Shown here in pieces: positions 1 to 64,000 of a DNA stretch of 64,000 nucleotides. The notes beneath the pieces were generated by a model that did no database searches, had not been told where the DNA came from, and saw only the letters and a list, made by a program, of their open reading frames with translations. Position numbers and translations under genes: made by a program. How positions within the stretch are numbered: the first letter of the stretch is position 1; each line of letters begins with the position of its first letter. The stretch is from Beroe forskalii (lineage: Eukaryota > Ctenophora > Nuda > Beroida > Beroidae): the NCBI GenBank assembly GCA_011033025.1, contig WFMF01000365.1, positions 1 to 64,000 of the forward strand. Reading direction: 5' to 3'.

Positions 1-184
1 AAAACAAAAAAAAAAACCAAATAAAATGAAAAAAAAAAAAATTTAAATTTTCAATTGATTTTTTGAAAAGGAAATTTTTTTTTCTTTTTTATGTTTTAAA
101 ATTTTTTTTCGGGGGCCCTACCATGTTTTGTTGTATTAACTATCAGACAAAAAAGGGACAAGCCCATTCAAGCTTTTAAACGTT
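1..184. repeat. A/T homopolymer-rich low-complexity sequence
   Basis: Long runs of A and T with a C/G run near 110-120. No coding signal is visible. The texture resembles 30100-30215 and may partly be sequencing or gap-filling noise. Confidence 0.6.
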
Positions 185-440
185 AGAGGTTATCTTGAAT
201 TATTCTTCTGAACTTTCAGCCAGTGAAGCTCTTGTAGATGATCATGTAAATTCAGATTTTTTGCCCTAGTAAATCCTGCTCGATTCTGTAATTGAAGTTG
301 CTTCTTTCAAACTTATTCCATAATAGAGAGAGTTACAATAGTCCAGGCTTGAGAAAACAAGGGCATGAATAAGAGTTTCAACTTGGTTCTTGGAGGTATC
401 GTTTCATGGCTGCTATCTTCATAGTTCTGAAGCAGTTTTT
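185..440 (-). mobile_element. LINE reverse-transcriptase C-terminal fragment
   Basis: Read on the minus strand, about 390 down to 310 gives a peptide with LIHALVFSSLDYCNSLYYG. This matches the 'HAxxxSxLDYCNSLxYG' block found downstream of the RT domain in CR1/L2/Rex-type LINEs. Stops and a lost frame follow on both sides, so it is a dead, truncated piece. No other domain is preserved. The clade is uncertain beyond CR1-like. Confidence 0.6.
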
Positions 441-1015
441 CTTCAATTTCTTTATTTGAGATCCATGCTTAGCTGAGTATCCAGTGAAATCCTAAACTTT
501 TGCAGTGGACACAAATCATAAAAATTGATGGGTGAAAAAATTTCCCATGTATCTTAAGTTCAGGGCATTTTAGGTTTCCAAAACAATAATTTCTTTTTCC
601 CCATTTATTGTAGTTTGGGGGGCTTTTCACCCCATAATGATCTAAAGAAAAAAAAGTAAAAAGACCTAAAGGGGATATAAATCTATTAAGATACAAACAT
701 GCCATCTAAATGTAATACCAGCCTATTAGATCTAAAATTATAAATCTAAAAATTTGAACAAACACTTTAGTAAATTTGGGAATTTTCAACAAAAAACCCA
801 TCTAGAAAATTTTCATATAAAATTCTTGATAAGTAAACATTCAGTGTTCACTCTGCTCATTTGAAGAAGTATCTGTACCATTAATCTTTTATGTAAATAC
901 CATCTGATAAGTCAACCAATAAAATCCTCTAAAAGTTATTAAATCTGTGTTACCTTTTCATTCCTGTATAAATATTTTAATTAAATTTTCAACTTTTAGT
1001 TAGACTTTGTAAGTT
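441..1015. other. Unassigned AT-rich sequence
   Basis: A minus-strand open frame (469-705) exists but has no domain, codon character or neighbour to support it. I see nothing else here. Confidence 0.4.
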
Positions 1016-2965
1016 AGCATCAGTAACACCGATCTTTAAAGGTGGAGATACAAATGAATCCTAATGATTACAGACCAATATCTATTTTGTATAGTATCAA
1101 AATGCATAGAATATTGTGTCAATGAACAATAACAAACTACTTTGATCAAAATAAGCTCTTGACTGATCATCAATATGGTTTTAGAAAATTATTCAACAAC
1201 ATCTCACATTAGACATGTTTGATATATTGTTTGATAGTAAGTGTAAAGAAACACCCCCCAGCAACAATTTTCTGGACATAAAGAAGGCATTTGATACTGT
1301 AGACCACAGCATCCTTATAGAAGCTGAAATTCTATGGTGTTGATGGTACTGTTATTCTATGGATCAAAAACTATCTATGGACCGTAAACAAGCAACAAAA
1401 TTTCAGGAATCAAAGTATATATTTGAGCATAAAGTTTGGTGTACCACAAAGGCAGTCTTCTAGGTCCTCTGCTGTTTTAGTATATACATTAATGATATCG
1501 TTAATGCATGTAATCTATCAAAGCCCTATTTATTTGCAGATGATGGTGCACTTTTTATTTGAGAAAAAAATCTGTAGGAACAGCTATCTCAATATAAGAA
1601 TTGAAATGATGACTATCATTAAATGGCTCTGTGTTAATAAACTTGCTTTAAATGTTGATAAACCAAGATACTTATCTTTGATAATGTTCAATTTAGGTGA
1701 AAATCAATATCTTTAGTAATTACTCTGTTAAAAGAGTGCAAATCCTATAAATATCTAGGGCTAATTGTTGATAATCTTCTTAAATTTGACTTGCATGTAG
1801 ATTACATCAAGAAGAAAATACAGAAACGTATTGGAGCAATGTACAGAGGGAGCACTTTGTTACCATTGAAAAATAGAAAAATGTTTGCCAATTCACTTAT
1901 CTTACCTCATTTTTACTATTTAGACACTATTTATGGTAGGGCTCCAAAAACTAAACTTCTTGAGCTTGACATCTTATACAAAAAAGTTGCTAAAATTGCC
2001 TTAGGTGTTGAAAAGACTGAAAGTAGCATCAATGTTTATAGAGACATGAAGTGGTTGCCACTTCATCTTAGGCGATAAGTACATTTATCTAGCTATGTTT
2101 AGAATCATAAACAATGTCAGTCCTTCTAACTTTATGAATAAATTCAAGTTCATTTCTGGTGGTAGTAGAGATGGTACAAACTGTAATCTTTACACACCCA
2201 AATCTGCTAATCTAAAAACTTTACTATCTAGGAGCAAAAAGCTTGGAATATCCTCCCACTAGACCTCAGGAATATTAGTGATGCTAAAGTTTTGGGAAGT
2301 TGTATAAGGCAAAATTGTTAGATTCAATTATAACTGATCCAAACTATTCTGTAAACAATGCATTTGACCACCTATAAGCCGTTATGAGTTATCATACAAT
2401 AGGGGGTTTTATTGGCAAACAACAATATGTTGTTATTTTACATTGCAAAATAGTGTTTTTGAACTGATTTATCTCGACTAGTATATATAATAGTCCCAAC
2501 ACCAATATGGCCAACCCTGGATGCTTGTGATTTTACCTATGGATTGTACTGACTTTCTTTTATTATTGCAGTGTTATGTTGACAACAGTGTTATGTTATG
2601 TTATTTTTAATTGCTTACTTAATGTTGATTAAAACAAACATTATAATTACTTAGAATTTTTACTTGGGCAAGTTATGCAGCCTGACCTCGGCACGTCATA
2701 AAAATGCAACCTTATTTCTGTAAATATGTTTTTATTTAACTACATTTTTTTTTATTGGTATGTACTAGTTTTAAAGAGTACACTTTTAGTTACATTTATT
2801 CTAGTTTATTTTCAATATGATTAACCATATAACTATTATTAGTCCTTAGTGGGTGACTCTTTTAACAGTTTTCATAATTGACTTGATGTCTGCCCTCAGC
2901 ACATGGAATTTGCCTCTTATTATACGGGAAGAAAGGATATTTTTAGAATGAGTGCTGTAAAAAAT
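1016..2965 (+). mobile_element. Decayed CR1-like LINE (RT core to 3' UTR)
   Basis: Frame-shifted pieces of one reverse transcriptase occur in order. They are VTPIFKGGDTNESNDYRPIS (about 1025-1085), a degenerate VPQGS...LLF block near 1440-1490, an FADDGALF-like block near 1533-1555, and a 'thumb'/C-terminal part (1791-2078) with KRIGAMYRGS and MKWLPLHLRR. The 3' UTR runs to an ATT microsatellite near 2965. The same 3' UTR recurs inverted at 14035-14370, so this is a repeat family rather than a host gene. The N-terminal endonuclease is missing (5' truncation), and many stops and frameshifts show it is long inactive. Confidence 0.75.
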
Positions 2966-3559
2966 TGATATTATTATTATTATAAGTAATCAGTGAAACA
3001 CATCTGTCCTGATAACACTGAATTTCAGAATTTGATCATTTTAAAAATGACCCTGAAACTCTGTTATTGGGATCACCCTTTCCCTCCATGCAAGCAAAGT
3101 GGTGAGCAGATCCTCATCATTTGATGTTATAATTTATGCAACATTGAATTAAGAAATCACAGGTTAAAATATTGATTTGAAAGGTTGAAAGGATCTTTGA
3201 AAGGATGATGTACATTGATTCATCACAGATGAGCAACTGCTCACCCTTTCAGGTTACATGAGGCAGGACTGGGATGAACTTTGAAGTCTTTCTCTCCTTG
3301 TTGCATGCTGGGTGATCATGTAGACAATGACTTCCCTTTTCTGATGCTCATGGTCTTTTTTATCATCTTTCAATATGACAGTGGGTATTGGATAACCTGG
3401 GACAGTAGCCCACAATGAGCTGCTTCCTCTTATTACAAAATAAAACCTGAGGTAAAAACTAAATAACCTCTCTCAGAAGTACTCACTCTTACCACAAGAA
3501 TATTAAAATGGTTATATTGTAATACTCTTTGCCATTTGTGCTTTCATAGTACATTCTAC
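2966..3559. other. Unassigned intergenic sequence
   Basis: No supported ORF, repeat end or RNA gene. Short direct repeats of GAAAGGATG occur near 3180-3205. The 5' UTR of the following LINE may begin in this stretch. Confidence 0.3.
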
Positions 3560-3771
3560 CACTTAAAGTTAAATTATTTATTTTCATTCACTTAGACGCA
3601 CACTTTTTCACTCACTTTTTGGCCTTGTGAAAGGCACAAGTTTTTGGATATTGTGAATTATTTGGCTCTCAGGTCAGATCTGAAAACGCTACTGATCCCC
3701 AAGCAAAAGTTCCTTCCTTCACCCTGACCTTCTTCCGTGCTAAAGGACCGTCAACTGGGGATGACGAGGTT

Positions 3772-5784
3772 ATGGAAACCTCAGTGGAAGAGACGCCCAC
3801 CAGTACTCTTAGCTCTAGATTTAGCCAAGTGCCATTCTATCGCACTGCAGTGGAAACAAAGCTCTGTCAGAAATCGCTGGACACTGTACTTGCTGCTCTG
3901 GGACAATCTGTTTCCAAGAAAGACCTGATGGAAGACAAAAGAACGAGGGTTCTATCTCTCATCTCTGATCCCAACACAACAATACCTCTTTGTGTCACCA
4001 ATACCATTTTGAAGAAACTTGTTGTTGAAGAAGTGAGATCTGAGCTGAAAGCCTTAAATCAACCAGTGAAGGGATCAAAAGAAGTCATAAAGGACCGCCT
4101 ATCAAGGATCCTAGCCTCTCCCGACACCAACGATATCTTCAGTTACTCACCCGGTGGTTCAAATGACACCAACGAATCATCTCCTGAGGGGCTTCGTATT
4201 ACCAGCTCACTGCCCACGTCAAAAGATTTCCTTAAAATGAGCTCTGTGAAAACATCAAAGACATCCTCAAAGAGGAAGAGAACAACTCTTGCCACAACTG
4301 ACTTCAAAGGTATTTCCACTTACCTCGACTCCCTGGACGCTGCTACTGAAAAGGAAATCGGCACAGACCTCCAGTTCCTGAATCTGAAGTCTGATGGGTC
4401 CCTCAAAGCAAAGAAGAAACGAATAAGCCAGCTTCTAACAGGCAGCAAGCAACAAAATAATCCCAGCGGGTTGTCATTTGAAACTCGCCTCGAAGTTCTT
4501 GAAAAGTCTAGCCTTATGATGAGTAATAAGCTGGAGAGCCTTGAGAAATCATCCATTGCATGTGGAAACAAAATTGACATTCTTCTTGCTGAAATACGAT
4601 CCATGAATGCTCAGCAACCACCAAAGCAATCTAACTCATCTCCATCTCCTGTTAATAATGCCGAAATTCATGGTGGTATGATTGAAAAACTCAAGAACCT
4701 CAATCAGGAATCCAATATGTTGCTTGAGAAGAATGAGAAATGTATTCAAAACCTCAGGGAAACACTCAGGGAAACGGTAGTGCTGAAACGAGACCTTGAA
4801 ACTTGGCGTGACAGTGTCTTCAAAAGCTGTGATAGTGAACGTATCGAGGAAATCCACCAGATGGTATCAGCTAGCATCTCCTCTGAAAAGATTCCAATTG
4901 CAGCAAATATAGAAAGTGTAAACTCGCCCTCCACTGACCCGAGATTCGTGGCAAGATCACCATCTGAAACGAGGACAAACCCCCAAACTCCAGGCTTGAA
5001 CAGATCTGAGCAAGGTGGGAGGGCAACTTATCGTCGTATACCTGCTCCCAACAACAAAGACTCAAGCAAAAAGAATGGTAATAAACATCGTTCAGTCAAT
5101 GCCCACAAAGTAGTCCTTGTCACTGACTCCACAATGCAAACGTTCAAGTCCGAGGAGTTCTCCAGAAGATATGACGTTCACGTGGTCAAGAGACGCTCAA
5201 TCACAGCTTGGAACGAGACTATTGACCTATCAGCATCTAGCATCGCCCAAAAAGCGCCAGAAGCTATCTACATCCATCTTGGCACTCATGATCTAGTGGA
5301 GAAGGTACCTGTTGATGAGGCCGTAGATATGCTTACCTCATCAGTTGACAAAATTCTCCGTGAGACATCTCAATCCTGCAAAGTGTTCATCTCCCACGTG
5401 CTCTCTTGTGGTAGTGAGCAAGAAAAGGCTAGTGAATTGAGAGATGCTCTTTTTGATAAGATTGAATACCTTTCAAAATCTGCTGACTCATCAGACTTTT
5501 GGGCCAGAGTGGAACAGAACCTGAACAGGAACTGGGTCCCCTTATCATTACATGTTCAGGGACGGCACTATCCATCTCAACCAAAGAGGAATCAAAGTCA
5601 TCATGGGCAACTTCAGAACCAGTCTCCATCAAGCTTTCCTCTCCAGTTGATCTTTTTCTGTCAAATTCCACCTCAGTCTCTCCTCAGCTTTTTCGTGCTC
5701 TCTCCTCTCTGGTCGATCTTCTCTTTGCTGCTCCCTTTCTCTGTCTCACCCATCCCCTTTTCTGCATCTGTCAGCTTTCCTTGA
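3772..5784 (+). CDS. LINE ORF1 protein with SAP-like, coiled-coil and SGNH-like domains
   Basis: Open frame of 670 residues in element A. A SAP-like helix-turn-helix stretch lies at about residues 85-115 (EVRSELKALNQPVKG followed by IKDRLSRIL), and a weaker second one at about 190-235. A heptad-rich segment near 300-345 is probably coiled coil. At about residues 445-570 a fold-like pattern begins VVLVTDST and continues IYIHLGTHDL, resembling blocks I and III of SGNH/GDSL hydrolases (a GDS-like site and a GxND-like site, with H in place of N). The last 80 residues are Ser/Pro-rich and may be read in the wrong frame after about 5500. ORF1 proteins bind LINE RNA; SGNH-type domains are known in ORF1 of CR1-like elements. 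SAP would suggest extra nucleic-acid binding. Whether the esterase site is catalytic is unknown. Confidence 0.7.
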   Translation: METSVEETPTSTLSSRFSQVPFYRTAVETKLCQKSLDTVLAALGQSVSKKDLMEDKRTRVLSLISDPNTTIPLCVTNTILKKLVVEEVRSELKALNQPVKGSKEVIKDRLSRILASPDTNDIFSYSPGGSNDTNESSPEGLRITSSLPTSKDFLKMSSVKTSKTSSKRKRTTLATTDFKGISTYLDSLDAATEKEIGTDLQFLNLKSDGSLKAKKKRISQLLTGSKQQNNPSGLSFETRLEVLEKSSLMMSNKLESLEKSSIACGNKIDILLAEIRSMNAQQPPKQSNSSPSPVNNAEIHGGMIEKLKNLNQESNMLLEKNEKCIQNLRETLRETVVLKRDLETWRDSVFKSCDSERIEEIHQMVSASISSEKIPIAANIESVNSPSTDPRFVARSPSETRTNPQTPGLNRSEQGGRATYRRIPAPNNKDSSKKNGNKHRSVNAHKVVLVTDSTMQTFKSEEFSRRYDVHVVKRRSITAWNETIDLSASSIAQKAPEAIYIHLGTHDLVEKVPVDEAVDMLTSSVDKILRETSQSCKVFISHVLSCGSEQEKASELRDALFDKIEYLSKSADSSDFWARVEQNLNRNWVPLSLHVQGRHYPSQPKRNQSHHGQLQNQSPSSFPLQLIFFCQIPPQSLLSFFVLSPLWSIFSLLLPFSVSPIPFSASVSFP

Positions 5785-5846
5785 TCCACACTCTTCTTTC
5801 TGCTTCTTCACTCCATGGATACGTCCCATCTATCATCACCTGAACA

Positions 5847-6690
5847 TTGCCAACGCCAGCGGCATCCTTGGGCAAAAAATCAGACGATCCTGAGTTCACG
5901 AAAATCCTGCTGACTCATAAGATTGTCTGCCTCCAAGAAACCGTATCAGAAGTAAACATCGAGGGCTACAAAGCATTCAGTAACCTCCGCAAACAGGGCA
6001 AAGGTGGTGGAGTAACAACCTTGATAAGTAATGACTTGCTCCATCATTGCAAGCTCATCAAGTTACCCAATGATAAGACCACATCAGCAAATTTAGTTGT
6101 AGTCAAGTTTTATAACCCAGCCACTAAAATACGGACCTTTGTTGTGAATTGCTACATCCCTCCTTCCAACAGTGTCACTAAAGGGGTAAAGCATGACTCC
6201 TCACAGAATTTTGACTATCTGCACACCACTATCAGCAGTCTTCGTGAACAACCAGATGACGAAATACTGCTCTGTGGTGACCTCAATGCCAGAATTGGTG
6301 ATGCTTCAGGCTACAACGATCCTTCTCTTAGCAGATCCGACTTCCACCCTGATGCTGACAATTCAAACAGCGCAGACTTCATCGATGAATCTGCGCCTTG
6401 TCTCTATCCACAGATCTAGCTCCGATCAAGGCACTAACAGTCATAAGAAGCTTTCTCCTTGACCTTGTCGGATCCCAGAACCTTATAGTACTTAACGGTC
6501 GCACTCTTGGTGACTGTGCTGGAAAGTACACATGCTTCAAGTGGAATGGAAACAGCGTTGTTGACCTTTTGTCAGCTCTGGTAGCTTCACACATCGTATC
6601 AGAATCTTGTGGTAGCTAGTCACACTCTCTTTTCAGATCATAGCCCTGTTATCCTTCATCTTTGGAATCATAGCCCGGTTATAACACCAA
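5847..6690 (+). pseudogene. LINE ORF2 endonuclease domain (broken)
   Basis: APE-type endonuclease of element A in at least three frames. The catalytic Glu block reads VCLQETVSEV (about 5928). The middle shows GGGVTTLIS and the Asp/Asn block LLCGDLNARIGD (about 6270-6305). After a frame change near 6395, GRTLGDCAGKYTCFKW appears at about 6500-6545, and after another break the catalytic His block FSDHSPVIL at about 6633-6660. All expected active-site blocks can be traced, but no single frame covers them. It nicks target DNA in intact relatives. Confidence 0.8.
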
Positions 6691-6893
6691 CAAAAGCTCC
6701 TACTCACTTCGAGCCTGCTCCTTTCCAAATACAAGATCACTCCTGAAGGTCTTGACAAGTTTCAGAACATTCTCAATACTCAATCAATCCTAGCCCAGAT
6801 AGAAACCCTCAACGAACGGCTTACATCAGATAACATCAGCAGTAATGAAGCTGAATCTCTCAATAAGGATATCTTGTCCCTTTATCAATTCAG

Positions 6894-8280
6894 TTGCTGG
6901 TGAAAGCTTTGATATTCCCAAAACAAAGTGATAAGAGTAAGCCAAAGCATGAAGCATGGTTTGACCCTGCCTGTCATACAGCCAGAAGACTTTTGAAACG
7001 ATCTATTCGTGTGATGGACAACAATCCTGATAACACAAGTATAAAAGATCGACATCGTCTCAATGTCAAAGATTATCGAGCCATTGTGGAGTCTAAAAAA
7101 GATAAGTTCATTCGTAAACTGAGTGAAAAAATCAAAACAGGAAAGGTATTGTCCTGGAGAGACTTCAAGAAGCTCAAAAAATACAAGCAAAAAGACATCA
7201 AACTTGACGAATCCGAACACCTTGATAACTTTCAGAAGTTCTATGCTCAGCTCTATTCTGACGAGCACCCGACTGTTGATCAACTGACTAAGCAGGCTCT
7301 GCTCAATGATGCCGTAGACACTGCCAACTCCAGTCTACCTGATGAAGAGCTCAACAAACCATTCACAATGGATGAACTGGAAAACGCCATTAGCAGCCTC
7401 AAATCAGGAAAAAGCATCTTCATTCGACCACATCAGCAATGAGATCATCAAGGCACTCAATGCTGAAATGCTCCATCTTCTGCTCAATCTTTTCAACATC
7501 TGTCTCAAACTGGGTGTCTACTTCTGGAGCCAAAGTGTCATTACCCCGCTTCACAAGAAGGGCTGTACCTCTGACCCTGACAACTACAGGGCTATTGCTG
7601 TTTGTAGCTGTGTTGGAAAACTCCTTTCCCTGATGCTTCTGAGTCGCTTGATAAACCATCGTGACTCAAACTTTCCCGACCCTCCTAACCAAGCAGGCTT
7701 CAAGAAGGGTAGCCAGTGTAATGATCATATTTTTACATTGTTAACACTGATGGAAAAGTACAAAAGAGTCAAGCAAAAGGTCTATGCTGTCTTCATTGAC
7801 CTGAGAAAAGCCTTTGATCTTGTCTGCCGTCAAGCATTGCTCTTCAAGCTTGCCTGCTATGGAATAAATGGCGGTTTCTTTAACATCATCAAAAGCATGT
7901 ACAGCTACTCTTCTGGAAACATCAAAATCAACAACAAGATCAGCAAAAGCTTTTGATATTTCCAAAGGGACAGAACAAGGTCACCCTCTTAGCCCTGAAC
8001 TCTTCAAAGTCTATTTTCTCAAGCTTTCCAAGTTGCTCAACGAATTGGACGTCAACTGCCCCACCTTATCTGGTCTGAAAATATCACATCTTTCATGGGC
8101 TGATGACCTTGTTATCCTTAACATTTTAGATACCCAGTCACTTCAAAAACAACTTAATGTTATTGAGAACTACTGCAATGCCTGGGGTCTCTACCCAGTT
8201 AATATCTCTAAAACTAAGTTCATGGTTATGAATGGACTCTATCCTCCAAGTGCCACCTGGAGGCCGGTGGATCATTAATG
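6894..8280 (+). pseudogene. LINE ORF2 linker and reverse transcriptase (broken)
   Basis: The linker (6894-7430) is lysine-rich, with WFDPACHTARRLLKRS as in LINE ORF2 proteins between EN and RT. RT follows in the next frame: SVITPLHKKG and NYRAIAVCS (7537-7610), NQAGFKKG (about 7690), and motif A as VFIDLRKAFDLV (about 7792-7830). After a further frame change come GTEQGHPLSPELF (about 7968-8005) and the catalytic block WADDLVIL (about 8098-8120), with Trp where Tyr/Phe is usual. WGLYPVN..KTKFMV ends the palm. Frame changes near 7430, 7950 and 8270 inactivate it. Confidence 0.85.
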
Positions 8281-8285
8281 GAGAT

Positions 8286-9461
8286 GAGATCGAGCTTGTT
8301 ACCTCCTACTGCTACCTGGGTACATCATCAGCAACAAAGGGAACTTCAGCCAGGCCGAAGACTCGCTTTACAAGAAAGGCCTCGGGGCATACTTCAGTCT
8401 TAGGAACACTGTTGACAGGAGACATGTGGATCCCAAGAACCTACAGCAACTCTTTGGTTCCCTTGTCACACCCATCCTAACCTACGGGTGCCAAGTCTGG
8501 CTTCCCTAGCCGACCTGTTGTGAAACACCTTATCTCTTGCTTTGACCGTGACTGTAACATCAACAATTATGTCTCCAAAATTGCCAAGGTGCGCTTTGAG
8601 CAGGTTCATCTACGCCACCTCAAGTATCTGCTAGGTATAAGGCGCAATGCATCCAACTCTGCTGCCTGGGGTGAAACTGGCAGATTTCCACTTCTCATCG
8701 ATAGTCTGAAGCTCTACGCCAAATACTTCAAGAGACTGGCAGAGATGGAAGATTCAAACTTGCCAAGGCAGCATTCAATGAACAGGTAAATCTTGGCTTA
8801 TTATGGTACTCCAACATGAAGTCTATCATCGAAAGTTTTATGACAGACGGTAATAATCAGCATCAACTGACAGCTGTTTCGGCCACTCATCTTGCTGAAG
8901 CTGCGTCTCCCGTGTTACTGGTCAAGAACCTTCAGGATCATTTCACTGAGGCATGGAGATTTACTTTGGAGCAATCAAGCAGGCTCTCATTTACAGAGAG
9001 GTCAAAGACAAGATCACGTGGAGCATTACCTTGACCATGCCCGCAATTTTGAGGACAGGAAATTTACTGCAAGGATCCGCTGTAGTGCTCACAAACTCAA
9101 TATTGAAACTGGTAGGCACAAAAACATTCCCTAAAGCAAAAGGACCTGTGACTTCTGCTCTTCAAAAGGAATCGACATCTCAGCCATTGAAGACGAAGAA
9201 CACATCCTTGCCAATTGTCCGCTAGCAGCATCACAAAGGCAAAAGATGGCTTCATTGATCAACAGTCTTGACATCAACCATGGTGATACTCCTCTCAATG
9301 GCATTCAGATAGCCAGGACAACTCCAACAGATCCTGCTGAATCAAACAATGATGCACTTGTGAGACATATTCAAATCACGACCAGGACAATCAAAATTAT
9401 GTACAAGAGCATTCTAAAGTACAAAAAGGAACTGTCTCAACAAGGTGAAAGCTTATCTTAG
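8286..9461 (+). pseudogene. LINE ORF2 C-terminal domain (broken)
   Basis: Post-RT part of element A, in several frames. It begins with a YCYLG block (about 8310), as seen just after RT in many LINEs. VRFEQVHLRHLKYLLGIRR (about 8593-8645) and GETGRFPLLIDSLKLYAK (about 8671-8725) follow. Then come TARIRCSAHKLNIETGRH (about 9064-9117) and, in the next frame, a CDFC...DEEHILANCPL zinc-knuckle-like motif (about 9149-9223). The tail to 9461 has no known motif. The order and motifs match the C-termini of CR1/Rex-like ORF2 proteins. Confidence 0.75.
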
Positions 9462-9602
9462 ATCTCCTGTGGTTCCACCTTCAATCTCTCTCTCCTCAGT
9501 CTTTCCTCCTTCCGCTTCCTGCTCTTTTGTTTGTCCAGCCTTGTCTGCTCTTTTCATCTTCTGAGACCTCATCTCTTAGGGCCTGTGTTGTCTATGTCCC
9601 AC

Positions 9603-9790
9603 TCAGTTTGGATCCCAGATGGCTGAGTGGAAAAGAGGGGGTGTTTCCGACTTGCGCTGGTAGTGATCCAGCCACCTGCTACATATGTGTGGGAAGCAGG
9701 TGCCCCTCCGATGCTCACCTGGCTGAATACCGATTTGGGCTTAACTGTGTCCCATGCGTGGGGCATGCGTAGGCCGGGGGACAACATCAA
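9603..9790 (+). repeat. tRNA-derived SINE-like segment in the LINE 3' UTR
   Basis: TGGCTGAGTGG at 9620-9630 is a perfect match to the tRNA/Pol III A-box consensus. A B-box-like GGTAGTGATCC follows at 9659-9669 (about 7 of 10 consensus positions), at tRNA-like spacing. The stretch is GC-richer than its surroundings. It could be a SINE head captured in the 3' UTR, or an unrelated fluke. No poly-A or clean SINE end was found. Confidence 0.4.
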
Positions 9791-10100
9791 CCCTATCCAT
9801 TTCTTCTTTTTCTCATTCTCCTTCTCCAGGTCTTCGTGAGTTCTTGTTGCTTTGCTCCTCCTGCACCATCACTCCTGTTACATCAGCTCTCATCAGTTCT
9901 TATTTCTCTTCAGCATCTCTCTGTTGGCTCTTTGGTACGTGCCCGCTTTATGGTCCCCTAATCTCACCTAGATCCTTCAAGTATTTCAAATTGTGAACCC
10001 TTTTTGTATCCTTTTTTCTTCCTCGAATCAGTACATTGATGACTCCGCATCAAATCAATTCCATCACCATAACACATCACCAAATCACCAAATCACAATA

Positions 10101-10820
10101 TCATCTCCGTTTAACATAAGCTACTGACTTGTGTGTGATTTGAATGACATTGCTTTTGTCACAAATTATATTTTAAAATTCTTGTAAAAAATTCTTGTAA
10201 AAAATTCTTTTGGTTTCAGTTTGGTCTAAACACTGCTGAGTATAAGCCTGCCTTAAAAGCAGTGTTCCTAATTGACAATTTATTATTATTATATCCTAAA
10301 TGATTGCATTCAAGCATTGAACCAACTGACTGACAAACATGATAACCACCGTGGTAAAAACTCTTCTCATGGAAGTAGAGTTCTCCTTCTGCCTTCTAGT
10401 GCCACGGAAATATCCTCCAGTTATGATAGTCCAATTAACACAGTTTTGATTGTAGATTTGTAATTGTACACCCATGTAAAATAAAAGAATGTAACAATTC
10501 ATGTTCCCCCTTCATACTATATGAACTTTGGATTATATAAAGATTAGTTACCCTCCCTTACCATCAATTTACACTTTCCATATTCTACATTCATCATTTT
10601 GGATGTTAATTAGAATGCTCTGTTTCCCTGCCAATTCTCTTGGAAGTGGTAGATAATAGATATGTACAAGCTCCTGCCAGTGTTTATCTGAAAGGTAATA
10701 TTGATTATTTGGTTGAAATATGAAGTCACTTCAGAAGAAATAACATTAAAATATTATGTTTATATTTTTTATCATTTGACATTTAAAAGATGTTCAGTTG
10801 TTAGATTTATGTCCTCAGTC
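10101..10820. other. Unassigned sequence
   Basis: AT-rich, with short direct repeats (AAAATTCTTGTAA twice near 10175-10205). No gene, RNA or clear element end is visible. Confidence 0.3.
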
Positions 10821-10822
10821 CT

Positions 10823-11107
10823 TTGTTTCCTCTGCAGGAAGTTGTTTGGAACAGTTACCTCACAAGTCCTCTTGATCATGTCTGCTTTCACCTCCACAGT
10901 TTGACTGTAAATGGACCCATGCTCAGATTTATTCGTGCATATTTGAAGAACAGGAAACAGCAGGTAGTAATTGGTGGATCACTGTCGACTCAGTTACCAG
11001 TCAACTCAGGAGTACCCCAAGGTTCTATTCTAGGTCCCTTGCTATTTGTTTCATTTATTAATGACATGTTCGACTGTATAAGTCCTGAAACTAACATCGC
11101 CCTTTGA
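10823..11107 (+). mobile_element. LINE reverse-transcriptase fragment
   Basis: A single 94-residue open frame covers part of an RT palm. It has LTVNGPMLRFIRAYLKNRKQ, then SGVPQGSILGPLLFVSFIND, and ends at SPETNIAL just before the expected YADD block. The match to CR1/Jockey-type RT is strong. Neither the N- nor C-terminal remainder is present nearby, so it is an isolated fragment flanked by unrelated AT-rich DNA. Confidence 0.8.
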
Positions 11108-11854
11108 TCTCCCACCAATTGGCAGGTACAGTGAGCACTCTCCTGATTGTACAATTTGTCCCTCATTCCGTCAATGGTGTAAACATCGAAACATGTATTT
11201 TTCTATTTGACAGTTAAATGATGTTCAGTTTTATTAAGTGACAGTCCACCTTTAAATCACAAGATATTTTAGCTTATGTAACATAAATTAAAATAAAGAA
11301 CTCCTTGACATTATGTATTACCGATCGTTTAAAATGTAAAAATAGCGATCAATCAATTCGCAGAAAAGCTCTTGGCCGTTGGGGAGGTGACTGGTTACAT
11401 TCGCCTCAACCTATATGGGTGAATGAATCATGCTGGAGGATGAAAGGTTTTCATCAACTGTTCAAACTTATTCCTTATCATGAATTTTGATTCTTATTAA
11501 ACTTGATTAATTAACCTTTTACTGTATCATTGTACCTTCGTAATTAGAGATAGAACTCAGAATTTAGTGTCACAATTAAGCAAATACTTCAATTCGTGAT
11601 AACTGATTAAATAATGAAATATGATACTGATTCGTAATTGTGGTTCATTTGAGATCAGATAAGAATTAATCTTTTCCCAAACATCCTACCCCACGAACGA
11701 AACGATGTATTATTACTTGACTTGTTATTGCTGATTCGCCAGCTTTGTGGGTAACCTGAAGCCCTTTCCGCCCAAATTAACGAACTTGAGACTTGAGCAG
11801 TATTATTTCTACGAACCCATTTCTTTCATTTCATTAAACTTTGTAGCTAGCTTT
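11108..11854. other. Unassigned AT-rich sequence
   Basis: No supportable ORF or repeat structure seen. Confidence 0.3.
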
Positions 11855-12140
11855 CTATCCATGCTGAACGCTGAGCTCACGTTGGGATTCGTCGTTAGCA
11901 CATTATAACAAGCGAAACATGATGTGTCTGTATGGCTGGTAGGCTCCCCGACATGATGCTGAACGTTGAGCTCACGTTGGTATTCGTCGTTAGCACATAA
12001 CAACAACCGAAACATGATGTGTCTGGATGACTGGTGACCTAAAGATGCAGCATTCGGTCAAAGGTCACGTGCCTCCCCTCCCACCACAACAAACTAAACG
12101 TTACTCCAGTCAGTATGCTCCCCGACATGATGCTGTCTTC
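11855..12140. repeat. Tandem duplication, about 95-bp unit
   Basis: The unit beginning ATGCTGAACGCTGAGCTCAC (about 11862) is repeated from about 11953 with a few differences. A third, partial piece (GCTCCCCGACATGATGCTG) follows at about 12118. The copies include GTCGTTAGCACATAA and AACATGATGTGTCTG. It is non-coding. Confidence 0.8.
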
Positions 12141-12190
12141 ACTACCCCCATATTCCCGTAAGTCGTTGTTTCTTTGGGCTGTAATTTTAC

Positions 12191-12489
12191 AATCTTAAAT
12201 GACGTTGTCAAGCTTACATTGAGGCAAAAATATCGACAAATTATGAACATATACCGTTTTAAGTCATTTTATAGCTGTAAAAAGCAAAGCATTGATTGAG
12301 GCAGTCTACTAGCTGTGTGTTTAATGGGACAAGAGCTACATTACAAGTTACACAATGAAAATACTCCATAACATTATCATAAATTACAAAACCGTTATCA
12401 GTGTAATACCAACTATAAAGGCTGAGTGTGATACACAAAATTACACACGCAGGTGATTCAGAATTGAAATAGACACATAAAATCTTTTA
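12191..12489 (+). repeat. Direct repeat, copy 1 (about 300 bp)
   Basis: Starts at ATCTTAAATGACGTTGTCAA and ends at GACACATAAAATCTTTT. It is nearly identical, apart from small indels, to 12745-13035. No TG...CA ends or ORF between the copies point to an LTR element, so a local segmental duplication is the simpler reading. Confidence 0.85.
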
Positions 12490-12744
12490 GGAATAAGATA
12501 AGCTAATAAAAAAACTTGTCATAATATGTTAGTGTATAGAGATAATTGAATTAACAGTGGTTTGAGAGTTGAATGGTTGGATTGATAATGTTTAGTTTGT
12601 TTTCAAATGCTCTCAAGGAGCGGGCGGTCAGCCTGGCGGTTCTGACATGTGTACCAGAATGTGTGAATGACAATGCAGTCTTAGCTCAGGCTAAGCAAAA
12701 GTATATAACATGGTTAAATTATATTCTTGTGTTTAAGAAAAGAA

Positions 12745-13035
12745 ATCTTAAATGACGTTGTCAAGCTAACATTGAGGCAAAAATATCGACAAATTATGAA
12801 CATATGCCGTTTTAAGTCATTTTATAGCTGTAAAAGCAACATTGATTGGAGGCAGTCTACTAGCTGTGTGTTAATGGGACAAGAGCTACATTACAAGTTA
12901 CACGCATGAAAATACTCGCAGCATTATCATAAATTACAAAACCGTTATCAGTGTAATACCAACTATAAAGGCTGAGTGTGATACACAAATTACACGCAGG
13001 TGATTCAGAATTGAAATAGACACATAAAATCTTTT
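12745..13035 (+). repeat. Direct repeat, copy 2 (about 290 bp)
   Basis: Second copy of the 12191-12489 repeat in the same orientation, separated by about 250 bp of unrelated sequence. Differences are mostly single-base indels. Confidence 0.85.
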
Positions 13036-13447
13036 GATTCAATTTTCCACATCATTACTCAAAGAATAGTCAAATTATGCAACTTCTAAGGAGGTTTACG
13101 CAGTGTTCCTTTATACCCATTATGCACGCTAAAACAGTTACACTTTAAAAAAAGTGGAACTACAGTGCCAAAAAAGTGGAACTACAGTTGATAATAAAAC
13201 CATTTTGGCATTATACTCTAGTGTTTTCAAAACGTGACCTTTCTATAGGAGGGAGAGGTGTTAGAAATGAACACTGGGGTGACAGACCGCAGATTTCACA
13301 CTGGAGGATACAGTAGCTGCACTTATTACAAAAGCTCAAATACTAGACAAGCCAATAACAGTTAACACTACATATTCTCATATTAGATTGCTTGAATTAT
13401 ACATAATTACGAAATATATACCTACATGTATTGTCGTTGCATAATTC

Positions 13448-13586
13448 GGTTTTGTAACTCGCAAAAACTGCAAACCTTCCATTAAAACCTCGGCCTTCGG
13501 CCTCGGTCTTAATGTGTTATTATGCCCTCGCGCTTCGGGCTCGGTGCATAATATCACGGTTTGCAATTTTTGCTAGTTACAAAACC
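13448..13586. mobile_element. Small palindromic MITE, 139 bp
   Basis: Terminal inverted repeats of about 30 bp begin GGTTTTGTAACTCGCAAAAA and close as the complement, ending TAGTTACAAAACC. The interior holds two further small hairpins built from CTCGGCCTTCGGCCTCGG and CCTCGCGCTTCGGGCTCGG. No coding capacity. The superfamily cannot be assigned because no clear target duplication is visible. Confidence 0.8.
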
Positions 13587-13789
13587 TCTCATTTGGCAAG
13601 CCTTCTTCACATTTACTCAGTCAATTTCTTTTTTGGCGGAAAAAAATCGTGTTTTTTGTGTTTGAAATAGTCGAAATAAAAATCAATTTCCAGGACATTA
13701 GATTTGGTCGATATGAAAACTTTAGTGGCTGGTAATGTGGCACGGATGGGCCTGATTAACGTATGAGATTAAAATTTTTGACAACTGAA

Positions 13790-14034
13790 AGCTTCATGAA
13801 TTAGGAAATTCGTGATTTTGAAGATTTGTGTGAAAAGGGGACGGAGGGACGGACGGATGGACGGAGGGACATTTTCGCGACTGATATTATAAAGGAGCAA
13901 TCCGGGCACTTTCCAGAAATTACAGTAGTTGTACTGCAAACCTGGACCTGATATACACATATCCTATTTCTCACCTTCCCAAATCACGATCTCTGCCAAC
14001 CCTCTCATTTGCCTTTTTGTATACACAAAAATGC
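13790..14034. repeat. Dispersed repeat R, copy 1, with GGAC microsatellite
   Basis: Contains a GGAC/GGAG microsatellite (13838-13870), then GATATTATAAAGGAGCA and CACGATCTCTGCCAACC. The last two motifs recur in the same order at about 47299-47480, inside an intron of the coiled-coil gene. The ends are unclear. Confidence 0.5.
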
Positions 14035-14370
14035 CAATGGGGAGAGAAAAAATATCCTTTCTTCCCACATAAAAAGAGGCAAATTCCATGTGCTGAGGGC
14101 AGACATCAATTCAATTATGAAAACTGTTAAAAGAGTCACCCACTAAGGACTCATAATAGTTATAATATGGTTAATCATATTGAAAATAATAAAAATAAAC
14201 TTGAATAAGTGCAACTAAAAGTGTACTCTTTAAAACTAGTACATACCATTATTATAAATAAAATGTATGAAAAAGTTAAATAAGAACATATTTACAAAAA
14301 TAAGGTTGCAAATTTATGACTTGCCAAGGTCAGGCTGCATAACATGCCCAAGTAAAATAAAATGGGCTCA
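14035..14370 (-). mobile_element. LINE 3'-UTR copy (5' truncated)
   Basis: The reverse complement matches 2670-2960 closely, including GTGGGTGACTCTTTTAACAG and TGCCCTCAGCACATGG. It is a severely 5'-truncated copy of the same LINE family, in opposite orientation. Confidence 0.85.
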
Positions 14371-14629
14371 AACATTTTAGGAGGTCTTAATCAAAAATCC
14401 AGCTCCATTTGTTTCTGAGGAATTTAGTTTTCTTACTGATGCATAAAGAATCATGAGAAAAATATTTGAAGGGACATTTTTGCATGTTTTTACATTAAAC
14501 CTGATTTTCAATCAACCTAAGTTGATGCAGACGCCTTAGAAATATATCGCAGATCCTTTGGATTCAGGATGAAGCTATGAGTTTTTGAGGGTTTAGATTT
14601 GCAGAGACTGGATATCAATTCAATATAAG

Positions 14630-14830
14630 GCCAAAAATCGTCAACAAAAATGGTACCATTTGAAAAAATTCAGAAAATTTTCTAAAACAATGGTAACATT
14701 TCTGAATAAGTTCAAAATTCCTCATTGAACAAAAAAGATACCATATCAAAAAAGGTTGAAAGTCTTTAACAAAAATGGTATGAATTCTTCATGGAGTCAA
14801 AAATGGTACCATTTCAGAAATGGCCCAAAA
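14630..14830. repeat. Degenerate tandem repeat around AATGGTACCATTT
   Basis: Imperfect units of about 50-60 bp, each with AAAAATGGTA or TACCAT cores followed by TTCAGAAA-like sequence. Non-coding; it immediately precedes the 14872 repeat. Confidence 0.55.
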
Positions 14831-14871
14831 ATCCTTAACAATAATTATAACAATAATAAAAACATTCAACC

Positions 14872-15082
14872 CCACAATAAAAACATTCAACCCCACAACA
14901 CAGTCACAAGTCCGTGTGCCACAGTGTTAGCTTTAATAACACCATATCATTTTTGGTGTCTCATGCTTTATTTGGATCCGCCTAGCTCTCTGATGAAGGC
15001 ATTTCTTTCATGGATCCCGTCAAAGACTATGGTTGGAGTTGTTGGAGAGTTCGGTAAAAGTGTCACAAGAGTTGTGAATTTT
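14872..15082 (+). repeat. Repeat family H, copy 1
   Basis: About 200 bp beginning CAACCCCACAACACAG and including TCATTTTTGGTGTCTCATGC and GCCTAGCTCTCTGATGAAGG. It is shared with 21072-21250 and 21855-21975. This copy runs on into the palindromic GGATCC repeat, and its stretch AAGTGTCACAAGAGTTGTG is the unoccupied counterpart of the site interrupted at 17426. Confidence 0.85.
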
Positions 15083-16030
15083 GTCCAATGGATCCATTGG
15101 ATCCATCATGTCCAATGGACATGTCCAATGGACATGTCCAATGGACGTCCATTGGACATCCAATGGACATCCATTGAACATGATGCCCATCGGTAAAATT
15201 GTTCAATGGTGTTCAATGGATCCAATGGATCCAGTGGATCCATTTTCGATGTTCAATGGACATGTTCAATGGATCCAATGGATGTTCAATGGATCCATCT
15301 GAGTGGATCCAATGGATACAATCACCAAACATGATTTGGTAGATAGACATCAGTCTGGTATTTTTGTTCAATGGATCCATTGTTCAATGGATCCATTTAG
15401 CCCAATAAAACATTTCAATAGCCACAGCAGAACATGTCCAACTAGATGAAGTATTTGTTTGAAATCTGATATTGATTAATTTTACATGAAATGCCACTGA
15501 AGGAATTCCAATACCATAATGAAGTAACAATCAGGAAAATTGTAATTGAATTCAGAAGATTCATGATATATTTGATATTATTATTGTATATTGTTTGAGT
15601 GAAATAAAATTTTTCGTTTCCTTAAATTTTTCGTTTCCTTATTGGATCCAATGGATCCATTGTGTCCATTGAACACCATTGGACATGTCCATTGGATCCA
15701 TTGGATCCATTGCACACTGGATCCATTTTGTCTATTGGACAGAATGGATCCATTGGACAAAATGGATCCATTGGACAAAATGGATCCAATGGACACAATG
15801 TGCAATGGATCCAATGGACCCAATGGACATGTTCAATGGTGTTCAATGTATACAATGGATCCATTGGATCCAATGGACACAATGGATCCAATGGACAAAA
15901 ATACCAAACTGATGTCCATCTACCAAACCATGTTTGGTGATTGTGTCCATTGGATCCACTCAGATGGATCCATTGAACATCCATTGTATCCATTGAACAC
16001 CATTGAACAATTTTATCGATGGACATCTTA
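15083..16030. mobile_element. Foldback element built of TGGATCCAA-type repeats
   Basis: About 15183-15390 is inversely repeated at about 15880-16030. Both arms carry ATCACCAAACATG, GGTAGAT, and a GATG-CCATCG-TAAAATTG terminal block. The arms and the outer arrays consist of overlapping ATTGGATCC, ATTGGACA and GTTCAATGG units, themselves palindromic. The centre (about 15400-15640) is AT-rich unique sequence. Six frames read as Met-Asp-Pro/Ser-Asn-Gly strings, an artefact of the repeat. Dense subterminal repeats of this kind can bind transposase in some DNA transposons. No transposase is present. Confidence 0.75.
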
Positions 16031-17060
16031 GTCTTAGTCTTAGTAAAATGGCCACAGTCGGTTTAATCAACCAGGCCGGTGGCAGCCATGCTGAGCATGG
16101 AGACTATCCCTAGTACACTAGGCGAAGGGTGTGAAGTCCTGGGTGGTTTTTAGGCCACCCGACTGCCGGAGATATCCTGGGCTGAGAGTAGCCCACCCAT
16201 CCAGGACCTCACTGGACCAGTAAGCTACCAACGCCCCTGGCTTCAAACAGACTGCAAAGCAAGTCAATGCTTGCCTGCAGATTAAGTCGGAGATCAGCCG
16301 GAGGTGGCTATGTACCACCTCCCTTCGTCTGACTGAGCCACAGGGAGGTCTGACCCAACCAGACTGTGTAAAATAATATTCCCATTGATTTGGAGTTATG
16401 CTGGGATCAATGGGCAAAGCCCAGCTATGGGGTACTACCTGGAAAAGAAGAGAGGGAACTGATTGTTAGTTTTGGTGATGTTTTTGGCGTTGTATTATTG
16501 TTCATTAATCATAGTAATGTTGCTAAATCAGATTTATTGGGAGGGGACATCCTTTTGAAATGGGCTGCAGTTTATTGTATTTATTTCTATGGGTCTAGAT
16601 GTTCAGAAATTTGTTGCTTGACAGAAGTGGTGAGGTAATGAGACTTAGCTGGTTTGAAGTACGGAGTACCCAGCAGGTGAGGGTGATGAAAGTGGGAGAT
16701 ATAACGAAATAAAATGTTGTTTACCTATTGGGTATAATATGGGAGAGTTGGACAATGGGCTAATTTTTATAGCAGTAAGAGGGTTGATAATGCAGGGTCG
16801 CCAATGCAACTGCTGATTCCAGAATGAAACAAAATTTATTTCATGATGGTGCTGAGGAACCTAGGAGGGATCTGAACTTTAACAAGTTGTATGAGGAGAA
16901 AATTTTTATCAGGGCTTCTTGAGTGGCCTTTGATAGTTTGAGGGAGGAAGCCATATTGGTTTTTTGTAGTACAAAGTGGGTTATGACTACCGGGCTGTGC
17001 CAATGTTGTTACAGTATATAATATGTTTGTATGGGTTGATCATTCCCTTTGAGGACATTC
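16031..17060 (+). repeat. 1.0-kb repeat family S, copy 1
   Basis: Shares almost its whole length, inverted, with 30240-31255. One end carries CTTAGTCTTAGT units next to GGCCACAGTCGGTTTAATCA, and the other fades near CATTCCCTTTGAGGAC. It includes GGAGTTATGCTGGGATCAAT and GAGTACCCAGCAGGTG. Stops in all frames. The hexameric tail and GC-rich end suggest a retroposed, LINE-mobilised element, but the type is not settled. Confidence 0.8.
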
Positions 17061-17354
17061 TTCAAGTAGTGTACCTGAATTATAATGAATTAAGTAAAAA
17101 GATAAAAGAATAGTATAGATATAGAAAGAGGGGGCTAGGGCGGTTATAATGTAAAATCAAAAGTTAATATACCGTTAGGGGCTGGATAGTGAAGTTATGA
17201 TACTTAGCTGGTGAGTGGTACTAGAGAGTACCCAGCAGGTGGAAGGTGTGGATGATACCAACTGCATGGGGAAGTGCAGTTGGCACACTTGGGAGGGGGA
17301 GGTGCGTGAGGCCCCAACTGGAAAGAACCAGGTCCCTGCCCCGAACCTGGACAT
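17061..17354. repeat. Partial repeats flanking family S
   Basis: The TAGCTGGT...GAGTACCCAGCAGGTG phrase of family S recurs at about 17195-17240, followed by GC-rich sequence with no clear ORF or partner. Confidence 0.4.
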
Positions 17355-17425
17355 CATGTTCAATGGATGTCCATTGGATGTCCAATGGACGTCCATTGGA
17401 CATGTCCATTGGACAAAATTCACAA
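17355..17425 (-). repeat. Palindromic GGAC/ATTGGA repeat, inverted copy
   Basis: The reverse complement matches about 15078-15188, including TGTGAATTTTGTCCAATGG and CATCCATTGAACATGATG. It forms the left flank of the MITE at 17426. Confidence 0.8.
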
Positions 17426-17797
17426 GGGGCCATCCATAAAGGACATCCGCAATGAGGGGGGAGGGGGGAGTCTGGCCAATGCAGACGTTTGCGGACGTAG
17501 GGGGGAGGGGGGGTGTTTGGCCAAATGCAGACGTCTGCAATTCTTGGAAATTTTGGGTTAATTTGACGGCTATTTCACTAGAAAATCATGAAATTTTGAG
17601 GCCAGAAATAGTAGTATAGTATAGTATAGAAATAATGGTATGGGACCATCACACTTCAGTTCAAATGATGACTCAAAAGATTTTGAAGGAAAATGCGGAC
17701 GTCCGGGGGGAGGGAGGGGTTTCTGGATTGCGGACAAGGGGGGAGGGAGGGGTCTGAAATGGCCGAAATTTTGCGGACGTCCTTTATGGATGGCCCC
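17426..17797. mobile_element. G-rich MITE, 372 bp, with 3-bp target duplication
   Basis: Terminal inverted repeats of about 26 bp start GGGGCCATCCATAAAGGAC and end as the complement (GTCCTTTATGGATGGCCCC). The interior has several GGGGGGAGGGGGG runs beside each end. CAA is present on both sides (17423-17425, 17798-17800) and only once in the unoccupied related sequence at 15060-15090, which proves the borders. The 3-bp duplication fits PIF/Harbinger or CMC-like transposases but CAA is not the usual TWA. Confidence 0.9.
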
Positions 17798-18045
17798 CAA
17801 CTCTTGTGACACTTTTACCGAGAGTTCTGTGGCTTGACTACAAAGATGACTATTTGTTCTACAAAGAAGATATTTTAACCTAGCAAGCAAGGGCAAAGTC
17901 GCCATGAATGGAGTCCCATTGTTTCTCTGGTTCATTCTTGTCTCTTCAGAGTCGCAGGCTTATTTATGTTTACAAGTAAACATAGTTGACTTGATCTTCT
18001 GATCTTGTCTGGACCAGATGGAACTTTATCTTCCCTACACTGGAT
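17798..18045 (+). repeat. Repeat family H, second segment, copy 1
   Basis: Contains GAGTTCTGTGGCTTGACTAC, GCAAGCAAGGGCAAAGTCGC and CTTTATCTTCCCTACACTGG. The same blocks occur at 21235-21255 and 21548-21760. After CACTGGAT the alignment is broken by the 18046-19679 insertion and resumes at 19680. Confidence 0.8.
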
Positions 18046-19679
18046 TCCCGCCCTGGCCAGGGCGGTAACCCCCCGCGGTAAAAAAGAAACTGGCCAGGGG
18101 TATAAGTTAGAGATTTGAGTGTCACAGGGTGTTAATATATAAGATTAATAATAATATATATCATGATAATTGGGAGCAAATTTGAAACGCTGAGATCTCG
18201 AGAACGGGAAATGGTAGAGCCATGATCGAGGTCAAGTTTTGTTGATCTAAGATGGGAAAGTGTTATAGGCTATAAGAGAAGTTCTGGTGACGTCATTATC
18301 ACGTTACTATGACGTCATCAACTTAGCGTCATTTTATTGCTTTTTAGCGAAAATAGGTCATTTTCGAGCGCATTTTTCACCAAGAAGGAATGGAGATAGC
18401 TCAAAAATTTTTGAAAAAATCGTTAGTTGAAATTTAAAGAGCTTTCAGAAAATCATACGGATCATTGGGCTATATCGATTTTTCATCGAGATATACGCGA
18501 TTTTCTAAGGTACGGTGGAAAAATTGATTTCCAAATTATAGGACAAAACTTAAATGAGTGATATGTCAAGAACTGCAACTCATCTTGAGATGAGACCGGT
18601 CAAAGTATGTTGTACTAAGGCGGAATTGTGTGATAGGCTATATGGGAAGTTGGTTTGAGCTTATTTGGGTGCTGTGATGACGTCATCAAAATCGCAGAAA
18701 ACCACTAAAATAGCGTATTTTGCAATAGAACGCTATTTTATGCTACTTTGGACATCTTTTAACTCAAACAGTTTTCATCGGATTATGTTTTACATTGATC
18801 TGCTGCTTTTTAGACCTTGAGATTTAGCTATAAAAACAAGTTTCAGGCGATCGGTCCTAGATTGTTGTCCCAAGAGGCTTCTGGATATGGAGCTGCAAAA
18901 TGCTCGAAATTACGTTTATGACGAAAATTTGTTATGTAGTCCTATTCTGTGATACGATGGTCAACTGATAATGGTTTTCCATGTCTCATAGTGAATAGGC
19001 ATGGGAAATATACGATGGATTAGTGAAGCACGTGAGTTCACGCTGGACGTTTTGTAGAAATTAGGGAGTCAAGAAATGGATATTTACACGGATTTTCGAC
19101 TTGATTACGTTGAAATGAGTTCAAATACGACTGATGCATGAAATTAGATCCAGTTGCTATATTTCAGCACGAGTACACACGGACGATTTGTAGAAATTAG
19201 GGGATTTGAAGAAATTGATATTCACACGGGATTTTCGACTTGGTTACGTTGAACTGAGTTCAAATACGACTAATGCAGGTGAAATTAGATCTGGTTGCTA
19301 TATTTCAGCACGTGAGTTCACGTAGACGATTTGTAAGAAATTAAGAAATATATCAATTCTAGTAATTCCAAGTTAGAATAACGTAGTTTGGGACTTCGCC
19401 TGGGTAAGGTGTGGTTTACACTTGTGTGGGCTAGTATCGTGGGTTCGGGCTACGTGAGGGCAAGTTACGTGGGTCCAAACTGCCATTGGGCAAGTAACAT
19501 GGGTCCAAACTACATACATCTGTCAAGATATCACCACCAAAACAGTTGAATGGATTTGGTCTAGCAACCCCCGCGGGTTTTGGATGTGACAACGGGACCT
19601 GAAAAGAGACAAAATGGGCTGATCACATCCAAACCAGCGGGGGGTTACTAGACCAACCGTCCAACGGTTTTGGTGGTGT
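18046..19679. mobile_element. 1.6-kb insertion splitting repeat family H
   Basis: In the copy at 21760, CACTGGAT is directly followed by AAAAATATTGATG. Here the two halves are separated by 1.63 kb. The left edge has a GCCCTGGCCAGGGC palindrome and a CCCCCCGCGG run. The middle is non-coding with several TGACGTCA-containing stretches, and the right part contains a 140-bp tandem array and a MITE. No ORF of note and no clean target duplication, so it may be composite. Confidence 0.65.
19025..19350. repeat. Tandem repeat, about 140-bp period
   Basis: Three successive units each start near CACGTGAGTTCACG (about 19028, 19168, 19309) and carry GATTTGTAGAAATTAGG, ATTTTCGACTTG-TTACGTTG and GAGTTCAAATACGACT. 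Non-coding. Confidence 0.85.
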
Positions 19680-19680
19680 A
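19529..19680. mobile_element. Short MITE with TATCACCACCAAAAC ends
   Basis: Inverted repeats of about 45 bp: left TATCACCACCAAAACAGTTG followed by TTTGGTCTAGCAACCCCC; right complement GGGGGTTACTAGACCAA then GGTTTTGGTGGTGTA. About 60 bp of spacer includes a second inverted pair around TTTGGATGTGA. Its right end coincides with the right junction of the 18046 insertion. Confidence 0.75.
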
Positions 19681-19739
19681 AAAATATTGATGAACTTAAT
19701 TTCCTTGATGAACTTGGAGCTTCTGAAACTAACACACTA

Positions 19740-21030
19740 CATCTTGTGGTTAGGGGTCCCTGAGTATATTGCGCAGCATATATTCTAGATGGGTGGTCTT
19801 GTCTCTGGCACTTTTTGAGTCACGAGGCAGCTAGTGAAGTCCTGTTCCACCCTCCAGCAGCTTCGGTCTGCTAGATGCACCCCGGGTAACTCTAAGGTTC
19901 AGGCAACACTGAGCTGACTCTCATCCAGCTCAGTGCCATCTCACCTCATTTTCTGACCCCCCTGTTATCACCCTCCTCACCCTACTTCACACCATGCTCC
20001 CCTTTCCTTGGCTCATTTCTTCCAGCTATCGTTGCCCCTTTTTTCTCCAGTTCCCTTGGATCCCTTTTCTTGCTTGCAGTTCTGCTACTTTCCTCTGACT
20101 CTTCACCCTTCAGGCATCTCCCAGAGACCCAATTAACTGCAGATAGCAATCTGATTTTCAATTTAAAATTCAGATATCTTCTATCGTGATGGAAAGACAT
20201 AAGGCAAATTCCAGTGATCTGACATGCAGTGATCTCAAACACAACTTAACACAAGGTATACTATGAGTCACAGCTCCACTTTGATCGCAAACAGATGCAA
20301 ACCAACACACCCAGATCCCACCAATTACACCTTTTCAAATCATTTTCGAGCTTATCAAGAGCACAGCGCATGCGCATGCAGTGCGTGTGCATGCTGCATG
20401 CAGCTTATTAGTTATGTTGTTTAACCATAAAAGTCTCAACAACCAACCCTTTCAGGAAACCTTTCAGCAACTCTTTCAGGACTACTAGCTAGTAGTACTG
20501 TAGTAGACTGAGTAATAGTTTTAAAAATAAATCATTCTATTGGTTTTAATAAATTCATGCCAACGCATGGTCAAGTCTGCTGTAAAATATAAATTACATT
20601 GTTTCAAATTACATTGTTTCATTACTCCCTAGGTACAATCGATCATGTCCCCTGTGCAGTGTACAGGCCTCCCCATACGGCTGTGCATAGGCACTAGCCA
20701 ATGGAGAACCTGTGCGCAGTACTATTTTTTGAGGGCATTGTTGCAGCAGTTGGAGCATGTGGAACTACCAGAACACTGGATCCAGTCTTGTTATAGAGAT
20801 CCCACGTCCTACCTGGTTTCATGAGACAGGGCCGACTGCAGTCATCACAATCATATCTCTGCACTAGAGCTATGCTAATGCAGAGACGTACTCACTGGAG
20901 TACTAAATATGATTACTGCTCGCATACCACCAAGGAACCATGTCGGTATGGTCACGTCGGGCATATATGTCCTCCAATCCTGTGTGTTGGGGCACTACAG
21001 GGGCTTTAGTAAGCCTTCCGTCAACTATCT
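19740..21030. other. Unassigned sequence with minor low-complexity tracts
   Basis: No ORF with domain support. GCATGC-type alternating tract at 20366-20405, AT-rich near 20510-20610, and a TATC microsatellite at 21026-21045. Confidence 0.3.
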
Positions 21031-21047
21031 ATCTATCTATCTCTGGG

Positions 21048-21975
21048 GGAGCGTTGGGCGCCCGTCAAATGCATTCAACCCCACAACACGGTCGCTAGTC
21101 CATGTGCCACAGTGTTAGCTTTCATAACACCATATCATTTTTGGTGTCTCATGCTTTATTTGGATCCGCCTAGCTCTCTGATGAAGGCATTTCTTTCATG
21201 GATCCCGTCAAAGACTATGGTTGGAGTTGTTGTAGAGTTCTGTGGCTTGACTACAAAATTAATTAATTAATATATCTAATACGCTCCTAATTGCGAGCCC
21301 AATGCACAAATATACTTTAACAAAACATCATCAAGCTGAATAAATGAACGATAAAATGAAAATAGATGGCCCATTAAAAATGTAACAAATCAAGATTCAA
21401 CCTTAGGAATAATAATAATAATTAGGAACTTACATGGAAATTGAAGAGCTAAGCATATTAATTGTTTAAGCTAACGCATCATTGAGAAACCCTAAGATGA
21501 CTGAATTGAATTGAATTGAATAAAACTTTTACAGCACAATGTCATTGAATATATGACTGTATTTGTTCTACAAAGAAGATATTTTATTAACCTTGCAAGC
21601 AAGGGCAAAGTCGCCCAGAATGGAGTCCCTTTGTTTCTCTGGTTCATTCTCGTCTCTTTGGAGTGGCAGCCTTATTTATGTTTACAAGTAAACACAGTTG
21701 ACTTGATCTTCTGATCTTGTCTGGACTAGATGGAACTTTATCTTCCCTACACTGGATAAAAATATTGATGAACTTAATTTCCTTGATGAACTTGGAGCTT
21801 CTGAAACTAACACACTACATCTTGTGGTTGGGGGAGCGTTGGGCACCCGTCAAATGCATTCAACCCCACAACACAGTCGCAATTCCGTGTGCCACAGTGT
21901 TAGCTTTCATAACACCATATCATTTTTGGTGTCTCATGCTTTATTTGGATCCGCCTAGCTCTCTGATGAAGGCAG
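21048..21975 (+). repeat. Repeat family H, copies 2 and 3
   Basis: GGGGGAGCGTTGGGC-CCCGTCAAATGCATTCAACCCC appears at about 21050 and 21831, each followed by the 14872-type sequence. The intervening part carries the 17798-type segment (21548-21760) and the sequence AAAAATATTGATGAACTTAA (21761) also seen at 19680. Together these give the ancestral order of the family, without the insertions found at 17426 and 18046. Confidence 0.85.
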
Positions 21976-22880
21976 AAGCATAGGTTCATATAACTTGTCT
22001 CTCACATATAACTTGTCTCTCACATAAAGACTAGCTTATATAACATCAAATTGGAAATTAAATAGTACTGTGTGAGCATCAATTGTCAAACGCAAGGAAC
22101 CATTTCCAATAGACAGAGGGTATAAAGCCAACTTTCGTCGTAGTACTAATGAGTGTCTAAGTGCCTAACCATGGTGAACTCAGTGTAGCTCCTTGCTGTA
22201 CGGCATGTTAAACAAGGAATCGAAACTGAGGGGCTCCGTACATGACATTGCTATTGCGACGAATGTGATTATACAGCCAAGATTTAGATTGAAAATGTTC
22301 ACCCTTATCCTCCCTAAATTGAAAGTTTATCTTCGGTTTTTCATCTCTGGTATTTCAATTTTTGAGGTAAAACTTGCTCAACAAGGTATCTGATTATTTG
22401 AATATCTGATTATTTGAATATCTGAATATCTGAGTTTGTGAGTTTTAATAAACTTCTAAACACTACTTTATACAATCAAATTTGAGGAAGGTGCTTAATG
22501 CTTATCACCATAATATGGAGTTTTCTGAAGACGACAGATAATATAATCATTTTAAAAATGTTGTATTCTCGAAACTGGCAGTGAATCAGTGGTGAAAAGT
22601 AGATCTGATTTTAATCCATTATTGCAACTTTAGTGTTTTACTATGGGTCCCTCTCAGTCAATGCTACAAGAGTATAAGCAATCAAGTTCAACATGAATAT
22701 CTGATTATTTAAATATTTGACTTATTAAAGAAAGAGACCAATAAATTTCTAGCAAAAAGATCAAACTTCAAAGGCAGGGGTCTGGGGGCGGCAGCCCCCA
22801 GAAGCCAGACGTTGAATTGCTGTCTCTAATTTTAAGTCTACCTTAAGATATTTGATAACATATATAAAGAGTTCTTTTCC
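21976..22880. other. Unassigned sequence
   Basis: A short TATCTGATTATTTGAA repeat near 22388-22425 recurs at 22698. Otherwise nothing supportable. Confidence 0.3.
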
Positions 22881-22889
22881 CAACTCTTA

Positions 22890-23690
22890 GCTATCAAAAA
22901 ATACCTTAAATACCAAAGAGCAAAACATCAGAAATCACATAATGGTTATGTCACACAATCAAACAGCTATAGGTCAGTAAACTTGATTGATTTTACTTCT
23001 TTAGAAAATCCAGATATAATGTACAAGACATGTGAAATCAATTCCTACCAGCAGAAAATCTGGCTAGAAGAAATATGCAGAAAATATAGTAACTTTGGGA
23101 CAATTTCAGACACTAGTTCTACATGTCTTGACACAGCATTGTACCTCCTCAGAAGGGGTAAAACCATGGACAACGAAACACTCCTATTCAATCATTCTAC
23201 CACAAAAAAGGAGGATAGCTATGCTTGACTTTTATCCATGGCAACTCCTCCTCTTTGGCCACTCAAGAGCAGCAGTCACCAACGATTCAAGAGAAGACTC
23301 TTGTCCCTTTTGCAGCGAATCAAAAGACACAGCCTACCACCAATTATTGAATGTAATGAACTTAGAGACTCAACCTTCCAACAACTAATAGAAATACTGG
23401 ACCAGACCTCTGATAGAAATGCCTATGATCACAGCAACTATGTCTCAAAAATCTTGATGCCAGATAACACTAAACTGCAACAAATGTTTATCAATAGAAC
23501 CAAGTTCATCATGACACAGCACGATTTTCTTGAAAATACACCCTTGCTATCTGGATCCTGACTGAAAATGCGATGAAGTCGTTATAACTTTATAAATTGC
23601 TAGATTGCTACCAATAGGCACATGATTTGAAAAGATAACAACAAATGTACATTGTCATCCCTAACCCTTTAAATAAATAAATAAATATCA
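22890..23690 (+). mobile_element. LINE ORF2 C-terminal fragment and 3' end
   Basis: In shifting frames the sequence reads MLDFYPWQLLLFGHSRAAV, then EDSCPFCSESKDTAYHQLL (about 23300-23350) and ECNELRDSTFQQLIEILDQ (about 23351-23408). This is the Cys/His-rich end typical of LINE ORF2 proteins. The fragment ends in (TAAA)n at about 23671-23690, a common LINE tail. Upstream RT is missing (5' truncated). Confidence 0.65.
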
Positions 23691-24935
23691 AAAATTTATA
23701 AATCGCTTTAAAGCTCTAAGAGATTCAAAACTTAAGATGCAATATCAAAAGAAAAGTTCTCACCATCAAAAGCGACTCATATTTCATTGTGGCAATAATT
23801 TAAAGTAGAAAATTATGAAAAGGCAACATTAAAGAAATGAGTCTTGAGCTTTCTCTTAAAATCATAAATATCACTACTAGAACGTATATCATAGGGAAGT
23901 TTATTCCAGACATTAGGGGCGGCAAAACTAAAAGCCCTTTCAGTTACCTTATAGTTAGGGACATTAGGTCTATTTAGCAAGAAATAATCATCTTCGTTTC
24001 TTAATGAAAAATTCAATTCCTGCCTCATACTTAAGAGATTCTGAAGATATATTGGCGCTAAATTGTTCACACATTTAAATGTTAAAAGTGCTATTTTATA
24101 GTCAATACGTTGTTGCACTGGGAGAAAATGAGCTTCCTTGAGAAATGGAGTAATGTGATCTCTATAACCAATCCTTCTGCCAAACAAAAACCTAACACAT
24201 GCATTCTGAAGTTTTTGAAGTTTTTGATTACATAGTCAGGAGACCCACATAAAGTCCATTGCAGTAATCAATTTTGGAGAATATCAAACAGTGTATCAGT
24301 TGCTTCTTCATATTGAAATTCAACCAGATGCTATTGCACGAAGATTTAGATTTATATAGCTGGATCAGAATTACACTGTCGATTTGATTTCCAAAGGTAA
24401 GGTGCTCATCAAAAAGAATTCCAAGGCTTTTGGCAACTGGGACAGCATCAACAAGTTCTTCTGGGTTAATTTTTCAGGCCATCAATATCCAATTCATCTC
24501 TTTTCCTATCACCAGAGCCTTGGTTTTTCTGTATTAAGCTGTAGGTGGTTTAGGAGCATCCAGTCCCTAATGTCTTTTAAGCAGTCAACAATCTTCTCCT
24601 CCAAGTCTTGAATATCATTGATGAGTGGATTAAACTCAATATATAGCTGGTGTCATCATACATGTGTATAAGCAAATCCATGTTTCTTGGCTATCTAAAT
24701 TCAATCTCTTTGGTGAACAAAATAAACAGTATGGGCCCAAGAATTGAGCCCTGAGGAACTCCAATACTAACAAATGCCTTGCTGGACTTGTCTCTGTTTA
24801 TGGTAACAGTAAATGACCTGTTTTCAAGGTATGAACCTCAACCTGGGAGCTATAAGCTTTATTTACAAATTATCAAGATCCTTACATAATCTGAAGGCTG
24901 TTGGGAGACTGTGAAGAACTCAATAATAACTTCTT
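23691..24935 (-). mobile_element. 5'-truncated CR1-like LINE, tail to tail with the previous
   Basis: On the minus strand RT begins with VSIGVPQGSILGPILFILFT (about 24770-24710) and decays through several frame changes. It regains a clear 124-residue frame at 24187-23813: RDHITPFLKEAHFLPVQQRI, DYKIALLTFKCVNNLAPIYL, and AFSFAAPNVWNKLPYDI, the standard CR1-type C-terminus. The 3' UTR ends next to the TAAA repeat. It faces the fragment at 22890-23690 tail to tail. Confidence 0.85.
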
Positions 24936-24964
24936 AGGATTGACAAAAGCTGTTAGAAAAAAAA

Positions 24965-25075
24965 CTGCCACTGAAGATTTTCAAAGACTTTCAAGGACTT
25001 CAAAGGACTCTAAAGGAGTAAAAGACTTCCAAAGACTTTCAAAGACTTTCAAAGACTTTTAAAGTCTTCCAGGAT
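24965..25075. repeat. AAAGACTTTC tandem repeat
   Basis: About eight degenerate 10-11-bp units (CAAAGACTTTC, CAAGGACTTC, CCAAAGACTTTC). The array directly precedes the 5' end of the next LINE and may be its promoter-proximal repeat. Confidence 0.75.
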
Positions 25076-25342
25076 GTTAAATTATAATCATGGACTCTAA
25101 AGTTAAGAGAGACTTTGCCATCATTACTTTAGAACTGATAAACTCGTGGTTGCTATCCTTAATGTTTTAAACTTACAACACAACACATATTAAATTAACT
25201 AACTGAGGATGGCAGGTCAAATTTCCTTGGATTTATTGTCTAAAGTTCTGCTTGCAGAGCTTGAACTCAACAGTGAAAGCACTTTGCTTGTCCTGTCAGA
25301 TACCCTAGCCAAAATTTTCTCTCCTGGGGTTCTTCGGATAGG

Positions 25343-25795
25343 ATGTCACTGTTTCAGGCAAATGATAATGACAATGCCAATGGTTATGATGCAGACTCAT
25401 CATCTTCAGTGCACAATATCAGAAAGATTAGTGGAGAAAGTGTTAATGGATCTCCACCTACTGCCCCAAACTCAGAGATAAGTTCCAATCTCACTACTGG
25501 CTTTAAGTTCAATAAGAATGTGACCACTGATGAAATTATTAGTTCTGATGCTGATTTAGTTAATTTTGACTCATTTAAATATGTGCTAAAGGAGACTGTT
25601 GTTAAAGCCTTATTGTACTTTATGAAAAGTTTTGATGAGCTTAACAAGGAATTCTCTTCTATATCAGATTCTGGTGCTTATGATAAGAGTCCATGTAAAG
25701 ACGATACTGTAATTTCTACAGATCTCTGCTTTGAAGGTGATGTACCAGTCCTAGCAGATGAATCTATTCTGATGAATGGAGATGAATGTAGCTGA
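25343..25795 (+). pseudogene. LINE ORF1 N-terminal part
   Basis: 150-residue frame, acidic and Ser-rich, with a Phe/Leu-rich stretch VKALLYFMKSFDELNKEF that may form a coiled coil. It is preceded in another frame by a Leu-rich helix starting MAGQISLDLL (25209). No named domain. Assigned to ORF1 by position between the 5' UTR and the zinc-knuckle piece. Confidence 0.45.
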
Positions 25796-26081
25796 TGAAA
25801 ATCATGTTGTAGCCAGTTCAAAGGACTTGGAAGTTCCCTAGTAACAATAGTCACTACTCAAAGTCAAACTGAAACTCCTCCAAATCCTCTGGGTTTCTGA
25901 TAAGAATATGCAAAAGCCACAGCCATCAAATGTGTTCCAATGCATCTTCAAACCAAACTGTCTGGCTTTGAATGTCCTCTAGACAATGGCTGGTTCAATT
26001 GGTTCCAAAATCAACTGCTAACATGAGCAATGCACAAAAGGTTGTTGTCCTCTAGAAACAAAATCAAAAAGAATATCCAGA

Positions 26082-26837
26082 TTGAATTCAAAAAGCATGA
26101 AAATCATTGTTGGGTTTAGGACTGTTGCTCTGCGTGATCAGGCTGAATGCATACTTAACTCAACTAATTCATTGCATTCACTGGGCTATCAATTAAAACT
26201 TGCAACCAAGATGTTACCAAAAATAAGTTTACATAATGTCCTCAGTGAGGTCCTTGATGATATCGATAGTAATGATAATGCTACTGTCACACGCTCTCTT
26301 GAAAAATCTGTTATCATAGACAAAATCCTCTCTAAGAATCCTTGTATCAAGGCTTTGAATGAAGCTGGTCATACACTTGATGTTGTTTATCTCAATAAGA
26401 ATCCCAATAATTTGCTTACTATTGGACTCAAAGTCTCACCAGCTATCAGGTCTGCTGTATTACTTAATCAACGTGGAAATGTTTATCTAGGAAATAGTAG
26501 ATACCAGTTTCGTGATAGATTCCACTTTAAGCACTGTTATCATTGTCAAATGGTGGGCCACATTTCTTCAGACTGTCTGATAAAGATAAACCTGCTGTCT
26601 GCATGTTTTTGTATGGAAGGTCATAGGTCAAATTCATGCCCTGTAAAGGAGATGCTAAAACATAGCTGTGTTCGGTGCTTGGCATCAAAACATGGGAGTG
26701 ATGCAGAGAACTACAAGACCCACAATTCTGGTGATCTAAGTTGTCCTGTTTTTGAGCGTGAGATTACAAGACTGAAAGAAAATACTGATTTCATGTCAAA
26801 AAAACGTGATGTGATAGATGGTCCAGAAAAAAGTTGA
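26082..26837 (+). pseudogene. LINE ORF1 zinc-knuckle part
   Basis: 251-residue frame. About residues 85-150 look like the RRM-like fold of gag-like ORF1 proteins (LTIGLKVSPAIRSAVL; GNVYLGNSRYQFRDRF). Three Cys/His clusters follow: CYHCQMVGHISSDC, CFCMEGHRSNSCP and CVRCLASKHG. It ends overlapping the start of the endonuclease frame. CCHC knuckles bind RNA in the LINE RNP. Confidence 0.75.
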
Positions 26838-27925
26838 GCTGCAGTCAAGCCTTAGAGTGGCATGCTTCAATGCACAATCAATGTGTAACAAGGTATGTGG
26901 AACTATAGAGATGCTCAAAGATAAGTCAATTGATATTTGTTGCATTACTGAAACATGGCTCAAGGCTAAGGATAAAGCAATCTTTCTGAAATTCATGATT
27001 ATGGTTATGACATGAAAAGCTCCCCTCGTAAAGGTAAAGGAGGAGGAGTTGCCTTTATTTTTAACCCTCAAAAAGTCCTGATTAGTGAGAACTCTGTGAA
27101 AGGTTTTAAGTCTTTTGAGGTTATTAGATGTATTGTAAAACAGCTGATAAAACTTTTCGACTGTGCACTGTATACCGTACCACAAAAAGTAAATGCAAAA
27201 CAGCATACAAGGACACCAAAATTTCTGCATTCATGGATGAATTTGAAAAATACCTTGACGATGTTGTAGAGAAGACTGGATCTCCCATAATTTCGGGTGA
27301 TTTCAATTTTCATGTTGAGGATAAAAGGACCAAAATGCACTCAAATTCATCTCATTGTATCAAAGCAAAGGTTTTTCACAACATGTTGTGGGACCAACCC
27401 ACATTTCTGGAGGAACACTTGATCTGGTGCTGACCTTAGATTCCTCTTCAGACATGATGGGTCTCAAGAACCTTACTATTGATCCTAATACAGGAACAAC
27501 ATCTGATCACTTTGTTGTTCATTATGACCTACCTTGCTCCCTCAACATGCACCCCAAGCCCTCAATATGAGACGAAAAAGTTCGAGAATTTTCAAAGATG
27601 GATATTAAAGAGTTCAGAAAACCTTTTCAGTTCACTACTTCATATACCTGACTTTACATCAGTAGATCATGCAGTTGAAGTGTATCAAGATATAGTAAAA
27701 TCTGTTATGGATATAAATGCCCCCTTGATAGATAGAACATTTAAACTAAATCGTTCCCCCTGGTGGAATTCTCATTGTCAAGATGCTAAGAGAGAAATGA
27801 AGAAAGCACAGAGGAAATTCTATAAGAATAAGGATAATGATGAAGCACGTGAACTCTTTAATGAGAAAAGCATTGACAAGGCTATTATAATAAACAGAGC
27901 CAGGAACATGTACTTCAAATGAAAC
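26838..27925 (+). pseudogene. LINE endonuclease and linker (broken)
   Basis: APE-type endonuclease in several frames. Blocks are LRVACFNAQSMCNKV (about 26848), the Glu block ICCITETWLKA (about 26937-26968), KGGGVAFIFNP (about 27035), PIISGDFNFHVED (about 27285-27322), a GGTLDLVLTL block (about 27411-27440), and TTSDHFVVHYDL (about 27497-27533). The linker has SPWWNSHCQDAKREMKKAQR (about 27757-27815), as in CR1-type ORF2. All catalytic blocks can be traced but frames change about five times. Confidence 0.8.
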
Positions 27926-28200
27926 TCTCTTCATCAAAAGGTGACCAAAGATCAACTTATAAGGTCATACATCATCTTCTTGATAAAGAGTTTGGCTCAA
28001 CAAGCTGCCAAACAGTGCAAATGATGAAAAGCTTGCTGAGAACTTCAAATCATTTCCATAACAAAGTGAAGAAGATCTATTCTACTATCAAGGAAGACCA
28101 TGCCACTATCTCCAATGCTAAACTGGATAGCACCAATGGGGATAATGGTTCATGTTATCAAGAATTCTCTGACTTTAAAGGGGTTCTCTGGTATAGAATT

Positions 28201-28685
28201 GACTTTATATGAAATTGAAATCATTATGATTTTATCATATCTCACCTTCCACGTAATAAAATGTTGAAATCCCCATCTCTCTATCTTTATCATTTTGGGT
28301 TATTGCGGTTTAAAAATTTAAGCGATGACGTCCTCCAGCACCAACATGTTGTCGCGCAGTGTTATATTACAGGTGAAACAGCTTATTGTACTATTGTAGT
28401 GGGAAATAGGTGTGAAATCTGGTGAAATTGTTAAGCTTTTAGCATGCTTATAGTATTTCATCCTAGTTCATGAACGGAATTTACTACTTTCACCTTAGGT
28501 TTTGGATGATTTTCCAAATTATACATTTTGAAGTAATTTTATTCATCATGATTGACTAAATTTGATAATTGATACTATTACTACGTACAAATCATAATGC
28601 ATATTCACAGTAATATTAACATAGGTATAGTAACGCACTTTTACATGGACAATGAACAGTGAAAAGATATCAGAGTAAACCAAAT
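28201..28685. other. Unassigned sequence
   Basis: No ORF or repeat partner noticed. Confidence 0.3.
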
Positions 28686-28995
28686 AGTCTTCCTGTGGCA
28701 GGAATCCAGATTCCGGACTGATGTTAGAGAGTTAGAGGGAACTGTTGTCAGAGTTTACACTCTTGTTTGAATGGTTGTTGGAATCCAGACTGGTGTCAAA
28801 ATGAACTTTTGTCATTTGAGTGAACACTGATCGCTTGTTGGAATCCGGACTTGAGTCAGAGTGAACTGTTGTCAAAGCAACTGAGTGAACACTGAACACT
28901 GAAGGTTGTTGGAATCCAGACTGGTGTCAGGGTGAATTAGTGTCAGAGTCACTCTCGCACTTATTCACTCTGGCACCAGTCGGAAGTCCAACACT
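28686..28995. repeat. Degenerate tandem repeat around TTGGAATCCAGACTGGTGTC
   Basis: About four units of roughly 90 bp, each with GGAATCC-GACT and GAGTGAAC blocks (near 28690, 28778, 28834, 28908). The last unit is followed by an inverted GGCACCAGTCGGAAGTCCAAC. It abuts the (AAAT)n tail of the next LINE copy. Confidence 0.75.
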
Positions 28996-30095
28996 GAATA
29001 AATAAATAAATAAATATTTCTAAGATTAGTATATAAACATATACCTGCCTCTTTTTGTAGGCAAAAGAGCTAACACATGTTTAAACATGTCAAAAATTCA
29101 CTTGCTTCCAAATTTCAAAATTAAAAGTTCAATTATGCTAAAAAATATAAATTAAAAATAAATTAATCAATTATTGAAATTATTACCCAATGTAGTAAGA
29201 TGTTTCAACCTCATGATTTTTCATCATACCTAAACTCTAATACAATGCATTCTAAATTATTACCTACAGCTTTACAAATACTAAAGATATAAGTTCAGTC
29301 TCAATAAATTACCCAAAGCAGTTTGCAGCTTTCAACCTGGCATTTTTGGAATATAATGATCATGTGAGATAGAGTTCTCAACAACAAACTTGACATGACT
29401 TCTGAAGGCTTGTTTTATTTCTTTATCACCAAAAAGGATGAGAAGCATATAATAGCAGCTGGTCAATGTCATGAAATTGTTCCCATAAGTGCATTTCGTG
29501 TGGTACCAGCAAATAGCTTCACACTCAAGAGTTTATGAACACACGAGTCTTCTGAATATCACAATCTTACAGTTACTTTCTTGACTTCTTCTAGAGCCAG
29601 GCTAAAATCATTAAATCTCAAGCACCTTCCATGCAGAAATCAAGGATATCAGATGTATTGCCTCTAGTGTCCCATCGATTTAGCAATGGTATCTGAACTT
29701 TAGTTCAAAGTTCTCACAACCTCCTTATGTGTAATGTCTGGATATATATCTTTCCAATAAAATCTTGGCAAGTCTTCTTTGCTGATGATGTCTTGTCCAC
29801 TTGAAACACTGATAAGTGAGAGCATAGTTTCTTTTGAGTATAGAAAGATCTTTATCAGGGATATCAGCAATACTGAGTGATCTGTATGATCTCATACCAT
29901 ACTTGTGAGCCATGTATTCTCTCACATCCACACTGTGCAAGTAATAAGAATGGCTAGGGATTTCTTCAATTTACAAGACAACTGCCCTCATTGAATCATC
30001 TGATAAGTGCTTTTAAACAGAACTTCAAAGTGACCAGTTCTAGAATGAGGGGCAAGGGTGGGATGTTTGTATAACTTCTAGCTATGACTTTAGGG
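28996..30095 (-). mobile_element. 5'-truncated copy of element C
   Basis: Nearly identical to 33105-34190 apart from many small indels. It covers the 3' UTR and about the last 245 codons of ORF2, now frame-shifted (for example the AHKYGMRSYRSLSIADIPDK stretch near 29850). The 3' end carries (TTTA)n. The break point lies near 30095, where a homopolymer-rich stretch begins. Confidence 0.9.
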
Positions 30096-30220
30096 GGTGT
30101 CCCCCCCCACCCGTTTATTTTTTAACTTTATTTTTTACCAAAATAAAAAAACCCAAAGCCCCTTTTTAAATTTTTTTTCTTCCCCCTATTTTCTTTTTTT
30201 TTTCTTTTTTTTTTACTTAA
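30096..30220. repeat. Homopolymer-rich stretch (C, A and T runs)
   Basis: Runs of C9, A7 and T9-T13 in close succession. Open frames through it are meaningless. Possibly an assembly or basecalling artefact at a junction. Confidence 0.5.
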
Positions 30221-30239
30221 TTGACATAATTAGGTACCT

Positions 30240-31255
30240 AATTAAGACGTCCTCAAAGGGAATGATCAACCATAAATACATATTATATACTGTAACACAT
30301 GGGCACAGCCCGGTAGTCAGTACTCACTTTGTACTTTTGTACTACAAAAACAATATGACTTCCTCCCTCAAACTCCTCAAAGGTCACTCAAGAACTCCTG
30401 ATAAGATTTTCCCAGATCCTCCAAAGTTCAGATCCTCCAAGGTTCCTCAGCACCATCATAGAGTAATTTTTGTCTATTCTGAAGCAGCAGTTACATTGGC
30501 GATCCCTGCATTATCAACCTCTTACTGCTTTAAAACTAAGCCCACTGTCAAATTCCTCCATATTATATCCAATTAGAAACAACATTTTATTTCGTTATTC
30601 TACTTTCATCACCCCTCACCTGTTGGGTACTCTGTAATTCAAACCAGCTAAGTCCCATTACCTCACCACTTCCGTAAGGCAACAAATTTCTGTACATCTA
30701 GACCCATAGAAATAAATACTACAGTACAAACTGCAGCTAATTTCGAAAGGATGTTCCATCCCAATAAATCAGATTTAGCAACATTGCCAAGATTAATGAA
30801 CAATTATACAATACCAAAATATCACAAAACTAACAATCAGTTCTCCTTCTTTCCAGGTAGTACCCCATAGTTTTGCCCATTGATCCCAGCATAACCCAAT
30901 CAATGGGAATATTATTTACACAGTCTGGTTGGGTCAGACCTTCCTGTGGCTCAGTCAGATGAAGGGAGGTGGTACATAGCCACCTCCGGCTGATCTCCGA
31001 CTTAATCTGCAGGCAAGCACTGACTTGTTTTGCAGTCTGTTTGAAGCCAGGGGCGTTGGTGGCTTGCTGGTCCAGTGAGGTCCTGGACGGGTAGGCTACT
31101 CTCAGCCCAGGATATCTCCAGCAGTCGGGTGGCCTGAAAAACCACCCAGGAGTTCACACCCTTCGCCTAGTGTACTAGGGATAGTCTCCATGCTCAGCAT
31201 GGCTGCCACCGGCCTGGTTGATTAAACCGACTGTGGCCGTTTTACTAAGACTAAG
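30240..31255 (-). repeat. 1.0-kb repeat family S, copy 2
   Basis: Inverted counterpart of 16031-17060. On the plus strand here it runs from GTCCTCAAAGGGAATGATCA to CCGACTGTGGCC and then ACTAAGACTAAGAC. A box-A-like TGGCTCAGTCAG lies at 30947-30958 and GTTTGAAGCCAGG about 90 bp later, hinting at a Pol III-type head, though the spacing is long for a tRNA promoter. Non-coding. Confidence 0.8.
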
Positions 31256-32079
31256 ACCTGGTTTCACTATGTAATGTGGATGAAGTAGATGCAATAATTG
31301 CCTCAATCTCTAAAATGAAAGAGTCTTGAATGGTCTATATATTTTCTGGGACATTGCATTATTGTGGCATGACTTATGCAGCTAAAGGGCTATCTTGGAG
31401 AAGCAGCAGTTACCAATTTAGTAGAGAAAAAAATCCATAAAATAAAGAATTTCTTTAAAACATAAATACAAGATAGAAACAGTCTACATTTGTCACAAAT
31501 ATAGCCCCAATCCTTTTATAAAACATAATTCATAAGATAATTCATAAGATAATTCATAATTCATGAATCAATTAACAACATAAATAATAAAATAATTAGA
31601 TTTATAGCATCAAAAGCATTCAGATGGATAGCCCAATTATTCAATTAACCAAAGTATCCATGAAGCTCTATCCATTGCAGAATACTTCTATTCATAGAAA
31701 TTGATGTCTTGAAGAAAGATTTCTTTTTATTTCAAATAAATTCATAGAAATAAATAATTAAAATGGTTTATAGGATATTTTTATTTAATACTGACATTTA
31801 AGATCATTGATTCAACAGAAACATTTATTTCAAAACATGTGCCCATGGTTCATTAGAAAAATAATTCTACGGCCTTTTCATCGAATTAATTTGAATAATT
31901 TCTGCTCAAGGCAAAAATACAAAAAAATCGACTCAAATAATTTTGTCAGAATTCCATCTGCGCGTGTGCGCCACCGCCGCGCGAGCTGGGATCTGCCGCC
32001 TAACGCGCGCGGCCACAGCAGGTGCAAACGACGTGCCCAATGGCCATTATGCTGAAATTAGATTCATGGAAGCGAGGAG
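31256..32079. other. Unassigned AT-rich sequence with a GC-rich island
   Basis: Repeated ATAATTCATAAG units near 31525-31565. A short CpG-rich stretch (about 31955-32020) stands out against the AT background. No gene is supported. Confidence 0.35.
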
Positions 32080-32275
32080 GATCAAAAAATTTTATGTGAA
32101 ATAAAGTGAGCCTTCTCGGCCACTGCAGTGGATTTTAAAAGGCTCAAAAATTTTACATAAAATTTTTTGATCCTCCTCGGCCACGGGGTTGGACGAAAAG
32201 GCTCAAAAATTTTTACATAAAAAATTTTTATGTAAAATTTTTATGTAAAAAAAAGTGAGCCTGCTCGGCCACCGT
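32080..32275. repeat. Nested inverted repeats with CTCGGCCAC motif
   Basis: AAAATTTTATGTGAAATAAA-like arms alternate in both orientations, separated by CTTCTCGGCCACTG, CCTCCTCGGCCACGG and CTGCTCGGCCACCG. Together they form several overlapping hairpins. Non-coding. Confidence 0.7.
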
Positions 32276-33104
32276 AGACGTCACAGACCTACACGTCATT
32301 TTTTTGTATCCTAAACCTAACCAAAAGGCAAAAACCCTTACCTTAATATCCTAACCCTAATAATGTTAGATGGATTTCACCCATCCCTAGCGCGCAACAC
32401 TCGGAAATTTGGAGGGTCGTGTTGCAGACTAGGAAAAAAATGGCGCGCGGCGGAGGGTAGGGTAAAATCCTACTAAATAATGTTTAATCTATTAGGTTTT
32501 TAAAAGTGACACATTTTTTGTATATATAAAAGTAATTAATTTATTGATTGATGCTTTTTTCTTTTTGAAAAAGATTAATTGCCTACAATTTCATCGTCAC
32601 ACAAATCTTTTGCTTCCTGTAACTTTTCTTTTCCAATCCTCCTTTCCTCTCTGTGAGTCTGCGATGCTCAGAATCCCATAGTACTGGTTGGTACAGCCTT
32701 ACGGTAGTAAGCTGTAAAGGGTGCACTGTATAGTGTGCTGAAACCTCTCCTCTCTGGGCATTCTCTCTTGTCACCTGCTGATGGAAGAATGTCATCATAA
32801 GTTGACAAGGCAGGCCTCGTATTGTATCTGCAAGATATCACTGAACTGATGATTCACAGTAAAAGTTTATATTCTTCCCTTTTCTCTATGATCCTTGGAT
32901 TTGGAAATCGATAATCAGTATTTAATCATGTTCCATATTTGTCATGTATGAAACTTTTGATTACAGTGCTGAGTATATACCTCCTTTAAGTCGGTACCAC
33001 ATAGCAGTATATGTGGTAAACTTAGAATAAAACAAAAATTTCAGAATAAAACAAAAATTTTATTTAGCATTTCATTGAACACACCTAAAATTACTAAAAT
33101 ATGT
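32276..33104. other. Unassigned sequence
   Basis: Short CCTAACCCTAA-like phrases at 32308-32362 are too few for a telomere-type array. Otherwise nothing supportable. Confidence 0.3.
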
Positions 33105-33429
33105 AAATAAATATTTCTAAGATTAGTATATAAACATATACCTGCCTCTTTTTGTAGGCAAAAGAGCTAACACATGTTTAAAACATGTCAAAAATTCACT
33201 TGCTTCCAAATTTCAAAATTAAAAAGTTCAATTATGCTAAAAATATAAATTAAAAATAAATTAATCAATTATTGAATTTATTACCCAATGTAGTAAGATG
33301 TTTCAACCTCATGATTTTTCATCATACATAAACTCTAATACAATGCATTCTAAATTATTACCTACAGCTTTACAAATACTAAAGATATAAGTTCAGTCTC
33401 AATAAATTACCCAAAGCAGTTTGCAGCTT

Positions 33430-36400
33430 TCAACCTGGCATTTTTGGAATATAATGATCATGTGAGATAGAGTTCTCAACAACAAACTTGACATGACTTC
33501 TGAAGGCTTGTTTTATTTCTTTATCACCAAAAAGGATGAGAAGCATATAGCAGCTGTAGTCAATGTCATGAAATTGTTCCATAAGTGCATTTCGTGTGGT
33601 ACCAGCAAATGCTTCACACTCAAAGAGTTTATGAACACACGAGTCTTCTTGAATATCACAATCTTCACAGTTACTTTCTTGACTTCTTCCTAGAGCCAGG
33701 CTAAAATCATTAAATCTCAAGCACCTTCCATGCAGAAAATCAAGGATATCAGATGTATTGCTTCTAGTGTCCCATCGATTTAGCAATGGTATCTGAACAC
33801 AGTTCAAAGTTCTCACAGCCTCCTTATGTGTAATGTCTGGATATATATCTTTTCCAATAAAATGTGGCAAGTCTTCTTTGCTGATGATGTCTTGATCCCA
33901 CTTGAAACACTGATAAGTGAGCATAGTTTCTTTTGAGTATAGAAGATCTTTATCAGGGATATCAGCAATGCTAATTGATCTGTATGATCTCATACCATAC
34001 TTGTGAGCCATGTATTGTCTCATCCACACTGTGTGCAAGTAATAAGAATGGCTAGGGATTTCTTCAATTTGCAAGACAACTGCCCTCATTGAATCATCTG
34101 ATGTAAGTGCTTTTAAACAGAACTTCAAAGTGACCAGTTCTAGAATGAGGGGCAAGGGTGGGATGTTTGTAGCAACTTCAGCTATGACTTTAGGGGTGTA
34201 AAACTGTGACCCAGTAATTTTCAGGAGTGATTTTGCCATAAAATTTTTGAATATGTCCATGTTATTATGGAGCCAGACTGGTGCTGCATACAAAAGTTTT
34301 GGCAGAACTGCAGTTTTGAACAGAATGGCTAATGTCATGGTGTTAAGCCCTTTCTTTCTAGTAGTCTTGTAGGTAAGACATTGCCATTTGTACCAGCAAC
34401 CTTTGAGCACATATTTCGCATGATGTTCGTACTTCAGTTCATAATCAACATACACTCCAAGAACCTTGCTTTTCTCAACGTAGTCAACTTCTTTTTCCCC
34501 AATTCTTAATCTAGGCACTTGGCTAGTTGGTGACACACTTGATTTGACAATGATGGACTCGGTTTTATTCTTTTCACAGTTAACAATCAGTCTCCATTTT
34601 TCACACCATGTATGTAGAAAGTTACAGGCCTGCTGCATAATTGTATAACATGATGAAACTGACCTAGCAATAACCAATATACTGCCATCATCAGCATATT
34701 TAAAGCAATGGATTTTACTTTTTAGTTGTTCTTCCATTTCTTTTGGGCATAGCAAATCAGATATATAAATAATGAATAACAGGGGTGAGAGAACCGACCC
34801 TTGTGGCAAACCAAACATCCCCACCTTCCTTCTTGGACCAATGTAATCATTAATCCGAATCATTACACTTCTTGTGACAAGAAAGGAATGTATCAGCCTA
34901 AGGAAGTTGCCAGCAATACCAAATCTGTGAAGTTTTACAAGCAATGAAGCTGTGGGAACAGAGTCAAAAGCCTTTTCAAAATCAAGGAACAAAAGCATAG
35001 CTGTCATCTTTCTTCTTCTGGCTTCAGCAATTGCAGTATTCATTTTGTAGAGGTATCTGGTGGTATTCCTATGGGGAAGAAAACCCTCTTGAGCCTCATC
35101 AATGATCTTGTTCTTTTGACAAAATTTCAGGAGGCGCTTCTGCAGCACACGTTCAAGAATTTTACCAATGTATGATGCCAATGAAATTGGGCGATATGAT
35201 CCTGGAACAAGGTATGATTCTTTGTTAGGTTTCCTAATGAATGATACCATGGAACAGTCCCAAATCCACTGACCTTTTGTTAGAATCAAATTGTACAGTG
35301 CAGTAAGGAATGCAATTGCAGATTTAGGAAGCTTTTTAAGGATTAAAGGATGGAACTTGTCACCATCACAACATTTTCCAGATGTTTTTTGAGAAGATAT
35401 AGATTCTGATACTTCATTATATGTTATTTCATCATTCATGAAGGAAAAATCGTCATCAAGAACCTCATTTTCATCATAATTGGTCTCCCATTCATTTTTT
35501 ATGTCCTTGAATTCAGCATCAATTATTTCTGCATGATTTTTGTCAAAAGTTGCATCCTTGAGATGTTCACCAGTGAAGAAAGTATCAAACAAGAGCTTTT
35601 CTTTTTCCTCTTCATCATAAACTAGGGTATTTCGATTTTTGCTTGAGAACAGATGGCTAATAGTTGTTCCTTCTTGCTTCACAAACTGTTTTTTGTATCT
35701 CTTCCAGAATTCTAAAGAATCTTTATGATTCAGCCCATCAAGTTTTTCATGAATCCACTGGTTTTTCTCTTGAATGAGACTGTCCTGAAATTCTGTTTTA
35801 CATTGATTAAGCACAGCTTTATTTACTGGATCTGATCTTTTTTGGTACTCTTTTTGGGCATTTTGTAAATCCTGTGAGAGCTTAGATAATGTAGTTGACC
35901 AGAAAGCCTTAGAGTGACAACATACTGTTTTCTTTGGTATGAAGAGATCATTGCAGGTTTGGACAGTTTTCAAGAAAAAGTCAGAGAGGGTTGATGGGTC
36001 ATCACTCTGAGTTTCATCATTAAGTTTTTCACTGAAGATATTCTCCATTTCTTGAGTCCATGATTCCCAATCTGCATCATCATAGTTTAGGGCAGTCTTG
36101 CGAATGTTTCTTTTGTTCCCATTAATCTGCAGGGTCTGAAAGACAGGGATGTGTCCTCTTGCTGGTGCTCCTGTGAATAAATTAAAACAATGTTCATTCC
36201 ATGGAGCTGACAGTGCATTTGTAACATCACCAAAAGACAGGGCTAGGTCAATAACACTTCCACCCTTGGCAGTGAGGAAGGTGTTTGCTCCTGATGAGTG
36301 CAAGCACACATTATCTCTTTCTTCCACAAAGCTACTTAGTAGCTTGCCTCTTGCATTTGTTGTAGAGTCCCCCCAGTTGTCACTTCTTGCATTGAAATCA

Positions 36401-36861
36401 CCCAGGGCAATCATACTCTTGATTCTCTTTGCCTTGCACCATTTCCATGCATCTTCCAGGTTTGTCAAGAGTTGTTTCAGAGAATTAGTTGAATTAATCT
36501 CCGGGCGGCAATAACAAGATACAAACATAATTCCATTCTTATTTATAGAACACAGGTTATACACAGCATCAACCTTTGCTACTGAGAGTTCTTTAACATG
36601 TTCTGGCATGTACTTTGGACTGATAGCAAGACCAACACCCCTATATCCATGATGCCAGGATGAAATCATTCCATTGAAAACATCATTTTCTAGATCATTT
36701 GTGCCACTGCCCACCTCTTGTAGAGACATGAATTCAATAGTGTTCTGTTCAATGAATTTACCAATGGCTATCTTTGAATGGCTAGATAGACCATCTACAT
36801 TTAGTTGACACATTGTTATTGTATTCTTGACATTACTCATCATCAAGTGAAACCCTGTCAC
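33430..36861 (-). CDS. LINE ORF2: endonuclease-reverse transcriptase
   Basis: 1,143 residues. The APE-type endonuclease covers about 1-250: CQLNVDGL (about 18), the catalytic Glu in MSLQEVGS (about 49), ALGDFNARSDNWGDS (about 153), GGSVIDLALSF and the catalytic-His block GHIPVFQTL. RT covers about 510-780: YRPISLASYIGKILERVLQ, motif A LLFLDFEKAFDSV, motif B GLPQGSVLSPLLF, and motif C FKYADDGSIL with both Asp intact. A Cys/His cluster CEDCDIQEDSCVHKLFEC sits near the C-terminus. No RNase H. The ATG cluster at ORF2's start overlaps the end of ORF1, which suggests coupled termination and reinitiation, as known for two-ORF LINEs. All catalytic residues look present, so the enzyme could be functional. 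Confidence 0.95.
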   Translation of the reverse strand: MTGFHLMMSNVKNTITMCQLNVDGLSSHSKIAIGKFIEQNTIEFMSLQEVGSGTNDLENDVFNGMISSWHHGYRGVGLAISPKYMPEHVKELSVAKVDAVYNLCSINKNGIMFVSCYCRPEINSTNSLKQLLTNLEDAWKWCKAKRIKSMIALGDFNARSDNWGDSTTNARGKLLSSFVEERDNVCLHSSGANTFLTAKGGSVIDLALSFGDVTNALSAPWNEHCFNLFTGAPARGHIPVFQTLQINGNKRNIRKTALNYDDADWESWTQEMENIFSEKLNDETQSDDPSTLSDFFLKTVQTCNDLFIPKKTVCCHSKAFWSTTLSKLSQDLQNAQKEYQKRSDPVNKAVLNQCKTEFQDSLIQEKNQWIHEKLDGLNHKDSLEFWKRYKKQFVKQEGTTISHLFSSKNRNTLVYDEEEKEKLLFDTFFTGEHLKDATFDKNHAEIIDAEFKDIKNEWETNYDENEVLDDDFSFMNDEITYNEVSESISSQKTSGKCCDGDKFHPLILKKLPKSAIAFLTALYNLILTKGQWIWDCSMVSFIRKPNKESYLVPGSYRPISLASYIGKILERVLQKRLLKFCQKNKIIDEAQEGFLPHRNTTRYLYKMNTAIAEARRRKMTAMLLFLDFEKAFDSVPTASLLVKLHRFGIAGNFLRLIHSFLVTRSVMIRINDYIGPRRKVGMFGLPQGSVLSPLLFIIYISDLLCPKEMEEQLKSKIHCFKYADDGSILVIARSVSSCYTIMQQACNFLHTWCEKWRLIVNCEKNKTESIIVKSSVSPTSQVPRLRIGEKEVDYVEKSKVLGVYVDYELKYEHHAKYVLKGCWYKWQCLTYKTTRKKGLNTMTLAILFKTAVLPKLLYAAPVWLHNNMDIFKNFMAKSLLKITGSQFYTPKVIAEVATNIPPLPLILELVTLKFCLKALTSDDSMRAVVLQIEEIPSHSYYLHTVWMRQYMAHKYGMRSYRSISIADIPDKDLLYSKETMLTYQCFKWDQDIISKEDLPHFIGKDIYPDITHKEAVRTLNCVQIPLLNRWDTRSNTSDILDFLHGRCLRFNDFSLALGRSQESNCEDCDIQEDSCVHKLFECEAFAGTTRNALMEQFHDIDYSCYMLLILFGDKEIKQAFRSHVKFVVENSISHDHYIPKMPG

Positions 36862-39085
36862 TAACTACTTTTTTGTAGACACTACAATCCTTGGACACAG
36901 CAGAATGATTACCTTTACAGTTGGCACATTTGAATTTACTCGTATCATTAGTCTTCTTTATTTCACAATCTTTCTCTTCATGATTTGCACAGCAAAAGGG
37001 ACATGCCCTGCTTTTCAAACAATTTCTAGCTATGTGGTTGAAAGCAAAACATTTATAGCATTGAATCAGTCTTTTCTTCACTTCATAAGGCCTTGTTCTA
37101 TAAACTGTGTTCCCTAATAGGAGTCTTTCTTCATTTGCTTTCTCTAAATCAGACTTTGATTTGAATGTTAGAAGAACGATATGTGTGGGGCCATTCTTAT
37201 TTTTGAATCTTCTTGCTGCAGAGTTAGGGAATAGCTTTTGAAGTTCTTTTGTTAGGAATTCATCTGACAGTTCTTTGTCTACATCTTCAATGATTGCTTT
37301 TGCTTTGACATCTTCGAGAAGGTGAGCATATGTGTTTTCACTTGTTCCATTGTTGAAGAATTTAGAACCATCCCAGTTAGACACTACTTTTTTGGCATTT
37401 TGAACTGAATCAACTTCAACAAGAATAAAACCATTAATTGTTCTTTTGCAGTGTATAATTTCCATTCTTGGGAAACACTTGTTAAAAGAAGACTTGATTT
37501 TTGCAGAGTTTGATAAGTGGGCATCATTCACATTACCAATGCTAATGGTTTTAGTTGTGTCCATTTCATTTTGGGTCTTCTTTGTAATCTTGAGTGGCTG
37601 AGGCTGAGGGGGACTTGTACGTTTCACAGAGTTTGTCATTGTTGGAGAAGTTTTAGGTTTATTTTTGGCCACAACTGTAGACCATGATGTAGTTGCAGGA
37701 TCTGTCTCTAGCATATCATGTGCAGAGTTCATGGTTCCAAGTATATCATCTAATTTTGCTTCCATATTGACTACACATTTGTTTGAGCATGTGTCAAATG
37801 AATCAGAGCTCTGTGGATGGGATATGGATGGGATGTGGTCAGCAACCTTCAGAGCTAACTGCTCAACTGTTGAGGGAAGAAGAATTTCTTTGTTCATCTT
37901 GTCTGATGAGAGGCTCAAATTTGAGGCAAGTGCAGTCACATCAATACTGTCTAAACGATTAGCCTGACTAACAACAGTATCTAAGGCAGCTTCATATGAA
38001 GCAGTAGTAGCATTTAACGAGTTTTCTATTTCAGCTAATCTTTCTGTGGTCTTATCAACGGAATTCTGAAGGCAATGAACTGTTTCTCTTACATAAGAGT
38101 GGCCCATTGATTCAGATGAAGCTTCCTTGAAGTTAAAATTCTGATCCAACTCACTCAAAATCCTTTCAATTTCATTAACTGAAAGCTGCAGAGCACTTAT
38201 AGTAGACTTCTTAGGCTGTTGCTTTCTATAAGATTGGAGCTCCTTCATAACATTTTCAGCTAACACTTTGTTTGATTTCTCCATTTGTTTGTTATGGGTT
38301 TCAACAAGTGCCTTAATGTCATCAATTTGTTTAATTGTGTCACTGGACTTTTCTAATGGAGGCTTCTTCTGCAGCATAATACATTTGGGGCAATAAACAC
38401 AGACAAAACTTGGTGAGTCTTGAAGTGCATTGAACAAAACTCGTTTCATTGGTTTATTAGTGCAATGATTATGAAAATAACAGGAGCAGTTTGAACACAT
38501 AAGACCTTCTCCAAGTGGACCATGGCCATGTAGCACCTCCTTTAAGCAAACCACACAAGGGTACTCTATTGATTGTGGCCTCACAGTGAGTTTGTGTTTG
38601 CCATCAGAAGACTGAAGGCCTAAGAGTTGTGATGAGTCTTTATCAAAAATTGCAATAACATCACCAGGAATTATTTTCCTGAAATTAGCAATGTAGGTGT
38701 CACTGTAGTTAAGAGTTTCAATCATTTTGGTTACCCCCAAGTTCTCAGGTACAGAAAGCTGAAATAGTGAGAGAACTAACTTAGCCTGAGCAAAATTGAG
38801 CAGACTCAGCTTGATAGCAATGTTAGGTAATTCGTCATTAAGAACACTTACAATGCGAGATTGATCTTCACTAACATCTTTGATGGGTTGATCAGGAGAA
38901 TCATTAGTGGACAAGTCTTTGAGTTCATCACTCTGCCGCACTACTTTATTACAATCAGATTCATGGTCATTCGCCATAACATAGTCATTGCCTTGTTCAT
39001 TGACCTGTAATGATGAACTAACCGAGGCCCCAATACCCTCTACCTCAACATCCTCATCCTGCACCATGACACCCCGGAATTCCAC
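36833..39085 (-). CDS. LINE ORF1: PHD-finger and CCHC RNA-binding protein
   Basis: 750 residues. The acidic N-terminus is followed by a PHD-like finger at about 177-235 (CVVCLKEV, CSNCSCYFHNHC, CVYCPKC). A long helical, coiled-coil-prone region covers about 245-420. Two RRM-like segments at about 510-670 follow, and the end (about 675-735) holds three Cys/His knuckles: CYKCFAFNHIARNC, CPFCCANHEEKDC and CKGNHSAVSKDC. PHD fingers and CCHC knuckles are known in ORF1 of CR1-like and Jockey-like LINEs. The role is RNA packaging, with PHD possibly guiding chromatin contact (inference). It overlaps ORF2 by 29 bases in another frame. Confidence 0.92.
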   Translation of the reverse strand: MEFRGVMVQDEDVEVEGIGASVSSSLQVNEQGNDYVMANDHESDCNKVVRQSDELKDLSTNDSPDQPIKDVSEDQSRIVSVLNDELPNIAIKLSLLNFAQAKLVLSLFQLSVPENLGVTKMIETLNYSDTYIANFRKIIPGDVIAIFDKDSSQLLGLQSSDGKHKLTVRPQSIEYPCVVCLKEVLHGHGPLGEGLMCSNCSCYFHNHCTNKPMKRVLFNALQDSPSFVCVYCPKCIMLQKKPPLEKSSDTIKQIDDIKALVETHNKQMEKSNKVLAENVMKELQSYRKQQPKKSTISALQLSVNEIERILSELDQNFNFKEASSESMGHSYVRETVHCLQNSVDKTTERLAEIENSLNATTASYEAALDTVVSQANRLDSIDVTALASNLSLSSDKMNKEILLPSTVEQLALKVADHIPSISHPQSSDSFDTCSNKCVVNMEAKLDDILGTMNSAHDMLETDPATTSWSTVVAKNKPKTSPTMTNSVKRTSPPQPQPLKITKKTQNEMDTTKTISIGNVNDAHLSNSAKIKSSFNKCFPRMEIIHCKRTINGFILVEVDSVQNAKKVVSNWDGSKFFNNGTSENTYAHLLEDVKAKAIIEDVDKELSDEFLTKELQKLFPNSAARRFKNKNGPTHIVLLTFKSKSDLEKANEERLLLGNTVYRTRPYEVKKRLIQCYKCFAFNHIARNCLKSRACPFCCANHEEKDCEIKKTNDTSKFKCANCKGNHSAVSKDCSVYKKVVSDRVSLDDE

Positions 39086-39137
39086 GGGTTAAAACAGCCA
39101 GGTACAGGGGAGGTTGGTCTAGGGATGTGGATCTTAG

Positions 39138-39179
39138 GGTCCTCAGTTAGTTAATTTAATATGTGTTGTGTTATAAGTT
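39138..39179 (-). repeat. 42-bp block shared with the 5' UTR of element B
   Basis: On the minus strand the block runs from AAACTTATAACACAACACAT through ATTAACTAACTGAGG. It matches about 25168-25209 at all but one position. In both places it lies just upstream of a LINE ORF1. Either a shared 5' regulatory piece or a scrap of element B at the insertion site. Confidence 0.7.
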
Positions 39180-39761
39180 TGAAAAATGCAGAGAATTTGG
39201 GGAAAAAAATGCAGAGAATTTGGGGAAAAATCGTAAATTGTGTCAACTTACTACACTCAGTACATATTTTGGTTAAGTCTTTGTTTGCAGCAGTTAAGTG
39301 TTCCCACTTCCCTACCCCAAAACCTTTGATAAGAAAAAACAGTGGCAGTTGCAACACAGTAAGTGTCACATTTGTTCCATTTTCTCAGTCCTATTTGTCC
39401 TATTTGTTCCAAATGTCCCATATGTTCCAAATGGCCCCTATGTCCCTATCATGGCCAACCCTCCCCCTCTTTTGCAAATATTAAGTTATCATGAAAGTTT
39501 TGAGAAAGTTTTGAGAAAGAGAGTTCTTAGCATGTTACATTTGATGATAATTTTCATAAATTTCATGGGAAATATAATTACTTGCCCTCATGTGAGTTGA
39601 GTTTCATGTACCATTGGGTCACTTTATTGCTGATTCAGGATCCCAGACCAGCCGAAATCAAAGGGAATTGCTAACAAGAAAAACAGAAGATGTGGTATTG
39701 TTGGCTCATTAATTGAGCATTCATTATGACATCATATTTATTGTTGTGTTATAACTAGTAA
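39180..39761. other. Intergenic, with short tandem repeats
   Basis: AATGCAGAGAATTTGGGGAAA occurs twice in tandem (39185-39228). Degenerate TTGTTCCAAATGTCCCATA-type units lie at about 39375-39450. No gene seen. Confidence 0.5.
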
Positions 39762-39923
39762 AAGGCTATTGATGTGCACTTTATCTCAGCTAACCTCCCT
39801 GACTGCGGCTTTGTTAACAGGGAAGGGGCTGAGATGGGTCTGCAGGACACAATTTACTGTCGGAACTACTGGTATGACATGTATGTGTGCTCATCAGTCA
39901 ATGGGACCTTGTCAATGGGGTAG
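39762..39923 (+). other. Unexplained 53-codon open stretch
   Basis: In frame from 39762 the sequence reads a Cys- and aromatic-rich peptide including ANLPDCGFVNREG, DTIYCRNYWYDMYVC and VNGTLSMG before a stop. Its composition is more protein-like than its surroundings. No start codon context, splice partner or domain was recognised. It could be an orphan exon, part of a dead element, or chance. Confidence 0.25.
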
Positions 39924-40560
39924 TAAAAAGGTTGTTATGCAAACCTTAGACAGTTTTTCACATCAGGAAATCTGTTTGCTATATATTTCGAGTGTTTAGA
40001 CTACTGCAAATCTAATAAAAGAGTCTTTAATCATGATTCTGGGGTTTGTTCCCTTTTAAACTTCCTTTTTACCATCCCATTTACTACCATACCTCGTCAA
40101 AAGGGTAGTTAATGGGGGTAGTAAAAAGGGATCTGAAGCCTGAGTTTAAAAAGTTTTCCATTTCAGGAAAAATTGTTTATATCTTTCTTGAGTGCTGTCA
40201 TTTGCACTTCTGAAGAGTGTGCTGGTGACAGTAAGAGTATCTTAGGTCAATTCTGAATTCCTCTCATGAGCACAAATCACCAATTTCTGATATATCATTT
40301 AATCTTATTCCAGATGAGCTTAGAAATTAATTAATTTGAGGTTTCTTCAAGTCACTTCTTTCGGGACTATACTCTCATATAATACTCCCCTCTTGCATTT
40401 TTCTATGAAGCAAGATATTGCTTGAACATGAGCAGATTTGAAGGATAAGTATCTTGAGTGCTGGGACCATAATAAATCCAATGAAATCCCTTGAAGGCAT
40501 TATTTTGGGGTTTCAACAACCCTTTTCACTACCTCTGATATTTACTGATGAGCACACATA
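39895..40560. repeat. Three diverged copies of a short repeat
   Basis: GGGGTAGTAAAAAGG with downstream TTTCACATCAGGAAA (39915) recurs as GGGGGTAGTAAAAAGGG with TTCCATTTCAGGAAA (40113). It recurs inverted at about 40515-40560, with TGTGTGCTCATCAGT at its edge as at 39885. Non-coding. Confidence 0.55.
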
Positions 40561-41730
40561 GCTTAGGTGAAGCAATTCTAGGATTGACTCAGTCAGAGCA
40601 GCTTTGAATTCAAATGAAATGATCAGATGAGAGATTGCCAATTTTTTTACAACTATAGCCCAAACATCATATAATGCCCATGCAAAATGGTGTTTCAATT
40701 GATTTGAGTTAATTCTGATATTCCACTTATATTGCGAACTTGTTTAGTGAAACAAGGGAGTTAATGAGTTATTAATCAAAAATATTTTCAATGATCAACA
40801 TCATCTCCAGTTCTCAAATTTAATTGCATAGAGTATTTTCGATTAATAACTCATTGTTTCACCAGTTGAAATGGATCCATAAATTTTGCAAAATGAATTG
40901 CTCTAACCAATGCGTCTTAATTTGCGTGCGCACATCGTAATTCGTCCTTCCTTCTTGTCAGACAATTACGTTTAACCCGACGACCCGTCGCGTCGCGGTT
41001 GACGGACTTTTCCCGTGTATTTCTTTTGACTGGATGGCAAATGTTACCATCCAAATATAAATGTGACTGTCCAAATGTGGATAATGTTGCGCGCGCGCGG
41101 AGAAAGGTAACATCCTACGATCTGACCCGCTGACGCAAGCCGCGCAATTCCTAAGCCTGCATTGGTGCAGTGTGTGTACGCGCCGCGCAACGATAACAGG
41201 GGTATACGTCTTTAGCAAGCTGCGCAACGACCTATGTTATGTTAGCTGTCTGAGCATTGTTGAACACGAATATCCCTGTTTGCCCTCAGATTAGCCTAGC
41301 CACGCGCGTAAGCATCTGGTTAAAGGAACCTAATAAACATATAATGAAGGTTTTATTCTTTTAAAAAATTGTATCCAATTGTTTTATATTGTTTGTGTTG
41401 TGATGGTTTAATACCATTACCCTTCTATTTATTTGTTTTATTTTATTTTATAATTCATATTCACGCATCCTTAGGCTGGAAAATCATTTTTATTCTTGTG
41501 AAAGTTTACTTCCAATCATGAAGAACTGTGAACAAGAATTGGCACAGAACCACTTTAGTATTCTTTTATGAATGCTCTATTTTCCATTTTAAGTCCCTAA
41601 TGCATCTGAAGTTATGGTTAAAAATATTGTTCATTCTTTTCTTATCAATTGCTTTGAATTATGGAATTATGGACATCATTTGTGGCCGTGATGAAAGTGG
41701 TGTCAGCTGATTTATAGTGTCAGCTGATTT
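40561..41730. other. Intergenic sequence, nothing recognised
   Basis: A CpG-rich patch at about 40975-41220 is notable. The open frame there lacks any domain or splice context. Confidence 0.35.
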
Positions 41731-41943
41731 TCATATGAAGTTCATCTGGGTGTGTTGTTTTTGCTTTTCATATGATGGGCTGTAAAGTGCAATCACAGTT
41801 AAAATTTCACATGATTCACTGATTTTTTCTCGTGCATCTTGAATTAGCACCTCAATTACGGTGTAATCATTGATTTTAAACCTGCACTCAGCAACTACTC
41901 TTTGTGCTGTTCTGTGTACTAGACAGTGTTCATGGAATGGCAT
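41731..41943 (-). mobile_element. Probable LINE endonuclease fragment
   Basis: The minus-strand frame contains RVVAECRFKINDYTVIEVLI and EILTVIALYSPS. This pattern resembles the central beta strands of APE-type LINE endonucleases ('IEIEV...ITLIGVYSPP'). Nothing else of the enzyme is present, so this is weak. Confidence 0.35.
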
Positions 41944-42089
41944 TTTTGTTGACTAGGTTGTACTGGTTGGAGAAGGAATTGGGCTTGGTCTTCAGTACCT
42001 TGGGCTCACAAATAAGAGCTATTACCTAAACCTGATTAATAGATGAATCAATCACTTTGTTTACCTAATTCAGTGAACCGTTTGGAGCA

Positions 42090-42480
42090 AAGTGGGAGGT
42101 CAACAAGGTGACAGTAAGATCGTAATGAAGTGTGACAAGGGGGCTCTGGTGAATCTTGTATTGGCAGCTGTCTTTTGGAGAAGAACAAGGTGCAAGGATA
42201 GGTTAAGGTGAGTTGCAGTGCCTATTGAAGAATTGGCACAAAAAGTGCTCTCAAATCAGAACACCACTGACTCTCCATGGAGGCCTTGCAGATAAGTCAC
42301 AACTGAAATCAGAAGCTTCACTGATGTTATTAAGCAGGGTTGCAAGGACCAGATAACTGCAATGCAGGTGAAGGCAGCTGTCAAGTCAGCAGTTAAGGAA
42401 GACTACAAGAGGAAGGCAGTGATGGTGCTTGGACTTGAAGAATCAGCTGATGAAGTTGTGTAGAAAAAAGTGTGAGACAT
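42090..42480 (+). mobile_element. Probable LINE ORF1 relic
   Basis: One frame reads TDVIKQGCKDQITAMQVKA, then KRKAVMVLGLEESADEVV before a stop (about 42323-42461). A basic helix followed by 'xxVMVLGLEES' resembles the junction between the coiled coil and the RRM of LINE ORF1 proteins. Only this piece is recognisable. Confidence 0.35.
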
Positions 42481-43299
42481 GTTGAGCATCAGTTGTTCTA
42501 ATGCTCCTTTTTGCAGCAACTATCATCATGTTTGGGGTATAGAGGGGGTTCTGTGAGTCTGGTGATGATGACAATTCTACAGCAATGAGACAGCAGCATC
42601 AGTGATGAGAAACAACAAGGACCTGCATGAAACGTGATCTAGTGGAGTGTTCATATCACCAGACAGAACTCATGAAGAAAGGGAGGAGAGGAAGACTATT
42701 GTTTCACAGTCGCAAGAGAAGGTGTGGAGTGATCCTGGACGCTATCATTACTTCAGCAACGGTACAACAAGGAGAGGCAGCTGACCCCATCACCTTGGAC
42801 CATGCCCCCTTCATAATCCTCTCTGCCGGCCATCATTTATCCCACAAACAACCTCACAGTCAGCTCTGAATATGGTCAATGTATCGAACCTATGAAATGC
42901 ACCATGCTGGATGGGACTTGTTGAATATCCCTGCCAAGTCCCTTTCCTCTCTGTTGAATGTGTGGCTTTCTCAGTTTCATGAGTGCCATTTTGAGTCTAC
43001 AGTGACATGGCAGTGACAATCAGGCCATGCTGTGTGGCAGACACATGCCTTTTAGACGTCTCAATGTACACATAGTTTTATTTTTGATTTTTTATTGTAC
43101 CAATTTTATTCAATTTCAAAGCCCTTATGCTCTTATGGGTGCTCTACCATGGGTTTTCAAAAAAGTGCAAAGAATTGGCTTTTCAACATCATCAACTAAA
43201 TGCATTCCACGAAAATGTTTGAGGACATTATGTAGTGTCCATGGATATAAACATAATAACTTATCAGTTTTTCAATATTATCACTTCAATATATCCAGG

Positions 43300-46200
43300 A
43301 TGAATGAAATGATTTCGGAAAGGCTCCATGATCTCATCAATAAAGAAGGTCGGTATGACCAATAATGTGATTAACAAATAAATTGAATTTCTGTTAAAAT
43401 GGTCATCCATTGCATGGATGCCTTCAAATGTGAGGCAAAACCTTTCTAGTCTATACAACCTTTCTAGTCAAACATGTTAAAAAATAACTCCTTGTACTAT
43501 CTCCTAATCAGTAATCTTTTTCAGACTTGTGAAAATCAATTACTGTCTTAAGATTGAGTGATATTTACGAGATAATCTTGCTTCCTACCAATTTTGGCAA
43601 CAACTAGGTATTGCAGCTGACTTACTGTGTTGAACTGCTGACTGAGTTACTTCGATTAATGATTATTTGAGCTAATTTTGATGAGACCCACAATCTTTCA
43701 GAATATGAGAACAAGAAGCTTTGTCGTCTGATTGATTATGAGAAGGAACAGCAATCATGTACAGTATTTGCTTTATTCATTCATTCATCCCATTACTCAG
43801 TCTGGAGGAATGCCAACTCAGCCTAGGTGGACTTGTGTCACCTATGCTAAGTCGGCACTGTGGCTCATAGAACATTAGAACAACTTAATATGTGTATGAT
43901 TACATAGGTTTCTTGCTTAACTCCTGATTGCTTGATGGCTGAATGCCTTCCCTTTATTGGGTCTGCTTAGGTCAGCATTCCTCCAGACTTTCTGTAATTC
44001 TTGGCATATGATGTCACTACATATCATGACTCATGACGATGTATTATGATCTCACTAATCAATACCTATTCCCTGCTTCAATTTAAGTTTGCTCATCTCG
44101 TCCCTATTTTGGTAACAATACCACTATTTTCAGCACTTCAAGTCCAGATCGATAAAATGAAACAGCAGATCGAAGATACTGAAAAGCAAAATGTGCTGTT
44201 AAGTAGGGAACTTCAAGATATCGAGAGACAAGTAACTGCCAACCAATCCATCATTGTTACGTAAGTGATGAAATAATTTTAATATTATGGCATATAACTG
44301 TGATAGTCGTACTTTGACATCAATGAAATAGTCGTGCTTTTCCTGAAATAGAAAATCGGATAATGACGTAAACAAACATTGGAAATACCATCACCATTTC
44401 TCAGACTATCTCGAGCTAACAAGATGTCTCACCAACACGTGACGGAAACCCACCGGAAGTTAGCTCGGCTGGAGGAAGAAGGACGGAGGAGGGCTGGGAA
44501 GTACGAGGAGGCACTACAGCGGTACACGGAGACATGGTCCAAACACCAGCAGGTCTACTGCTCCTTCCCGGGGGTGCCCCAAATAATGTTACTCGAGGAT
44601 GAGGTGGAGAAACTCACTAACAAGGGTCAGTGTGAAGAGTTTTAGTTTGCTGTAAGCGAAAATGAGGGCGTGGTTTGAGGTAGCAGAGTTACAATTCTTG
44701 GGCACTTTTTTGCCCCTTGGTAACAACTTCAAACACCAGTAAACGACCGAGTTCAGGTTCTTAGCCGAGGTCGAGGCCGAGTTTGCATCGTCAAGGACGG
44801 AGCCAAGGCCGATTTCAGCCGAGTTCATGTAACTCTCGTGAAGATACAATTTTAAACTGCCGCGATTTTCTGCTAATCTCTTTTGAAAGAATCTTTTGCC
44901 AATCAGTTTAATTTGATAAATTGCTTATGGTGAATTTTAATCCAGTTTAAATTTCAATTTGTTAGACTCTAAAATTCAGCCTTGAAGTAACACGGCAAAA
45001 TGAAGCAAAATTTTGCCGAGGCCGAGTTTGAAAAAAGGGCCAATTTTGGCCGAGACCGAGTACTCGGTCATTTCCTGTCCAACACGTCCTCTACATGTCT
45101 TTTTGGCTAGATTTACATTTGTATAGTTACATTCCTACTACTTATGTATTATGTAAGAACCATTTTGTATGTTATAACATATTGATAAAGGTTAAATATT
45201 TTCAATGATCATCATTAACTCCAATACAACTTCAGCTAGAGAACTGCGGAAGAAGATAGAAACTGCTAAGTCAAGTATGTCAAATTCAACTTCATGATTC
45301 TAACAAAATAAGGGAATAAAATTATTTTCTTTTTATTCCATTAATCCAACGATTCATAGAATATTCATTTTTAACTTTCCCCGCTTTATTGCAGATAAAG
45401 AAGCGTCAGAGCAGGGATCCCAGGATGATCAGTCCTGCAGAATGGTACGTTATCGGCTTCTTGAACAATTATTTACTGCAGTTATTTACTGCAATTAATA
45501 AGTGCACGAGTTAGTATGAGTTTATTTGGTTGGATATGTAAAATATTGTCCTCCACAAAAACAGTCAAGAGTAACGTGTTTTGTTTCAGGGAGATCTGGA
45601 ATCTGATGTGCAATCAAATGGTAATTTACATAATCAATAAAACAATATTAATAAAATTATATCGCCAGACCTGACTACTCGTGTTTCCAAAACCAAGAAT
45701 TATGCAATCTTTTCAAATATTCTAGTAGAGCCCTTAGGCCTTGGTGAAAGTTTCAACCAATCTTCATTCTTCAGTTACAGTTGGGGAAGTCATGGAAATC
45801 GAAGACAGCAACTCTAGTCTCGTGGACGGCATGTCTGGTATTTCAGTGAACATCGAGGAAAGAGAGGGAGCAGCAAACAACAATACAGACAGTAATAAGA
45901 CAGACAACAATAATACAGACAGCAGCAGCAAGACAGACAACAATAATACAGACAGCAGCATGGCCGACAGCAATCCTGCAGACAGCAACTGTAGTAACGC
46001 CTCTAATCTGGGGGAGAGTGAGGTAGTGCCGTTGTCACTTGGGATGTTAGTAACCACCAATTCAGCATCTACATCGGATGAGAACTCGAAACAGGGCGAA
46101 GAAAAGGAAGAGAGGATGGCAGAAAAGGTACGTTCATTGAATTCTATTCCATTATAAGACTCTATTAAAATACTGAATAGTACTTGTTCCATGAGAAAAT

Positions 46201-49200
46201 ATCAAATAATCTTTGCTTGATCAACAAGAATTGCGCCTGCCGGAACAATATTTCTTGTGCCCGTTGTTCCCGTATGGAGGCGCTTAATTTCCTGTTCCCC
46301 GAGGCTGGTATTGAAACACGCCTTCATTGTCTGTCTCGCTTACTGACAGAATGAGTTGACAGTAAATTGCTTTATCTATCAAGTGTCACATCGCAATAGG
46401 TACTTACATTATTGTATCAATTTTATAAATATTCAATTCGTCAGTATAAACTGAACACAATAATGGCGCTCTTTTTCTGTAACCTTGGCGAGCGCCTAAA
46501 TTCCATGAATTACAATGAGGGTCGTACGTGTCACGTGATCACCAGTCGCACGTGCATTTTATTGCGCGCGCAAATTAATTCATGAACACCTGCCATTTTG
46601 CGTTTGCGCGCGTACGCATTCATTCTTGGTTGCTTCCTTTTGAGTTTTGTGCGACGTCTGGTGGCTACATCAAGAGTTGCGCATTGTCATTCATCAAGCG
46701 TTTTCATTGATGAAAATAATAATATCATTTGAAATGAAATTATTTTCTGTCCTGACAAGTTTCTGCAGTTTGATGCTATGTTGGTCAGATAACACTGCCA
46801 GAGGCCAGAGCTCACTTGATCGATGATTTGTCATGGCGACTATTGATATTCAACCTGCAACCAAATGCAATATTTCTGGGCGACGAAATTTGTGATTTTA
46901 TGATCAACTGTGCAAACTTTAATATGGTAAAAAGAAGGATTAATAGCCAATTCATGAGAAACCGGGACAAATTTTAATCGCTAACTTTCCTCAGCGAAAT
47001 TGCTTAGGACAATCATCATGGAACAAACTCGATTGCTCATCGTCAATTATTGTCTCCTGCTTAAAGACAAATGTTGATTTGAATGAATTTCAATCATAAG
47101 ACAACATTTGATGGAGAGTTCCCAGAAAATCGAAAGACATTCATGCACCTCTTATCGTTGAAAAAGTTTGATGAAATTGAAGAATGATTTTCAATTTTCA
47201 ACATTAGGATGAACAGAGCATTGAACCCGAATAACTGTAAGCTAGCTGCAGTGCACACTGTACAGGATGCCACTACACCAAGCTATATTGGCGCGAGTGA
47301 TATTATAAAGGAGCAGTTGGATGCTTGAATTGAAAATGATCGAAAAAGTGACATACGTTCGTACGTACATACGACCAAATTTGGTCGCGCGCAGCACCAC
47401 CACCTATTTCAGATTTAACAGTACGCGTAAAGGTAGTATGCACACAACTCCCACAAAACACGATCTCTGCTAACCTTTTCTCAATGCCTTTTTGTAAAAC
47501 AAAAACGCGATTGGGAACAGGAAAAAATCTTTGGGTTCTTTTTTTAATCCTGATATCCTGGTTACCCAAAGATTCAAAGAGTTACAACTTTACAATAAGA
47601 TTGTATTTCAGGACTGTACAAACAAGCCGGAGTTATCAAGTGCTCCTCAACAGACCCCTCATATAATGGCAGCCATGGTAAACGCAGCTCTTTGATTTAC
47701 TCATGAGTCTTATCATATTTCATCATTTCGGGCCGTGGGACTCACTGAAACTTAGAAACTTCCATTAACTATTATTGCCTTACAGTTTACAAAATCCGAT
47801 ATAATTTCAGGAAAGGCAAGGTATCGCCTCCTCAACACCCCACCTTGATAGCATGCCATCTGCAAGTCCCTTCAACACCATATCCCCCGTCCTACCACTG
47901 TCTAATTCTACAGGGTCTGATGTATCAGGGACTCTCATCACTGCTCAAACCTTGGCTTCTAGCTCCTCTGGTGCTGATGATAGGCCCTCTCTTGTCTCTG
48001 CTCCTTCAATATCTCTTTCTAACACCACTCTCTTACCCTCTTCCTCCCCATCGGTATCTCAAGTTTCACATTTCAACAAACAGAACATCTCCCGTTCCTC
48101 TCCTTCGGGTGTAGTTAGTTCAGCGCCAGCAGTCAGAAGAACCCCATCCTGTTTTCCGAACACACCCACCCTCAAAATACCCACTCCCAGAATCCTGTCC
48201 AGCAAGATGCTGACCCCTAAAATCCCTGCACCCAAACTCCCAGCAACCCCCAAACTCCAAACAACGTCCCGAGTTACGCCTCCACCCTCCCCAAAGATTG
48301 CTCCTCGAGTAACCGTTTCTGTGCCCAAGTTGCTTCGACCGGCTCCAGTTACGCCCTCCCCTGCCACGCCCATATCGGCGAAACAACCTTCGAAACCGCT
48401 CCCAAAACCAATTCCAACTCTGACGAAACCCCCTCAATCACCCAAAGTAGCGCCTGTTAAGATGAGTGCTCCGTTGCCCATTGTCAAGACACCGGTTCCT
48501 AAAGCTCTGAGTACTCCCAAACCAGCTCCTAGGATACAGATGATCAGCACGCCTAAAACACAGCTCCTCAACAAAACCCAAATACTTCACAAGGAGAAAA
48601 CACAAAATCCTAACACTGATAATAAGCCCCTTTCTACACCTAAACCTAAGTTGGTGAGCACGCCCAATGTGTTCGTTACTCCGAACCAATCCCCGTCAAG
48701 GAGTATGTCACGTGATCCTCCAGCTCAGAATCCTGTGTTTGCTACCCCCATTGGGAGGGTCAAGAGACAGAGTGAGTTTATTGTTTCGATATCAAGTAAA
48801 ATTTCATTGCTAATAACTTTCAGTCAAATTTAATTGTAAGATGTTTATTTTCTGCCCTGAAATTTCGTGTAAATTTTTAAATACCATACCTATGCAAATT
48901 GAAATGCAGGTAAAGAGGAGTTAATGAGTACACCAATGGAGATTGAAAACATGGCCAAAGCCAGTAGTGGAACGAATGCTGCTGATCTTTCATTTGTAAG
49001 TAGCTCGAATCATGTTTTGTAGGTAGGTACATCGTACTAGGTACACAATACCAGAATACCGTGAAAGTTCTTCATGGTAGGTACCTTGTATATGGTACGT
49101 TGCCTCAAGTCTATCCTGAACTGTACATTTTGTCGTGTATATCCGCCCAGATGTATAGATCTAAGATGCCTTTGATCCGATTAGAAATGGAATGTTACAC

Positions 49201-50756
49201 AAGAATTCGTATCAAAGTATCAATAACACGCGTGGCGCGATGTACATTCAACATCCGCCCTGCTGCGTTCAGCGATCTACAGCAGGGTGTCAGAATTATT
49301 GGCGCGTTTGTGCGCGCGCGTTTCACAGACGTTTCACAGTGACAACTTTTATCGGCCATTACAAGTGATCATGTGACTATATGTTAGTTTTTCTATTGTC
49401 AGCAGTAAGTGTAGGCAATGGGCGTTTCGTTAGATATTTCCTAGGTCAATTTTATCGAATTGATCATCATTTATGATGAAAATTATGACACCAATCACGA
49501 CTTGAAAGCATTGTTTGATTTCACTCATCATTGAGGCCCGAGAACAAAATTTAAAGTTGTTTGGGGATAACCAACGATTTCCTGACGTAGCAAAAAGGTA
49601 TGTTCCGGTTTTGGAACCAATTCAGACTCTTTTCCTCCACTACTCCGCAAGTGGCACAAGTTTTCGCCAATAAGCAAGCAGAAATCTGAAACTAGGAGAA
49701 ACTAGAAGATTTCTTTTAAGGCAGATATTTTCGGTTCTAGTGCCACAATTATCGCGAAATTTTCATAATTTTCACAATAATTGATGATAAATTCGATAAA
49801 ATTGGCTTAGGAAATATCCGACTAAACGCCCATAGCCTACACTTACTGCTGACAATCGAAAAACTAACATAGAGTCATATGATCACCTGTAATGGCTGAT
49901 AAAAGTTGTCACTGCAAAACGTCTGTGAAACGCGCGCGCACAAACGCGCCAATAATTCTGACACCCTACTGTATAATCCTCCACACTTTTTACACTTACA
50001 CGCATCAAATAAATCTATGATCAGGGTGAGCAAGAGCAAGAAGAAAACGGAGGCCAAGATAGCAGCTTCTCATTTGATCAGGTATGTTTATCGTCTGAAA
50101 TGATAAAGTGGCAATTTTCTTGTACCAAAGATATATTAGCGGGAAAGCCTTGATGGATGGCGCGGAAAGGTTTTTATGCAACTTTTTCGGCACTTACTAC
50201 AACATAAAGTCAGCGCGCGTCCCGCGCGCTATTGTGATTCTACACCGCGCGCTGCACTACGCATGTGCGCGTACGTGCACATGCGTTATGCACTAGCTGG
50301 CAAGGTGATCTAAAACACTGTAAGTGATTCTGTTTACCTGTTACAGTCAGTGACCCTTGACAGAACTGTGCCATTACTGGCCATGATTTCATCACTCAGA
50401 TGGTGCTTAAAACGAGAAGATTCTCTTGGCGATTCTTCTAGTTGCCATTATCGCTAATTTTGATTATTGACTAATTTCAGTTCGCCACGCCAGCAACTGG
50501 GGAATCAATGTTTGGAGAGGACCAGTCAGGCAGCGACCAATTTAATTTTGGTTTTGTTGACAACGAGACAACTGGTAACTCTGCTTTCGGTATGTTCGGT
50601 GGAGACGATGATTCCGGATCCACGTTTGGGGGAGATCAGGGATTCGGGGGTGGAGATTCTGGTTTCGGTGGCGATTCCACCGGATTCTCTTTCAACTTTG
50701 GGGGAGGCGATCAATCGCCATCAGGTGAAAATAACTGTAACGCTCTGTTCGGGTAG
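43300..50756 (+). CDS. Coiled-coil, Pro/Thr-rich protein with FG-rich tail; SIX6OS1-like (tentative)
   Basis: Thirteen exons: 43300-43348, 43702-43758, 44134-44260, 44405-44625, 45236-45274, 45395-45444, 45590-45620, 45775-46127, 47612-47677, 47811-48771, 48910-48995, 50025-50081, 50481-50756. All have GT/AG borders and phase agrees at every junction, giving about 790 residues. The start MNEMISERLHDLI resembles that of SIX6OS1, a synaptonemal-complex central-element protein. A coiled coil follows (about 20-160), including KYEEALQRYTETWSKHQQVY, a pattern also seen in SIX6OS1. Then come NNNTDS-type repeats, a disordered region with over a dozen TPK/SPK/TP sites (possible CDK targets), and a C-terminus of FGG/FSF repeats ending NALFG. 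The family call rests on remembered similarity of the N-terminal half. The gene structure is firm; a different coiled-coil meiotic protein is the alternative. Confidence 0.6.
46128..47611. other. Intron 8 of the coiled-coil gene (1.5 kb)
   Basis: Mostly AT-rich unique sequence with alternating GCGCGC patches near 46560-46620. It includes a copy of dispersed repeat R at about 47295-47530, which shares GATATTATAAAGGAGCA and CACGATCTCTGC-AACC with 13872-14010. Confidence 0.6.
49280..49971. mobile_element. Foldback MITE of Tc1/mariner type, 692 bp
   Basis: Inverted repeats of about 210 bp. The left end is CAGCAGGGTGTCAGAATTAT; the right end is its complement with CAGTAGGGTGTC. TA dinucleotides flank both ends (49278-49279, 49972-49973), as expected for Tc1/mariner targets, and the CAG-RGGGTGTC start also fits. 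The arms include CGCGTTTGTGCGCGCGCGTT and TTAGTTTTTCTATTGTCAGC. About 280 bp of unique centre, no transposase. It lies in intron 11 of the coiled-coil gene. Confidence 0.92.
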
Positions 50757-51109
50757 ATCGTACGTGTGCTGAAATGCTGTGACATCGTTACATGATGTGT
50801 TCGAAATTTAAGTCGAATTCAAATAGATGAGGAACAGATTTCATATTATTATCAATTTCAAAAATGAATCATGCCGGTCGGACTGTTGAGAATTGAAATG
50901 TTTGTCAGAATTTTTTAAATTTATTCCACAAAGTTTTTCTAATTTCATCTATTTTTTCTAAATTTATCTATTTTTTTCTTTTGTATTTCGTAAGATACCT
51001 ATTTTGTTGATATACCTATTTGATGATTCATAATTGATTAGTTGATTCATAATTGTTGCAAATTGAAATGATGGGATATTTAGAAAGTTTCAGTGATAAG
51101 TCAGACAAT

Positions 51110-51115
51110 AATAAA
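51110..51115 (+). promoter_or_regulatory. Poly(A) signal of the coiled-coil gene
   Basis: AATAAA about 355 bases after the stop codon, and about 175 bases before the start of the next gene. It is the first canonical signal after the stop that I noticed. Confidence 0.6.
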
Positions 51116-51289
51116 CATTCGAACTTGAAACACCAAACTTCACACATCTAGATTTACCCACATATTTAGGTTTTGTATTTATCAACCAATTAAAACAAAT
51201 GACAGCACAAATAAAGACCAGTCAGCTGTAAGGTTCGGCCTCAAATTCTCACAGAATTCCCGTCGCTTAACTCTTCTTTCTCTCGTAGT

Positions 51290-54200
51290 ATGTACCTCCT
51301 GCTGGTGTTGCTCTGTTTGGCTGCATCAGCTGTCTCGGAACACTGCAAATTCACCGTCACCCCGACTCAAGTGTTCTCGTGAGTGGCTACAGATTCTTCG
51401 GAATAATTATTGATTTCGTTGTTGCAGCTCAGACACAGAAACGATTTTATGGCAAATCCATGCACCCATGCAGCGTTCTATCTATCAAATTAATCTCACC
51501 ACAATTCTCTAAAAATGGAATTCGTTGCCATTTTCTTTTCAATTAAAACATGTTTATGGCTTCAATTAACAGTCTCTTTTCAGGAGTCTGAGTTCGCTTA
51601 GGATCGGTTCTACTTGCACAGATTGTGACATTGTCTTGAAGAAATGCTACCCATCTGTGGAGCTGAGGTTTGTGTATTTGATGAATTCTTTTCACGCAGC
51701 CGATTGAACCCAACATACCCAAGTAATTCATTAACTAAATTCCATTTTCAATCGTGTTGTTCGTCGAAAGGTGACGGCCCTCCTTGCGATAAACTTCGAG
51801 TGAATCTGTTTCGTCGTGTTACTTTGAGCGACATAACGGTGGACAAACCTCCAGAAGCAGGAAAAATAAAATGCACGCGAGACCTACTCCGAAGATAACC
51901 CAAATAAGTTCCTCACTTCCCTCGACGTCCATAGCAACACGTCCCAGGTGCTCTTTCGCTCCTGATACATTCACGTCCGGTAACGCATCCCGGTCCAACG
52001 GCAACGCTCCCTTATTATCTGATAACCGTCCTGATTCTCTTGCCATTTTATGCTTATTTGAGAGTCGGAAATGGCGTAAGAACAGTGCCACGTCGTTTTG
52101 ATTATGAATGTTATTTTCTGAAATCAAAAGTTAAATGCGTTCAACTGTGTCCCGATTCGGTGCAAACATTCAACAATCATGTAACAAAATGAGACCTCGT
52201 GGATTCTACAGTCCATAATGTGAACCTGTCACATGTCTCATTGAACTTGATCCTTCCAGGAATAAAATGCGAACCTTCATTGTCCCGATACAAAGCTCGT
52301 GACTTGTACATAGGCACACGACACACGTGACTTCGTAAGTATTACACTGGAGTTTCATCCGAAGTTCCAACTGAACGTTTCTGAATCTTAAAGTCATGAG
52401 GGTAGGGTTATAAATTGCTGTTTCTATGGAATTGGCACTACATTGTTCATTGAAAACTTCATGAGGGCACCGCTTATGGCTAATCCCGTCTTAATGGCGG
52501 TTATTGAGTGGTGTACACACACGAAGTTCTAAGAGGATCGAAATGTTGGATTTTGAAGTTTGAAATGAACTACTTCATCCGTTGTATGAAGACGCAGTCC
52601 TTCAACTTTTCAAGGGTCTGTTAAGTGTCAGCTCAAAGCTGGCCATTCAAGTCGTAACTTCGTAAGAACTGCCCTGAGGAGTAAGAGCACTAGGATGTAT
52701 GAGTGTTGTCTCACGCGTGCGGGCCGGACCTCCGTCTGCCGTTGTGACTCAAGCCCTCCGGAGTTCCGGTTTTCCTGCAGAGGGGTGGGAAGATGCTGAG
52801 ACAGGCGAAAAAGATGACAAAGAACACAGCCCCTGCAAAGGAACCTCCACCATCTCGTCCATTCCCTCCCCCGTTTCCTGGGTCTCGTTGAAAGAATGGG
52901 ACTTGTTTTTCAACAGTTTTGCGGTGTCCTCAACACGTGACATAGCTCACTAACTTCGGAATGTTAGAGTTAAAAGGTCGTGAGAATCATTTCCTATTTA
53001 TACAATTGTCGTTCTAAAATTAATGATACAGAACATAATATCAATTTGAAAGATTTCTGCGACAAATTGCTCGCATTCTCTCACAAGACACTATGCTCGG
53101 AAAGTTAAAATGTAAATGAGAGCCAGAAAATTTAAAAAGAATACTATCAAGACTATAATATTGGGCTGCAAACCAAACTTAGATTAACATAAAACAATTG
53201 AAAAAGTTCCCGAAATTGGGTTGTTATCTAAAAAGATTATCGCAGCATCATTTGAAATATTGTATTGTTAACTTGAATTCAGCTAATTACACCCAGCAAG
53301 GGTGAATAAATATGTTGTGCCTAAGCAACAGGCACATCGAAACTACAATGAAGCTGCCTCTACTTTCAATCAAATACAAGCCACATTGGGACATGTACCG
53401 TTATGTTCCACTGATATACCGCGTGCCTGTTCTCAATCAGTCTTCCTCATAGCCCTTATGGCTAATATTATTATGAAACAGTATTATGAAAATGCTGTTG
53501 ATGTCATATGAGGGCACTGTTCTCAAATTAATTCCTGTTGAATTTCCTAAATTGCTCGCAGTTCGCGTGAGGAAGCTTTCTGCTTGTGTATTTATCGTTT
53601 TGACTTTTTTGATGAGGTCTTTCATCTTTTCATGGAATCAATATTTTTCAATTCTCTAATTGCCGCCGAAAAGCTTCAACCGGTTCACAGTACATATTAC
53701 ACACTCAACTGAGCGTTTGAGTTAAATCACTGGTGGATGTGATCGATCAGTTCACAGTGTGGTGATTAGATGTCCGTGGTGTATTTGTCGCAATCTTCTG
53801 TCACTTTGAACTCTTCGGTGATTTCCCTGGCCTTGCTTGGGCGACTCCTCCTGCCTCCGATTCCGTTGTAGTAACTCATGGGGCTCGGTGGGGAACGACA
53901 ACACGGTGGACAAACCTGCAGGCAGATGTAGAGGAACATGAGGACCATGGAGCATACGAACAGGACTATGATGAAGTCCTTCGAAGTTCCCTTGGACGCC
54001 AAATCCTGTGATTCCCCTTCCGATATTATCGGTGCATCGGCGATGGGATTATCCGACATAGCTTCAAACCTGCGTTTAGAAAGTTCTAAGATAACGAACT
54101 AAGTGAACGGCTCTATACTTTAAGTCGGAAATCGATACATTGAACTATAATCTCACTGTAAAGCTAAAAAGTAAATAATGGAGAAATCACACAAAATGAA

Positions 54201-57200
54201 CGCCCTGATGGTGTATATAATGCGTACTACTGTGGCCGGGCACAAGACGTTTACTCGAGTGTAACCACACTGGTTATGTGGTACCATGACACCGAACTAA
54301 ATCAAAGCCCCACATTGGTGTACATCATCATGGAATTCAGTTGGTCTTGGCTAGTGAATAGTAAAATCAAGAGTCCAGGCTTGAGCCTAGAGGGTATTCT
54401 CAATGAAGGAATGTATGAACTCCTGAATAAGACATACTGTCCGTTTAATAGTTTAATGTCACTAGGTTTCTGGATAAAAATTCAAATGCATCATGCAAAA
54501 AATATTCGACTATCTGAGGACTTCAAAAAAGGGGTCAGATTTGAGTTTTGACCTCTCTTTTTATTTCTTACTTGAAAACCTTTTTCAATATATTTTAGAT
54601 TCAGGATATCTTGTGATTCAGCATTGAATGAGAATCATTGGTCCCTGTAGCACCACTAACAACATTCTCAAGGATCCCATATTTTCTATGGTGGATGTCG
54701 CGAGTTCTGAGAACGCTTTCTGAAATCTCCACGTGACTTGTACATATGAACCGATGAATGTGCGTGATGCCGATTAAACAACATATCCATGAGGCGTACG
54801 TACAAGGTTCCACGAGACTTGGAAATTTCAGAATGATCCTCGATTCTCGAACTCATCACACCCGTGTATGTATACACTTTAAACTATAGAACTATATATC
54901 CTTAGTGTGCACGGTGCTCGGAGTGTGGAGGGGTACGTGGACTGGGGGGAAGCTGACCCGGACACCTGCCAGACACTGGGGGAACTTAACCTCACCTCCA
55001 TCCTCCCTGTCACAGAACACCACATCCTGGTGTCCGTCCTGCCTCAACCCTGCTCACCGGACTACGAGCCTCTACACGTCCCCATTAACCCCCTGCTATT
55101 CACGGTATATTATTTTTAAGAATTAAGAAATTGTACACATTGAATAGATTCAGCGCTAACCCGGTTCTTTGACCGTGGCAATGTACTGCTATAGATGTTT
55201 TTTTTGCAGAATTTTGGCTCTTTAGTATGTATGTATTGTCCAAAATATTATAGCCAATGACTTTTAATAAAATACCTGAAGTTCCATGATATTTATAATG
55301 ACCCAGATCAGTATTCAGGTTATTATTAAACCCCTCCCCTCACAGAATGTGGCATCCGACGTACCATTGCCCCTTTCCAACGTAACGTACGACTCCAACT
55401 TCCCCTCCTCCCTCTCCCAACCCAGTTCCCCGATCAGTCTCTCGTACGATGCAACCAGTGACAAGTTCCTCTTCTCCCACCCCTCCCTCTCAGCCCTCAT
55501 ACAGTTCGATGGGATCCCAGCCTCGAACTGCAGTGCGGTGAGTTTTATTCGTGATAGAATCGAAGAGAAGAGTTTATGGTAGACAAGGGAAATACCTGCT
55601 TTGAAAAAAGTTGTATTGGTAAATGGTCATAGAATAATGTTTGATAAAAATAAATTAAATATAAATTGAACAGATTAAATAATATATAATTGTCCCTGGA
55701 GTCATGAATAGTTATCAATATCTATGTTGAATATACCTTAATCAAATCATAGAATCCAATTTCTAAAACGTGGCAAGAATGGCAATCTTGAATCTATAGA
55801 ACCTTGAAAATATTGATTAAGTTCTTGAAATATCAAAGTAAATATTACTATTGCTCCTGACTGATAAGTATTTGCTGTGATAAAGCTCAACTCCATTTAA
55901 CAAATTGTCCAATAAAATGATGATATCGCAATGGATTAAAAACAATACAGTGTACACAATATAATGATCATGTCGACAACATCGAAAATAAAGCTGGAAT
56001 AACAGAATATATTCAAACTGCTACTGTTCAAAAAACAGTGTAACAGCATGAAATTAAATTAAATCAAAACAGTTTAAAGTATTCCATCATAAAACTGATA
56101 GTTTGACATATCTGGTTAGTTCATATTTAGTCTATAACAAATGCGTATAATCGATGTCTCACTGCAGTGTATGAGTCAGTCCGGGGATGGGGCCTGCTGG
56201 ATAGAACGGAAGTCCGTGTTGGTTGGGGGATACAGGAAGGATGGAGTGATTGGGAGGGAATGTGAATGTGGGGCTTGTGGGAGGGCACAGCAGTCCTGGG
56301 CTTGTAGCTGGGAATGGTAGGTGTCCTGGATCAGCAGCAAGGAAGTAGGAGGGTTGAAGTGGAAACCAGGGGTTTCCAGTGTGGTGGGCTGAGAAAGGCA
56401 TTGGGAAGTACTGCACAGACGCCGTGGTGGTCTGGTACTGACCCTGTGAGGGTTTACGTTGGAAAGAACTAAAGATATATTAACTTTTTGATATATATCA
56501 TGGCGATGGGATATATTGTCGTGATGCTGCACTAAGGTTGGCACTGCCAACAACAAGTCGTCTAGCGAGGTAACAGGTATCAGGAAGAGACAAACACTGA
56601 AAATTCTCACTTACCGGGTTTGTTCTTCCCCCACACTTGCAGCAACTCTCTGAACCTCTGTACCCGGAGTCTCCTGATTCCTCTCCATCCAGCTCACAGT
56701 CAGAGTCAATCCAGTCAGCACAAGAGGCCTCCTCCACTTGGCTGCTCTCAGAGCTGCCCTTCCTGCTGAACTTACGTCTCCTGAAAGCACGTTTAAACAC
56801 AATGTTCTGTCCCCGCCTGAAGGGAAGGACACTCTTCTGGATGAGGTCCTCAGCCTGGATTTCCCCTGTTTCGTCACCTGTCATGTCAACGAACCCGAAG
56901 CCTTTGGAGACACCCTGTCCGTCTCTCATCAGCTTCACATCAACTGAAATGTTGAAATGTGATTGGTCAGAAACAAATCCTGATTTGTTATTTTCTAAAC
57001 ATGTAATTTATGGAGTATAAATCATACGATTGTAGAATTTGAACACAACTGACACCAGATATCCATTATTCCCTTAGTCACACTCACCTGGCAGATAGCC
57101 CAGATCGCTCAGGAAGGAGAAAATCTCTTCCTCGGTGATGTCCGTTGTGAGATTCCCAACAAACACCCGATCCTTGTACACCACAGTCATCATGTTCTTA

Positions 57201-60200
57201 GCTGGAGGGATATTATGGGTTATGATAAAACTGCTGTTAAAGTTAGTTGGTGTCAAGGTTCAATGATGTCAAGATAAATTGGTTTCAATTAAAAAACTAG
57301 TGTTAAAGTGAAATTGGTGCCAAGGCTGGAAAGTAAGTGGAAAGATGATTTGGTGTTGACACTAATTCAAACCATAAATTGGAAGAACAAATTTATAACC
57401 GGAACCCCTTCATAAACTGCAACCAAAAGTTTTGCGGTCCAAAACCGCATAAAACTCAAACTATGGATACTGAATGTCCCCTAAATAATCAATGCAAATT
57501 TGAAGAATATCAGATGCATGTGAAAGGTATTCTTTCAAAAATCAGGCGGTATGTTTGAATTCAATTTTGTTATTTTTAGTACATCAATGATGATTGATGC
57601 TAGCATTTTACGGAGAAGTGTGAACTCGATTATTTTTACACCATACTGCTACGTGCAAAAATGTAAATTGATTGTGAAATGTGGGAAAGTTGAGATATTT
57701 GTCGTGAAAATTGAATTAATGTGAGTTTTTCATATAAAAAGTGAAAGAGCAATCTGTTTTACAGCAAGTGAAAAATAAGCAAATAGACCACCTACTAAAT
57801 CGAACGATTAGTTTTTAGTAAACCTTGGTGATCAAAAATATCGAAAAATCAAATGACCATGAATGCTATTCGAAGATTATTGTAAATTTTTGTAATCGCA
57901 AGATAATCGAACAAGCATGCATTATATTAATTCGGAATGTGCACACTCGTTATCATCAAATTGCTATCTTATTATCAGGGGTGTTACTGATAAGCTGATA
58001 AGAGTACACACGCACACTACAATACAAAGCTGAGTCTGGCTTTTAATTATATAGGGTTACCAGTCCAAATTTCACTGCACGAACCACCAGGCCCAAAATA
58101 TGATACTGTAAAATTGTATTTGAGTTGAACTTCCGTTTTCCACTGGTGATAAGAATAACGCAGTGTAAATGGTAGTGCTCTAGTGTACTACTCAGTTGTC
58201 TTTGCAGGTTTCGGGGGAGTCCCCAAAGATCTATGAGGTGTCTTCCACTCAGTTGATACTTCTTCAAAACGGATCCCTGACCATACTGGTGGCAAGCAGC
58301 AAAACGCGCATTGCCTCTGATCAATGTTTCACTCATGTGACTGTCAGCTCTGACTTGTACGATAGGAAGATGTTTGCAATATCTCGTGAGACAACCAATG
58401 GATCTCTGGTTCACAATGCCATATACAAGTGAGCCATCCAGTAAAGGAAATTTCTAGTAGAATTTGAAATAGGCTTCAGTGGTGGTTCAGGCTCAGTGTC
58501 AAACAAAGTTTGCATAAAATATGACACCAATTCACTACTTTTTGAAACATAATTCAATGAAATTTTTGTTCATGCTTTTTACACAGTAGTCAGTACATAC
58601 ACAAATATACAATCACGAATTCTCAGTGTTACAACATCATCGGACGTAACGAAGCTTCTGGGTGACGATGCAATTACTGTCAGAAACGTGGAAAGCTACA
58701 AATGCATAGGTAAACCACCTTATTAGCTGAAATAACTCGGAGTGAGAATTTATCAAACATTCAAACTTCATTTTTGTGTCGTAATTACCAACCCCTACTT
58801 ACGTTGCATTGCTACCCGGACCCCTCAGACAGCACGCAGCAGAGTCTCTCCACCAAGAGGCTGGTGTTCCTGGACCTACTCAGTGTGGGAGGAGAGCAGC
58901 TCGTTCTCTACGAGCAGCAGATAACTGCCCCAACCACCACCTACCACTCCCTCCTCGGGAACCGCTGTAACCGCTTCCCTGCCACTGTGGCGGCCGTGTC
59001 CGTCAAAACCCCGCTGAGCGACGTATCGGCTGGTGGAACGACGGTTGTCGTCACTAAGTTGGTCCCGATAGCCCGGGCGTCACCCCATGTTTTAGCTGTG
59101 GGGAGTGTTGTGTTGTACTCGCCGTGTTTGGGGTGTGCCTGGTATCTGCTGCCTGTACCGCATAGTCCGTCCCAGGAGTATATCGTGGCTACTGATGACG
59201 CAGGTACAATAAAACTGAACAAGTGAGATTGTGAGAAGTAACTTACCTCGTAGCAAGGAAAATAAATGTCTTCTGAACTTGTGATTTGCCAAATTTAGCG
59301 AAAAAACGTGGTACCTTTATTGTTAGATTCAAGTATTCATAATCTCGTCTCTTCACCCAGGAAGGTACGTGATCCAGGTATCCAACTCGCTCTACTACGG
59401 TCACTACGGCGAGTGCATCAAGCTCTCCGAGTACTACATCCTCAACTCCTTCTCGCCTGCTGACGTCATCAAGATGAAGCAGAACTCTGAGGTGGTGCTC
59501 ACTTCCTTCCACGATCACTTCGGGAAGATAGGGCAGAGCGACACCGTCCTGGATTTGCGGGATATCGATCACGCTGTCAGTGCTAGGCAACTCGCGGAGG
59601 GGGTCCTTGATGGTAGGTGTGATCATCATTGATGTGCATGGTTGTTCTTCAGCCAATCTATTGCCTTTTCATCTTCCGACACATTCTGTGTATTTTTATT
59701 TGCACCGAATTATGATGATTCTGTGACAGCTAAACCTGTTCCACAACCTGATCATCTTTTTGACGCAACTTTGTATAGCCAGTTGGATGGATGCTACTAT
59801 TTTCAGGCGTTCTGCACAAGAAACTGTCTGTAAGTGTGTGTACCGACGATTCTCCTTTCTACACCAGGATGTCTTCGTTAGAATACAGCCAGCCATACCG
59901 ACATGAGGTAGGTCATACAAATTAAAAGTTGTGTCTCATCATTGCGTTTTAAATTTCATGATTCAGGAACTTCTTTCACAACTTTGCAACTCCCCACCGA
60001 GTTAGTCCAAATCACGCATATATATCTCTGTGTACAGGAGAAGTGCTACTCCAACTCAATACCTGATAGAGCCTACCTGGAGTTGGGAGAATCCTACTCC
60101 ATGCACGTAGACTTCTCCCCTTACGCTCCTGAATCAGCTGACATGGGTAAGTTACAAAGTGCTCACTGATTCACTCTATGGCTGATCCTGAGAAATCTTA

Positions 60201-62491
60201 CTCCCACATTTCTAACCCATCTTATCTTGATATCATCAATAGCAAGATTAAACTCAATCTCCTATCTAGACTATTTGCTGACTGAATCTGAAGTTAGCGT
60301 GAATGTCTGGAACGGATCCCTGCTAGAAGTTGAGATCAACAAGACAGTTGACTACAGGACTCTGCAAGTTTCATTCGAAGTTACGATATCGGATATCGGA
60401 CGAGCTGTGCGCGCAAAACCAGGTTTAAAATCGTTTTTCTGCTTAACCCTATCCGCGACAGCTCCTAAGTAATGTACTTTCCATCCATTCTTTGTTCTTT
60501 CCTTCTTCATACTTTGATACTTTTTGACATATAAGTACGGCGATTACCAATTATTGTCCATTTCTCTTCAACCATCAATTCAGGTGCAAGTCTGACCACT
60601 GTTAACGTGGCTGTGATACCGAGTCAAATCCTCCCTCTTCCCTCCTTCCATGTTCTTCTCGGATGCAAGCCAGGTAGCTGCTTACTGCTAAGATGTCAAA
60701 CACATCACGTCTTTGCGTTTGAGATTCGACGGATAACTGATGATGCTCTCTAAAATGGATGAGTTTCTCCCAAATTATCAAATTTATATTACCTTGCCTG
60801 GATCAGAGTCCCCGCCTCTCAAAGTCTAAATAACTTTTTTTTAGGTCAGAAAGTATCTCTGAGCCGACAGAACACCCCTCGACTACTGCCGTCCACTACT
60901 GATGACGTGATACACGTCCAGTTTGAGGACGTGTTCCGTCCTAGTTTCGATGTGGTGGACCTGGTGTCTGGTATCAGTAAACCCTACCAGGGTAACTATT
61001 CCCTGCTCTTCACTGGAGCTGGACAGTCTGTCGAAGAAATCGTCATGTTCAGGTATGAGGATCGGAAGGAAGTTAGGACCAAGAGTTCGCTGAATCACTG
61101 GTATAACCATTTCAAATTTTGATATTGTCCCAGTGTTTTGCCATCGCCGTGCATCGGCCATTCGGCCAATATTCTTCTGTGTTACTTACCAGTGATGCAA
61201 CTGATCAAGAACTCAATTTGATTGACTCAATTTGATTGACTCAATTTCAGTGATGATGAGAAAGATAAGTTTAACACTGATGGGGGGCCAACCGGTATTT
61301 GGAACTGGAAAGGTGCTTCCGATCAGCTTCAGGTATAGTTTCAGAAGAATCAAAGTCATGGCTTGGGGGATTTCAGTTGATAAATTTCAATGCCAATGCA
61401 TAAATATTTTTCAATAAATTCAATGTAACTTTCGTATAATTTGATAAACTTGATCACGTGACCGTGTTTCCAGATGAAGTGGCTGTGCAGAGAGTACAGT
61501 GTATGTGCTAACGTGTACCCCAGACTATTGGACGGTGTTCCGAACTACTGCTTCAACGTTCGCTTCTCAAACCAACAGTTCGCTTCCAACGATTCTTACT
61601 GCGTTTTTGAGGTATTTCTCTTGCACCTCAAAGAGTTGATTGTGATAATTTGTTCCCACAAAATTCACGTCTTTGAGGTAAAGAAAAATTAACAAATCCA
61701 TACAGCTTCAATTATTGCAAATTCTACAAAATCTTTCGGACTTGCAAAGAAAATTAATACCTGACGAACATCTTCCTCAGGAAGATTTCAAGATTTGTGT
61801 GCACGGCCTCCCCCTCGGAGTATGGCAGAGTCTCATTGTTCTGTCAACTTTAGTGGCAGCTGTCATGGTCTATGTGTTCCTTCTGTTCTGCAAGGAAAAC
61901 GGCTGTAGAGCATTCTTCGTGAGTAGTGGCTTTGCAGTAGCTTACTATATTTGATTTGCTCCTATATTTGATTTACTAACTTATTTTCATTTCCTTGGGA
62001 GTAATATGTTTGGTCTGTATAATGCTAGAAGCGATAAAATGCAGCACAATCAACTTCAACCTCTTCTTATTGCAGGAAGAACTGCACTTGTTAGCTCCGG
62101 AAGAGGAATGTGTAGAAGAGGAACATGCCAACTTCATGAGGGAACAGATGCTGAATCAAATGAATATGAAGAGACAAAGCAGTATGCTACCGAAACGTAA
62201 GTCAGCTTTCCATGGCCTCTTTTAGTCTTCCTAGACTTCGGGGATTTTGCTTTTTTGTTAAGTTTTCTCTAAATAAAGAAATGCTCTGAGATTTGTCCCT
62301 TTTCTTGTGATATATGATTTTAATATGCCAACCATTCTTATTGAACTTCAGCTCGGAGATCGAGTATTGTGGAAGACATTAGGACTATACAAAAAGTCCG
62401 GAGGAAGTCGACGACCACTGGATCTCTGGCTCCCTACAACACGCTATCTCACCTTGTCCGAGACAGGTCTAAGACCAAGGTGGACATGTAG
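51290..62491 (+). CDS. CATSPERD/CATSPERE-like: CatSper accessory subunit, delta/epsilon type
   Basis: About 19 exons: 51290-51378, 51584-51667, 54906-55104, 55346-55537, 58208-58428, 58594-58709, 58829-59203, 59361-59612, 59730-59829, about 59868-59911, 59967-60146, 60243-60422, 60584-60673, 60845-61052, 61251-61332, 61474-61611, 61781-61918, 62076-62196, 62352-62491. The product is about 980 residues (CATSPERE about 950, CATSPERD about 800). A signal peptide (MYLLLVLLCLAASAVS) is followed by a large Cys-rich ectodomain. The family stem signature runs PSFHVLLGCKPG, then FEDVFRPSFDVVDLVSG, GNYSLLFTGAG, MKWLCREYSVCANVYPR, and CVHGLPLGVWQS just before one membrane span (LIVLSTLVAAVMVYVFLLFC). 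The acidic/basic cytoplasmic tail is about 100 residues. It is an auxiliary subunit of the sperm-flagellum calcium channel. Phase agrees at all junctions, but exon 10 needs a weak donor and is uncertain. Introns 2 and 4 hold antisense genes. Delta versus epsilon cannot be decided by eye. Confidence 0.88.
51819..52046 (-). CDS. Small single-pass membrane protein with CPPxCR motif, gene 1
   Basis: 75 residues from an ATG at 52046, chosen for its A-rich AAAATGG context; the frame stays open upstream to 52127. The N-terminal half is hydrophilic (GALPLDRDALPDVNVSGAKE). Then comes one predicted membrane helix (LIWVIFGVGLACILFFLLLE), and immediately VCPPLCRSK. No signal peptide, so probably Nout/Cin with a tiny tail. 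The motif is shared with 53766-54059 and with a frame at 52690-52850. It lies antisense in intron 2 of the CatSper gene. Not a family I recognise. A downstream exon is possible, since the stop overlaps a GTAACA. Confidence 0.6.
   Translation of the reverse strand: MARESGRLSDNKGALPLDRDALPDVNVSGAKEHLGRVAMDVEGSEELIWVIFGVGLACILFFLLLEVCPPLCRSK
52690..52949 (-). pseudogene. Third CPPxCR-type membrane protein copy, split between frames
   Basis: An ATG at 52943 opens a 64-codon frame with a hydrophilic start (MSRVEDTAKLLKNKSHSFNE, containing two N-glycosylation sequons). In the neighbouring frame, about 52850-52690 gives GAVFFVIFFACLSIFPPLCR and a basic tail ending GRRRSGPHA. The membrane helix and FPPLCR match the VCPPLCR and VCPPCCR of its neighbours. 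The two halves do not share a frame, so this is a degenerate copy, or part of its start lies in an unseen exon (TTTGCAG before the helix is a possible acceptor). Confidence 0.5.
52950..53765. other. Part of CatSper intron 2, nothing recognised
   Basis: AT-rich; short open frames without domains. Repeated phrase CTTATGGCTAAT near 52478 and 53455. Confidence 0.4.
53766..54059 (-). CDS. Small single-pass membrane protein with CPPxCR motif, gene 2
   Basis: 97 residues, complete in one exon. A CGCAG acceptor just upstream of the ATG suggests a 5' untranslated exon. Acidic N-terminus (MSDNPIADAPIISEGESQ), one membrane helix (FIIVLFVCSMVLMFLYICLQ), then VCPPCCRSPPSPMSYYNG, a GGRRSRPSK basic patch and an acidic tail ending YTTDI. 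The cysteines next to the membrane could be palmitoylated (inference), and the last four residues could be a PDZ-type ligand (weak). A TATATA at about 54215 on this strand may be its promoter. Antisense in CatSper intron 2. No known family recognised. Confidence 0.7.
   Translation of the reverse strand: MSDNPIADAPIISEGESQDLASKGTSKDFIIVLFVCSMVLMFLYICLQVCPPCCRSPPSPMSYYNGIGGRRSRPSKAREITEEFKVTEDCDKYTTDI
54060..54905. other. Rest of CatSper intron 2
   Basis: Two open frames (54276-54551 plus, 54601-54877 minus) lack domains. The second overlaps a loose inverted repeat around TTTCTGAAATCTCCACGTGAC. No gene is supported. Confidence 0.35.
56159..57201 (-). CDS. BOLL-like: DAZ/BOULE-like RRM RNA-binding protein
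   Basis: Three exons on the minus strand: 57201-57088, 56943-56615, 56443-56159, in phase with each other. About 239 residues from the first ATG in exon 1; a further 5' exon is possible because an acceptor precedes it. One RRM at about residues 5-90: RNP2 VFVGNL, helix TTDITEEEIFSFLSDLGYL, then VDVKLMRDGQGVSKGFGFV with RNP1 KGFGFV, and GQNIVFKRAFRRR. The GVSKGFGFV block and the strand before it are the hallmark of the DAZ family. A Ser/Glu-rich linker with CCKCGG follows, and the C-terminal 95 residues are rich in Pro, Tyr, Phe and Gln, as in BOULE/DAZL tails. These proteins promote translation of germline mRNAs. Nested antisense in CatSper intron 4. Other single-RRM proteins (Musashi/hnRNP-type) are less likely. 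Confidence 0.75.
57202..58207. other. Remainder of CatSper intron 4
   Basis: AT-rich. Any upstream exon or promoter of the BOULE-like gene should lie here. I could not pick one out. TTGGTGTCAAGG-type phrases repeat loosely at 57247-57330. Confidence 0.4.
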
Positions 62492-62639
62492 TAGACTGCT
62501 GTACGCTGGAGGAAAAGGGCAAGCAACTATAGCTACATGGAGGGTGGAGTAGTGTCTGAAGACCACGCTACGTTCAGCGAAATGGTACATTCCATTTTGG
62601 TCAGAAGAGCGTCAACAATCCAGGTATTTAGTCTGTTAC

Positions 62640-62765
62640 TGTTCTGTCGCCATCTTGCTCCACCTCACCATTACCAGCACAGATGATCTTCATCACCTCA
62701 CCTTATCTCCATCAGCACACCTTACCTCCATCACTTCACATTACCTTCATCACTTCATTTCACCG
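62640..62765 (+). repeat. Degenerate CATCACCTCACCTTA repeat in the 3' UTR
   Basis: About five units of 20-22 bp (TTCATCACCTCACCTTATCT, TCCATCAGCACACCTTACC, TCCATCACTTCACATTACC) between the CatSper stop codon and its poly(A) signal. Confidence 0.7.
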
Positions 62766-62816
62766 GATACTTCAATGACACTATAAATTTGCAATCTGTC
62801 AGCCTGAAGCCAAAGG

Positions 62817-62822
62817 AATAAA
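62817..62822 (+). promoter_or_regulatory. Poly(A) signal of the CatSper subunit gene
   Basis: AATAAA about 325 bases after the stop codon at 62489-62491. An earlier AAATAAA at 62272 lies in the last intron. Confidence 0.65.
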
Positions 62823-64000
62823 GCATTGTAACTTGAATTCCGATCAATAATGATCACTAAATAATGCTTTGTTGGTTAAATGACACTAAACAGACGCACG
62901 TGCATTTCGGGAAGATCAAGTTGTTTTTCTTTCTAGCCTACTGTCTTAGATCATTTTCTAAGTTCATTATTTTAGACATGTCCCACATTTATGAGCATTT
63001 GCTTCTTCAACACCACTTTCGCATAATTACCTGTAAACAAATCCTTATTTTCATGCCTTATATTGACATAAATCTATATGATGACGCTTTGGATACAAAT
63101 TAAGTTTTAAATTAGACAATACTCAATAGGCTCTATTACCATTGAATAACATTTTCATTCTTTAGCCTAAACAATTGATTGTGGTTTATTTGAAGTATAT
63201 TATTTTAAAATAATCCTATCGCATTGCATTAGTTCATAAAGTTTAATTAAGATTACACTTTGATAAAGTTGTCGTGTAAAATAATTTGTTAATACTATTT
63301 AGAATAAAATTTTGTCAAATTTATCATACTTACCAAGTTGATAACGTAATTTTGTGATCCTATTGAAACTTATGTTTATCATCGTTAAAAGTAAAAGAAA
63401 GGTTATCGCCGGATTGATAAAGTAGCTGAAATTTTATAATTGTGAGATATTCTCCAGAAAATTTCGGAATACTGTGGTCGAAATGGATTATGAAATAGTA
63501 CACAGATATCAGTCTAGTATATCATGATAAGATGCAATATAAAAAAGAAATTAAAAAAATCTAACATGTTATTCCTCAAAAATCTAAAAATCGAAGTGTT
63601 CGTTCATCTGACTCACTAGTCCATGCAATATCTATTTTAACAGCATGCTCATCACTGCACAGTGCACTAAATTCATGAATATTTTACTTTTATTATGTAC
63701 ACAAAACTATCACTATATACACAGACATCTGAATGTTATTTATAAATTTCAAATAAAATAATTTCAAATATAGTCCGAAACAGGTTGCATGATTATGACA
63801 TGACTGATGTTTTTGTATGGGAATCGTGGAAAGGATTTATCAACATTAATCACGCCTCTTGATTCTGAGCAATTGGAATTCGCTGGCTGAATAGTTCATA
63901 AAATCAGTTCACTGACCAATATCTTTATAACTGTGATGGCTTGCCATGTACAGGTGATTTCACTGTATATCATTTCCACCATGGTCTCCTAGAAGCCTGT
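62823..64000. other. Unassigned AT-rich intergenic sequence
   Basis: No ORF with domain support, repeat partner or RNA gene noticed up to the window end. Confidence 0.35.

Follow-up and report, generated by a model that had tools for sequence, protein, structure and literature searches.

A CatSper gamma gene model from the ctenophore Beroe forskalii, with putative coding sequences on the minus strand of its two longest introns

Does a single CatSper gene extend over positions 51290–62491 of this DNA, which subunit does it encode, and do the minus-strand coding sequences lying in its introns imply anything more than the ordinary nesting of one gene within another? These questions are raised by one end of the window, that is, the whole stretch of 64,000 nucleotides analysed here (contig WFMF01000365.1). 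An initial annotation had placed there a CatSper gene of the delta/epsilon type, with small membrane proteins encoded antisense in intron 2 and a DAZ/BOULE-like RNA-binding protein encoded antisense in intron 4, and from the presence of two germline products it had suggested that antisense transcription might make the expression of the genes co-regulated or mutually exclusive. The locus was compared with Pfam, with PDB sequences and with the genome (216 Mb in 1134 contigs).

The host gene and its subunit identity

A spliced model of the host gene was built by hand and gave a single open frame of 957 codons in 19 exons, so that the gene bounds first proposed hold as a gene model. Because the splice sites were picked by hand as GT..AG and the exons were picked open, all 18 of the 18 introns are of the GT..AG type by construction. 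The features of the hand-built model, all on the plus strand, are as follows.

51290–62491, plus strand: CatSper gamma (CATSPERG) gene, spliced model with 19 coding exons and 957 aa
51290–51378, plus strand: exon 1, with a signal-peptide-like start that is hydrophobic by eye
51584–51667, plus strand: exon 2
51668–54905, plus strand: intron 2 (3238 bp, phase 2), hosting small membrane-protein-like ORFs
54906–55104, plus strand: exon 3
55346–55537, plus strand: exon 4
55538–58207, plus strand: intron 4 (2670 bp), hosting an RRM gene
58208–62491, plus strand: exons 5–19, with the C-terminal domain at residues 708–862 (model, Pfam and PDB)

Introns 2 and 4 (3238 and 2670 bp, respectively) are the longest in the spliced model, and the remaining 16 introns are 38–241 bp in size, which corrects the earlier estimate of about 70–250 bp. 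The lower limit is set by the putative intron 9 (59830–59867, between exons 9 and 10), which at 38 bp is so short that the junction of exons 9 and 10 is doubtful.

The subunit was identified from the C-terminal part of the spliced host protein. The Pfam domain CATSPERG_C (PF22846) was recognized with an E-value of 6.7e-16 and a score of 59.2 bits against a curated cut-off of 27.6, and none of the domains of CatSper delta, epsilon and beta was found in this protein at E<=1. Two PDB sequences, 7eeb_F and 9ubw_F, were matched at E<=1; both are CatSper gamma 2, which we take to be that of the mouse. In the match to 7eeb_F (E-value = 2.4e-13), residues 707–862 of the host protein were aligned to residues 915–1084 of the chain, and in both proteins the C-terminal domain carries the motifs WLC.E.S.C and YC...HGLPL shortly ahead of the membrane segment. 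The CATSPERG Ig-like domain (PF22851) appeared in the correct order before the C-terminal domain, with matches below the cut-off (E-value = 0.1 and 0.033), and hydrophobic stretches, read by eye, lie at the places of the N-terminal signal and the C-terminal membrane segment. The host protein differs from 7eeb_F in being shorter (957 versus 1145 residues) and in having an N-terminal part that is unrecognizable by sequence. Judged from the CATSPERG_C and PDB matches, the host gene is CatSper gamma. The assignment to a CatSper auxiliary subunit was thus correct, whereas delta and epsilon are rejected, gamma alone having been matched at E<=1 in both Pfam and PDB.

When the CATSPERG_C profile was searched against the unspliced genome, two sub-threshold matches were obtained, both of them in the host gene (best E-value = 0.012), and no second copy was seen in this search. 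The domain passes the cut-off only with the exons joined, since the unspliced exons stay below it. Pieces of the C-terminal domain of CatSper beta were found on another contig (G000:C358:1981419-1983343; E-value = 9.9e-17 and 4.4e-5), the first of them with two internal stops, as if it spanned an intron; further members of the CatSper complex are therefore probably encoded in this genome. CatSper is described as sperm-specific (PMC6660944) and has previously been reported in ctenophores (PMC6660944; table in PMC4685580). No description of a ctenophore gamma subunit was found in the available portions of the literature on CatSper in ctenophores, and a CatSper gamma gene model from a ctenophore is supplied here.

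The first four exons are a weak point of the model. They might belong to a different gene, or to several, and not all of them need be exons, in which case the nesting would in part be a plain interleaving of neighbouring genes. Neither residues 1–188 (exons 1–4) nor residues 189–542 gave any relevant family match in Pfam or PDB, lax thresholds included, and introns 2 and 4 are much longer than the others. The codon use of exons 1–4 also looks non-coding: their score of -0.151 is only the fifth of the six frames and is close to the median of the non-coding control (-0.153, from 59 stretches), whereas exons 5–19 score -0.025, the best of six frames. These scores come from a training set of 5823 codons taken from RRM-gene frames and are biased accordingly. 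However, exons 16 and 17, which lie within the C-terminal region recognized by homology, have scores of -0.135 and -0.134, nearly as low as exons 1–4, so that a low codon score is still compatible with coding. The splice phases agree at every junction of the hand-built model, and the 564 nt of exons 1–4 are free of stops in the proposed frame against 4–11 stops in the other five frames, with the proviso that the exons were chosen open. In addition, exon 1 has a signal-like start and exon 5 is without an early ATG. The length of the protein points the same way: 707 residues precede the C-terminal match with exons 1–4 and only about 519 without them, compared with 914 in the PDB chain. Based on these features of the model, exons 1–4 are likely to be joined to exons 5–19, and we regard a separate origin as rather unlikely.

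Coding models on the minus strand of introns 2 and 4

The minus-strand coding sequences first noticed in the two longest introns hold as gene models, and these lie wholly within introns 2 and 4. They are listed here with a repeat that shares intron 2 and a polyadenylation hexamer that shares intron 4.

51819–52046, minus strand: tm3, 75-aa ORF with a hydrophobic stretch followed by CPPLCR; motif and short DNA match with tm1
52711–52943, minus strand: tm2, broken or doubtful copy with FPPLCR; its ATG frame (52943–52749) differs from the frame of the hydrophobic stretch
53766–54059, minus strand: tm1, 97-aa ORF with one hydrophobic stretch followed by CPPCCR; relatives elsewhere in the genome
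54691–54868, no strand assigned: copy of a dispersed repeat, about 170 bp, in the 3' terminal part of intron 2; at least 40 other matches in the genome
55544–55549, minus strand: the sole AATAAA downstream of the RRM gene in intron 4, no more than 12 bp away from exon 4
56159–57193, minus strand: single-RRM gene, 239 aa, spliced model with exons 57193–57088, 56943–56615 and 56443–56159

The RRM gene of intron 4 is supported by a domain match and by codon use. The Pfam RRM domain (PF00076) was recognized at residues 10–57 of the spliced protein with an E-value of 6.1e-10, above the cut-off, and the codon-use score of the model (0.061) is the highest of its six frames and exceeds the 95% point (0.051) of the 59 non-coding stretches. 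One of its introns lies within the RRM, at codon 36, and the next lies outside it, after residue 145. No second copy of the gene was found among 12 scored candidates in the genome. The flank at 55538–56158 is single copy in the genome, and a short repeat just upstream of the gene (57228–57325) has eight other matches, of 41–95 bases, on five contigs. Recent carriage of the gene by a transposon was rejected, as the flanks in intron 4 are either single copy or matched only over these 41–95 bases.

The RRM protein resembles DAZ/BOULE proteins in having a single N-terminal RRM, a proline-rich tail and a similar size. According to the available part of a survey of the family, Boule/DAZ proteins are marked by RNP2 of the form PNR(I/V)FVGG and RNP1 of the form DRAG(V/I)SKGYGFV (PMC2904765), and the RRM of Boule is interrupted by at least two introns at conserved junctions (Shah et al., PMC2904765). 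In the protein of intron 4, RNP2 is KDRVFVGN, that is, FVGN in place of the FVGG of Boule; RNP1 is RDGQGVSKGFGFV, to be compared with DRAG(V/I)SKGYGFV, and its GVSKGFGFV is close to that of Boule; and the RRM contains one intron as against at least two.

With the RRM protein as query, DAZL scored 30.3 bits and ranked only 23rd of 56 PDB sequences by whole-chain score, behind proteins with multiple RRMs; among single-RRM chains it ranked first, 30.3 versus 29.2 bits for Ist3, per-domain scores covering the first five sequences. For the reciprocal test we used what we take to be the human BOLL RRM sequence. In a panel of RRMs, the RRM protein as query matched BOLL at 29.8 bits, ahead of ten RRMs of the genome. 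In the reverse direction, BOLL matched the spliced RRM at 29.5 bits, the lowest score of the 11 other panel members, and preferred all ten genome RRMs; these ten were drawn from the 12 loci of the genome that match BOLL best, which biases the panel towards BOLL matches. For comparison, BOLL matched DAZL at 99–100 bits, whereas the RRM protein matched either of them at only about 30 bits. When the BOLL RRM was searched against the unspliced genome, in which the RRM of intron 4 is split by an intron, none of the 75 matches (101 candidates scored) fell on the contig of the window; the best two single-contig matches resemble, by eye, Musashi RRM2 and RBM24/38.

Membership in the DAZ/BOULE family is unsupported and probably to be rejected on the reciprocal test, RNP2 and the intron count, and on its sequence the product is a divergent single-RRM RNA-binding protein that is faintly DAZ-like. 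The coincidence of two germline products, on which the initial annotation had drawn, loses its support with the failure of the DAZ/BOULE identity; what survives of that identification is an RNA-binding protein with one RRM. A search of the literature for ctenophores, Boule and DAZ jointly returned only a review on vertebrate germ cells, as far as its available text indicates.

The small ORFs of intron 2 are a different matter. Two of the three are intact (tm1 and tm3) and can be retained as small membrane-protein-like ORFs, while tm2 is frame-broken. Against the genome, tm1 gave eight matches at E<=1, itself included: two on contig C887 (E-value = 1.1e-5 and 0.048), two on C309 (1.9e-4 and 0.0016), one on C388 (0.0022), one on C582 (0.24) and a weak one to tm3 (0.166). 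In all five matches on C887, C309 and C388, CPPxCR again comes after a hydrophobic stretch. An alignment of these five with tm1 and tm3, with start codons chosen by hand and tm2 left out, contains six positions that are invariant across the seven members. No clear host gene was recognized around the copies on other contigs, in the ORF lists of parts of those contigs, and neither tm1 nor tm3 has a significant Pfam match.

The minus-strand ORFs, and the small ones above all, could nevertheless be non-coding or decayed. When intron 2 was shuffled 1000 times with its dinucleotides preserved, 198 of the shuffles contained an ORF from ATG to stop of 97 aa or more, and the length of the tm ORFs alone is therefore within chance. 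By codon use, one of the other five frames scores better than tm1 and two score better than tm3; tm2 is broken; and, in a search of the minus strand for AATAAA and ATTAAA, no hexamer was found in intron 2 downstream of the tm ORFs, the matches at 54565, 54457 and 54449 all lying upstream of tm1. This explanation is opposed by the relatives of tm1 (E-value = 1.1e-5 and 1.9e-4) and by the invariant positions, the aligned members all being among the eight matches of tm1. Shuffling produced a CPPxCR motif in an ATG-to-stop ORF once in 1000 trials for intron 2 and never in 1000 for intron 4, a comparison for which the motif was chosen after the family had been seen. For the RRM gene, the significant domain match of the spliced model and its codon use both argue for coding. 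Taken as an account of the minus-strand ORFs as a group, absence of coding function is unlikely. The case for tm1 rests on its relatives elsewhere in the genome, and that for tm3 on the shared CPPxCR motif.

The dispersed repeat of intron 2 was recognized in a search with window positions 51700–54900, in which the matches fall at about positions 2988–3184 of the query. No Rfam family matched at its gathering score in 51290–62491. Acceptor-like sequences were observed at 51245–51290 and 57193–57238, immediately before the start codons of the CatSper gamma and RRM genes, respectively; they would fit either introns in the 5' UTRs or trans-spliced leaders, and the latter are described as common in ctenophores (PMC8527503).

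Nesting and the question of antisense regulation

The arrangement is probably best explained as a CatSper gamma gene that carries unrelated genes of opposite strand in its two longest introns, the genes most likely being independent transcription units. The pre-mRNA of the host would be transcribed through the nested genes and the long introns then spliced out, and the nested genes would use their own promoters on the opposite strand. Dedicated cross-regulation would be needless, while mild transcriptional interference might occur.

Such an arrangement is ordinary for a genome of the ctenophore type, and the present locus is a further example of a class already described. The genome of Hormiphora californensis has 2357 nested intronic genes in 1654 hosts, accounting for 12.24% of the exonic bases, and 1109 of the nested genes are flanked by a transposable element on one side or both (PMC8527503). 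As here, genes in that species lie within single introns of others; however, the Hormiphora set comes from an annotation based on Iso-Seq (PMC8527503), whereas the Beroe genes are sequence-based models. Host and internal genes are mostly of opposite strand in the animals studied, which is thought to lessen interference (PMC8467205). Short internal genes opposite to the strand of the host are likewise found in Drosophila and mammals, but these are typically intronless (PMC8467205), whereas the present RRM gene is split by two introns. The length of introns 2 and 4 might also reflect the presence of enhancers, which long ctenophore introns can contain: in one ctenophore studied, 69% of the loop-linked enhancers are reported to be intronic (PMC12221973).

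An alternative to independent transcription would be that the nested genes are germline genes whose antisense transcription represses or times CatSper gamma, or that CatSper gamma acts in this way on them. The models do show overlap on opposite strands, CatSper is sperm-specific (PMC6660944), and the RRM protein is faintly DAZ-like at 30 bits. Internal nested genes are, moreover, frequently specific to the testis in Drosophila, and testis-specific genes are over-represented among them in the mouse, a general leaning of internal genes towards the testis (PMC8467205). The transcripts themselves may also overlap: with the sole AATAAA that follows the RRM gene placed at the very border of intron 4 with exon 4, the 3' end of the RRM mRNA might reach exon 4 of CatSper gamma or fall within it, in antisense. 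Against this, the germline pairing behind the idea is unsupported, as is the membership of the RRM protein in the DAZ/BOULE family. Most ctenophores are hermaphrodite, so that a mutual exclusion between testis and ovary is hard to apply to them. Nesting is common with no function known for it, according to the available text on Hormiphora (PMC8527503), and although interference between nested pairs is recorded in Drosophila, mammalian pairs showed no added divergence of expression (PMC8467205). Antisense regulation is therefore very unlikely.

A still bolder version, in which the RRM gene would be a fast-evolving, ctenophore-specific, DAZ-related germline gene, with an mRNA whose 3' end overlaps exon 4 in antisense, in an old nesting that is conserved across ctenophores and serves to time the expression of the sperm channel against that of a germ-cell RNA-binding protein, strikes us as extremely improbable. 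If the nested pair proved to be both conserved and regulatory, it would provide a test of the function of nested antisense genes in early-branching animals.

Other elements in the genome and the window

A mitochondrial contig of 13.3 kb in the assembly carries a diverged COX1, in which TGA is read as Trp. Eight of its 11 listed ORFs were scanned: six were identified as COX3, CYTB, ND1, COX2 and a pair of antiporter-type ND frames, the other two gave no match, and ATP6 had no match among the eight. No tRNA was detected by ARAGORN, a program poorly suited to mitochondrial tRNAs of unusual form. The contig thus appears ctenophore-like in sequence, the mitochondria of ctenophores being described as fast evolving and devoid of tRNAs, ATP6 and ATP8 (PMC6991124).

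Retrotransposon-like sequences were observed at three places in the window. On the minus strand, a LINE-type retrotransposon occupies 33430–39088, with a frame of 1144 aa that contains reverse transcriptase and endonuclease; a frame of 751 aa upstream of it showed only a zinc-finger match, below the cut-off. On the plus strand, retrotransposon-like frames extend over 3631–8278, with a SAP-like match below the cut-off in 3631–5781 and a reverse transcriptase at 7318–7953, and a further frame of this kind, at 26022–26837, has a zinc knuckle at 26022–26834.
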